64,000 nt of DNA from Coptis chinensis (Eukaryota > Streptophyta > Magnoliopsida > Ranunculales > Ranunculaceae): contig CM027377.1 in assembly GCA_015680905.1 (NCBI GenBank), positions 21,910,501-21,974,500 of the forward strand, read 5' to 3'. The notes under the pieces are model-generated. The model was not told the DNA's origin. It did no database searches and saw only the letters and a list, made by a program, of their open reading frames with translations. Below are positions 1 through 64,000 of this stretch, in pieces; positions within the stretch are counted from its first letter, which is position 1, and each line of letters starts with the position of its first letter. The translations under genes were made by a program, and so were the position numbers.

Positions 1-570
1 TTCTGATGGGGTTGTTCCTCCCTAGAAAATAGCATAGAAGAAGAATTTGATTCAGGCTATTTTTGAAATATGGTGTGTCCATGTTACATAGATTAAAAGA
101 ATTGAAATAATACATCCAAAACGGAAATCAACAAATTATTTTCCCAAACTCAAACCAATAGGCACTAACTATAAGTCTAATTAAAATTGACTGCATGTAA
201 GTTCTATCCAATTTATAGGTTATAGGTTCGATTCACTTAACAGGTGCCATTTTTATGTACTTTGTGAATAATTTTTAAAAATAAAGCAAAAAATAATTAG
301 TATATAACTTTATTGATAGAAAATGTGAATTAGGTAGCAGGTTCCACTATTAATTAAAATGAAAATTAGAAAAATAAAATAAAATAAATGGGTTGTTGTC
401 AAATATTCTAAGAAAATAGTTTCAACATTTAAAAATTGAGTTCAATGACTTTTCCAATTTGAGTGTGTGTGTGTGTGTGGTGGGGTGGGGAGACATAGAT
501 CTATGAAAAATCCTGTGCAAAAAACTCGTATAAACAAATAAAGTACACTTTTAATTTGCTTGTGGATGCA
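1..570. other. AT-rich non-coding DNA
   Basis: No coding frame stands out. A short TG dinucleotide run lies near 464-479, followed by a G-rich patch. A motif resembling a Pol III B box (GGTTCGATTCA, near 226-236) sits alone with no A box or tRNA fold, so I do not call a tRNA or SINE here. Confidence 0.6.
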
Positions 571-575
571 TGAGT

Positions 576-3500
576 TGTAAAGTCCTGAATTCTTATTAAG
601 GGTAAATTAGTAAAAGACACTCAAACCTTAGGAAAGATTACATACGTGGCCAGTCGGATAGACGTTTAGCTTGACGTAATGTGAAGTAATTTAACACCGA
701 CCGAGAAAACCAAGTTAGTCAGGAAAACCACTTGGAAAATTCTAAGATTTCATAACACTGGTTACTTAGAATATACGAAGATCAAAAAAGAAGATAAATA
801 ATAATTGATAAAATAATTCGATACATAGTAAATTCGTGTGCGCATAACTAACTACTTGCATAGTCAATAGGAGTCTGTCGCCTGTAAACCCAGAAACTGT
901 AGAACTGGACAAGTCCTTCGATGACAACGTCTCAATTACTGTATAGTGTGCGTGAACTTGGGCGTTGCACGCGAGAGCGTGTGATCAAACCCTTGTTTGA
1001 TACTAAATTACAATGTAAGGGTAAGATGGCCTTTTTACCCAAACCTTAGAACTTGGCCAAAACAAAATCACACCAACCAAAATCGCACCAACCAAAAATC
1101 GCACCCAATTTCGCTACTTTGAAAACCTAAGAAAGAGAAAACCCAAATTCGCCCAATTTCATTGATCCAAACCCAAATTTCTCACACCCAATCCTTAGTA
1201 ACACTAAAATCAAGTGTGAGTATTCGAAATTGATTGGAATTGCGGCGTATCACAGTGAAAGGTGAGTTTAATTTTGTCTCAAATAGATAATTAGATTTAA
1301 ATTCGATAGCTTGAGGGTGTATTGAAGGAAATAATTGAACTGGGTGTGTGGTATTTCGGCAGTAGCAGTTTGGAGAAGCTAGAGTTGAGTGAAATTGGTG
1401 GAGCAGAAAGCTAAGGAGCTAATCTTACTGACTTGGTAAGAATCATTAATTATTCACTCCATTTGAGAAGTTTATGTTAGTTATATACTTGTTTAGGATT
1501 AGGTCGATTAATGAATGATTGGGAAGGAACACACCCGTAATTATTGCTAGATTAATATGAATCGAAGGGGTGTAGAATTGTTGTAGTTGGAGTTGGGAAA
1601 AATCTTAATCGATAGTGGAATTGATATGATTGGTGGGCATAAGGTCCTACAACAGCTGTAAATGGATTACAGAGACCTGTCAGAGGAACAGTGCTAGAAA
1701 TGGCATGTAGCTCTGCTAACTGTAGTTAGAGGAAAAAATTATTGAAACCAAATTCTTAGCGTCGAGATTTCTTCTCGGCTTACGTTAGATAAGAGTTCTC
1801 GTTAGTTTTATAAATTCTAATAACCTACGTGTATATATGATGTTATAGGAGTAAATACGAGTGGATTCGGTTAAGTGGGATTCGAGGAGAAACGGAGCTT
1901 GCTAAGGTAGGAACCTACATACCAATATATAGCCTGCTTATTTTTATGCATGATTTGAATTGTTTAAATTGATAAGAGATAGTTTGCGTATCAACCATGC
2001 ATGTATATGTGATATTCATGTTTTGCATTGTATTTTCCTTGATATAAACTAGATATATGGATAGCTTTCGTGTGAAATGATTTTTGTAAAATCTGGGTAG
2101 CTGGGATTGTTTTCTTTCGTTAAAAGAGAAAAAAACTAGTTTTGGGAAAGGTTGACCGTCTCTTGTCTCAGGAAGGAGAAAGAGAGATGGATTTTTCTAT
2201 GTGGGTATGGATTACCCGATTGTTTGTAACTATGTGTGAGGTTCTGGATTGCTCTATGGATATGGTTGTTGTTATTTTCGATGATTCGCCGTTTGGGAAT
2301 CATCGGTTGTCATTTACTATGACTAGCCCGTTTGGGAGTCATAGGTTGTATTGAATCGACGGTTGGGAATCTAGGAACTCACACATACAGAACCAACAGT
2401 TTTAAAAGAAAAACTAAATATGTATCTATAGTATTTGGAAATAACCGGTAATACGAGTATATATATATATATTACTATGCTTATCACGAGGGGATTTAGA
2501 AAAGAAATTGTGAATTCCTATAAAGAAGCTAGGAACTGTTGTCGCATTTTCGGAGACGGCAGTTCGCTCTAGGATTCCAACTGTGGTGTACACCTTTCGA
2601 GGTGGTGGGCCATCTTTAAAGGGATGCATCACAGGATGTAGTCCGGGAATTCCTTTTCTACTTTTCTAGATGACCATGTTTGCACGTGTCACGCTGTATG
2701 GTGCTTAGCTTGTGTGAGGTTACATGTTACCTCGATGAGGTTTAGGCGAGGAGTGAGAGTTTAGTCCACTCGGATGTGTGTCGATCCCTGAAAGCGGTTT
2801 GCGTTATCGAAATGTTGACCATCGTAAGTTAGGTGACAGCCCGTATGGGGTCGTAAAGTTTTCTGAGGCCCACCTGAGCCCTAAAAGCTTTGGGGATTTT
2901 GTGTGTACGAACACAACAACGGCATTTCAGCTCCCTGCCGGTAAAATCAGGAAAACAATGGTGCATGGTTCACACTGGGAAGTACTGAACCGAGATATGC
3001 CTGTGACTGGGGCTGAGTACCAGTCGTACCCTCACCATTCTAATAGGATGCAGCGGCCATAATAGTTGTATGATGTTTGTGAAAACTATATTTTGAATAT
3101 TAACGAGGCATGTCGAAATGATTTCTGCTAGTTAGTGATGTATTATATAGTCACGATATTTGGATATTATTATGGAAACCTGCATGTTTTAAATGTTTTG
3201 CTATAAGTAGTCTATTTATTGGTTATGTGTGTTTCTACTGGGCATAGTTGTTAGCTCATCCTACATTAACATTTCAGCCGAACCAGTTGCGGAGGAGGCT
3301 TTCCCTACCACTAGTGAGGATGGTTATGGGGATTTGGATGGTTTCCCTTATGCTTGACGAGGGCCAGAGTCAAGTTCATTTTGGGTTGTATAGAGTCTAG
3401 TTCATTCTTTTGTTGTATATATAGAGAGCTAGTTCATTCTTTTGTTGTATATATAGAGAGCTAGTTCATTTTGATGTACTAAACGATATATTGGAGTAAT

Positions 3501-3733
3501 AGCTATACTTAAACCTTTTGTGGATATAGTTGTACATCACTGTTGCGTATGAAGTTAGTTTGTGTTGGAAGGATGAATTATGAAATGTCCAGGTTTTATG
3601 ACAGGTTTTTCGTATATGAAACGTCGATAAAACAAAGGAAACTCCGCCGAAATTTCAATAGAATTGGGATAGTGACTGCCTCGAGATTCATCTCCTCGTC
3701 CTCGGGATGTGTGATGGGTCTCGGGGCGTTACA
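576..3733. mobile_element. Long solo LTR (about 3.16 kb), probably Ty3/gypsy
   Basis: The segment starts TGTAA and ends TTACA, and is flanked on both sides by the same 5-bp direct repeat TGAGT (571-575 and 3734-3738), the signature of LTR element integration. The right end GGGGCGTTACA is a form common at the ends of long plant gypsy LTRs. No second copy of its ends and no gag or pol frame is found inside, so the simplest reading is a solo LTR left by recombination between two LTRs. LTRs of this length are known in chromovirus (Tekay/Del-type) elements; that lineage is an inference. Short reading frames inside resemble no known protein. Confidence 0.7.
3397..3472. repeat. 32-bp tandem repeat inside the solo LTR
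   Basis: A 32-bp unit beginning CTAGTTCATT and ending in TATATATAGAGAG occurs twice in full (3397-3428, 3429-3460) and once in part. It is a local expansion within the LTR. Confidence 0.85.
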
Positions 3734-3738
3734 TGAGT

Positions 3739-6700
3739 AAAGTATTTTGGTTATGGATGCATTTAGTTATTACTCTTTCTTTAATCTCAAATTGCATGTG
3801 TTCTGCTTAAATTAGTGTCATCTTGGTTGAGAATAGTGTTATATATTGAAAATTTAATAGTGTCATACTTGATTAAAATCATGATTGATTAATCTTTAAC
3901 AGTGCGTCTTGCTAGCAAGAGGAAAAATCAGTATAATTGATTCGTTACAGTTTTACTTGGGAAAAGCATACACATTATATTATATTTGAGATATATTTCT
4001 ACAAACAACAAATGATCTACAATGACCAAAATGGATAGTGGATGTACATAATATTATTCAATTCAACCAAATTTCTACAATCCCAATGTACTGAAACACT
4101 TCCCTACAAACTGTTCAAGCATGGATTAAGATTGCTCATTCCTCATTTTAAAAATTTCCTTGAACATCACGCCTGCATACCTTTCCTTACCGACAACAAC
4201 TCCAATGATCTATGCTTCTCAAGTGTCGTAGTATCAGTATTCCTTTCAAATTATTTGGTCGCCATTGCTGCGCACGCCTATATACAGTGAAACTTGCTAG
4301 CTTTTCTTTTATCCCTGTTATAATCAAACTACAATATATATTCACAATTAAAATAAACATAATAAGCAATGAGATGAATGCGTGAAAGAAAAATGTAAAA
4401 AGAAATATCATGTTGGAATAAATCAAAATAACAATCAGATTGCTTGAAGATCGTGCAACTGTGCGTCAACAATGGTATTATTTACATTAGTTCTCAAACA
4501 CATGTTGATTTCAAACAAACTTGAGAAAATATTAAAACAGGATTATTTGTGTCTCAAAGAGCCTCACCAATATACAGTTTGTGGTAACTTCTCGGCATTC
4601 TCGCTATTTGATATAATGCACTCAAGTTTCTTGTTGTGCTTAGTGTTTGTCTCCACCATAACCATGAACTACACTTTCAAATAGAAATGAAACTTCACAA
4701 TATTTCTTTATCTCCACAGCAATACAATGAAATGTACAAATTTAGAACACCAAGTCACCAAAGTCGAGTGTCAAAATACAAAAGCTAAAGCAATCAAGTT
4801 ATGAATGTGAAACTTTAATAGTAAAAAAGCACTCTGAGTTTTACTTTTTCTTTAACTATCTATCTATCTATAAGATGAGTTGATCTCCATATACTATTAT
4901 CAAGAAATCAAGTTCTACATAAGAATAGACATGTTATATAGCATCGTCCATTGGTCTTCATCTATTACCGCCCTTTACATGAGTCAAGATCAGTGTGCAA
5001 CGTTCATATATATTCATTCCGCAAGCTAGTAACAATGTAGTAATTTGAAAAAAAATATTATAATAATCTGCAATGCATAACGAAAGCAGGAATGCATACA
5101 GTTCAACCATCTCAAGCTTATATATGTATATAAAAACAACTTCGGAACCTAGTAGTGCAAAGATCAAATTTTTACAAAAATATTACATGTAGTGGATTGA
5201 GTACTCGTGGAGATAAAAAAAAAGTCATAAAGAAGGCAAAAAAAGGCATAACATTATAGGAGGCATGAAAAACATGAATACTTGATGAAGAAGAGCTGAG
5301 ATTTGGTTACGCAGCTTGCTAGAAAATCAGACCACAAATAAATATACACCTCTTGAACTTTTGAGAATTTGAATTTTCCTAAGAGAGTTTGAACAAACAG
5401 AGAATTTATGTTTGAACTTTGCAGACAACCAAATTTTTGGTATAAAAATGAGTTGTTGAAAAGTTATAGACCCATAAGAATGGAGCCCTAACGAAGATGG
5501 ACACTTGTCGAACGTTGCATTGCAACGCTTCAACTGAAAGGTGCGCATAGTTTTGTGCAATGAGTTGTATTGTGATAGTAGTTACTGTAGTTCATAAAGA
5601 AAAACAAACGTACTAAACCCCAACATAGTATAAAAAGAAATATCTAAAGGCAGCCCTATATATATCACTCTTCAGCTATAGTTATTGAATTCATTGCCCT
5701 AAACATCAATATGCAACCTTGTTCCACACTTCTCAATCTTCCCCTTGAAGTGAATTGAATCTTCCTACATCACCAAAATGTTATACACAATATGCTATCG
5801 ATTCTCTGTAAAACCAAAATGTTATACATAATATGCTATCGATTCATATTAGCAAGGGATTCACACCATGCAACTATTAGAAACTACGAATATACAATTA
5901 TATACCTAAAGTACGTGACTTTTCTAAAAAAAATCGACAGAGTCTCCTCTGTATTTTTGACATTTCATAAATATAAAACCTATCATAACCTAAAAATTTA
6001 AAACAATATACGTCTCATTGATTAACCCAGCTATTTAACCGTCTCAACGAATGCCAAAATAGTTAAATAACTGGTTTAAAAAAATGAGATCACTGCAACA
6101 TTAGGACTTAGTACAGCAAATTAAAGAACTTGAATGTCTCGACTAATGCCAGATCATCCAAGCACCTTGTACAAATATACTTCTCATTGATTAACCCAGC
6201 TACTTAACCGTCTCGACGAATGCCATAATAGTTAAATAACTTGTTTCAAAAATGAGATCACTGTAACATTAAGACTTGGTACATCAAAGAACTTGAATGT
6301 CTCGACTAATGCCAGATCATCCAAGCACCTCGTCCAAAGCCATTACCGAAAACACATATTAAATATATACTTTCGAGTCCAACACCCCAAAACTCGAACA
6401 ATTATATACCTAAAGTATGTGACTTTTCTGAAAAATTTCGATAGTCTCCTTTGTATTTTCGACATTTCATAAATATAAAACCTGTCATAATCTGAAAATT
6501 TAAAACAATATACTTCTTATTGATTAACCCAGCTACTTAACCGTCTCGATGAATGCCAGAGCAGTTAAATAACTGGTTTAAAAAATAAGATCACTGCAAC
6601 ATTAGAACTTAGTACAACAAAGAACTTGAATGTCTCGATTAATGCCAGATCATCCAAACACCTCGTACAAAGCCATTACCGAAAAGACAAATTAAATATA

Positions 6701-8350
6701 TACTTTCGAGTCCCATAGCTATCATAAGGTTTATATCACTAACAAATTCGAATGAAGACATACCTCTTTCGACTCAAATTTTTCCAAAAAACTTGAACCG
6801 TACCAAACTCCTAATCAAATAGCCCCAGCTCCATACGCCACAAAGTCAAAAGTTAAAACCAACCCGACACAGCTAACAAAATATACTGTGGCAAACAGTA
6901 AAATTCAAATGTACGAAAAAAATGATATTAACTTATAGTTAAGGTTAGTTCTTCGAGATTTGATAAACATGCTACTCACTGAGCTCACTGCTTAGCGACA
7001 ATACCATCCCTGTATAAAAACAAAATCTGAATAGCTTCTTGAATCTTACAAAGACAATATCAGCATTCATCATGTACAAATCTCAGATTAATTAAAATAC
7101 TACTCAAAAAAATATCAAGTCATGTCTATTTCGTGTAAACAACACATAAGTGGTTTCCATGTAGTTCATATACACTTCAATAAGTTTAAAAAAAAAGCCC
7201 CTTTGAATGGGTGTTGAAAGCCTAGAAAGACTTCTCTATCAAGAACCTAACTTCTTAGAATTCATCACATGGTTTCTGTCCAGTAATGACAGAATGTGTG
7301 ACTTCATTTAGAAAAGTTGTGCGACTCCCCAAAGGTTAGCTTGGGGATCATTTTAAGAGGAACTTCAGTTGGGCCTTTTATTCACTATGGTATATCTAGA
7401 AAGGTCATTAATAGAACTAAAAATCTTAATACTGCAACTTTGATTAGTTCCATGTAGAACAATGTTAGCATGTGGGTCTTGTACTCTAAATATGAGACTT
7501 AGTGTGTTAATGATGACCAAATCTGGCGTTTGTGTGTTTCAATTTTCACTCAGGTCTTGATTTATCTCAAACCCCAATTTCTTATGCCTTGCCCAATTAG
7601 ACAGCATAAAGCAAGAGTACTCCGGGCATAAGAATTTGTGAACAACTAAAAAAACCTTGGGATTAAGAGTTCTATAAACCTTAACAGCGTAATCCAAGTA
7701 ATTATTTCACATGCCTAGACAGTCCCAAAAAATGTCACATGTCTGACACGCATATTGTAGAGCATCTACACATATTAACTACTCTTATTTAATTTTCGAT
7801 AAAATCGATTATCTTAAACTTAAACATTATACCAAGATTATTATTGTGTTTCAAGAGATACTTCTTCTACACCCTCATCTAACAATATTACAGACATTGC
7901 TTACACTGGGGAGTAATTAACACACCGTAAGTGGATTATCTACTGAATATGTCGTTTGAGCTCGTTTAATTTAGAATTGCCAATGTCAGAATCCTGTTTT
8001 CTTATGATTTTCCAATTGTTTTTCTTTTTCATAATTGAAGAAAATTGTATCTATTGATATGGGTAAATTTCTAATGCTCGATCAATATCCAATAACGATG
8101 ATGTATGCAATAGTAGTTAGGGTATCAATTACTGAGAAATCTCAGTTCTTAAAACCTTGGAGATGATAGAAGAGGATGTGAATAAGTATAAAGGACCAAA
8201 AACATTATCAGAATTCAGACATATGACAATAATCACAATATCCTTCAACTAATTGATGCTAAAGGTAGAGACAACTAAAGAAACTAATTAATGTTAGAAA
8301 GAGACAACTAAAGGAAGACTAACCAAATAAATAATGCATATATATTATAT
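3739..8350. other. AT-rich non-coding DNA with a repeat cluster
   Basis: No reading frame in this stretch matches a protein I recognise, and the open frames are short and of low complexity. The only clear structure is the duplicated cluster at 5.9-6.7 kb, listed separately. It may be old intergenic or intronic host DNA. Confidence 0.5.
5895..6720. repeat. Compound tandem repeat (pattern A-B-B-A-B)
   Basis: Unit B, which contains ATTAACCCAGCTA and later AATGCCAGATCATCCAA, occurs three times (anchor positions 6021, 6190 and 6523). Unit A, about 110 bp starting AATTATATACCTAAAGTA, precedes the first and the third B (about 5895 and 6399). The spacings are 169 and 333 bp, so an inner duplication of B lies inside a duplication of about 504 bp. 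Copies differ at scattered positions, so the event is not recent. No coding function is visible. Confidence 0.8.
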
Positions 8351-8353
8351 ATC

Positions 8354-8705
8354 CTACCTCTGACTGGAAGCAAGTGAGAACTTTTTGTAGTCCACTTTAA
8401 CCTACCTAGTCACTTAGCTCTCTTTTCATCGTCTTTCTCCACACGTATGGAAGCTACCTTCTTCTCCATAGCAGCTACTTCCATTCTCATCTTCTTAGTT
8501 TCAACATCCATTGCTTTTGTTACTGTACTCTCTACCTTCTTGGCTAACATCTGTAACAGCATGAGTTGCAAGGTATAGTTAAGACGTACAGTGAAGTTAT
8601 AACTTAAAAAATGAGTAGGGTGAATGATAATATTATCTTTAAGGCTTTGGTCTTTTTGTGCTCAGATTTTCTCAAAGCAATCACCTCTTTTTGCAACATG
8701 TCATA
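8354..8705 (-). pseudogene. MAP70 (microtubule-associated protein 70) 3'-end fragment
   Basis: Read on the minus strand, 8705-8637 gives YDMLQKEVIALRKSEHKK, and 8550-8354 gives MLAKKVESTVTKAMDVETKK, then MEVAAMEKKV and a tail ending SSHLLPVRG. These follow the order of the C-terminal coiled coil of plant MAP70 proteins, which decorate cortical microtubules. An acceptor-like TTACAG precedes the second piece, so introns were kept and this is a DNA copy, not a retrocopy. It is broken: the first exon lacks a GT donor, the residues linking the two pieces are missing, and a TGA at 8412-8410 stands where the family usually has arginine after RAK. No upstream MAP70 exons are seen in the window. The identification is from recall of the family pattern. 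Confidence 0.65.
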
Positions 8706-9674
8706 CAACAATCAAGCACCTGACTACCTTATCCTCACTTCAAAGACCTTATAAAATCAATTGTCTTTGTGTCATTTAATCAGTAGGCGTCAACATCAAC
8801 TTAATAATGTCATATAAGAGCACACAACATAACAAATAACTTGTTCATAAGAAGGTTTCTTCAAAGCTAAGAACTCACCTATCAGTGACTCTTCATGAGC
8901 TATTTAAAGTCTAACTTATTCCAATATACACAATTCTTCAAATCCATCTAATCTGGATTGTTTATGTAATTTCCTATCAGGCTTCCAGGTAATCATACCA
9001 TATCGCAAACTTGCATTTCTTTTAGTTACACTACATCCTCAACTTAACCTTCCTGTAATCATTTTGTAAGTCTGGGGGTTCCCCTGTAAGAGAAAACTGA
9101 AGCATTTCCCTTACTACCTTGTTGATGCCTAGTTTTTCCTTTTCCCTAGCATTAGTTATTCATGTGGGTCTCACTTTCGCATTATAGAGCGTTGCAACTT
9201 AAAATTCTCTTGCTACTGCTAATATTATAAAAGAGAACATCGCAATAGCCAAAGCCGTAATAGCTTGGCTTGTTATCAATCCTAATTACCCTCTTTAACA
9301 CTAAGTTTATCACTAAATAGATATGGAAGCAATGCTATAAAACTCAATATATACTCTACAATGAAGCAAGTATGATACTAAAAGACTTAATTGGCCATAC
9401 GACATTCGAGATACATCTTTGAAAACCTTCAACATTTTTCCGCATTATGCCCTGACGTTTTAAGACAACTTACATGCTCTTTCTTCTCCTAAACACCAAA
9501 TTAAACAAAAACAAACATGAGTTTTAAGTAATACAAATTTCAAAGACAGAAACACAATAAGGGGAATACTAATTAAGTCACATTCATGCATGTGGTCTAA
9601 TGGGAATACTCCTTTTTCAGAAAATGGGAGCTATACTTGTAAGTGATGTATCCCCCCTTTCCTTTTGAGGAGTA
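8706..9674. other. Non-coding DNA left of the gag-only element
   Basis: No supported gene. It may hold decayed MAP70 intron sequence, but I see no further exon. Confidence 0.4.
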
Positions 9675-10149
9675 TGTTTCGACAGTAAACTGCTTCAACA
9701 CAACGAGAGCAATGATAAAGAACGCACTAAGAAACAGAGGAATTTGATGTTGGGGGAGATGAAACTGAACCAAATAATGGTTGCCTACGTACCCAAGATC
9801 TATTCTCTAGGGATCAAGTTTCCACGTAGTTCCTTATGAAAAATAATGTGGTATTTATATAGGTAGAGTAAAGAGTCCTTGTAGCTCAAGTAATCTTGTA
9901 TCTTGAGTAATTGTGATAGAGTATAACCGCTCAAACCGATAACTATCTCTTTGATAAGAAATGAATCTGACATAAATCAACGTACATTAGTGGCAAGCCA
10001 TGTGGCTAAGGTTCACCTTTAGACACATGAGTTAATGGGCCCTACATTGATCTATGATATTGCGAATTGGGCTTTAGCCCTGTTGATTAAATGAATAAAA
10101 TAGAGACCCCTACTAATGGACATTTGCCACGTAGGTGGGGGTCGAAACA
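9675..10149 (-). repeat. LTR of the gag-only element (3' LTR in element orientation)
   Basis: It is the direct repeat of 13822-14296 with roughly ten differences, including small indels, over 475 bp. The TGTTTCGA/TCGAAACA ends form an inverted repeat. Confidence 0.9.
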
Positions 10150-11388
10150 CCGCCCCCTCTTTGTCAGGCGAACAAAGGTCACATGGCAAAGAAGAGAAGA
10201 AAAATCATGGAAAACGTGCATTAAGAAAAGAGTAAGCTGAGTGTATAATAAAGTGTCGTGTGAACGTAAACGATAAGAAAATGGACAATCGGAAAAAATT
10301 CGGGAATTAGCGGAAACGAAATAATGTCAAATAAATGTAGACGGGACGCAATGACGTAGTTAAAGAAAAGATGGCCGAAAATGTACAGAAAAAATAAAAG
10401 ATGCACATAAATAAAATTGCAAAAGAAATTGATTGGCGAAAATGTACCGAACGCGTTACGTGATAACGCGAAATTTGAATTCGATGAAGCGTGCTAACGG
10501 AATAGCGATACTCGGATTATACCGTTGAAAATTAAACTCAGGGGTAGTTTAGTAAGAATATGAAGAAAAAAGAATAAAAATACGAGTTGGAATCGAAAGT
10601 GAATACTTGGGCGACTAAAACTGTATTTCACCCCGAACTAGATAAGAATCCATGTGAGATAAGAATCGACCCCGTAAAACTTATCGACGAAATATTATAA
10701 AAACCATATCCGTAGACCAAACTAGATCTAATAGTAAAAACGTACTAGCAGCCGAGACAAAGTTTGCTGTTTTCACAAGAGCAAATCGAGAAAGAAACAA
10801 GGTTGGGTTCTGAGAAGTCTTGAGAGGGCTTCAAGTTCGCAAGTAAAAAGTCGCGTCGCGTATCTTTCCGAATATATATGTATCTTCTTCTTTCATGATG
10901 TCCGCTGTCTTGAGTACCCGGTTAGCCGAAAACGAAATGATTCGCACCAAAGCGTAATACATAACCCTCGAAACCGGTAAAACGATTTCGCCATAGCCAA
11001 ACAAACATACAACGGTAATCTTCATTACGGCATGTAGTGATTCAACACGCCCATCGTCCATCCCTTTTTCGTGGAAGACCATGTCGTCTTTGCCCATGGA
11101 AGACCTATCTTTGGGCTTGTAAAGGCGCCCGCAGAATAGTCACCCGCCCGTCGGTAGCGACTTTGATTCCGAGGATATCGTGGTAAGCACCCTTTGCGCG
11201 TTATCTTTTTTTATTTTATTTTTTTTGCATGGGCTGAATGTGGAACTCCTTCCTTAGGATGTCCGCTGTATGGAACATGTGGTGGCGACACAAAAAGGAA
11301 GATGGTTTGGTGTTGTTGTCGCGAGTCGCAACTTCGCATGAGCCGTTGAAGAAGAGAGAGACGATGATGGCGCTGTAAACAAACTAAT

Positions 11389-11544
11389 ATGAATAAACAT
11401 GCTATTGTGCAACGCCTCCTAAGGACGTGCATGGTACCCGCACTTAATAACCTGGTCCGGTGTATTATGAATAAACATGCTATGGTGCAACGCCTCCGAA
11501 GGACGGGCATGGTACCCGCACTTAATAACCTGGTCCGGTGTATT
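11389..11544. repeat. 78-bp tandem duplication inside the gag-only element
   Basis: Two adjacent 78-bp units start at 11389 and 11467, each beginning ATGAATAAACATGCTAT and ending in a GGTCCGGTGTATT sequence. They differ at a few bases. A weaker partial third copy may follow near 11.57 kb. Confidence 0.85.
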
Positions 11545-11689
11545 ATGAGGAGTGAATACCAAACAAGATACGGTGAAACGCCCTCCAAGGAAGGGCACCG
11601 TACCTGTGTCCCAATGAGATGGCCTAGATCGTCCTCGTGGACTCAGTGAACCCGGTTTTCGAGCAATCTGACCCGATTATTCTTTTCTT

Positions 11690-11953
11690 TTTGTGCAGGT
11701 AGAACTACCGTACCAGACGGGCAAAAAAACTCGAGAAGAAAACTCGATGACGATCGCAGACTTGGTGAGGTGGAAAGAAGGTGACAGATACAGCGACTAC
11801 CTGGAACCGCGTCGATGGTCGCTTAAGGAAATAAAAAAAATACTAGGACTCGAGAAATTTGAAATGGAGGAAGTGTACGAATTTGAAACGAAAGTCGAAG
11901 AAGATGAAGTAGTAACGGCTTACTCACAATTAAGTTGCGGGAGTGCAATTTAA
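11690..11953 (+). other. Antisense reading frame inside the gag-only element
   Basis: This runs opposite to the element's gag. It begins at a splice-acceptor-like TTTTTGTGCAG and reads open for about 86 codons in charged, ordinary-looking protein (VELPYQTGKK, MTIADLVRWKEGDRYSDYLE, RRWSLKEIKKI). A second acceptor-like TTGCAG followed by the same GTAGAA start occurs near 12246. I do not recognise the protein. It could be a captured host exon or an extra antisense frame of the kind known in Tat-lineage elements. There is no evidence that it is expressed. Confidence 0.35.
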
Positions 11954-12332
11954 TCAAAGAAATTGAGCAATTATTGAGTTATTTTGAACTGCCGAAGAAG
12001 ACGGAGAAAAGTTCGGAGAATATGACAAAACCTGGCATAATCTAGCTCAGGATATTATGCTCAAATTATTGCGTTTTGATCAAAACTAAAATTGGTCTGC
12101 CGAAGAAGACGAAGAAAACGGAGACAACTGGAAAGAATATGACAGAGCGGTGCCAGAAACAGATATGTTAGTATTTTTTTATAAGTTGTCATAAAATTTT
12201 GGTTAAGTCTGAAAGACTGACGAAAAATTTATTCTTGTCGTTGCAGGTAGAAACAGTGGTACGACGGGAGAAAGAATATTTCCGAAAATACCGCGAAGAA
12301 AAGTTTCGCTCCGCATGATCTCAATGCCTTGT

Positions 12333-12620
12333 CCGTGACGCCTTTTTTCCCTGTCTGGATAGACCTGTCTAGGATGGCGATTTTCCGCAAATCTGCGAGG
12401 TCGGCCTTCCCTGTCAAGTCGGTCCAGTCTGGGATGAAGTTTTTCCTTATACTTTCTTCCGTGACGCCTTTTTTTCCCTGTCTAGATAGACCTATCTAGG
12501 ATGGCGATTTTCCTCAAATTTGCGAGGTCGGCCTTCCCTATTAGGTCGGTCCAGTCTGGGATAAAGGTTCTCCTTATACTTTCTTCCGTGACGCCTTCTT
12601 TCGGAGGCATTTGTACCACC
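12333..12620 (-). repeat. About 126-bp tandem repeat in the gag C-terminal region
   Basis: CCGTGACGCC recurs at 12333, 12459 and 12586, giving two full units of 126-127 bp. In the gag direction each unit is about 42 codons and encodes a stretch containing IPDWTDL and RKIAILDRSI, so the gag tail was lengthened by duplicating a 42-residue module. Confidence 0.75.
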
Positions 12621-13770
12621 GTTTGCGGTAGCGGCGGCGGCGGTGTTGCAGCCTTCTGGAACATAGTAACAGAAGTACGTAACTTTTTGTCACGTTGTTG
12701 CTTGATGTTCAAAAGTGAGTCGACATCCTTTGGCGTCTTGCAATTGTGTCGAAAACGATTAACAAACTGATTTTCTAGTTCATTGAATTGGTGAATTGAT
12801 CTTGAAGGCAACTCACTAAACTAGCGTAATCTTTCTCCCTTTAGAGTTGATGGAAAGAGCTTACATATGAGCGGATCATCTCCACCCCATAACACCAACT
12901 TATTTTTGAACGATAGAACATGCAAGCCAGGATCTCCTTCCGACTCATCATAAAGTTCAAAATCAGGTTGTTTGAAGTCGGGATGGTGGTAAGCTTCTTG
13001 AATGTTGAGCGAAAACTTATCAAGTACTCCATCATTGACTGTCAAGTTTTTCATTCTTACCTCCCTTGACTCTCTATCGTTAAGTTTTTTTGCAATCAAC
13101 TCTTTCAACTGTTGTTCTGTTAGAGTTAAAGTATTGGCTCGAACAACCGGACGCCTTCCTGCGTGCCCATGTGGAGAAGGATACCTTCCATTATCTCTTA
13201 TTGGAGTTAGAGATCTTTGGCGCACGCATCGATCAGCTCCGACCGGTGATTGTCTTTGTCTATCCCTCGTAACCATCCAGCCGTTTAGGCGGTAGTCACC
13301 CTTGGCGGGTGACCGATATAATTATACCACTTCTCCATGTTTTGTTGCTCTTATGCGGGATGCCCGCCTTCCCCATCATGTCGGACATATCTCGGATGGC
13401 GGTCTTCCCGAAATTGCTTCTCGTGAGGTAAATCTTCCATCTGAGATCGGACATGTCTAGGGTAGTAGTTATCCCTGCCAATCCGATTCTCCCCATAAGT
13501 ACGGGTAATAGGGTCATTACTCTTAGAGTGTGCACTGGTCATGACTCGTCGTAACTCACGCTCAACCGTATTAGGAGTGGCGGTAGCGGAGGCGGTGGTG
13601 GTGGCGGTGGCGCTGCTACGGTTGGATGTTGAGAATTGATCTTACCACTAGGAGCAACTTGATTGTTCAACGGTTCTTGCATTGGCTGATTTGAATTTCG
13701 AGGGTTGCAATTCCTATTAGCAGGAGGAATATGTTGACTATTTGGTCTGCTTCTTGCGCTTACCATCTTG
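12480..13770 (-). mobile_element. Gag region of the gag-only element
   Basis: Minus-strand frames carry the plant Ty3/gypsy gag pattern (retrotransposon gag family): a stretch with FELYDESEGDPGLHVLSFKN, then CKLFPSTLKG, then FNELENQFVNRF. Basic and proline-rich leader sequence lies nearer the right-hand LTR. The region is broken. Confidence 0.8.
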
Positions 13771-13821
13771 ATTGTTTCACGTGATAATGAATTCTAAGGT
13801 CCCCACAGACGGCGCCAATTA

Positions 13822-14296
13822 TGTTTCGACAGTAAACTGCTTCAACACAACGAGAGCAATGATAAAGAACGCACTAAGAAACAGAGGAATTTGATGTTGG
13901 GGGAGATGAAACTGAACCAAATAATGGCTGCCTACGTACCCAAGATCTATTCTCTAGGGATCAAGTTTCCACGTAGTTCCTTATGAAAAATAATGTGGTA
14001 TTTATATAGGTAGAGTAAAGAGTCCTTGTAGCTCAAGTAATCTTGTATCTTGAGTAATTGTGATAGAGTATAACTGTCAACTGATAACTATCTCTTTGAT
14101 AAGAAATGAATCTGGACATAAATCAACGTACATTAGTGGCAAGCCATGTGGCTAAGGTTCAGCCTTAGACACATGAGTTAATGGGCCTGTACATTGATCC
14201 ATGATATTGCGAATTGGGCTTTAGCCCTGTTGATTAAATGAATAAAATAGAGACCCCTACTAATGGACGTTTGCCACGTAGGTGGGGGTCGAAACA
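13822..14296 (-). repeat. LTR of the gag-only element (5' LTR in element orientation)
   Basis: It pairs with 9675-10149. Reading minus, the primer-binding site TTGGCGCCGTCTGTGGG follows directly after its inner end. Confidence 0.9.
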
Positions 14297-14301
14297 GAGT
14301 A

Positions 14302-14908
14302 GTTGCCTAAGCATGAAGATGAAAATACGCTAGTTTCCATTTATGCTAATGCTTATTAGGAACACTCTTTGATCCATTTATGTAATAGGGTAAACTTAGG
14401 TTAAGATCTATGCTTACTGCTGAATTTCACATCTTGGCAAAAAACTTTTCTTCTATTTTTGTCCATTTGTTAGAGTGTTTCTGTCCAAAGATTAGCTGAT
14501 AAATTGATTATCGGAGAGTGAGAGCGATTAAGGTTTTAATGGAGACAACAAAGGGTGGAAAAACGATCATTTCACATGATTTCCGATATCAGTGCATATA
14601 ATTAATTTTAAGTAATGAAAAATAGCATTTGAAATAATTTGTGTCATAGATAAATGCATTTTAAAATTTTAATTCAATGCAACAAAATATAGATATATAA
14701 ACCGTGAGAGTCAAATATAGTCATAGGTAAAGTACCTTCTAACACTGAAAGGTAGAGATTCCATTTACTTAGGCTGTCTTTCAATATAGCCCACTGATGG
14801 ACCCCAAAAACTATCCTTGCATGACCTAAAAGAATTTTGAGCATAAAATTCACAAAAATTGTAAATATAGTCATTACACACATTTTTACACATCCATCAT
14901 GGGACGAC
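14302..14908. other. Non-coding DNA between two LTR elements
   Basis: AT-rich sequence with no supported gene. It is host DNA separating the gag-only element from copia A. Confidence 0.5.
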
Positions 14909-14913
14909 GTAAG

Positions 14914-15139
14914 TGTCAAAGACTCAAGAATATTGTGAATCGGTATTCTTCTTGAGATACCTATGTCCCTTTTATAGAATAGCAAATGATATTTACAAGA
15001 TATTACAATATATCTTCTAGGATATTTACAAGATATTCTCTAGGTTATTTTGGAATGGAATACAAACAAATCTAGAGAATCTAGGGATATGCTGGCTGGT
15101 GTGCTATATTAGGAAAAACCCAACTGTTTTCCTTTGATA
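14914..15139 (-). repeat. LTR of copia A (3' LTR in element orientation)
   Basis: It starts TGTCAAAG and ends CTTTGATA, so the termini are near-perfect inverted repeats. Its partner is 19368-19593. Confidence 0.9.
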
Positions 15140-18100
15140 CCCTCCCTCAAATTGATGTTGGTGAGTCAACAAGCATCAATTTGCTAACAAGGAACTGATG
15201 TCATTGTCTTGTCATTGCCTTAGTAAAAAGATCAGCGACCTGATGTTTGGTAGGAATGTGAGGCAGAGTAATAACATTTGCTTCATAGGCATCCCGGATA
15301 TAATGACAATCAACCTCTATATGTTTTGTTCTCTCATGAAACACTGGATTTGCAGCAATCTGTATAGCACTAGTATTATCGCCATGGAGGGGAGTTGGGT
15401 TGGTTTGAGGAAAACCTAACTCAGAGAGAATCCCACGAAGCCATACCACTTATGAGCGGGGAGGACCGACATGGCCCGATATTCAGCTTCAGTAGATGAT
15501 TTTGACACACAATCTTGCTTCTTACATTTCCATGAAATAAGTGAATCACCAAAAAAAATGCACCAACCAGTTGTAGATCGCCGAGAATCTAGACATCCTG
15601 CCCAATCAGCATCACTGTATGATACTAGATTGAGTGCTTTGCCATGTGGAAAAATAATCCCGATGGGGAGTCCCCAAAAGATACTTGTACAATCCGATCT
15701 AACGGCTACCATGTGAAGATGTCGTGTGGTGAAGCCATAAACCCGCTAACAAGATGAACTGCATAAGAAATGTCAAGTCTAGTAATAGTGAGATAAATTA
15801 GACTCCCTACTAATTGTCGATATAAGGTAGGATCATCAAGAAGGTCACCCTCATCCTTTCTTAATTTTACATTCACTTCAAGAGGAGTATCAACTGAAGT
15901 GGTGTCTTCCAGCCATGCAAGGTGGACCAGATCTTGTGTATACTTGTGTTGCTTAAGAAACAACCCATGTGGTTGAGAGCGAATCTCTAAACCAAGAAAA
16001 TAAGTGAGTGCCCCAAGATCTTTCATCCGAAATACTGTATGTAAATGTTGTTGCAGGCTTAAGTAATAAGTGTCACATCCGAACCCGAGATGATAATATC
16101 ATCCACATACACCAATAGAAAGACCATGCCATCTTTACTCTTGTGAAAAAAAGGATGCATCATATTGACTTTGGGTAAATGAAAACCCGAAAAGTGTGTT
16201 GCTAAAAACTTTTCAAACCATGCCCCGAGCCCGCTTAAGACCATACAAAGAACGTTTTTAGCTTACAAACGGAGTTAGGGTAGGAAGCCATACCGTAAAG
16301 GAAGTTTCATGTAAATCTCTTCCTTAAGATCCCCATGCAAGAAAGCATTCTTAACATCCATTTGGTGTAACTGCCAAGAATGTGAGGCAACCAAGGCAAG
16401 AAGAAGCCGAACTATAGTCATCTTGGCAACAGGGGCAAATGTCTCATCATAATCTATGCCATACTCTTGTCGGTTGCTCAGGGCTACTAATCGAGCTTTG
16501 TAACGTTCCAAAGAACCATCAGAGCGAAGCTTAACAGAAAACACCCACTTACTACCAATAGGATTCACCGAGGAAGGACAAGGTACTACATCCCATGTTT
16601 GATTTTGCTCAAGAGCATCGAGTTCAACCTGCATGGTCTGTTGCCAACATTCATGTGCCACAGCCTGTTTATAAGAATTAGGAATGGAAATAGAGGAGAG
16701 GGTGGCAGTCATGGAAGTATGTGAGGAAAAACCATACCAATCAGGAGGATGAGAAACTCGGGTAGATCGTCTAGGAACAACTGCCAGAGAGGGTGCCGGA
16801 TCAATCGTCACAGGAGAATCAGGAGGGTCCATAGAAGAAGTAACCAAGGGGCGAGAGCGTCTAGTATAAACTAGACCTGGCTGAAATCGATTTGTAGGAA
16901 TAGCAGGGGTGGAAAAATCAGGAAGAATAGAATATATAGAAGGCGCAGGATCCGCGATGAGAGAGAAAAACTTTTGATTTTCAAAGAAAACAACATGTCG
17001 TGAAATGCGTAAACGATGAGAGTCAGGATCATAACATAAAAAACCTTTTTGATGAGAACTATAACCAAGAAATGCACATTTCACAGATTGAGCAGAAAGC
17101 TTAGTTCTTTCATGCGGGGGAAGATGAACAAAACAAACACAACCAAATGTATGCAGATTAGAATAACGAGGATGATTCCCAAATAAACGAAAATATGGTG
17201 AAACATTATTAAGCACAGGAGTAGGCAATCTATTTATGAGATAAACAGCAGTAGATAAAGTTTCACTCCAAAAATGAGGAGGAACAGAGGATTCTAGAAG
17301 TAAAACTCGAACCATGTCAAGAAGATGTCCGTTCTTACGTTCAGCCACTCCATTTTGTTGTGGAGTAGCTGGACAAGATCGTTGAGAAAGAATGCCTCGT
17401 TCTTGAAGAAAGTGTTGAAACTCATTTGACAGATATTCGCCTCCTGAATCAGATCGAAGACTCTTGATAGAGGAATTGAATTGATTGTTAATGAGTGCAA
17501 GATAATTTTTAAAGATTGAGAAAACCTCGCTTTTAGCACGCAAGAAATAAATCCAAGTAAACCTACTATAGTCATCAATGAAGGTTACAAAATATTTGTA
17601 TTGTGCATAAGAGATGACAGGAGAAATTCCCCATACATCACTATGCACAATATCAAAGGGTTGAGAAGCATGTGAACCCAGATTGAGAAAAAGTAGACTT
17701 TTACTCTTAGCTAGCTTACAAGAAGAACAATCAAAAGACAACGAATCAAGGGAAACATAGTTTTTATTGTATAGAAAACCAGATTGAAACAATGTATGAA
17801 GTACCTGAGGATTAGGATGGCCTAGGCGCCGATGCCAATCCTCAGGACACAAATTAGAACTAGTACAAAAAGAAGACCATGCATAAATGAAAGAACTAGA
17901 TTGGGGATGTATGACCCCTCCTTAGGACCCTTCACAATTGTCTTCTGTGACATTTGATCCTGCACCACACAACCAGACAAAGAAAAAATCACATTACAAT
18001 TATTATCAACAAGCTAACCAACATAAATCATATTCGTAGATAATTGGGGAGAAACCAAGACATTTTTTATAATGGGAGAAATGTCACCCACAACAGTAAT

Positions 18101-19367
18101 AGGTAGAGAGCTACCATTTGCCATGTGAATTTTAAGAGGACCAACATAGGATTTGAGATTCTGAAGAGAAGTTGAATTATTTGTCATATGATTAGAAGCG
18201 CCCGAGTCGAGATACCAAGGTTGAGAGAATGATTTTTTGTTAGCTGAGAAGCCTAAAGCCGAGAGTGCAGAAACAATTTGGTGTAACATATCCTGAGAGA
18301 GAGGTGAGGATGTGGCAGCATGAGCATGAACAATAGGAGCAGGGGAACCCGAGAATCGGCAACCAACCGAATAATAAGCGCGATACCCTTCCTTCTTGGT
18401 GGCCGGATCCAACAATCACTGATGATGTGACCAGACTCCTTACAATAGTTGCAAAACTTCTTAGTGCAATTTTTGGCTATGTGGCCAAAATCCTTACAAA
18501 CCGCATTGAGTAGTGGCTGGATCCCATCTCTTGGATCGATGTTGAGCACTATAGGCGACCTGAGGAGTGACAGCAACCTGCTGTTCCATAGAGGCCCGAG
18601 TGAGTAGTCTCTGTTCTTCACAAAATAAATCCCCCAAACACACAACCAAAGAAGGAACGGGATCTCTGTTCATTAACTGAGACCTCACAGGTTCAAATTC
18701 TGACCTAAGTTTCATAAGAAACTGATCCCTTTTGCTAACCTCATGCACTTGTTGAACAATATCCAACCCATTAGTAGAAAGAGTTGCAGAAATAATATCT
18801 GAATATTCTGCCCACAAATTGGAAAAACCAGAATAAAATTCTTCAATGGACAACGCACCTTGAGAGTAGTTACCCATTTCAAATTCAAAATTTGAATCCG
18901 CGGGCGATAGGATCGATGGTAGATGGTCTTCAAGTAAGTCCACATTGCATGAGCTGTCTTGTAGGGGCGCAGGTTCAGGAGAATCTGGGGTTCCACGGAT
19001 CCAAGGATCCAAGACATAATTTTGGCATCCTTGGTATCCCAAGAAGTGAATTTGGCCAGTTCTTTCCCAGCATCAGGGGCTGCAGTAGTGCCATCCAGAT
19101 GGCCAAGAAGCTCCTTTCCCTTTACAAATAACGCGAACTGAAAGGCCCAGACAGAATAGTTCTTCCCAATGAGCCGAATGCAAATAAAATCACTTTTCTC
19201 ACAAGACATATCGAGAAAATACAATAACGCCAAGAAAACAAAACCCCTAGACTGTCGTGAAAGGCTCAACCACAACGCCAAGAAAACGAAACCACGCAAC
19301 ACTAATAAAACGAAAACAAGAAAAAAAAATGACTTTTTTTTTTTCTTAAACAAGAGCTCCGATACCA

Positions 19368-19593
19368 TGTCAAAGACTCAAGAATATTGTAAATCGGTAT
19401 TCTCCTTGAGATACCTATGTCCCTTTTATAGAATAACAAATGATATTTACAAGATATTATAATATATCTTCTAGGATATTTACAAGATATTCCCTAGGTT
19501 ATTTTGGAATGGAATACAAACAAATCTAGAGAATATAGGGATATGCTGGCTGGTGTGCTATATTAGGAAGAACCCAACTATTTTCCTTTGATA
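19368..19593 (-). repeat. LTR of copia A (5' LTR in element orientation)
   Basis: It pairs with 14914-15139 at about 96% identity. The primer-binding site lies just inside it, near 19351-19367. Confidence 0.9.
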
Positions 19594-20130
19594 GTAATCT
19601 CACACAACTAACCTTAAAAGCAGAATGCAGGCCATTAGCTCAAACACAACTGGTGCCACTGCATCATGTATTCATGGACAACCTGTCTCCCCTCTGTAGG
19701 CAAACCCACGTAACCATTATATAGAAAAAGAATGCGGAACAGGCTTCCTAGGACAATTTCTATTAATAAAAAGTTTGATGCACCAAAAATTGATATATAA
19801 TAAAAATGATAGTGATGCAAACAATAATAAAAAACAGATGAGGCCATCAAATGGATAAAGAGAGAGTGAAGCAAACTAAGTAACTAACAGTGTAACTGAT
19901 GATGACTTGGCGAGGTAACTTTACAACCACAGGTATCCATAAGAAATAGAGAATGAGAACATCTTATAATATAAACAGTTGCAAAGAAACTAACTGCATA
20001 AATACATACAGAGGTAGGTGAACAAAATTTCCTAGAAATAACCTTTTGTACAAAGAGAGGTCTCTTCAAGGGGTGGAACTTGAACACCAGTGGCTAATCC
20101 CATCAGCAGCAGCTCAGGGCCTACCGGAAT
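19594..20130. other. Non-coding DNA right of copia A
   Basis: No supported gene. It may be 3' flanking or intronic sequence of the fragment that follows on the minus strand. Confidence 0.4.
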
Positions 20131-20685
20131 TTAATGGTTAAAATTGGCTTTTGATAGCATGTTTGCGACAATAACTATATCTTTGCAAAACCTTTCACGG
20201 AAAGTTGTTGCTGCTCTAGCTGCTATTGCAGCCACTGAGGATTTTTTTCTCAAGCAACTTGGTGTTGCTAAGACTATAATTTGATGGAGCCGACTTACTA
20301 CTTTGGTTCGCCATAGTAGGTTTAAAATTACTAATGACATCCAATGTTGATATATTCATTTTTTCTCGCAATGGACACTGGGACTTGGACTATAACCTTC
20401 AATGTTGTTGCTTGTGCAGCAACAATTTTCTGCCTGCGCCTTTCTACTACTTCCTCCCCTATGATTGTAGCCATCACACTTGAATCAGCTTTCTGCAACA
20501 ATCGAGAGAGCAATAGAGCCGACATCCGTGCCTAATCCTTGACCAAATCAAGATCACGATAGTCTAAGAACTCGCACCGATCAATAAAATTTAACGACTT
20601 ATCTGGCCCATGTCGCAAGCAAAGCAATAAGTGTGCCCTCTCCAATTCCGACCGAGAGCATCCCCTCCTTAATCCAATTAATCCA
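20131..20685 (-). pseudogene. Unassigned host gene fragment (minus strand)
   Basis: From about 20685 down to 20410 one minus frame stays open apart from a single TAG. It reads like a conserved protein: SRSELERAHLLLCLRHGPDK, LNFIDRCEFLDYRDLDLVKD, then the TAG, ARMSALLLSRLLQKADSSVM and GEEVVERRRQKIVAAQ. Further down, other frames give STLDVISNFKPTMANQSSKS and an alanine-rich piece ending FRERFCKDIVIVANMLSKAN just before a stop. The change of frame suggests small indels. I do not recognise the family. The TAG stands where CAG would fit, consistent with a decayed copy. Confidence 0.45.
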
Positions 20686-20689
20686 TACT

Positions 20690-22065
20690 AAGCAGCTAGT
20701 TCTAAAAGCTTACACCACAAAACAAAGAAAAAAAATAACGAAATAGTTATACATGTGCAAGCTCCAATTTCACATTGCCTCTTCTCATATGCTACGAACA
20801 CACACTTCAAAAGATTTGACAATTTCAACAGAAAAAGAGGAGAGGAAAAAGCTTGCCTTCACATACGTTTGATTTATATCCTTATCATTCAGACCACCCA
20901 TCATCCGCACACATTTTACATAAGATGGAACAAAAAACAACCCGCTTCATCTTTATCCAGTGTCCGAAATTTCAACTTGAGTAGCAACTTCTGTATCTTA
21001 ACCTACAAAGTTATTAAAATAAAACTATGCATTTCACTCAAAAACATCTAACATACCAAAATGTAGTATTTTTTTTTTTAAAAAAAAATAGACATCAAAT
21101 GCCCAACATATACATTCATTGAATTACACAAAAACCATGAAATTTAACATAATCCCATCTCAATAATCGACATAAGGAAACTTCCATCTCATGCAGATTC
21201 TCCATCTTGTGCAAGTATGTCTGATTTCAGTTCTGAACATGGTATCGATAGATGGATAGGCCGCATCCAAGTACATAGCATGGTCTTTAATAGATAATGC
21301 AAATTTCCACATCACTTCTCACTGTCTGTTGCTTGTGTCTTAGCATGGAGAGTAATTTTGTGATTTATTAGTTATAAAGAAGTCAATCCGAACAAAGGAA
21401 GTCTCTATTATTAGGATTTCCTTGTCCATTTCTTTGAGTGTTATAAAAGAAGCACATTATCTACGTATCCTGTCATGAAGTGAAATGAAATAGGAAAAAA
21501 TGAAAAGGGAAGGAAAGGGAAGCAAAAACGAATGTAGTGCAAGAACTTGAATTTACTATATATACCCACATGTTTATGAATTGGTATTCTGAATTTGTCA
21601 GTGCCAATTCTTAACCTCCCATAAAACTACACCTTGCAACCATGACAAAGTCCAACTAACTGACTGGTACCTATGTGGCTTTGTAACAATGCCTATAATG
21701 CATTGTGAAAGACGCTAGACCCATAAGGAAGTCTTCGAAGCAAATCCGAGTCAGAAAACAAAAAATTCCTAGTCGTATTCAATCTAGGAGTTTTCTGTTC
21801 CGACCCAGCTCAATCACGTGAAGTTATTTATATTCACAAAAATATTACTTTTTTATTTAATACCAACTAAATTATTTTCACTAATTTATTACCCATATCA
21901 AAAAAGTTACCTGGTTAACTTAAGAGTCGTTGTGTTTCCTGAACAATGAAAACAAACAATCAATGGTTTAAAAAAAAGGCTCTTTTAAGAAGGAAGATTG
22001 AAAGAAGGATAGAGAAGTTTGAAAAGAAGCAAACCACTTGAATGGAAATGGCAAACATAGATTAC
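20690..22065. other. AT-rich non-coding DNA
   Basis: No coding frame is supported. If the exon at 22066-22257 once belonged to a full gene, this would be its first intron, but no second exon (the kinase glycine-rich loop) is found here. Confidence 0.45.
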
Positions 22066-22500
22066 CTTGTCAGGAAAAGGAGCAGTATTGCCTTCTTCTT
22101 CTTGCTCAGTGGCTTTATTAGCACTCAAACCACCACTATCTTCTGCCGCCATGACTTTCTCGTAACTCTCAACCTTTTCCCTTGAATTAGTATCACTCCC
22201 AACACCACCTTTTCCAATCCGACCACGCAACTCACTCTCCTCCTCCTCAGAAATCATAATAACAGTAGCAGCCTCTCACACCACTAATCTTCTTCTTACT
22301 ACAACTCTTCTTATTATTATTCTTAATCTCAATTCCAACTACCACTTTCCTTTCCCTTTCCCTTTCACTGCAGTTGTCTCTTTAGCAATTGCAGCTCTAG
22401 TTCTAACACAATTACTAACTAAAACTTGTGGTTTCTTATTCTTCTTCGCAACAGCCCAGGCCCGGCCCCTCCTCGACCTTTGGGTTGCTTACGTTGCTGA
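22066..22500 (-). pseudogene. First-exon fragment of a casein kinase 1-like HD16 gene
   Basis: Read minus, from about 22500 one frame gives KPQVLVSNCVRTRAAIAKET. After a frame change it reads MISEEEESELRGR, then EDSGGLSANKATEQEEEGNT and APFPDK, ending at a good donor (AAG|GTAATC at 22066/22065). This basic then acidic leader, followed by a GNTAP motif just before the kinase domain, is characteristic of plant casein-kinase-1-like proteins related to rice HD16. The kinase domain itself is absent from the window. At least one indel separates the two halves, and the first ATG of the family is not clear, so this is a decayed fragment. The identification is by recall and is moderately secure. Confidence 0.55.
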
Positions 22501-22509
22501 GAAAGTGAG

Positions 22510-24340
22510 AAGTACCTCTGTGGCTCTGTGAGTGAGACTGGATCGGCTGAACCCTTTCTTGCACAGATATATATACAATTGAACCTTCTTTGGAAAAGTG
22601 AAACACCTCCAGAACAATCAAAAAAGCATACTGGAAAATTTCAGAGATCAGGCTGATCGTGTTCTTACAGACTGTATCTATAAAAAACGATATTTTTTCA
22701 CTTTTCGTTACATGTGAGGAAGGGTTCACTTACAAAAGTTAAAAAGTACCCGCACAACAAATTGACTGGTCGACATTCTCAAATATTCAAGCAACAACAA
22801 TTGGTTTGAAATTCATACCTAATCCTTGTACAATGCAAACACAGTAAAAAGAACACGGACCAACTAATGCACTTCTCCTAGCCTCTTAGGTTGTAAAATA
22901 AAAGTACGCCAATAATGAAGATGTAGACTCTTTTACAAAAGCTATCACCTATTTACACTTACTGCTCCTAAATCCTAACAATATGGAGTTAGGGACAATT
23001 GTTCCCACCGATGTGGACACAGGACATTAGAGTATATATCTAATTTTCGGATTGCACTAACTAAATCATTTAGTTGGAAATGCTTCTATCGTGCAAGCAA
23101 ATTTTGCCTTATGTGTTGAACTCAAAATCGATGCTCACTTCATACCACTTTTAATTCGTTAGATAACTATCACATACACTCTATATCACTTAAATTAAGT
23201 TTTTTTCTTCGAGATCATAGGATTCATAGCTCTTATAATTAGTTAGATAGCTATTAAAAAAAACAAACGATCTACGCTATCGCTTGTTTTATTGCAAAAC
23301 TGCTGCATAGTGCTTGAAAAAAAGCAAGCAAACTGCAGCCATAATTATCTAGAATTCCTCTACAAAAAAACATTATCTAAGATTCTAACAGATCACTAAA
23401 AAGAACCTTTCATTATATTCGGTCTGTTACACTAATAAAGGTTTTTTTTCTTAGATAATCAACGACATGATTTTAAACTAACCATTCTCTTTCTCAACAA
23501 AATTTGAAGCCCCCATCACCACCAATTATTCTACTCACAACAAAAAACAATAATTTGATTAGAAATTGAAGTGATGAAATGATGAGATAGATCTTATAGT
23601 GGGAGAGAGAAGTATACCTGGTTGGTTGTGAGGGCTTGATGTGTGAGAGAGAAAAGAGTCCACCGACTGTAGTAATAATGGAAGAGGGTAGAAGATTCAA
23701 CTCTTTCTGGTTTTTTTTGGTTGAACAGAGGTGTAGGTAATAATTTATTCGCCATTGAAATTCAAGAAAAAAAAAGAGAGAAAGTGAAAGTGAAATTGAA
23801 GGAAAGTAGAGAGAGACTGTTTTTTTTTAACATTAGCTTTTGTTTTTGTTTTTTGGAGAAGAATATATAAAAAAAAATATATAATATTCCAGATGATATA
23901 TTGTTGAAAGAGATTATTAAAAACCAATTGTGCGTGGCTGAGAAGTGGAATGAGTAAATGAGTTGTAGGTGGAATTCATGTATCCGCAATCAAAACCTAG
24001 GGACAAATAGTATAAAGAAATTGATCAATTTTTTTGTGTATCATAATAAATTACACGATTCCTTCATAAACTAAAATACATGTCAAGTGCATAATTACAT
24101 TGACTGAGGTTACTCCAAATGGTACACTATTATGCTATTTTTATCTGAACATGAATGACATTTGGTAGGATGGGTTGGAAATTCGACCGATCATCGCCTC
24201 GCCAAATGACCTTGAGGGGAGGGATGTTATTGCCCCTCCGCTCAAGTCCATACAGAAAGATTTTGGAAGAATAACCACCATTATAATTGTAAGGTGATAA
24301 ACACATAATCATTCAATTTCAATTTCAAAAGTCATGAAGT
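22510..24340. other. AT-rich non-coding DNA with homopurine and homopyrimidine tracts
   Basis: Several A/T runs and GA-rich stretches occur (around 23.4-23.9 kb). No gene is supported. Confidence 0.5.
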
Positions 24341-24359
24341 TCTCAAGCTATTTAATTGA

Positions 24360-24946
24360 ATGAAGCATTTGGGTGTTTCTCCTGATAGAAAGGTTTACAA
24401 TGCTGTCATTTATGCATTAGCAAAAGGTAAGCATGTGAAAGAAGCCTTTGATTTAATGAAGACCATGGAAGAGAAGGGTTTCAAACCAAATGTTGTTACT
24501 TACAATTCACTAATCAAGCCTCTTTGTAAGGGTCATCGGGTGGAAGAAGCGAAGGTGGTCTTTGATGAGATGTTGCAAAAGGGTTTCTCCCCGACAATTA
24601 GGACTTATCATGCTTTTTTTGGCATCATTAAAACTGGGGAAGAGGTATTTGAGCTCTTGGAAAAGATGAAAAATGCTGGATGCCACCCCGCTAATGATAC
24701 TTATATCATGTTGATTAGAAAGTTCTGTTTGTGGCATCGATTGAAAATGTTTTCAAAGGCGTGGAGTGAGATGAGTGAGAATGGATTGAGCCACGACCGA
24801 GCTCATATATAGTCTTGATACATGGACTCTTTTTGAATGGAAAGTTGGAGGAGGCCTGGAAGTATTATGAAGAGATGAAGGAGAAAGGATTTTTGCTAGA
24901 ACCAAAAACGGAAAAGATGCTTCAAGCTTTCGCCTCTGCCAGGCAG
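24360..24946 (+). pseudogene. PPR protein fragment, part 1 (5'-truncated, cut by copia B)
   Basis: The frame starting MKHLGVSPDRKVYNAVIYAL shows consecutive pentatricopeptide repeats of about 35 residues, with the usual VVTYNSLIKPLCK, VFDEMLQKGF and EEVFELLEKMKNAG motifs. These are P-class repeats of the kind found in organelle RNA-binding proteins. The N-terminal half of such a protein is missing; the codon before the first methionine is a stop. Near 24800 a one-base loss shifts the frame, and the continuation (YIVLIHGLFLNGKLEEAWKY) is read in the next frame. The sequence is then interrupted by copia B at 24947, with the last bases GGCAG duplicated on the other side. It resumes at 30433. Confidence 0.8.
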
Positions 24947-25604
24947 TGTTGGAGTTATCCCTCACATGAGGAGAGAAAACAGAGCTGGAGAGAAACGGGG
25001 CGAATTCGCATCGCATGTCATGTCGCCAGGCCGATATAATCTCCGCCCAGTTCCAAGATGCTAGGCGGACCCGCGCCGACTCCAAGACGTTGAAGCGCCA
25101 CGCTTCATGTCTAATTTCGTGGGCCTTTGCTACAGTACCCGCGAAATTTGGTTTTTGGAGATAAAAACCAAAATCAAGGTTTTGGAAAACCTAACTAACC
25201 AAGTCGGAAGGATTGGAATCCAGACCAAAACAAAGAGAGAGAAACCCAATCTTCAAAGCTATCAAGATTGAGAGATAACCTTTACAGAGATACAACCCTG
25301 TAAAGAGATAAGAGTGATCTAGTAAGGTGAGAGACTGAAAGGAGAGATTGTAATCTTCCTTCCCACTTTATAAAGAACTGGCTCTTGTGGAAGTAGGCAT
25401 TATTGGCCGAACCACGGTAAATCTTTGTGTTGTGGTTTGCTTTTATTGCTTTACATTATTATCTGTTGTTAATAGTTGTTTAGCGAGTTGGGCATGTTAG
25501 TATAGGTTGTAGTTGATATTTAGATTTTGTCCGAGTTGAATTGTGTTCAAATACAAGTTATCCGTGTAGTGGGGAATCGATTGGTATTGGTATAATCCCC
25601 AACA
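24947..25604 (+). repeat. 5' LTR of copia B
   Basis: It is nearly identical to 29784-30427 over its last 500 bp. The first 170 bp differ by clustered small indels in a GC-rich patch. Confidence 0.88.
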
Positions 25605-28600
25605 AGGGTATCGAGCCGTTTAGATAGCCTAGGGTGTTATCCGAATCTTAGTCGGGTGTTTGAATTTAAACTCCCGAGAGAAGATTTGAGGTTAAATAAC
25701 TTGTAGAGATGGACCATTCCGCGAACACTCGTATGATGAGTCCGAATAGGAAGAACTACACCATCCGGAAAGCCAAGATGGAAGACTTGCTATACCGCAA
25801 GGACTTGGCACTTCCCATTGAGAATGAGGGAGTAAAACCATAAAAAGACCGATGAGGCCGAAGTGGAAAAAAAAAAGCTGACGTAAAAAAGCCGATTGGA
25901 TACATTCGACAGCTGGATTGACGACATGTCTTTCACCATGTGTCCTTAGAGACTACAACCTTCACCGTGGAAGAAACTCAAGACCCAGATGAGAGAAAGT
26001 CGGGTGGAAACAAAGTGCTAGTCGTTAAGAAGTTTGCGCACCACGGCACCAAGAAGGTTCTTCAATGTTTGAGCATCTTAATGAAGTACGTAATATCATC
26101 AACCGATGCATTTGATGAAGATCAATTTGGGAGACGGTTGAGGCTTTGTTTCTATTAGGCTCTCTACCCGAAGTTGGGAGACATTAGCGCTTTCCCTACA
26201 TGGAGCAGCCAAGGATGGAATTGTTACCATGGAAATGGCTACCATGTCTTTGTTGAATGAGGAGACTAGAAGGAGTGGAAGAAGCGGCTCCTCTCACTCG
26301 CAGATCCTTTCACAGAAAACGGGGAGAGGTCGAAAACGTAAAACCATCTCGCTCTGTGGTGATGACGTAAGTAAATCTAGGGGTAAAGCTAGAACTCCTA
26401 AGGCGCAGAGGCAATGTTACTATTGTGCCACCAAAGGCCACTTCGTGATATGAGTGCGTAACAAAGAGGGATGAGAAGAATAACCGTGGTACATGAAGAC
26501 ATGGTGCGCAGGAACGGAAACACAGCAGAGATACTACCGCATCTAGTCGATGACCTAGTGGGATTGTGTCGATTGTGGTGTGTGCCGCCTTAGTACCTCA
26601 TGTCGATACGAGTGGGTGATAGATACAGAGCATCCTATCACGCCACAATCGCATCGGGATTCTTCACTACCTACAGCTGTGGTGAATATGGTGAAGTAAG
26701 GATGGGTAACAGTGGTGTCTCGAAGATTATAGGCATTGGAGATGTTCATATAGAAACCAATGTCGGCTACACCTTGACACTCAAGGATGTAAGACATGTC
26801 CCTGACATACGGCTAAGCCTAATTTCGGCTGGGAAATTAGATGACGATGGCTTTGTAAACTCGTTTGGTAACGGGGTATAGAAACTGAGCAGAGGTTCCA
26901 TTGTAGCAGCCAGAGGAAAGAAAACTTGCTCTCTTTACAAAACACGCTAGTTTGTGTAAAGCGTAGTTTAATCGCGTAAGAAGAAGCTTCATCCGAATCG
27001 GGGGCACAAGAGACCGTGGTCACATGGGCATAAAAGGGATGGAAGTTCTTGCTAAGCAAAAGGCCGCGGCCGCATACATTAAAAGTACACATTTAAATAC
27101 ATGTACTCATCGTTTGGTAGAAAGCAACACGGGTGTCTTTCCAAAGATTCTCGCTCTCACGTAAAGGACACCGCCCTTGAACTAGTGCACACGCACTTAT
27201 ATGGTCCTATGAGAGTAAAGTCCCACCAGTGGAGTTTCGTACTTTGACATTCATTGATGATGCGTCAAGAAAGATATGGGCCTATAGTCCGCCCAAGGAT
27301 AAAGTACTTGGCGTGTTTGAGAAATTCCACAAAGATGGTGGAAAGAGAGACCGGAAGTTGTTGAAGTGTATTCGCCGATAATGGGGTGAGTACATTGGGC
27401 CATTTGAAGAGTATTGCCGTGAGTCATGGGATTCGCCATGAGCGCATCGCTCCCAAGACACCGCAAATGTAATGGAATAGCAGAGAGAATGAACCGCACT
27501 ACCATTGTAGAGATGAGATGCATGCTATCTCACTCTAAGCTACCTAGAAGCTACCGGGTAGAAGCAATGCGCATAAATGTGGTGCATGTGATCAACCTAT
27601 CGCCGCAAAGCCTCCGAATAGTGATTATCCGCAGAGAGTATGGTCAGCAGATGTTGATTATGGATACTGAGGGTATTTGGGTGCGGGGCATTTGTGCATA
27701 TTTCGGGATGAGAGATCCAAGCTTGATGACAAAGCTAGCAAAGGCATTTTTCCGGTTATGGAGATGAAAAGTTTGGTTACAAACTCTATGATCCGATTAA
27801 CAAGAAGGTAATCCGGTCGAGATGTTGTGTTCTTAGAAGACCAAACCATAGCAGACTTTGAGGAGGGTGAGAAGCTACGCTTTTCACCAATGATCTTGTT
27901 GATTCGTAACCGGTTCCTACCGTGGAATGTCGCGTATGGCATTGAGAATGCAGAGAACCATGAGTTTGAAGCTCATGATGAGAATCCTATTGCTCATGAT
28001 AGGATAGAACCTATTGGTATAGAAGATGCAGATGAGATGCATGAACCACCACCAGAGCAAGCAGAAGTGCATCCTCCTGAGGCACCAGCAGATGGGGCAA
28101 GGAGGTCTAAATGAGGGAGACTAGCTTCAACCAGGTATCCACCACATACGTACGTGCTACTATCGGATGGTGGAGAACCTATGTACTATCAAGAGGCACT
28201 TGAAGGTACAGACAAAGAAAAGTGGTTGAAGGCCATGCATGACGAGATGGATTCTTTGCATAAGAATCACACTTATGAATTAGTTGAGAAACCCACAGGG
28301 AGAAAAGTTCTCAAGAATAAGTGGATATACAAAGTCAAGCATGAGGAGAACAATCCTCACCCAAGGCATAAAGCTCGCCTTTGTTGTGGAAGGGATTCGG
28401 CCAAAGGAAAGGGATCGACTTTGATGAGATTTTCTCTCCTGTAGTGAAGATGACTTCTATCCGGATGGTATTGGGTATGGCCGCAAGTATGAACCTAGAG
28501 GTTGAGTAGCTAGATGTTAAGACAGCTTTTCTTCATGGAGACCTTGAAGAAGATGTCTACATGGACCAGCCAGAGGGGTTTGAGGTCAAAGGCAAAGAGC

Positions 28601-29783
28601 ACCTAGTATGCAAGCTGATAAAGAGCTTGTATGGGTTGAAGCAAGCACCGAGACAGTGGTACATAAAGTTTGACTCCTTTATGGCGAAGAAAGGATACAA
28701 GAAGTCCGCCCGATCATTGTCGCTTTGTTCGAGATTTCCGGATGGGGATTTCATAGTGCTATTGTGTATGTGGATGATATGTTGATAGTTGGCCCAAACA
28801 TCAACAAGATATCCAAGCTGAAAGAAAGACTTGAGTAAGTCCTTTGAGATGAAGGATTTGGGTCAAGCAAAGCAGATACTTGGGATGGGATCACTCGCGA
28901 CGAAAAGAGTGGGAAGTTGTGGCTTTCAAGAAAGCTACATTGAGAAGGTGTTGAAGAGATTTAACATGGATCAAGTGAAGCCAGTCAGTTGTCCGCTTGG
29001 TGGCCAGTTCCGCATGACCAAAGAGATGTGTCCTAAGGGTGAGCATGAGCAGAGTCAGATGGAAAAGATTCCTTATGCATCCGCAGCCGGCGCTTTGATG
29101 TATGCCATGGTGTGTACTAGACCGGATATTGCTTTTCGCCATTGGGGTTGTAAGCAAATTTCACAACCGGGTAAAGAAAATTGGGAAGGTGTTAAGTGGA
29201 TATTGAGATATCTCCAAGGCACTTCCAAATCATGTTTGTGCTTTGGTGGAAGTAAGCCCTTACTTGAAGGCTACACCGATGCGCACATGGCGGTGATGTC
29301 ACTCGATGAAGTCTACTTCGGGTTATCCGTTACTTTTGCGGGGAGCAGTTTCTTGGCAATCTAAGTTGCAAAAGTGTGTTGCCCTCTCCACTACGTAGCC
29401 GAAAGTATATTGCAGCCACCGAAAGTGTTGCAAAGAGATGCTATGGATGAAGAGATTCTTCGACGAACTAGGGCTAAAGCGTAAACAGTTTGTAGTTCTA
29501 TGTGATACCGAGCGCCATCCACTTGAGCAAGAATCCGAAGTTTTCATTCTAGATCCAAGCACATACATGTATGCGTTATCATCGATTAGAGAAGTACTTT
29601 CAAAGACAAGCATTTGTGTATCGAGAAGATCCATACCGACAAGAACGGGTCGGATATGATGACCAAAGTCTTACCGAAAGGTAAGTTTGATATTTGTTGT
29701 GCTTCTACCGAATGGTAGCGCACTCCTCCCGCTTGATTTGGCAATTGCATGGAGGTATCCCCCCTCACCGCTCGAGGGGAGAT

Positions 29784-30427
29784 TGTTGAGTTATCCCTCA
29801 CATGAGGAGAGAAAATTTGGAAAGAGAAACGGGCGAATTCGGCATCGCGACATGTCGAAGCGCCAAGGCCAGTTCCAAGATGCTAGCGCCGACCCGCCGA
29901 CTCCAAGATTGGCCAGCCAGCATCGCGCAGTGTCTAATTTCGTGGGCCTTTGCTACAGTACCCGCGAAATTTGGTTTTTGGAGATAAAAACCAAAATCAA
30001 GGTTTTGGAAAACCTAACTAACCAAGTCGGAAGGATTGGAATCCGCACTCAAAACAAAGAGAGAAAACCCAATCTTCAAAGCTATCAAGATTGAGATAAC
30101 CTTTACAGAGATACAACCCTGTAAAGAGATAAGAGTGATCTAGTAAGGTGAGAGACTGAAAGGAGAGATTGTAATCTTCCTTCCCACTTTATAAAGAACT
30201 GGCTCTTGTGGAAGTAGGCATTATTGGCCGAACCACGGTAAATCTTTGTGTTGTGGTTTGCTTTTACTGCTTTACATTATTATCTGTTGTTAATAGTTGT
30301 TTAGCGAGTTGGGCATGTTAGTATAGGTTGTAGTTGATATTTCGATTTTGTCCAGAGTTGAATTGTGTTCAAATACAAGTTATCTGTGTAGTGGGGGAAT
30401 CGATTGGTATTGGTATAATCCCCAACA
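29784..30427 (+). repeat. 3' LTR of copia B
   Basis: It is the partner of 24947-25604 and is preceded by a purine tract, as expected for plus-strand priming. Confidence 0.88.
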
Positions 30428-30549
30428 GGCAGACTGCTGGAACATTGGATTTCAATAATCAAACGGGTTTGGATTCCTCGAAAAAGAACCCCAAAGTTGT
30501 CTTGAACACGTCTAGCTATGAAAAGGATTTTCAAACTACCAAACCGTAA
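30428..30549 (+). pseudogene. PPR protein fragment, part 2 (C-terminus after copia B)
   Basis: After the target-site copy, the frame continues TAGTLDFNNQTGLDSSKKNP, ending SYEKDFQTTKP and a stop at 30547-30549. It is in register with LQAFASARQ just left of copia B, so one uninterrupted exon was split by the insertion. Given the missing N-terminus and the earlier frameshift, the locus was probably already non-functional. Confidence 0.7.
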
Positions 30550-31982
<1,433 letters not shown>

Positions 31983-31984
31983 CT

Positions 31985-32400
31985 ACATAAGGAACAAAGT
32001 GAATTCATCCAAGATGCATATGCAGTGTAAATCGACCAAATACCCAAAAACAATAAGTAGCTAAAATATTTACAACAATAAGTGTAAATGGACTGACACC
32101 AAAAACAATAATTGCTAGGAAAAAATGAGCACATTCAGTAAAAAAGAAAGGAGTTACACCACTACCTGATAAGTAAAATTACTCAGAAAAACATGAAGAC
32201 AAAGGTGCTACAATAAAATTCCAGAGTGCTAAAACACATCATAACAAAAATGTGTTGTGTATTTGAATTTGCTAGAAACAACTTAACGTACAACCTTTCC
32301 GATTCTTGAGCTTATCATTCCACACCAAAATAACTAAACAAAGAAGTCGTTCGAGTAGAATAAATCCATTACTACAATCACCGTCAACCGCAATTGATCT
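31985..32400. other. Spacer between two gene fragments
   Basis: AT-rich sequence with no coding signal. It separates the HEMC exon from the biotin carrier exon, which lie in the same orientation. Confidence 0.45.
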
Positions 32401-32405
32401 GCCTA

Positions 32406-32591
32406 TCATCCTATTGTATAAAACAACATATTACTTATTTTGAGAGAGAGTACCGTGTCAACGCTGACTGGCTTTCCATCCTCCAGGAGTACCTCAACTA
32501 CGGTTCCTGACTGATCAGAGAGTACCGTGTCAACGCTGACTGGCTTTCCATCCTCTAGGAGTACCTCAACTACGGTTCCTGGCTGATCAGC
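32406..32591 (-). pseudogene. Biotin carboxyl carrier protein C-terminal exon fragment, internally duplicated
   Basis: After an acceptor (TTACTTCAG, exon start 32591), the minus frame reads ADQPGTVVEVLLEDGKPVSV and DTVLS, then repeats DQSGTVVEVLLEDGKPVSV and DTVLS. This is the C-terminal strand of the biotinyl domain of the plastid acetyl-CoA carboxylase carrier subunit, whose usual ending is close to SVDTPLFVI. The biotin-lysine motif lies in an upstream exon and is not seen. The 24-codon unit is present twice, and the natural C-terminus is lost, so it is a fragment and not a working gene. Confidence 0.75.
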
Positions 32592-32594
32592 CTG
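32451..32594. repeat. 72-bp tandem duplication within the biotin-carrier exon
   Basis: TACCGTGTCAACGCTGACTG starts at 32451 and again at 32523, a period of 72 bp, exactly 24 codons. The two copies differ at about three bases. Confidence 0.9.
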
Positions 32595-32599
32595 AAGTA

Positions 32600-34005
32600 A
32601 AAAAAAGAAACAAAAGGTAGAGTTACACAACAAAGCCTGTGCATGACATGATTTACAAATTTTCAATAGAACCACCACTTGTTAAGCAGGAATTTGTTTG
32701 TTTTTCTGCAAACTTTAATAAAAATTGACCTTGAAGACTCTTAATTAAAATGTATGACGCAAATACTTTAACTGATCAGTATAAGAAAGAAAAAAACAAA
32801 GCGGATTACTGTAAATACCTTGCTTTAAGAAGTAAACGAATCTAGTAAAATTGCTTTGTTGTTCTTATAATATATCCTAAAGTTCAAACCAAATTAAACT
32901 TCTGTATGACCCGCTTGCATCATGGAATTATCCATATGATCAAAACCTTTGTCTCCTAATTCCTAAAAGGTAGGATCAACACTGAGAAGAGTTTCAAATG
33001 ATAAAAAACTAAAAGCAAACCCATCCAACTAAATAGGGTCAAACATTGCACACCTTCGATACAGTCAAATGATTCCTCTCCTCGTGATTCTCCTCGATAT
33101 CTCAACAACCTCTATTGGCGAGACGTAGCGGTTCCACTCTCTTCAGATCTCCCCGAAATTTCCTTATCACTATCAGCAGTTCCATTTAAATTTTCGAACA
33201 AAACACCATTGTCATGAGAGGAAGGAACCTGGTAAAAAACAATCTTCTCATGATCCATCATAGCCACATCACCAATGGTAAATATTTAGGAAGCCATTGC
33301 ACGCTAAAAAAACAAATGTCACTAATATCAATTGTTCTTCTTATCCACTTCACTCAAATACAACCAAACCTACGCATATGACACAAAGAAATCAATCACT
33401 TCTCAAATATTTGACTCGACAACCCAATGACAACCTACGCTCCTCTTTTTTAATATCAGTGACAACCTACGCTTCTCAAATATCAAGACTCGACAACCCA
33501 GTGACAACTCCCAAGAGAAACTTTTAAAAATAGAAAACGGATTTGAGAGAGTGATTCACAGAGGAAAAAAAGATACCTGTTGATCTTGGATTGTCAATAG
33601 AAATTAGATTGGTGATGATTGAAGAAGTAAAGATGGTTTGCCGTTTTTTTTCCTATAAAAACCCATCCTTTCTCTTTCCTTCACAATTCGTGTAAGATTG
33701 CTTCAAGATTCACGTTAAGCCTTTGATCTGAAACACGGTACTAAAATGAAAGAGAACTTTGTTTTTTTTTTTTTTTGAGTTTTGTTTTTTTATGTTTGTT
33801 TGGGTTACGAACAATTGAAATCTGCAAAAAAAAAAAATGGCGTAGATTTACTTTTTTGAAGAAAAATATGATGTGTCAGTCTCAAAGAAAAAAGAGAGAC
33901 TAAAGCATTCTCAACTACTTAGTATTAATGGTCTTTGATGTCTCATATCTCTAATCTCTCTCTCTCCTTAATATCTCATCTCTTCATTTTTTTATCCTCA
34001 TTATC
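32600..34005. other. Mostly non-coding DNA, one possible exon
   Basis: On the minus strand about 33285-33060, a frame reading IFTIGDVAMMDHEKIVFYQV and DNGVLFENLNGTADSDKEIS lies between an ATG-led start with an early stop and a donor-like AAG|GTGTGC. It may be another host exon fragment, but I do not recognise it. The rest is AT-rich with pyrimidine-rich microsatellite stretches around 33.95-34.02 kb. Confidence 0.35.
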
Positions 34006-34009
34006 TCAT

Positions 34010-34610
34010 CTCTCTCTCTCTGATCTGAAATTTCAACAATTCCATCAGAAATTCCACACAAAATTTCAATATACTTTAAAATTTAGAACTTATTTTATTT
34101 TATTTTTATCCTGACAAATTTAACACATTTAGTCTAAATTAGTGTATTAGTGGGACATTTTTACATCTAGAGCAACAAATTGGGTCAGGAATTTAGATTT
34201 TTATGTTCGATTCAAATTTGAATTTTGGAATCGGGGGTTTTTATTATCCCGATTGATTTCGGTTTCGGATAGGTAGTATAAAATAAGTGCCAAAAAAAAA
34301 ATAGTAACATCGCTCACGCCAGAAGACAATTAAATTTCGACAATTCCATAAAAAATCTGGACATAATTCCAATATGTTTTAAAATTCGGAAATTATTTAA
34401 TTTTTTTTTTATCCCGACAAATTTAATACATTTAGTCTAAATTAGTTAGTGGGTTAGTGGGACCTCTTTACATCTAGAGCAACAAATCAGGTCGGAAATT
34501 AAAATTTTTATGATCAATTCAAATTTGAATTTTGGAATCGGGATTTTTTTATTAACCCGATTGATTTCAGTTTCGAATAAGTAGCATAAAATAAATGCGA
34601 AAAAAACAGG
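34010..34610. repeat. About 303-bp imperfect tandem duplication
   Basis: Two copies share ACATTTAGTCTAAATTAG, ACATCTAGAGCAACAAAT and TCAAATTTGAATTTTGGAAT, spaced 303 bp apart. They differ by scattered substitutions, so the duplication is fairly old. No coding content is visible. It could be part of an unrecognised non-autonomous element. Confidence 0.75.
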
Positions 34611-34773
34611 CACATCGGTTGCAATTTGATTGGTTGGCTTATTTTGACTGGGATTTGGTTGCAATTTTTTTAAAATCAACATTGCCACATAGATTGGGCT
34701 TTTGGTGGGCTTGCTTTCATGGTTTGGTTGATTAGACACTCAATTTCACACTCATTGAGCGTGCCCAAAATAC

Positions 34774-34801
34774 TAGTATATATATATATATATATATATA
34801 G
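34774..34801. repeat. TA dinucleotide microsatellite
   Basis: An uninterrupted (TA)n run of about 28 bp. Confidence 0.9.
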
Positions 34802-35180
34802 ACCGTTTTTATAAATTATAACCTTGCATATGATATTCTGAACCTCACAAGTGCTTTCTTGATAACAAGCAAAGAGCACACTTCAGATTTCAGACCTACT
34901 TAGCAGTCCCATCCTTCTGCAATACGCCTAGACAGACAGAGATGCAATTGAGCATGTGACACATAATTAAGAGTATGACACACAAATTGAGGTGACACAA
35001 TACGCTCTGTAAAGATTCTCATTGTATGTCTTATGAGAGTCTCAATCAAACTCCCTAACAGTAACACAAGAAAATATGGCCACTGAAATTAATCTAGAAG
35101 ATTTTCAGTCTTATTTGAAATCTTTCTTCAAAGATATGAAACCCAACATACAAGAAAGAAATTTAGTTTTTACTGAGATT
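34802..35180. other. 3' flank of RPS16
   Basis: AT-rich sequence downstream (minus direction) of the RPS16 stop. It should hold the 3' UTR and poly(A) site, but no single signal can be singled out. Confidence 0.4.
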
Positions 35181-35421
35181 TTACGGATTAGATGAGTCTT
35201 CACTGGCATCCTTTCCATCGTCTGCAGTCTCTTTCAATTCATCAGCAGCAGAACTTTTATTGGGGGTGATGTATTTCCCCGTCATAGGATTAATAGGACG
35301 GGTATCACGTGGTCCGCCTTTACGTTCCATTGCAAGCATTGGTGGAGGGGGTAAAACTCCCGCCCTGAAGAGAATGCGTTGAACAGGTTCTGAAGGTTGG
35401 GCACCAACTGATAACCAGTAC
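35181..35421 (-). CDS. RPS16: RPS16 coding exon 3
   Basis: It follows the acceptor CTGTTGCAG and encodes [20 protein letters not shown] through [16 protein letters not shown] to the stop TAA at 35183-35181. The tail after the S16 core (about 30 residues, rich in D, E and S) is a common, variable extension in plant S16. Confidence 0.9.
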
Positions 35422-38400
35422 CTGCAACAGAATAGAGAGAAGGCAAAGCGAAAACAAGATAAGCAATAGTCATGCAGAAACGTTTTAACATAGAAATCTT
35501 GGCAACTCTAGTAAAGAAATAAAACACCTGTCAGAGTGTTTTAGCTCTGCCAATCATTGAGGAAACCATTGCAAGTAATTGCACCATGAAGAGTAACAAA
35601 GAATGCACTCATTAGTGATTAGTTGGTAAATAGCCTCACTGACAAGATGCGGCACAAAATATTTAACTATCATACACATTTCAATCGAAGAGTGGTAATT
35701 GAGGATAAACATGTCACGTTTGAGGACCACAAAAGGTGAAAACATTTCAATTAACAACTGAGACAAGAAAGTGAGAAAGTTTGATACTAGAGTGGGTAGT
35801 ACAGATTATGTAATAAAGAATCACACATGTTGGACAAGGATAAGAAGTGCCAGGCATGTAGACCTTTGTAAGTGGCTATATGTATTGTATTAACGCTTGT
35901 CCAAACGGCTATTAACAAATAAACAAAGAAAAAAAAAACGTAGTCAACAACATAGGTAAAAAATGATGCCAAGACAGTCCTCGGTAAGAGTGAAGACAGA
36001 GATAACAATTAAAAGAGATAGCATGACTTTTCACAAAATTTGAGATTAAAATTCCAAAATAAAAAGGCAAACCCTTCTATTTTTAGTGGTCTGATTATAT
36101 GTGAAGCCGTGAATATCAATTTGTAACATATGCACCAGCTTGGTAGCAGTCAGGCTCCCTTTCATCTTAGAAGTGAGAAAGCATATATTAAGGGCATACA
36201 GAATGGACAGCAGCAAGCGGAGCGAGAAAAGTGAATCGAGCATGTCAGAGAAAGCAGGTGGCCCTGTTTATTTCTTTATTTCTTAGGGTCAGATGAGAAC
36301 CCAATAAAAGTATGTCAGCGATGGAGACCTATATGTGATGGTTATTTTTTGAAGACTAAATAACTAATAATGAATAGAGAAATAATACAGGGCACACGTA
36401 AGGAAAATCACAAAGGAGAGAAGCAGCATCTAATGGTGCGGCATGTGTGATACCATGAACTAGTGGGAGATAGTACAGAAACAGAAAAATAGAGAACGGT
36501 ATGACAGGCTAAAAATTTAAACGAGCCAATCTTTTTCAACAAATAGTGAAACTAGGAGTAAATCTTCACAAGGTTGCTAGTGACTTAGTCAAGGAGCACT
36601 ACAGTGTCAGAAGCACCTAGGTGTCCACTCAAATAAGTTGTGTATGTAGGGGAGCGATATCCTCATAGGGCATCGCACTCGCGAGGAGCATAAGGGAACT
36701 GAAGATATCGACCTCCAAGACGGACTGAGAACAATAGCCCCTAGCAGTACACGAGTCGCAAAGAGATAGATGAATCCAAGGCGACCTCCAAGACCGACCT
36801 GCGAGCGGCTCGAGTAGGTGGTGCGAACGAAGATATCTCAAGATTTAACACTTTGCCGATACGAACGCCGGATAGAAACACACCCCACCGTGTAATGATT
36901 GCCAAGATCTTAGTGGTAATCTCATCACCGGAAATAGGGACTACCGCGATCTACCCCCAATCGCATCGGGGCATATCCAAAATCCAATTCAACACTCATC
37001 CGCGATCTCTACCCTACATTTGCACAAAAGAGTACACGCGTCGGAAGGATCTCCTCTCCCCGAAATCTATAAATACCACCTCCACGAACTACGTCCGGAC
37101 TGATTCTTCTCTCCCCAAGAAAAGGAAAACGAGAGAAGATAAGATAGGCAAAGCGGTTAAATTCAATAATTCCTCGGTCACATCCAAAATCCAAACCCCT
37201 CCCGTTCTTCCTTGTTGTAATTAGGAGAAGATCAAAACACTCCTTTACATTGGCGCCGCCTCGTGGTTTCGACATCGGAGAGCCACTTTAGATCGGGCTT
37301 CATCCATCTCTAACTCTCCACCCCACGAAGCATGGTTAGCATAGAAGATCAAGTTCTAACCTTGCCCACCGGTTAGGAATAACGAATGAGAACATTTCCT
37401 TGCTCGGGAGGAAAATGCTACTTTACGCTTCGGTGGATAGTTACCAAAGAACAACAAGTCGGCAACGGAGCCGAAAGCACAAAGATCAATGACGTTAATC
37501 GCCAGATTAATGAAGTTATCCCAAAGGATTGGCCGGACATCACGCGAAGAAGGATTCGACACGATTGTGCACAAGATGCTTAAGACGTATCGTGCATCTC
37601 CGCTCACCGCAGAGGTCCTCGAAATCCCTCTCCACACGACTTTTATCCAGCCACGCTTTCCCATGTACGACGGCAAAGACATGCCTTGGTCGACATGTGG
37701 CTCGCTATATTCGAGTTTGGCACTTTACACTTCACCCGAAGTTTGATTATCTCCACTGCAGATTATTTCCAAACCTTTCAAAGATGGCGCCTCGATTGGT
37801 TCTTTTCATCGAGTCCGATTCTATAAACACCTTCAACGAAATTTTTATCGATTTGTTCGCCAAACCAAGACGTCCACAACAAAGGAAGAAGGCGATCTTG
37901 ATTCTCCGCTTTCAATTATCATTCAAGGAGGACGAAACTATTCGTGAATTCCTATGACGGTTCAAGGCCGAATCATTTGCGGCATGGAAAGTGGCTTGAA
38001 AGAATCTTTCGCCATTAATCGGCCTTTTCCAATGCTTGCCGAAGTCGCGACACCGACCTCGCTAGGTCGTTAATGAAGGAACGCCAGAGACACCGTCCGA
38101 GCTCTACGCTCGCGTGGACAAGTACATCAAGTTGCAGGAAACTTTAAAACTCCATGGTTTAGCAGAGAACCACGAGGTCGCTGAAGTCTCGGATCGTACC
38201 CCACGGGTCAAGAAGCGCCGACAGTCGCTTTGCACCCAGCTTCGTGCGCGACCGATAATGTTAGAGAGTTCATTTGTCGACATCGCCCCCCACCACATAC
38301 TGGATAAGATTAAGCGCGCCCCATTTTTCCGGCCAAACATCAGGCAACCCGCAGATCGACCTGGCAAGCCTTTTTGTGCATTTCACAAAGCAAAGTGCCA

Positions 38401-41400
38401 TGAAACTGATGCATGCTGGGGGCTCAAGCATTATCTCCAAGACCTGGTGGAAGATGGTCATATCAAATAATACACTAGCATTCCTGATGGCGACCTGCAT
38501 CACAAGTTGATGGCTCGTCGTGTACGTAGTCGATCTCCACCTCACCGTCACCACCAAGGGTACAGCTCGTCCTCACAAGTAGGACGCCCCGCGGATCGTT
38601 CGCCACGCGAGAAGGCAAAGACTCGTCCGATTGTGACAATGCCCGCACTATTCATGTGATTACCTTTCCGGACGATTCCGTGACCTCTTCCCGAGAAAAG
38701 ACGCCGGTAGCGCTCTTCAGAAGTCTATCATTTTACTTCACAGTGCCCACGCCTGGGTTCAGTCGCAGCAGCGATATCATTTTCACAGAGGCCGACTTAA
38801 GCAAAGTCTGCCTTCCTCATAATGACGCATTGGTAGTTCATGTCAAAATCAGCGACTCGATACCGATCAAAGCGTCGATCGACCCTAGCAGTTCCCGCGA
38901 CATCTTATTTTACCACACCATGCAAGAGATGAACCTCCCCAAGTCCGTTCTCGTAGACCCAATCGCCCCCCTTTACGGGTTCAATGGCTCCAGAGCCGAC
39001 CCCATTGGTGACATTATCTTACCAGTATCGGTGGGATCTCGAGAGGATAAGATTACATGTAATACACGGTTTTGCGTTCTCGACATTAAGTCGTCCTACA
39101 ATGCCATACTAGGGCGACGCTGGATCCATCAGATGCAAGCAGTCCCATCAACATTGCATCAAGTTCTACGTTTTCCAGGACCTAGGGGAATGATGGAGCT
39201 TAGAAGCAATCACCAAAGTGTATCATCAGAAACGGATAGTATCAACCAACAGGATCGCGATGGATCGACACCCATCATACACGAGCCCACCAGTTACACA
39301 ATGGCACATGATTTAGTGGCCGGAGTCCAGACTCGACCTGCCAAGCAGAACGCTGGGGGCTCCAGCAAGCCAATACCTGCAGTCGCTCCCCGACTCATTC
39401 CTGCACAAGCAAAGCTACCCAGCATTGATACAAAATCAGCCGCCCCATCGACTAGAGTGTCAAGAATCGCCTCGATTGTGGTGGGCCAACACACGCGTGC
39501 CAACAACGGCCGTACCACCGTGTTGTCCATCCCTCCATCTTTGATCCACGTTTCGGGGATGCCCCCATCAACGCTGATGCTCAAGTCGTTCAGACCCCAA
39601 CTGCTAGCCAGACTAGCCCAGAGCACGCTCAAGACCCCGAGAGCGAACTACCAAAGCAAATACCCACCATCCGTTGTAACACCTCCAAAGGGCGTAAAAG
39701 AAAGAGTGAACTTAGGCAATCACCGACGACCCCAAGTTCGTTATGTAGGGCCAACCTCGACCCCATGTTAAAGACCCAAATTTTGTAAATTTTTATCTAT
39801 GAATAAAGATGTTTTTGCTTGGTCGAATATTGATGTGTCTCGAGTCGATCCTCAAATCGCATGCCATAAATTAAATGTGAACCCCAATGCTAAACCAAAC
39901 GACAACGACCTCGTAGACTATCCCCGCGGCTTTCAAAAGCCATCAACGACGAGGTCGAAAAACTCAAGCAAGTCGGTTTCATCAGAAAGGTAGACTACCC
40001 CGAGTGGATTGCAAATATTGTCGCCGTCCCCAAAAAGAATGGCACAGTTCGCCTATGTGTCGATTTCACAAATGTCAATCGCCACACGCCAAAAGACAGT
40101 TTTCCCTTGCCTCGCATTGACCAACTTGTCGACCAAACCTGTGGTCATGAGCTCCTCTCCTTTATGGATGCGTACAGAATGGGTACAACCAAATCCCACT
40201 CGCCGAGGAAGATCAAGAGAAGACTTCGCTTCATTACGGAGCAAGGGATCTATTGCTACAACGCGTCCTCCCCGCTCGGTCCAAGAACGCCGGAGCGACA
40301 TACCAACGCCTTTGGTCACCGACATGTTCCAAGACATGTTAGCGACACCATGGAGGTCTACATTGACGACATGGTGGTCAAAGCAAAAAGCCGGTGATCA
40401 CCTCACCCACCTCGAACAAGCGTTCTCCGCATTACGCCGTCTGGGCATGAAGTTGAACCCAGAAAAATGCCTCTTTGGGGCGTCCTCCGGCAAGTTTTTA
40501 GGGTATCAGGTGTCGCAGCGTGGGATCGAGGCAAATCCTGACCAGATCCGAGCGTTCTTAGATATGCCCGATCCACGCACAAAGAAACAGATACAGAAAT
40601 TGTCGGGAATGGTCGCGGCGCTCAACCGGTTCATATCAAGGGCCTCAGATAAGTGTAGACCATTCCTGCAGCTCCTCAAAAAAGGCGAGCCATTTTCATG
40701 GAGCGATCAATGTCATCATGCATTCGCTACTCTCAAAGAGTATCTCACCACGCCTCCCGTCTTAGCCAAACCAATATATGGAGAGACACTGGGGCTTTAT
40801 CTGGCCATATCCGATTTCGCCATCAGCTCAGTTCTCTTTAAAGAGGAGAACAATTCAGAGAAGCCAATCTACTTCACGAGTAAGACACTCACGCCAGCCG
40901 AAAAGAATTACGCCTTCCTAGAACGAGCTGTACTTGCTTTGTTGTATTCCGCACGGAAGTTCAGGCCGTACTTTCAGGCACATCAAATCAAAGTTCTTAC
41001 CGACCTTCCATTGAAGAAAGTCCTTCACAAAGAGAACAAGACTACTCGAATGGCAGTTTGGGCCGAAGAACTCGGAGAACACCACATAGAGATCGTCCCC
41101 CGCACTTCTCAGAAAGGTCAGGTCGTCGCCGATTTCCTAGCAGATTTCCCAGTCGAGGACCCCAGCTGGGAACAAGAAACTGAGCTCCCAGACACAAAAA
41201 CGAGAGTCAAATCGCCCTGGTCTCTCTTTGTGGATGGTTCGAGTAATCTCGGTGGAAGTGGCATCGAAGTCGTCTTAGTTTCCCCCGATGGAAATATGAT
41301 TGAAAAGTCAGTCCGCATCGTCTTAGGGGGCACATCGCTTGATGACGACATCTACCCCCGACCTGACGTACTGGCCACGTCATCTCCTGACCTAGATCGG

Positions 41401-44400
41401 GCATTACCCCCGCCTATCCTATCCTCTTCTTCCAACTCAACCTCCATGCCGACACTTACTGTTTCTTCATCCTCGTACTCTCCACAACTTAAAGATATCT
41501 CTCGGACCTCCTCCGATCGAGTATCATCAGAATCGGACATTATAACAACTCTTTTCTATCAAATATTCAGTCCTAAACCCTTTAGCCTTACAATAACCTA
41601 CCTACTTAAAATAACGAGCCGGACAGAGAGGAAAGCAAATGGAAATTGGAAAGATAACAGCAACAGGAGCACTCACCTAAGAAACCCTAGCTGGCGTTTT
41701 TGCGGAGGAAGAAAACACGAAATAACTTTTTGGTATCTCAAATCTGATTTTGTATAAACCGCCCGTTCAGTTACCAAGGAGTAATCATTACACCTACGCT
41801 TATAGCCCGCGACGTGTTCCAAGGCACCGCCCTTTTCAAATTTCGATAACGCTGGCGACACGTTTCTTCTCCAACTGCTACGATTCTGTCACGTGCAAGT
41901 AAGGTAAAACTACCTTTTTCCCGCCAATTCACCAGCCACAAAGATTCAAAAGTGGTGCCCTACTACCGGTTCATCCACTACTGTTCGCTCATGCTCCACC
42001 ACGCTCGTCCGACTCTTTTCTCGCCAAGTAGCGCTTTCCACTACATCTATGCCCCATCGAGAGGGTCGGTGGGGGAGCCGATATCCTCATAGGGCATCGC
42101 GACTCGCGAGAGCATAAAAGCTTAACCAAGATATCGACCTCCAAGACACCTGAGAACAAATACCTAGCAGCATACGAAATCGCGCAAAGATAGATGAATC
42201 CAAGGCGACCTCCAAGACCGACCTGCGAGCGGCTCGAGTAGGTGGTGCGAACGAAGATATCTCAGTACGAACACTTTGCCAGATACAGAACGCTTCGGAT
42301 AGAAACACACCCCACCAGGTGTAATGATTGCCAAGATCTTAGTGGTAATCTCATCACCGGGAAATAGGGACTACCGCATCTACCCCCAATCAGAACAGGG
42401 CATATCCAAAATCCAATTCAACACTCATCCGCGATCTCCACCCTACATTTGCACAAAAGAGTACACGTGTCAGAAGGATCTCCTCTCCCTGAAATCTATA
42501 AATACCACCTACTGGAACTACGTCAGACCTGATTCTTCTCTCCCCAAGAAAAGGAAAACGAGAAGATATCAGGGGCTAAGCCGCTTCGCTCCTCGGCGAC
42601 CTCATCCAAAATCCAAACCCCTCCCGTTCTTCCTTGTTGTAATTAGGAGAAGATCAAAACACTCCTTTACAGTGTAATATGTAATGGAAAAAAGAAAAGA
42701 GAGTCATGAGATTGAGACTAAAATTAATTAAGGAATAAGGATCGAGAATAAGCAGCTCGCTAATCCATATCTTATTGTTTGTGATATGGGCATTGTCAAG
42801 TACTCAAGTGGTTGTCTTTAAGAAGATGGACTTAGATGTATACCAGGTAAATGTGATCCATAGTTTGTGGAAGATTGGATCGATGACTCGACTATCGATA
42901 TTGAAACCCCTCCCCACCCGCCAAAAAAGATAAAAGAGCGGTGGCGCAACTTTAATGACTTTAAATTTGAGGAGATGCACAAAAATGCTTTTTTTAGAAA
43001 GATATTTCAAGAAAAACAAGAAATATCTAGAAGTTAACACTTTGGATCTTTGGTACTTTAGTCTAAGGAGGGGGTTATCTGGATACCTAAGATGTCGCCC
43101 TCAAAATTAGGGGACAGATTCGCGACCATAGAGGTGTGCTTCATGCAATTTGAAAAATGTATCAAAGTCTTGATAATGGAAAAATTTGAAAACCATGTAC
43201 TACAGAAAGACAAGTAAAGCTAACGTTAACTTGATAATTAGCCTCCTTATGAATATGAGAAAAACAGGTTTCAAACAAGCCAGCCTTCTAATGAATGCCT
43301 TCCATTAGTTTTGAAGTTCCAAAGGAAGCTTGCAAATTTAGCTAATGGATCATGTTATATCCATAGGGTATAACAGCCGTTATCCCAAGCAATCCACACC
43401 ACAGTTAATTCCAAATCACTATATATGCATAGTGCATAGTGGACGCCCAATACGCATTGAAGACGTTGAGATTTAAAGATAGGATAAGTTATATGAAGTT
43501 TAGCCGTTAAGAATAGGATTAAGTTAGGAACACTGTAGGACTACTTCCAAGAGGTGATAAACTAAGACACTATACTGAAGTTTTTTTATGTCGAAGAATG
43601 ACACTCCAAATATATATATATATAAACACTTTTTATACGACAGTTTATACAGTTTATATAACATTATGTATGTATGTATTATAGTGTTTTTTCTATTGTT
43701 AATTAAAAGGTTTTCACTTCTATACAAGTCGAACACAAGACCTCCCTTATGGACAAGCAACCCTCAAACCACTAGACCAAAGGCAATTTCTGCTATAAGA
43801 AAGATACTAGTTATTAGATACTTAGACTGGAAGTCTAGAACACCAATGTAAAAAAAAAGAGCACCAAAAGTCAATAAGATTATGTACGATTGTTTTGTCT
43901 TCCCCAAGTCATTATCGATATGTGTGCTACTGTGTCTTCTTTACTAAGAAACTAAGAATACCACACTAATACTCTTTCACTCAAACAATATATCTTCTCT
44001 CCATTCTCATGCATTTTTCATCTCTTAGAGACAAACAATCCGATTGTTACGGTGTTACCCTCAAGATCTCACTATTTTAGGTAAGTTCACTCTCTCTCTC
44101 TCCACCATTTATCAATTTGTTTATGTTTTAATATTTATGCAACTTATATATTGTATATTTGTGGCTTTCTCTTGTACAACATTAACAAGCATTAACAGCA
44201 AGAATATCATATTGCTTCTAAGCTTCTTCTCTTTCTAACGTGGTTTGTATTATGCCGACCAACTCATATCAATATGTACCCTCTAATAATAATTTTCTTT
44301 CATATATTGCATGTCGCAACGTCTCGCAAATGTTAACTATTTGCAATTAATTTTCTTCCTTAATGTAGAAAGGTATGATATTACTCTAGCTACTCAAGTG

Positions 44401-47400
44401 TTTGTATAAAATTGTTTATATTTGGTTTCTTTTCAGGTGAGATATGTCTACGCCAGGAGAAGATGAAACTAGTAATGTTAGTCATGCAACAATTACTACT
44501 CTTACTGATCAATCTATTCCCGCGACTTTGGTAGAATCCAACGCAACTCCAAACGGTGGTGATGAAAGTCAACTTACTTAAAGTAGAAAAAGAAGACCTA
44601 CTTCTGAAGTGTGGAACCACTTCAAAAAATAGAAAATCAATAATGCAATGAAGGCTATTTGTAATTATTGTGCAAATAAGCTTGTAGGGGGGCCTAAGGA
44701 TGGGACATCACACTTGTGTAATCATTTAAGGATATGTCCTTTGTGGAAGCAAACAGATATAAGACAACCAATGTTGAGTTGCTCTCGAAAAGCTGATGGG
44801 AAAACCATTATGAGCACCTATTCCTTCGACCAAGAAAGTGCATTGAACTCGCTTGCAAAATTGACAATATTGCACGAGTATCCAATTGCAATGGTTGAGC
44901 ATTATGGATTTAGGGAGTTCTGCCGCAATATCCAACCCATGTTTTCGTATTTTTCCCGGTACTTAGTGAAGAAAGAAATTTTTAGGATTTATGAAGATGC
45001 AAAGAGTAAAGCCATGGAATTGATGGGAAAAACTCGGAGTAGAATTGCCATTACTACTAATATGTGGACATCTTCTAACCAAAAAAGGGGATTTATGGTT
45101 GTCACAACACATTTCATTGATGACTCTTGGACTCTTGTACTGGTGTTTCTCTCTTTCATAATTTTTGTTTTTTTTTGTTTTTTTTTGTTTTTTGCATTTG
45201 GTAAATGTTGCATCTGCTAAATATTTTAATCTTTCATTTTGTACAAGGTTTATATATGTACCATGTCCTCATACCTCTGAAAGACTTACTGATGCTTTGA
45301 TTAAATGCTTGTTGGATTGGAACCTAGATCGTAAACTATCGACTTTGACAGTAGATAATTGTACGACTAATGATTCTATGGTTGCCCTTCTTTTGGAGAA
45401 CCTTTCTTGTAATGAATTGTTACTAGGTGGTGATGCACTCCATGTGTGTTGTGCTGCTCATATTTTGAATTTGATTGCAAAGGATGGGTTAGATTTGATT
45501 ACTATAGGTATTGAGAATGTTCGTGACAGTGTTGTCTACTGGACAACAACACCTAAAAGAGAGGAAAATTTTTCTGAGGCAGTTCGTCTATTAAACATTT
45601 CAAACACTCTTAAACTAGCCCTAGATTGCAGAACTAGGTGGAACTCAACCTATTTAATGCTTCACATTGCTTTGATATACAAGGATGCCTTTTTTTGTTT
45701 GAAACATCGTGAAGCGCAATACAAGTGTTGGCCTAGTGATGAAGATTGGTTGTTAGCAGATGAAGTTTGTGATAGGTTGGAACTTTTTTTTTAAGTAACT
45801 GAATTGTTTTCTGGAACTAAATATCCCACAATTAACTTGTTTTTTTCCTAAAATTTGTGAGATTAGAGTAGCACTTAATGAGTGGGGGTATTCTAACTAT
45901 AGCGTAGTTCAACACATGGCAACAGAAATGATCAAAAAAATTGAAAAGTATTGGATCTCTCTTCTTGGCATAATGGATGTAGGGAATGTTTTGGATCCAC
46001 GATATAAGATGAAAGGGGCTGAGTTCTATTTTCTTCTTATTTTTCCAAATGGTGAGGAAAAAGAAATTAAAGTTGTTCAGGATCTTTGTGCTAAGTTGTT
46101 AAAAGATTATCAAGCTAATGAGAAATCAAATGTGAAAGCTCGTCATATAGGTGAAACTTCAAGTGAAGGGTTTTCTGTATCACAAGGGGTTCATGGAAAG
46201 AAAGGATGTTATTTAACTAATATGTTCGACTTGTTTGTTTCAAGTAGTACTTCTACTACTGAGCATGTTAAGTCAGAACTTGACTATTATTTGGAGGAGC
46301 ATATCTTACCCAGAAAAGATGACTTCGACTTATTGGCTTGGTGGAAAACAAATGGAAATAAATATACTACTTTGCTTGCTATTGCTAGTGATGTTTTAGC
46401 CATTCCAGTGACTACCGTTGCTTCCGTGTCTGCTTTCAGTACTAGTGGTAGAATTTTCAGTCCGCATCATAGTAAACTCCTTCCAAAGACCTTGGAGATA
46501 TTAATGTGTGCTCAAGATTGGTTATGGGATGAAAGTTCAGGTAGTTAAATCTCTTTATGAAAAAGTTGAACTGTATTTTTTGTTAGTTAAATGTGAGCTA
46601 ATCATTTTTTTAATTCTTTTAGTGCTAGGAACACCATGTGGGAAAAGTTTATACACTGAAGACATGGATGTTGATGAGGTAAATGATAGAGCAAAGTATT
46701 TACAAGAAATCACGTTAATCTGATTTTGATTATATATATTGATACCAATTGCTATTATTTATTGTTGTAGGATGGCGGTTGCACTGATCCTTGAGACAGA
46801 ACCATGAAGTCATTAAAAAAACAATTTTTTGGTTTTTGTGGTGGAAGAGGCTTTTGTTATGCCTTTTGTCTTTTGTCTTTTTTTTGTAAAAAGGGGGAAT
46901 GCCTTATATTAGAAAGAAACAATGAAATACAAGAAACTTCTGTTTGCTCTATACAATCTATATTACAGGCTGAAGGATCATAACTTCTGGAGTATGTGTT
47001 AAACAACGCAGGGAAGCACAAATATTTTTGTACTTGGCAAATTTAATCTACCACCTAGACTACTGTGAAAGCTTATTAGTTTTTATTAAAAGTGAGTATG
47101 ATGAGTACAAGTCATGATTTTTTTTTTCTTTGTTTCAAAGTTGGTTAATGAGGAATGGGGAGAGTATGGGGACCCGGTACCCATACGGGGCAGGGATAAA
47201 GAATCCCCGACTACTCTCAAGTGGGGATTGGGGCGGGTATGAGGAATGGCAGGTATGGGGAATAAAATTGAAGTTAGGGACGGGGATGGAGATGGCAAAC
47301 CCGCCCCATTTACATCCCTACTATATCTCACTCTACAAATTTACTTACGACCTGATTTTTTGTGGATGACATCTTTCTATCATGAATGACAACCCTGCAA

Positions 47401-48394
47401 AAAATAGGCTCATTTGGAAATTTCTAAAGATGTCAAAAGAAGGTTACAAAATTTTAAATCCTGACCATTAAAAAAAATTACATTTTCAAATCAACTTTGG
47501 AAAGGAGTAGAGATTTCGAAATGAACTCAAAATTTGTATATATGATCTTTATGGTGATAATACCATACCCACAAAGTATTAGCTCTTAGTTCAACTTAGA
47601 AAAGGGTGTTGTATAAACTGTTGTACAAAAAGTGTTGTCAGAGGGAGAAGAAAAAAATAATACTAGTTGGCTATTTATCCGTGTATTAGTCATTGAAGCT
47701 TATATTTTTTTTTTATGAAGCTTATATACCTACGCCGTGTCGGATAGGTGTGTCAATGGAACTTAAGGAGAGTACTTATTGACAAATGAATAAGATTCAG
47801 AAAATAACCAAAGGGGTCATCCCTTGATAAGGTGAGAGCATTTCTTCCATATGAGTACTACACATATATATTATTCCCTGATTCTTTTGTATATTATCAC
47901 AAACTAAAAGTAAACTCATGAATTGACAACTAACTGAAGATATGGTCACCTACATCCCTACCGTCATTACATTACGCATTTACATAGAACTAATATTGCA
48001 ATTCTCCAAAAGAAAATCACTTCATAGACTACCAAGAACCATAACAATGACTATCAGAATCTAAAATATTATACTTACATCACTCTATCGAAGTTTAAAC
48101 CCATCCGTTTCCCTCCATCCTGACCTACATAATCTTAGAAAATAAAAATTACAAAATTTAATAAAAAGGATAATAAATAACTTCAAATTGAACAATGAGC
48201 AGTATAAAAATTAACACTTTAGCTGATAAGAATCATTAATAAATGGAAGGGGGAAATGTACCAGGCAAAGGATTGTAATAGCCCAAGACTTCAAGATGTT
48301 TGCCATCTCTTGGAGATCTACTATTTGCAGCCATAACTCTATAAAATGGTTTGTTTTTGCACCCAAATCGTGATAGTCTCAATCTTACCGCCAT
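35181..48394 (-). CDS. RPS16: Small ribosomal subunit protein bS16, nuclear-encoded, organellar (whole gene, 3 coding exons)
   Basis: Three exons join exactly: 133 + 46 + 241 = 420 nt, or 139 residues plus stop. The protein starts [20 protein letters not shown], continues with [34 protein letters not shown] and [20 protein letters not shown], then LPPPPM, and ends in an acidic, serine-rich tail. This is the bacterial-type S16 fold and size. Nuclear S16 proteins of flowering plants serve mitochondria and in some species also plastids, with targeting information in the N-terminus; which applies here cannot be told from sequence. Intron 1 is 137 bp. Intron 2 (35422-48078) is 12,657 bp and holds a Tat-like element, a SINE-like piece and a decayed hAT transposon. 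No lesion is seen in any exon, so the gene looks functional despite the insertions. Confidence 0.9.
35422..36640. other. RPS16 intron 2, 3' part
   Basis: AT-rich intron DNA between exon 3 and the Tat-like element. No other gene is supported. Open frames here are short and unlike known proteins. Confidence 0.6.
36645..37249 (+). repeat. 5' LTR of the Tat-like element
   Basis: It pairs with 42070-42671. Long identical runs alternate with small clusters of indels and substitutions. A TATAAATACCACCT motif (37065-37080 region) may be the LTR's core promoter. Confidence 0.88.
41325..42060 (-). other. Antisense insert in the Tat-like element resembling a host promoter and first exon
   Basis: Read minus, the segment carries in order: promoter-like DNA; a leader with GCTAGGGTTTCTTAG, which is typical of plant 5' UTRs; a GTGAGT donor; a T-rich stretch; then ATG at 41540 opening a 62-codon frame that is strongly acidic and serine-rich ([33 protein letters not shown]). 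It occupies the place where integrase would be. It could be a host gene 5' end captured by the element, or one of the extra antisense frames known in Tat elements. I do not recognise the protein. Confidence 0.45.
42070..42671 (+). repeat. 3' LTR of the Tat-like element
   Basis: Partner of 36645-37249, ending at the GTGTA target copy. Confidence 0.88.
42677..43590. other. RPS16 intron 2, middle part
   Basis: AT-rich intron DNA right of the Tat-like element. No gene is supported. Confidence 0.5.
43600..43790 (-). repeat. Probable tRNA-derived SINE fragment
   Basis: Minus-strand 43785-43726 contains an A-box-like TGGTCTAGTGGTTTGAG and, about 30 bases on, a B-box-like GTGTTCGACTT, the spacing of a Pol III internal promoter. 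It is followed by non-tRNA body sequence and an AT-rich tail ending in (TA)n near 43.61 kb. No tRNA cloverleaf can be folded across it, which favours a SINE over a tRNA pseudogene. The boundaries are approximate and no clear target duplication is seen. Confidence 0.5.
44444..47320 (+). mobile_element. Decayed hAT (Ac-like, RICESLEEPER-type) DNA transposon in RPS16 intron 2
   Basis: From ATG 44444, just after a TTTTCAG acceptor, the frame reads [12 protein letters not shown] and then a BED zinc finger ([28 protein letters not shown]). The middle RNase H-like domain follows ([20 protein letters not shown], then [30 protein letters not shown]), and then the C-terminal dimerisation region ([38 protein letters not shown]). 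A last exon at about 46622-46723 may be spliced on. The host-like frame is dead: TAA and TAG stops lie in the N-terminal part, and the central and C-terminal parts are in different frames. The G-rich DNA at 47.14-47.32 kb ends CCATTTACATCCCTA, an Ac-type terminal repeat. The left terminus was not found. Confidence 0.75.
47140..47320 (+). repeat. Right terminal region of the hAT element
   Basis: Repeated GGGGACGGGG/GGGCGGG-type subterminal motifs end at CATCCCTA, the reverse complement of the TAGGGATG start seen in Ac-like elements. Short open frames on both strands here are an effect of base composition. Confidence 0.6.
47321..48078. other. RPS16 intron 2, 5' part
   Basis: AT-rich intron DNA between the hAT right end and the donor of exon 2. 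Nothing else is supported. Confidence 0.6.
48079..48124 (-). CDS. RPS16: RPS16 coding exon 2 (46-bp micro-exon)
   Basis: It is bounded by the acceptor TATGTAG and the donor GAT|GTAAGT and encodes [14 protein letters not shown]. It is too short to be noticed without its neighbours but fits both phases exactly (enters at phase 1, leaves at phase 2). Confidence 0.88.
48262..48394 (-). CDS. RPS16: RPS16 coding exon 1
   Basis: It starts at ATG 48394 and encodes 44 residues plus the first base of a glycine codon. The donor is CTG|GTACAT. An acceptor-like TTTATTTCAG lies 7 bases before the ATG, so the start codon probably follows a 5' UTR intron. Confidence 0.9.
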
Positions 48395-48401
48395 TTTGCA
48401 A

Positions 48402-48600
48402 CTGAAATAAACTAGTATGGCTTTATATCTCTGTAAATTGAGGGAGAAAAAAGTTAGAAATTGACAAAAATTCGGAGACCAAATTGAGAGGAAGTTGGTG
48501 TGATTGTGAAATTATAATAAAAATTGAAAATTTGATTTTAAGGAAGTGGAGATTTTAGAAGGGTTTAGGGTTTTACCTTTTGTAGAGAGAAGAGTGAGAA
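48402..48600 (-). promoter_or_regulatory. RPS16: Probable RPS16 5' UTR with leader intron
   Basis: A donor-like CAAAAG|GTAAAACCC at 48577/48576 and the acceptor before the ATG would remove an intron of about 175 bp (48402-48576). The pyrimidine-rich CACTCTTCTCTCTAC just upstream resembles plant leader and transcription-start context. No transcript evidence is available here. Confidence 0.4.
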
Positions 48601-48745
48601 AGTGAGGAGAGAAATAAATATAACTGATGTGGGCCCGGAACAAAAAAAGAAAACAAAGTGCACCAGCAGGGAATCGAACCCGGGTTTGTACGTGGTCTGT
48701 GGATTGGTGTCCCTTCATGTTTGGCTCAGTAGTCATGAAAAACTA
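48480..48745. repeat. Duplicated RPS16 promoter/leader segment, copy 1
   Basis: It shares with 50385-50700 an ordered series of blocks: AAATTATAATAAAAA, a leader block ending in TTTCACC or TTTTACC followed by TTTTG or TTTG, a GAGAAATA block, TGTGGGCCCGG or TGTGGACCCGG, an A-rich terminator tract, and a tRNA-Gly sequence. This is the copy attached to the working RPS16 gene. Confidence 0.7.
48659..48698 (-). pseudogene. Decayed tRNA-Gly (3' half only)
   Basis: The T arm and acceptor end (CCCGGGTTCGATTCC, then TGCTGGTGCA) match the intact tRNA-Gly at 50626-50696. The anticodon arm is damaged, and the D arm and 5' half are replaced by unrelated sequence. It cannot fold into a tRNA. Confidence 0.75.
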
Positions 48746-48749
48746 ATGT

Positions 48750-49239
48750 TGATGATAATGAAATGGACAAAGCATTTGAAATGGATGAATACTCTATACT
48801 AAGAAATGAGTAAAGTCCCATGAGTAGATGACTCTCCTAAACCAAGTTATAAATGGAATTGTATATAGTTGTTAAATTATGTGAAGTGATGGAATTTTTA
48901 TTGGATCAGAAAAAGGATTACTTCTCTATTCTCTCTTGCTATGTTTGGATCTTGATTAAAAAAGACTATATGATAACTACAAGAGTCTCACTATGCAGGT
49001 TTTCTTGGCGATCCGGATAGAAAATGCCCAAGGGAACATTGCTTGGGTAAAAAATATTGGAAATGTCACACGAAGCTGATCTAAGATAGATTGGATAAAC
49101 CTTGTATCAAAATCACAAAATAAAATAAACACTTGGTGTCACTTGTACAATTAGAACTGCATCATTTGATAAAGTGTTATAGTGTTATTGTTTGGTAAGA
49201 GTATACGGTAAGAGTGTGCCATGAAGTTGTTGGTTATTG
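48750..49239. other. Non-coding DNA
   Basis: No gene or repeat is recognised between the decayed tRNA and the hAT-type element. Confidence 0.5.
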
Positions 49240-49247
49240 GAATTATC

Positions 49248-50194
49248 TAGGGGTGTCTCTTTTTGCTGAATTTTCGATTTTTTTGAAATCTGACTCGAAA
49301 TTAGTCTGGCTCTAGGTGTAGTTTTCATGGGTCAATTTTCTAATTTTCCGATTTCCAAAAATTCAAAAAAAAATTGGATCGGATTAGGATATAACTCTAA
49401 AAACCGATCCGATTCGATATCCGATCAGAAAATTTCGATATATAGCCAATCCGAATTTTCTGATATTATTGCCAATTTATTCCGAAAATATGTACTTCTC
49501 TCACTATCCACTTAATTAGATCTCGACCGTTCATTCATTTTCTAGTTTTTTACTTCCAAAAACAAAACAAAAACATAACCTAGCTGCTACTTCCCCACTT
49601 GAATTGGACCACTCCACAGTCATTACACCGTCTGTTATAACAACAATGATATGAAAAAAAAATGTCATTGAGTATGACTTCTAGACCAATTCAAAAGCCA
49701 AATTCCAATAGATAGAATGTTTTGTAAAGCTACTTAGAGTCCAAGACCATAATCCATTATTCATGCAGACATTTCACGTTTCAATTTTTGCATATGAAAA
49801 AAGATTGAAACATTACAAATACCGAGACCTCAACAGAATGTAATGCTTGCTGTTGGTGGCTGCAGGTTATTTTTCTCATTTTTTCTTGGATCACTTGTTT
49901 GAATGAAAATGAGTTTTCTCAGTAAACAAGTGCGTATTGTTGTTGGTACATTAGTGTTGTGGACATGGTTTTTTCTCCCTACAATGAATATTGGCGTATA
50001 ATATTCTAAAAATAATTGAAAATAAAGACATCTTTGAAAATTTACCAAGTATTCCAAAATTCCCAAATTATTCTGAAATTTTTGAAAGTTCTGAAATTTG
50101 AAATATATTTTGAATCCGAAAAAAAAATTGGATCGGATTTGGCTAGTATATTAAGTTAAAGAGGTTAATCCGATCCAATCCGAAATCACCCCTA
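49248..50194. mobile_element. Non-autonomous hAT element, 947 bp
   Basis: The ends are TAGGGGTG and CACCCCTA, an 8-bp perfect inverted repeat. They are flanked by a perfect 8-bp target duplication GAATTATC (49240-49247 and 50195-50202), the length diagnostic for hAT. Subterminal GGATCGGATT-type motifs recur near both ends (about 49.37 and 50.13 kb, and in reverse just before the right end), as expected for transposase binding. No transposase is encoded. The intact ends and target copy suggest it is not very old. Confidence 0.85.
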
Positions 50195-50384
50195 GAATTA
50201 TCTATGGTTTTGAAATTTCTCTCTCTATAAAATTATGGTCAACTATCACTCATTTTCATACTAAGTTATTAGTAATCATTGATTTTTTTTACAAGTAATT
50301 CTGATTCTATTTCTACAAATTGAACGAAAATAAGAAAAAATTGGAACCCCTCCCCACCCCTCCCTCCCCAGCCCCTTTGAAGGG

Positions 50385-50700
50385 AAGTTAGCGTCATAGC
50401 ATGTTAATGAAATTATAAAATTATAATAAAAAAATTAAAAATTGATTGAAGTAGAGTATTAAGGTTTCACGGTTTCACCTTTGTGACACAGCAGAGAGAG
50501 AATCAGAAACGAGTTTGAGTAATTGAGTATGACTGTCTGAGCACTCCGAGAGTGAGTACACAGAGAAATATAAGAACAAATATATTCTTGTGGACCCGGA
50601 TAAAAAAGAGAGCTGATAATAGTTTTGCACCAGCCGGGAATCGAACCCGGGTCTGTACCGTGGCAGGGTACTATTCTACAACTAGACCACTGGTGCTTGA
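50385..50700. repeat. Duplicated RPS16 promoter/leader segment, copy 2 (with intact tRNA)
   Basis: Homologous to 48480-48745 in the same orientation but with more insertions and substitutions in the leader part. No RPS16 exon follows it, so it is a promoter-side duplicate. It holds the intact tRNA-Gly gene. Confidence 0.65.
50626..50696 (-). tRNA. tRNA-Gly (anticodon GCC)
   Basis: The minus-strand 71-nt sequence starts GCACCAGTGGTCTAGT and ends GGTTCGATTCCCGGCTGGTGC plus the discriminator A. The acceptor stem pairs fully, the anticodon stem is GTACC/GGTAC with loop CTGCCAC (anticodon GCC), and the T arm is intact. One D-loop base differs from the usual plant form (GTTGTAG where GTGGTAG is common). 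An A-run on the plus strand at 50602-50607 gives a T6 Pol III terminator about 20 nt downstream. Confidence 0.95.
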
Positions 50701-50704
50701 TGTT

Positions 50705-51605
50705 AAATTGCTGCACGTAGTAATCTCATGACAACTCAAGAAAGACAAACCATCAGTTTGTAAAAAACACGAGATGTATGTTGAGAACTCAGGAGAAAGA
50801 AACTATATGTGACTTGAAGACAACCGACAGTATTGTATTGTGAATAGAGTAATTACATTCTGGAAGGTATGGAAGTTATGGGATGTCTGGAGCTTCGTAG
50901 ATGGATCACTTTGTTGTAATGATCTATTCTCTCCCTATCTTTATATTTTTAAAGAAAGTTATCTTTATATTTCTAAAGAAAGTTCTTTATATTGCTAACG
51001 TAAAAGTTAGATGATTTCTACTAGAATCTAAATTTAAAGAGGTCTTTGAACGTTCAACAGAAGCTTAACGGGAAGAATTAGGAAAACAAATGGAAGAAAT
51101 GATGATATAGAATTATAGATGGTTGAAAGTTAATAAAATTATGTTTAAATTTTGTAGATCAACACAGATTATAGTTGAGCCCAACTTGATCCAAGAATGT
51201 ATCTATTGGTTCTTATTTAATAAATAATAGTTTGTTTCTAATTATTTTATGATTTCACTGGGCAGTGGGCACTCCTGCAGGTAACTGCCAGATTCTATAT
51301 GCAGTTTACCACATACATTGATACATAACACTTGGGGTTATCAAATATCAGGGGACAACCATGGATCCCTAATAAACTGATATCAATGAAATATGCTACA
51401 GTTGCTACATGTGGAATTGTGGATGCCTGGTCGAGTTGAACAAAGAACAAAGTATGTAAAATATGCGCGTCTCAACAAAGAAAATTAATGCGAGTTTGTG
51501 CTGTACGCCTAGAATAAGACAGGGTTTTCTACTGAAGTAGTTAATCTGCAGAAAAATATTCAAAACCCATCAGATCTTTTAATATTTTTGATTTTCTTAT
51601 TAGAT
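50705..51605. other. Intergenic DNA between tRNA-Gly and HIPL
   Basis: AT-rich, with a small direct repeat (AGAAAGTTATCTTTATATTTCT-like) near 50.94-50.99 kb. No gene is supported. Confidence 0.5.
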
Positions 51606-51610
51606 ACAAT

Positions 51611-51621
51611 TTTATATATAC
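51611..51621 (+). promoter_or_regulatory. TATA box of the first HIPL gene
   Basis: TTTATATATAC lies about 100 bases before the ATG at 51719, a normal distance for a plant TATA box and a short leader. Confidence 0.5.
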
Positions 51622-51718
51622 ATGAAGATTCGTAGTCTGAACTCAGTATGTTTAATGCTGAAGAAAATGATAAGAGCATCTTCTTGATACTCAATTTTCA
51701 AAGTGCACACTCAAACAA

Positions 51719-51812
51719 ATGGCTACTATTGTTATTTTGATTCTACTTCTGTTATTTCAACTTTTGCTACTTCCTAATCCGAGTTCTTCCACTCCCTTGT
51801 GCACTGACTCAA
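51719..51812 (+). CDS. HIPL copy 1, exon 1 (signal peptide)
   Basis: It encodes the start methionine, a leucine-rich signal peptide and TPLCTDS. The donor CAA|GTGTGT leaves phase 1, matching the same junction in copy 2. Confidence 0.8.
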
Positions 51813-51910
51813 GTGTGTATATTTGTTTTCCTCTGTATTTCATTTCCTTTTTGTTGTTACTGCGTGGGATTCATTTTTTTTTACGTTTCTTATTTTTTTA
51901 TTATAAACAG

Positions 51911-52071
51911 GAGCACCTAGCTTTACTCCAGAGAGACCTTTGGTGTTCTGTCCTTACAATGGAAGTGTCTGTTGTGATTCCATTGAAGATTTGCGATTGA
52001 AGAAGCGGTTTCAGTCCATGAACATTTCAGATAATTCTTGTGCTTCTCTCATCAAATCCATACTTTGTGCA
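51911..52071 (+). CDS. HIPL copy 1, exon 2
   Basis: After the acceptor AAACAG it reads RAPSFTPERPLVFCPYNGS to SLIKSILCA, with the paired cysteines of the N-terminal domain. The donor is GCA|GTAAGA, phase 0. Confidence 0.85.
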
Positions 52072-52369
52072 GTAAGACTTCTTTACCCTTCACTTACAAG
52101 AACTCCACATGCTTAAATCACCTGTTCTTATTTCACCAAATAATGAAGAATCTATGCTTTCATTTACTGTAAATCTTGATGTCTGTCTCGTGATTTAATT
52201 TTTTCAGTCTTGTTTTATTGGTTAATCATATGTCTCGTCTCTATGTGGCAACATAAATATGAAAATATGATAAGAAAACTCCAAATGGCTGTATAGTGTC
52301 GTATAGAAGATTGAATTAGTACTTCGTTTCAAAATTGGAACACGAAGACAAAGCCTTGTAGTCACCCTT

Positions 52370-52525
52370 TCAAGGCTAGGATCTCATCCACAAAGCCTTG
52401 TAGTCAGCTTCAGAACAGGAAACTGTGTACGCCATGAAATTAGGTTCGAGCAAGCAGGTTTCAGTTGAGCGATGATAATAACAGAAGCCATCCGAATCAG
52501 GATTAGAGAAATCGTGCAATTTCAA
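52370..52525 (-). mobile_element. Old copia RNase H remnant in HIPL intron 2
   Basis: The minus-strand translation loosely follows a copia RNase H end (LHDFSNPDSDGFCYYHRST, then PNFMAYTVSCSEADYKAL, compare the usual SRSSAEAEYRAL). It is short, highly diverged and broken. No LTRs are seen nearby, so it is an ancient fragment. Confidence 0.5.
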
Positions 52526-52870
52526 TGCACTTGATTGACGAGCTAGTAAGTACACAAACAGTTATGTTTCACATATATGCTAGGACCACAGTTCACACAT
52601 TGAAAATACCATACATTGACTTTGAAATAGACATAGAAATATCCTGTGAACCCCCACGACATACACTCCGATATTCAGCGCCACTGGAGACAGGTTCACC
52701 ACTTGACCATGGGATTTTAGAGGAGCTGCACATAGGGTTGAAATTGGTTTTTTGCCTGGCATATTGGTTATTCTTAGTAAACTTATAAAAGACCATCCAC
52801 CATATTCAATTTCAGAGGATAAATCCAAATAAATTCACTAAAGAAGCTTCAATGGTAACTTATACCGATG

Positions 52871-52979
52871 TAGGTTGTGGTGAAGAGTGTATTGCACAGA
52901 GGTGACTTATAATTAACATGTATTTAGGTTGTGGTGAAGAGTGTATTGTACATAGGTGACTTATAATTAACATGTATTT
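52871..52979. repeat. 54-bp tandem duplication in HIPL intron 2
   Basis: TAGGTTGTGGTGAAGAGTGT starts at 52871 and 52925, and the two units are nearly identical. Confidence 0.9.
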
Positions 52980-53324
52980 GACTTGGAACCACGAGTAATA
53001 GATTCCTTAATGAAAGCAAATTTGTACAATAGCATTTTTGGCAGATGTAACACACAAGGGTTAAGGACTCCCTCTATTTGTTGGCCACTCCATCATGGTT
53101 GAATCTGCTGTTTGTCTCCAAGGCCAGGTTGTATAAAATCAAGCAAAGTTGGCTAAGATATTGAGTTCTTACGACTTTCATGGCTTCCTGTTTTTTATTT
53201 AACGTCTCATAGAGCTAAAGGTGACTAGATGTTAACATAAATGCATTTGTAGACTGATAATTTTGTTTTTTAAGTTCATTTCACCCATTGTATAATGATC
53301 AATTGACTCTTAAGTTGTTTGCAG

Positions 53325-54119
53325 AAATGTGATCCTTTCTCTAAGGAGCTATATAAAGTTGATTCACAGACTGGAAAAGTTCCACTTCTTTGCAACTCCA
53401 CAGTTTCAGTGAATTCGACCGGACCCAGGGACGCTGCAACTGATTTTTGTGGCGAGGTATGGGATACATGCCAGAATGTATCTGTGTTGAACTCCCCATT
53501 TGCCCCTTCATTGCATGGTAGAGTTGGAGTTCCCTTAAACCACTCTTTTTCTAATTTGACTGAGCTTTGGCAATTTAAAGGTGCTTTCTGTGAAGCATTT
53601 GGTGGATCTTCTGAGAATGGTGCAGTATGTTTTCAAGGTGAACCTGTTTCGCTTAGAAATACTGACATTCTTCAAACTCCTCAGGGTCTATGCTTAGAGA
53701 AAATTGCTAATGGATCTTACCTTGATATGGTTCCTCATCCTGATGGGTCGAACCATGTCTTCTTGGCTAACCAACAAGGTAATATATGGTTGGCAACTAT
53801 CCCTGAACCGGAAACGGGAGACATATTGGTGCTTGATGAATCCAATCCATTTCTTGACTTAACTGATATAGTACGGATGGATTCCAAACTTGGGATGATG
53901 AGCATAGCTTTCCATCCAAATTTTGCACGCAATGGCCGTCTTTTTGTCTCATTTAATTGTGATAAGGTCCAATGGCCCAAGTGTCCTGGACGATGTTCAT
54001 GTAATACAGATGCGAACTGTGATCCTTCAAAGCTTAATTCTCAAAATGGAGCTCTGCCATGCCAATATCATAGTATTATTTCAGAATTCACTGCTAATGG
54101 TACTTCAAAGCCTTCATTG
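53325..54119 (+). CDS. HIPL copy 1, exon 3
   Basis: 265 codons after the acceptor TTTGCAG: rest of the cysteine-rich domain, then the first propeller blades. It ends TSKPSL at donor TTG|GTACAC, phase 0. Confidence 0.88.
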
Positions 54120-54208
54120 GTACACATTTCCACACTTCTTATGATAATCAACACAACTACACACTAAGATGGTTTAGGCGAATCTCTTTTGACATGCTTG
54201 TTTTTCAG

Positions 54209-54425
54209 GCAACAAGAGCCAATCCATCGGAAGTGAGAAGGGTATTTACGATGGGACTCCCAACCACAAGTAATCATGGAGGACAGATTCTCTTTGGACC
54301 TGCAGATGGATATTTATACTTCATGATGGGAGACGGTGAAGAAGGTGGCGATGCTCAGAATTTTGCTCAAAACAAGAAATCTTTGCTTGGGAAAATTATG
54401 CGTTTTGACGTGGATAACATACCAG
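54209..54425 (+). CDS. HIPL copy 1, exon 4
   Basis: It reads ATRANPSEVRRVFTMGLP through SNHGGQILFGPADGYLYF, where the histidine lies in the conserved NHGGQ motif of this dehydrogenase-like family. The donor is CAG|GTGAGT. Confidence 0.88.
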
Positions 54426-54899
54426 GTGAGTATCATTATCCAGTGACTTGGTGAGAACTTACTCCATGAACATGAATCCCATTTATAAAAGTTCACTATT
54501 AGGCTACTTGAACTTTACTTCACTTACTTCATCCTGTTAACCAAATTTTCCTCAAGAAGCCTAACTGAAGGTGTATCATCATTGGATGACTGGAAGAAAA
54601 TAGCAAACGATCAGGGGCCCTTGGAAAAATATCATCGTATATGAAATTGGTTGAAGTCCGTATATACCCAAGAAGTGCTTTGACTGAAAAGAAACGAAGC
54701 ATAAAAAACTGACAAGTGTTAGACTATTAGTGAATAGAATTGCCAAAACTAACGTTAGTCGAAAGAAGGATTTCTTATTTGTTGAATTTTCTCTGAATCA
54801 AAATGTTTAGTTTGTTGAACTGGAAGTACCTAACAATATTCATTGTTAACATTTGTAGTTCATAGCCATTTTTCTTACACTTTATCATTTATCTTCTAG

Positions 54900-55078
54900 G
54901 TGTAACATACATAAATGACCGCCGACTATGGGGAAACTATTCTATCCCGAAGGATAATCCTTATTCTGATGACAAGGAACTGCTACCTGAAATCTGGGCT
55001 TTGGAATTTCATAATCCCTGGCGCTGTAGTTTTGATTCTGAAAGACCGTCCTACTTTATATGTGGAGATTCTGGTCAG
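54900..55078 (+). CDS. HIPL copy 1, exon 5
   Basis: It reads VTYINDRRLWGNYSIPKDNP through EIWALEFHNPWRCSFDSERP and FICGDSGQ. The phases match its neighbours and no lesion is seen. Confidence 0.88.
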
Positions 55079-55320
55079 GTTTGGAAATTAACTGATTCCA
55101 GTATTATATGCATTACTTTAAGATATATTTTTTGGCATCATTACGACTGCATTTGAACCTCAAGGAATTGTTCATTTCAAACAGATCTACCCATTTTCAT
55201 CTTTAAATTGTACTCTGTTTGTGATTGATTATAACTAGTCCTTGAATTATCCATGTTCACAAAATCTTTGATCTAGTCGCTCACCAAACATAATTGCTAA
55301 TAAGAACAAAAATCTCACAG

Positions 55321-55568
55321 AACCAGTATGAAGAGGTTGATATTGTCAAGAAGGGTGGAAAACTGGAAACTATGGATGGCGAGTATACGAGGGCTTTACA
55401 CTTTTCAACCCTCCCAAGTCTAAAGGGGGAAATACATTCGCAAACTCGATAAAGCCCATCTTCCCTTTAATGGGATACAACTATTCTGCTGTAAATACAG
55501 ATGTGGGATCTGCATCGATCACAGGTGGTTATTTCTCAGTCCAAAACTGATCCATGCATGTATGGAAG
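55321..55568 (+). pseudogene. HIPL copy 1, exon 6 (frameshifted)
   Basis: It starts NQYEEVDIVKKGG correctly. The expected NYGWRVYEG follows only in another frame because GGAAAACT is inserted as a near-repeat. The shifted reading meets TAA at about 55449. The expected DPCMYG end is back in the original frame. Confidence 0.8.
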
Positions 55569-55689
55569 GTGAGCGCAGTCGTTTTATTTTCATAAATCTA
55601 AAATTTGTACTAACTGGTTATATACTATACTTTAGAAACTTGGAACAGCTTTGTTAGGATTATATTTTACAACTATAACTGGCATCCAG

Positions 55690-56092
55690 GTACCTGTATA
55701 TGGATTTGTATGCTGGTACAATATGGGCAGGCATTGAGAACTCATAAAATAGTATGAATTTCACTTCCTCCCAGATTTCTTTCAGTTGTGCTCATGACTC
55801 TCCAATTGAATGTACCTCAGTGGGAAAACGTTCTTCTCCTTCTTTGGGTTATATTGTGTCCGTGGCAGAGGATAACAGGAAGGATATCTATGTTTTAACA
55901 AGCAAGGGTGTGTACAGAGTTGTTCGTCCTAGCCGCTGTAATTACACATGCTCTAAGGAAAATGTTACAAATGCTAAGACTCGAAACAATGCTCCTTCTC
56001 CTGCTTCATCCAGCAGCTATACCAGGGGACTGCAAGAAGTTTTCATTTTGCTATCTTCTTGCTTGTTACTTGTACTGGAGTTTACGATATAA
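55690..56092 (+). pseudogene. HIPL copy 1, exon 7 (premature stop)
   Basis: It reads YLYMDLYAGTIWAGIENS, then TAA, then NFTSSQISFSCAHDSPIECT through DIYVLTSKGVYRVVRPSRC to a hydrophobic tail (EVFILLSSCLLLVLEF). The stop replaces a codon within a conserved loop. Confidence 0.8.
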
Positions 56093-56124
56093 TTAAATAG
56101 TGAACTAGGACTAGTAGAGCAAGT

Positions 56125-56439
56125 TGATAAATTAGAGAGAGAGAGAGATTTGAGAATATTTACTTGATTGATTTCTAAAGAAATTACAATTGTTTATATA
56201 GAGGTTACAAGTTCTAAATAGAGATTACAAATTAAATAGAAACAAAACAGTCGGTGTGACTTGAGAGACACGAGGCGCGGGGTGCGCTCGGGTTGAGCCT
56301 TGGACGAGCGCAGGTCGTGCTTTGCACATGCTGTATCTCCTGGACTCTCGTCAAGGCATGGGCGCAGGTCGCGCTCTATCATGCTTTGGTTGAGCGCAGG
56401 TCGCGCTCTTCACTATGACGTGAAGAACAACTTCTAATA
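56125..56439 (-). repeat. LTR of copia C (3' LTR in element orientation)
   Basis: It pairs with 60864-61232 and holds one fewer copy of a 54-bp internal repeat. Confidence 0.9.
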
Positions 56440-59400
56440 CTCCCCCTCAAGTTGGAGAGTGAATATCAAGAACTCCCAACTTGCGAATTAATCTCATGAA
56501 GGTGTCCTTGCTGAGAGGTTTAGTAAAGACGTCAGCCACCTGATCTGAGGATGGAACGAACGTAGGAGATAATAACTTGGCCTGTATCTTGTTGCGTAAG
56601 AAATGACAGTCCAATTCGATGTGCTTCGTTCGTTCATGAAAAACTGGATTTTGAGAGAGATAAAGGGCGGCTTGATTGTTACAAAACATGTTCATCGGAA
56701 AAGGATGAGAGATGCCTAAGTCAGAGAAAAGATACTTCAACCATTGAAGTTCACACGCCAGAGTAGCCATGGAACGATATTCGGCTTCAGCAGAAGAACG
56801 GGATACAATGCTCTGTTTCTTTGTTTTCCAGGATATAGGACTAGAACCAAGAAAAGTGCAATAACCACTAGTATAACGATGAGTGACAGGGCAGCCAACC
56901 TAATCAGAGTCACAGAAACCAGAGATGTGTAAATAACTATTAGCGGATAAGATAATCCCTTTGTTGATCGAACCTTTAAGATAGCGGAGTATACGATGAG
57001 CAACATCTAGATGTGGAGTCCATGGGGACTGCATGAAACGACTGAGATAATTAACAGAATAAGTTATATCTGGACATGTAACTGTGAGATATAAGAGACG
57101 CCTAATCAAGCTACGATAGACAGTAGGATCCTGAAGTAATGTGTCATCATCGGTATGGAGGTTGATGTTTTTGTTCCATAGGGAAGTCAGAAATACGACC
57201 ACCAGTGGTACCACAATCAGACAGAATGTCCAAAAGACATTTGTGCTGTGTAAGAAATAATCCTTCTTTGGAACGAGCAATCTCGATACCCAAGAAATAT
57301 TTTAGACGTCCTAAGTCCTTGATATAGAACTTTGCTTCTAAAAATTTCTTCAAGTTCTGAATGAGAGATGGATTGTTGCCTATGATCAGAATGTCATCCA
57401 CATATACAAGGGCAAATGTAGAATCAGAACCACAAATATTAGTGAATAGAGAATAGTCGAACTTAGACTGAGTGAAGCCGGTAGATAGTTTGACAAACCA
57501 TTGCCGAGAAGCCTACTTGAGTCCATATAAAGACTTATTGAGGCGACATATCCTGTTCTCCCCCTGTTTAGCGAATCCAGGAGGTAATATCTCATCCAAA
57601 TCGCCTTGGAGAAACACATTGTGGACATCCATCTAATGAAGAGTCCAATGTCTGATAGCAGCAATGGAGAGAAGTAATCGAACAGTGACTAATTTTGCAA
57701 CGGGTGCAAAAGTGTCATGATAGTCTTGGCCTTCAATCTGATTGTAACCCTTGGCAACCAGACAAGCTTTGTAACGTTCAATAGAACCATCTTAATGATA
57801 TTTAATCTTGAAAACCCATTTACAACCAATAGGCTTATGATGAGAGGATGATGGAACAAGAGTCCATGTGTGATTTTGTTCCAAAGCTGCAATTTCAGCA
57901 GCCATAGCAGCTCTCCATTTTGAAATTTTGACAGCTTGAAAAAAGGATGTAGGAACAACTGAAGAAGACACTTTATACAAAAAAGCTTTATGACAAGGAG
58001 AAAAGTTAGTGTCAGAAACATAAAAAACCATAGGGTATGGAGTGGAAGACCGTGTTACCTTAGAGTCCGATTGGAGGAGGTTGGCCGAACGAGGGACTGT
58101 AGGTGCCTTGGTGAAAGTAGGGCAGTGATAATCTTTGATGAGGAGTGGTGGGGGTTGTCACACTCTAGTAGATTGAGATGAGTTAGGAGGATTGAGGTGT
58201 GATGACTGAGGATCTTCCAAAAGTGCGGGTGACGGAGCTGTAGGAGTGGGAAGATTGTCAGGAAGAAGATACCGCGGGTCGCGCTCAATTTGGGCTGGAG
58301 AAGGGAGCGGGCGCGCTCCGTCCATTGGAATTACATGAGATGATTGAATGTCGAAGGTTTCATTGTCTAGGATGGGTAAGGGAGAAACGGGCAGATGTGA
58401 TTGGGGGAAGATAAATGTTGATAGGGGAATACAGTCTCATGGAAAATTATGTTACGAGAAGTATAAATTTTCTTGGAAGATAAATCATAAATGCGATAGC
58501 CTTTTTGAGCATAAGGATAACCAATGAAGATGTTAGGTTTCCCGCAGTGATCAAACTTATTTTTAATGAAAGTGTTGTGAGCAAAACATAAACTACCAAA
58601 AACACGAAGATGGACAAGAGTGGGAGGTGTTGTAAATAAAAGCTCATGAGGTGATTTGTCATTTAACAAGGTGCTAGGGATTTTGTTAATAAGATAGCCT
58701 GCGGTGAGAATGCATTCACCCCAGAAGGATAATGGGAGATGAGCTTGAAAACGTAATGCTCGTGCAACGTTGAGTAAGTGACGATGTTTTCTTTCAACAA
58801 TAGCGTTTTGTTGGGGAGTAGCAACACAATTACGTTGGTGGATTACCCCATATTTTGAAAAGAATTGTTGCATGTTATGAGATATAAATTCAGAGCCAGT
58901 GTCGGATCGAAAGACTTGGATTTCATGAAAATGGTCATCAATGTTGCTATGGGCAGATATGAGTGAATGTATTGTAAAATGAAATTGAGTATGAACCATG
59001 GCAAAAAAAGATTGTAAATGCATGGCAGTTTCAGATTTGACAGTCATAAGATAAATTCATGTAGCACGACTAAAATCATCGACAATAATTAAGAAAAAAC
59101 GAGCATTGAAATATGATGGTAAATGAAAAAGACCCCAAATGTCACAATGAATCATTTGAAAAGGTCTAATGATTTTTATTGAACTATAAGAAAAAGATAA
59201 ACGTGTTTGCTTAGCTTGCGGACATACAATGCAAGTAGCATTATTGGAACTAGAGATGAAAAGAAACTGCTTAGCTAAAATCTGCAAAGGCGTGGAAGAT
59301 AGATGTCCTAGGCGATAATGCCATAAATTATTTGTGGTGGAGTTGTGGGATGAGCAAACGGAAGCTAGTTGGAGATGGTAGAGTCCCCCATTAAGCCGTC

Positions 59401-60863
59401 CCAATCCAATCTTCTTCTTCGTTAACTGGTCCTGAAAAAGGCAAGAATCATTAGTGAACGTGACAGAGATGGGGTGAGATTTGACCAGTTCACTAATGGA
59501 AAGTAAATTAAAATAAAAGGTGGGAACAAACAGAACGTTGTCAAGACGCAAAAGGGGAGAGAGAATAACACTACTAACATGAGTAATTAAATGGTCTGTT
59601 CCATCCGGAAGTTTAATAGTAGAATGTGTTAAACAAGTATGATAATGAGAAAACAGATGTAATGATGAACATACATGATTGGTAGTACCAGAGTCAATAA
59701 TCTATATGGATTTAGAAAAACACGAGAGAGATATACCTGTCAGGTTTGCTTGTGAAGAGGTACTACCTGAATCAAGCAAACTGAGAAGTTGGTTGTATTG
59801 TTATATGGAGAAAATAGGAGAATTGGAGTCTGTAGCAACTGAATTAGCCTGGGCAGGTTTGGGTGGATAACCGTGCAGTTTGTAACATGTACCAATATGA
59901 TGTCCAACTTGGTTACAATGGTTGCAGAATGGACGAGTGCATGGGCTCCCGGTGGCCCTTCAGATCCGAAGGCACGCGGCGCCGAGGTCATTCGCGAACC
60001 ACCAGTCGCCGTGGAGGTTTAGACGGACTGATTTGAAGAAGAAGCCCGGTTGGTCTTCAAAATGAGTACTTTCGAGGCGGCAGCCGTTTGGAGCGTAAGG
60101 AAGAGAGAGTGCATGAATATCTTGTTGCTTCTCCTCTTGTCGGATTAAAGAATAAATCTTGGACATACGAGGAAAAAAGGATCCATCAAGAGAATTTGAT
60201 CATGGATGGATTGAAAACGAGCATCTAGGCCTTGCATGAATTTCATAGAACGACCGTCTTCAACCTCTTTGGCAAAAATAGATGCATGACCACAAGTACA
60301 AGCAGGCATAGTAGATAAAGAACTTAATTCATCCCAGAAAGATTTAAGCAAAGTGAAATAAACAAATATCGGACGATTGTCTTGCTTGAGAAGAGTGACG
60401 GAATCCTTCAGTTGAAAAACCTTGGGTGCATTGGTTTGTGAAAAACGATCACCTAGATCTTTTCAGATTTCGGATGCAGAGTCGGCATAGAGGATGCTGC
60501 CACGGATATCTGGAGTAACAGAATTGAGAATCCATGAAGCAACAAGGTCATCACATCTCGACCACTTGGATTTTTCTTTGGGAGTGTTGGGAGGAGTTAC
60601 AGAGCCATTGACAAAACCAAACTTATTCTTTACTCGAAGGGCTCTAGAGATAGATCGTAACCAAATTGGATAATTGTCCCCTGATAACAGAGGAGATACG
60701 AGGATAGCCGTGGGGCTATCTGAGTGGTGGACATAGAAAGGATCATCAGAATCTGGAGGAGAGTCATTATTAGGAGTGGAGGGGTCGGCCATTGAGAATT
60801 GAGAGGAGGCGGAAGCTGATAAAGTTTAGGATTAGGGTTTGGATCAATATTAGGTTGATACCA

Positions 60864-61232
60864 TGATAAATTAGAGAGAGAGAGAGATTAGATAATATTT
60901 ACTTGATTGATTTCTAAAGAGATTACAATTGTTTATATAGAGGTTACAAATTCTAAATAGAGATTACAAATTAAATAGAAACAAAATAGTCGGTGTGACT
61001 TGATAGACACGAGGCGCGGGGTGCGCTCAGGTTGAGCCTTGGACGGGCGCAGGTCGCGCTCTGCACATGCTGTATCTCCTGGACTCTCGTCAAGGCATGG
61101 GCGCAGGTCCCGCTCTGCACATGCTGTATCTCTTGGACTCTCGTCAAGGCATGGGCGCAGGTTGCGCTCTATCATGCTTTGGTTGAGCGCAGGTCGCGCT
61201 ATTCACTATGACGTGAAGAACAACTTCTAATA
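60864..61232 (-). repeat. LTR of copia C (5' LTR in element orientation) with an extra 54-bp repeat
   Basis: A 54-bp unit containing GGGCGCAGGT and CTGCACATGCTGTATCTC is present once more than in the partner LTR. The repeat unit is GC-rich in an otherwise AT-rich LTR. Confidence 0.9.
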
Positions 61233-61237
61233 CAAGT

Positions 61238-63455
61238 TGACAATTCATACTTAGATCAAGTGATATCATGGTGTAACATTATCATTTTTGAATGGCCAAC
61301 ATGAAACAGAGGCTGTAGGCTTCTTCTTCTTGGATAGACTATAGAGAGAATGCAGATGTGCAGGCATATGATATTTTAATTTGATGTATTGGATTATAAC
61401 TAACCTAATAAAAATGAAATATATTCAGGCTCTTAGCCTCTTGCATTACAAATTGGCGCCATACATCTTTTGGTTTCTGTTCTTCACAATTTCTTTTATT
61501 ACATATCCATTGATTGATTGCAAGGGGCCTACCTAATAGGGTTGTTGCATTTTCCAGGATGATGCAGTCCTCCTGTTAGTTTGAGTTGCATACCTTGTAT
61601 GTAGCTCACTTAGCAAAAAAAAAAATTGATTGATGCACATTGCAGTGTCTTCTCGTCATCCTTGTCCCATTTCTTCTAGACGAGGCTTTGGAGCGAAAAC
61701 GACGCCCCAAATACAAGGCTTCAGTCAATATAGACGATCTCTTTGTGCATGGGTGTTTTTTTTTTCTTTTGCGAAAAAGTTGGATCAATTAGGATCGAAA
61801 AGGATCAAGGAAAGTATACTAGTTTAACAGAAGACAAAAAGATTAGTACTTAATTATTTTCAAGATGGATGAATGTCAGCACCTAAGAAAAATAAAATGA
61901 AATATAATATAGAAGTCCGGATAGTGTTTAATTGTTATTTTCAATTGGATTATCACTGTGTATTATTTTAGAAAATTGAAGAATCTAACATGTGGAGTTG
62001 ATAATAGAGGTTCTCTTTTGCTAGTTAAATAGCATATTTGCTCTAATAACGTGCACATGTCTTTTACTAATAAAATTGTAAATTTGATCTTAGTTTTACT
62101 CAGATTATCTAAATTTGAAAAGTGACACATTTTCAACCATTCTTAAGCGATGGATGGATATACAACAAACATACAAAGAGTACTCAAAATATTGTGCTTT
62201 CTATGGTGTGATGGTGTCACAATCTATATCCGCATGCAGAGGGTTTTCTTGTGGATGTGACCGAAGTATCTAGCAACAGATAATTGGTTTAATTTATTAT
62301 TTGAATGGAAGTTGGCTATCTAGAACATTTGAAAACAAGTAACAGAACAAGTGGAAGAGTTGTTCTGATTTCTTTCCTGAATCCAAAATGTAGGTGTTTG
62401 GTTCTCATTTTTTCAAAAAATTATTTTTTCTTAAAAATTATTTTTATGAAAAAATATTTATTCTAAAAACAGTTTTTGAATAAATATATTTAGTTATGAA
62501 TTTTTGTAAAAGCTATTTTATCAAACTAGATTTTGCACTATATTTTTTAATATATTTCACATATGGCGACATAAAATATTAAAGTTTAAAACATCCCGAT
62601 GGTTCATTTGCCTTGAGCGCCCAAAGTGTTTCCCTCAAAGAAAAACAGTTACCTAATTATCATAAAACTAGTTTTTTTTTTACCAAAAAATATGTTTTAG
62701 ATGAAAAACTAGTTTTTTTTTTTTAAATAGTGACCAAAAGCATTTATATTTTCAAAAAATATTTTTTCACTAATAAACAATTTTTGTCAATAAATAAATA
62801 AATAGGATCCAAACACTTTTTGTAAATAAGATTTCAGCCTTTAACAATAATATTTCCAAAGTTTCAACCTTTAACAAATCCATTTTTCTTATAAAATAAG
62901 ATTGTGTACTAAAGTTTATAGTATCTTCCATGTCAAGTTACCAAGATATTTTTGTTTCTTGTCAAAGATTGTCTTCACCAATATCTTCATATTTAGTGAA
63001 AAAGCAGTTTTCTTGCTTATTTGAAAGCAAAACTCAGGTTGAGAGCTTGAGGTTTGATTACTGAACTTGACTTTTGCTTTCTGAATTCAAACCCAAGAAC
63101 ACCAATTAACCAGTTTGAGGACATGACAAGTTAAGTTATCCAGTTAGTCAACTTGATGATATTTTGTTAAATCTCAGCTACCACATTCTATAATCATGAA
63201 AATTGAAGTCAACCATTACGACTGTTTGATTAAAATTAAAACTGTAGTGGTGACTAGCATGATGAACTAGTCTTGGAATATTCTTTTTTTTGTTATTTGT
63301 CAATTCAAATTGCTGCTTAAAGTGAAAAGAATGGGATCAAATGAAAGAGGTTGAGTAAGAACTAGAAACATGTACGTCAAAATTTGTTAAAGAGAGAAAC
63401 ATTGACATTCTACAATAAAATATTAGAAAAATATGCGTTTGTAAGCTGGACTGAA
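61238..63455. other. Spacer between the HIPL copies
   Basis: The first part should be the displaced 3' UTR and downstream region of HIPL copy 1; AATAAA lies near 61408-61413. The remainder is AT-rich and holds the MITE-like repeat listed separately. No gene is supported. Confidence 0.5.
62394..62816. mobile_element. MITE-like inverted-repeat element
   Basis: The left end GTGTTTGGTTCTCATTTTTTC and the right end GGATCCAAACAC are imperfect inverted repeats (shared GTGTTTGGAT/TC core). The flanks inside are A/T-rich arms around a short unique centre with two ACTAGTTTTTTTT repeats. No convincing target duplication is visible, so the class is left open. Confidence 0.4.
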
Positions 63456-63461
63456 AAGTAG

Positions 63462-63472
63462 TATATTTATAG
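63462..63472 (+). promoter_or_regulatory. TATA-like box of the second HIPL gene
   Basis: TATATTTATAG lies about 190 bases before the ATG at 63655, so the leader would be about 150 bases. Confidence 0.45.
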
Positions 63473-63654
63473 GAAGATAGAGAGAAGGGGAAATATGGTT
63501 TTTCAATACTCAAAAATAATTTTGTTCGTAATTAATCCTGTTTACTTTTTTGAGTTAACTGGTTATTTTGCCATTGAGTGATTGAGAACTTGTAAGGTGG
63601 GATCTTCTTAGTTAAATTTCTACTGAGCAAGACATAAAAGAGAGTATTGGTGGT

Positions 63655-63748
63655 ATGGGTGGTGGTAGTGTTGGAATGCTCTTTGTGTTTTCTTACTTGG
63701 TTTTGTTTCCTGCTCCTTCTTCATCGCATCCTTTATGCACTGATTCAA
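63655..63748 (+). CDS. HIPL copy 2, exon 1
   Basis: 94 nt, the same length and phase as exon 1 of copy 1. The upstream context and signal peptide support this ATG. Confidence 0.82.
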
Positions 63749-64000
63749 GTGGGTGTCTTTTATGTTGCTCTTTCAGCACTATAGTATAACTGCATTGATC
63801 TTGCAATGTTTTCATGTGTTGGTCTTTTGTTGAATTCTAAAATGCAAGTGTTTTTATTCGAATAGGAGCACCCTTCACCTCAAAGACCCCTCTGGCCTTC
63901 TGTCATTACAATGGGAGCGCATGTTGCGACTCTATCGAGGATTCACAACTGCAGAAACAGTACCAGGCGATGAACGTTTCAGATACCGCCTGTGCTGATC
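63655..64000 (+). CDS. HIPL gene copy 2 (5' end only, runs off the window)
   Basis: Exon 1 (63655-63748) encodes a glycine-rich start, a hydrophobic signal peptide (MLFVFSYLVLFPAP) and HPLCTDS. The donor CAA|GTGGGT leaves the same phase as in copy 1. Exon 2 starts at 63866 after the acceptor AATAG and reads RAPFTSKTPLAFCHYNGSAC to MNVSDTACAD at the edge. It aligns residue for residue with exon 2 of copy 1, including both cysteine pairs, at roughly 60% identity. No lesion is seen in the visible part, so this may be the working member of the tandem pair. Confidence 0.85.
63866..64000 (+). CDS. HIPL copy 2, exon 2 (cut by the window edge)
   Basis: In frame with exon 1 (AGA arginine codon formed across the junction). 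By comparison with copy 1, about 25 bases of the exon lie beyond the window. Confidence 0.85.

Follow-up and report, generated by a model that had tools for sequence, protein, structure and literature searches.

Structure and identity of the RPS16 gene

Can a nuclear gene that encodes an organelle ribosomal protein still be spliced after transposons have stretched one of its introns beyond 12 kb, and what does such a locus tell us about organelle translation? The question was raised by a 64,000-nucleotide stretch of Coptis chinensis DNA (the window), in which a first-pass annotation had proposed that three small exons, one of only 46 bp, join exactly into a complete 139-residue S16 protein across a 12.7-kb second intron. 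The coordinates, lengths and GT/AG borders all agreed with this proposal. The three exons (133, 46 and 241 bp, stop included) encode a 139-residue bS16, and every proposed exon boundary was confirmed to the nucleotide.

48262-48394, minus strand: RPS16 exon 1, 133 bp, ATG at 48394, PF00886 match
48125-48261, minus strand: RPS16 intron 1, 137 bp, GT-AG
48079-48124, minus strand: RPS16 exon 2, 46 bp, whose last base contributes to Met60
35422-48078, minus strand: RPS16 intron 2, 12,657 bp, GT-AG
35181-35421, minus strand: RPS16 exon 3, 241 bp including the stop codon
48395-49311, minus strand: RPS16 5' flank, probably native, aligned to about 49311 in copy C6 and to 48567 in copy C15 (see below)

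Exon 1 alone matched the bS16 domain (PF00886) with 60.1 bits against a cut-off of 27. The best match of the whole protein was 6xyw_Bo, labeled S16-2 chloroplastic/mitochondrial (phmmer E value of 9.8e-66, 223.6 bits), followed by 9evs_O, labeled bS16m (213.3 bits); we take both to be chains of plant mitoribosome structures. Among the best 60 of 68 matches, the sole chain plainly labeled "chloroplastic" was 28jw_p (59.7 bits). A plastid-type S16 query best matched the chloroplast S16 chain 4v61_AP, presumably of spinach origin. By these matches, the window bS16 is closer to nuclear or mitoribosomal S16 than to plastid-encoded S16. The window protein was collinear with 6xyw_Bo and 9evs_O from residue 1, over residues 1 to 125 and 1 to 128, respectively, and an N-terminal extension was absent from all three proteins. 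It differed from both in carrying Met60 for Lys60 and in a C-terminal tail that diverged after about residue 115.

A diverged, complete three-exon paralogue was found at C3:31857128-31865015, with both intron positions as in the window and a 46-bp exon 2. Because of this paralogue and the phmmer E value, the exon arrangement in the window is not due to chance. Hardly any credence is left for the view that the three exons form no gene: its chance version is refuted by the exact splice joins, the full-length homology and the paralogue of equal architecture, all of which also speak against a fossil. The window locus is a genuine plant nuclear gene that looks intact and codes for a ribosomal protein of organelles.

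Transposons in intron 2

The first-pass annotation had also placed a 6-kb gypsy element, a hAT transposon and a SINE-like piece in intron 2, and we confirmed the first two.

36645-42671, plus strand, antisense to RPS16: Gypsy-type LTR element, 6,027 bp, outer ends TG and CA
36645-37249, plus strand: 5' LTR of the Gypsy-type element
42068-42671, plus strand: 3' LTR of the Gypsy-type element, with an approximate position for its inner start
44633-46548, plus strand, antisense to RPS16: decayed hAT transposase, whose BED finger, RNase H-like domain and dimerisation domain are split among separate open frames
43625-43651 and 47610-47636: 27-nt inverted repeat pair, 93% complementary, surrounding the hAT remnant

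The Gypsy-type element is bounded by a 5-bp target site duplication, GTGTA (36640-36644 and 42672-42676), and encodes RNase H domains (RT_RNaseH_2, 85.1 bits; RT_RNaseH, 72.6 bits) together with a weak reverse transcriptase match (RVT_1, 21.5 bits, below its cut-off). No integrase was found in its four scanned open frames (37514-37957, 38066-38470, 38530-39771, and 39994-41757). The two LTRs were identical at 515 of 615 alignment columns, of which 21 were gap columns. Their mismatches were mosaic and clustered, resembling those of the poorly polished RPS16 copies described below, while the window intron flanks differed from the copies with an empty site by no more than about 2 to 5% in pairwise blocks. 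An LTR-based age is therefore unreliable, and LTR dating was dropped.

In the hAT remnant, the BED finger match lay barely over its cut-off, and the surrounding 27-nt inverted repeats are possibly the terminal repeats of a DNA transposon. The SINE-like piece was not confirmed. Exact matches to the pol III B-box pattern were absent from intron 2 and occurred in the window only at 48670 and 50637, each lying upstream of exon 1. ARAGORN and Rfam (gathering thresholds) reported a tRNA-Gly at 50626-50696 and nothing else. Since both the Gypsy-type and hAT elements run antisense to RPS16 and keep clear of its splice sites, splicing across intron 2 most likely persists.

Other RPS16 copies in the assembly

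In the 935.6-Mb assembly, we found at least four further close RPS16 copies, on C6, C15, C52 and C62. Copy numbers are lower bounds, as they come from the best-scoring candidates of the genome search. The C6 copy lies in a 100-Mb contig, and the other three are on unplaced contigs. An RPS16 segment, about 8 kb long if the Gypsy-type element is left out, was seen in five places, with flanks and intron inserts differing between copies. The Gypsy site was empty in all four other copies, and the filled (window) and empty (C62) junctions were compared directly. In contrast, the hAT stretch could be aligned across the five copies. The hAT insertion therefore predates the duplications, and the Gypsy-type element inserted later, in no copy but that of the window.

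The C62 copy has all exons intact, GT-AG borders and a 6.8-kb intron 2, and its protein is identical to the window protein except at residue 60. Together with the C3 paralogue, it rules out the window copy as the only intact RPS16. The first-pass annotation had regarded a complete intact RPS16 elsewhere, with the window copy silent, as evidence against its reading; the first half of this was found.

The C15, C6 and C52 copies carry coding indels in poorly polished-looking stretches. Private substitutions within 5 bp of another numbered 37 of 53, 40 of 60 and 41 of 60, respectively, compared with 0 of 13 in C62 and 18 of 84 in the window. Likewise, 1-bp events made up 23 of 34, 25 of 31 and 26 of 35 of their private indels, compared with 0 of 3 in C62 and 4 of 24 in the window. 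Given these clustered mismatches and many 1-bp indels, we held back from calling the three copies pseudogenes, and their coding indels may well be consensus errors. The same pattern, along with the collinearity of C52 and C62 along the full 8.3 kb of C52 compared, would fit C15, C52 and C62 representing just one or two real loci, as haplotigs or as duplicates with poor polishing. Such a partial assembly artefact, which is compatible with the other readings, is possible but doubtful, because the structures differ: intron 2 of C15 contains an insert of 13.4 kb, and the C15 alignment jumps from 48567 to 49935, whereas in C62 and C52 the match to the shared 5' flank breaks off at 48473. In addition, the noncoding divergence between C62 and the window is 1.52% of sites, and the size of the C6 contig argues against an artefact for that copy.

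Status of the window copy

Residue 60 is Met in the window and Lys in the four other close copies, the C3 paralogue, 6xyw_Bo and 9evs_O; the position is variable, with Arg in chain 5aj4_AP. Two synonymous bases in exon 3 are also specific to the window. On the window branch, three coding changes were observed against 4.8 expected under neutrality, including one nonsynonymous change against 3.7 expected (P = 0.12), and no coding indels against 1.4 expected (P = 0.24). None of these values departed significantly from neutrality. Purifying selection on the window copy is therefore unproven, and its intact frame is compatible with neutrality over the short age of the copy.

This compatibility with neutrality, the restriction of both Met60 and the Gypsy insertion to the window among the five copies, and the availability of the intact C62 gene with its shorter intron and Lys60 and of the complete C3 paralogue would all suit a superseded window copy, either silent or spliced poorly. 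In that case bS16 would come from C62 or C6 (if the C6 indels are assembly errors), from C3, or from both sources. We consider this unlikely. C62 and C52 lose the shared 5' flank 79 bp upstream of the ATG, and in the 30 kb beyond this breakpoint C62 showed no window match of at least 150 bp at >88% identity. The window shares its 5' flank with C6, and with C15 over the first 173 bp, and is the only copy found that combines an intact frame with the C6-shared flank. Because of this combination, the window copy may well be expressed.

The locus is probably an unremarkable nuclear gene encoding organellar bS16, whose intron 2 was swollen stepwise by transposons and which is most likely still spliced. 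A hAT-type transposon entered intron 2 first, the RPS16 segment was then duplicated to other places, and the Gypsy-type element inserted last. Minus-strand transcription and splicing of exons 1, 2 and 3 would yield a protein of 139 residues that lacks an N-terminal extension, acting as mitochondrial and possibly also plastid bS16. Transcription, splicing, protein import and function of the window RPS16 are inferred, while the gene structure, the insertions with their relative order and the other copies are shown.

Plastid rps16 and significance of the locus

Five rps16 copies in nuclear plastid DNA were examined; three kept both exons and an open frame, and exon 2 was open in four. No plastid contig was seen among the rbcL matches of the assembly. 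Because three of the five copies remain open, plastid rps16 was probably intact recently, which weakens the plastid-loss angle. One could still envisage early plastid gene replacement, with the Met60 copy dividing mitochondrial and plastid bS16 supply with the Lys60 copies and C3 while plastid rps16 is present and the locus multiplies as a segment; we regard this as very unlikely.

Altogether, an intact nuclear RPS16 split by a transposon-filled intron stands as first proposed. A heavy bearing of this locus by itself on organelle translation is not supported; other complete intact RPS16 genes exist. Barring contrary expression data, the find is ordinary, since plants are known to have transposon-swollen introns and further intact copies exist in this genome. 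Its lesson mainly concerns annotation: a 46-bp exon beside a 12.7-kb transposon-filled intron is putatively easy to miss or split, and near-identical unplaced copies confuse read mapping. The window and C62 also form a filled/empty pair for the effect of a 6-kb insertion on the expression of a housekeeping gene, although their 5' flanks differ too.

Comparison with known systems

In Malpighiales, nuclear RPS16-1/RPS16-2 pairs replace plastid rps16, and targeting information is reported to lie within the mature protein (PMC8018952, which cites Ueda 2008). Both systems have two diverged kinds of nuclear bS16 gene; replacement is not indicated here, given the open nuclear plastid-DNA copies. In Arabidopsis, one study describes spliced introns of 5 to 11.6 kb consisting mostly of transposons (LTR, LINE or other elements), with RT-PCR validation of six of eight tested; examples are AT3G05410.2, AT3G60961.1 and AT2G34100.2, and the AT3G05410 intron is short in another ecotype (PMC5575664). 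The transposon filling is alike in the two species, whereas splicing was demonstrated there and is expected here, across an intron slightly longer (12.7 kb) than the largest validated one in section 3.2 of that study (11,602 bp; PMC5575664).

Structure and identity of the RPS16 gene

The RPS16 gene was resolved into three exons, all with GT-AG borders:

48394-48262, minus strand: exon 1, 133 bp
48124-48079, minus strand: exon 2, 46 bp
35421-35181, minus strand: exon 3 including the stop codon, 241 bp

Joining and translating these exons gave a 139-residue protein. The exon coordinates proposed in the first-pass annotation were correct. In a phmmer search against solved structures, the protein matched 6xyw_Bo best (E 9.8e-66; labelled S16-2 chloroplastic/mitochondrial) and 9evs_O second (E 1.5e-62; labelled bS16m), with both alignments beginning at residue 1. 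We take these to be chains of plant mitoribosomes. The locus is an ordinary, though well-observed, nuclear bS16 gene with an intron swollen by transposons, and it is one among several RPS16 copies of its genome.

Intron 2 is 12,657 bp long and contains the following elements:

36645-42671, domains on the plus strand: Gypsy-type element with outer ends TG/CA, each LTR about 605 bp long, flanked on both sides by GTGTA
within 44633-46548, plus strand: hAT transposase domains, from domain search

In the domain search, the frame at 39994-41757 (plus strand) of the Gypsy-type element matched RNase H domains and, weakly, RT; no integrase match was found in the four open frames of the element scanned. 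Its LTRs (36645-37249 and 42068-42671) showed mosaic differences, with identical blocks beside noisy ones, and its target-site duplication was perfect despite these differences, which perhaps come from consensus errors or gene conversion. The hAT domains are enclosed by a 27-nt inverted repeat pair. Limited tests for a SINE in intron 2 (exact B-box pattern, ARAGORN and Rfam) found none.

Other features were observed in the window:

15706-19377, minus strand: Copia-type retroelement domains gag, integrase and RVT_2
24360-24812: open frame with pentatricopeptide repeats, three stretches matching PPR_2
48659-48695: partial copy of the tRNA-Gly 3' half (35/38 identical), some 265 bp 5' of the start codon of RPS16
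50626-50696: tRNA-Gly (GCC) gene
58367-60825, minus strand: Copia-type domains gag, Pol_BBD, gag-pre-integrase and SH3, with a weak integrase match

Close RPS16 copies and relative age of the Gypsy-type insertion

A search of the 935.6-Mb assembly (116 contigs), which scores the best candidates only, found at least four further close copies, on contigs C62, C15, C6 (near 92.07 Mb) and C52. The hAT stretch aligned in all five copies, window included, and the Gypsy site was empty in all four others. LTR elements do not excise precisely. Because of this and the four empty sites, the sequence comparison places the Gypsy-type insertion after the split of the window copy from the other four.

The flanks were also compared. 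On the 5' side, the C62 and C52 copies matched the window only as far as 48473, which lies 79 bp 5' of the ATG, and the C6 match extended to about 49311; the C15 match jumped from 48567 to 49935 and continued piecewise to 52884. On the 3' side beyond 33946, C6, C15 and C62, the three copies compared, were alike and all unlike the window. Intron 2 of the C15 copy carries a 13.4-kb insert near window position 47942 (C15 114648-128016). The corresponding stretch of the C6 copy measures just 288 bp, and some of it matches the end of the C15 insert.

The C62 copy has GT-AG borders, an intron 2 of 6,786 bp and exons that join to 139 residues. Its coding sequence and that of the window differ at three sites out of 420; two of these differences are synonymous, and the third gives Lys60 for the window's Met60. 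Coding indels were found in C15 (exon 3), C6 (exon 1) and C52 (exons 1, 2 and 3). In these three copies, private substitutions were often within 5 bp of another (37/53, 40/60 and 41/60, respectively, versus 0/13 in C62 and 18/84 in the window), and most private indels were of 1 bp (23/34, 25/31 and 26/35, versus 0/3 and 4/24). We read this pattern as poor consensus quality, such as duplicated sequence would be expected to show in an unpolished long-read consensus; because of it, the coding indels are insecure and should not be trusted without reads.

Test for constraint on the window copy

Divergence between the window and C62 was 109/7167 (1.52%) in noncoding and 3/420 (0.71%) in coding sequence. 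The neutral expectation was derived from 81 window-private noncoding changes over about 7,100 columns, and any change on the stem leading to the other copies is counted among these window-private ones. On this basis, 3 coding changes were seen versus 4.8 expected, 1 nonsynonymous change versus 3.7 (P 0.12) and 0 coding indels versus 1.4 (P 0.24). None of these values departs significantly from neutrality, so intactness tells little about function at such a time scale. Only the window copy combines an intact frame with the 5' flank in common with C6, a flank that we infer to be native; this combination speaks in favour of the window copy being functional.

Diverged RPS16 genes and plastid rps16

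A diverged RPS16 gene was found on contig C3, with GT-AG borders and intron positions identical to those of the window gene:

C3:31857128-31857260: exon 1
C3:31860412-31860457: exon 2, 46 bp
C3:31864817-31865015: exon 3

Its complete 125-residue frame equals the window protein at 87 of the first 115 residues and scored 184.9 bits against 6xyw_Bo. Of two intronless relatives, C4:83058381 had no stop in the matched part and a frame change near its end, and C6:10744414 contained stops. Five loci (L013, L015, L016, L017 and L018) carry exon 1 of the diverged kind, the first codon of L015 not being Met; neither exon 2 nor exon 3 was found within the 6 to 9 kb downstream that were examined. These loci may be fragments that transposons have carried along.

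No plastid contig was seen among 33 rbcL matches, the stop-free ones being short fragments (at most 106 of 299 positions). All five listed places of nuclear plastid DNA with rps16 exon 2 were examined; exon 2 was open in four, and three had both exons and an open frame. Plastid rps16 was probably intact at the time of transfer to the nucleus, and its present state is not proven by these copies.

Comparison with known systems

In Arabidopsis, RT-PCR confirmed six of eight tested introns with an annotated length of more than 5 kb (largest, 11,602 bp; PMC5575664); the introns were mainly transposon-made, with one exception, and one recent insertion had no large effect on the mRNA level. PMC6600660 deals with rice exons no longer than 51 nt, and nuclear RPS16 pairs substituting for plastid rps16 are described in PMC8018952.
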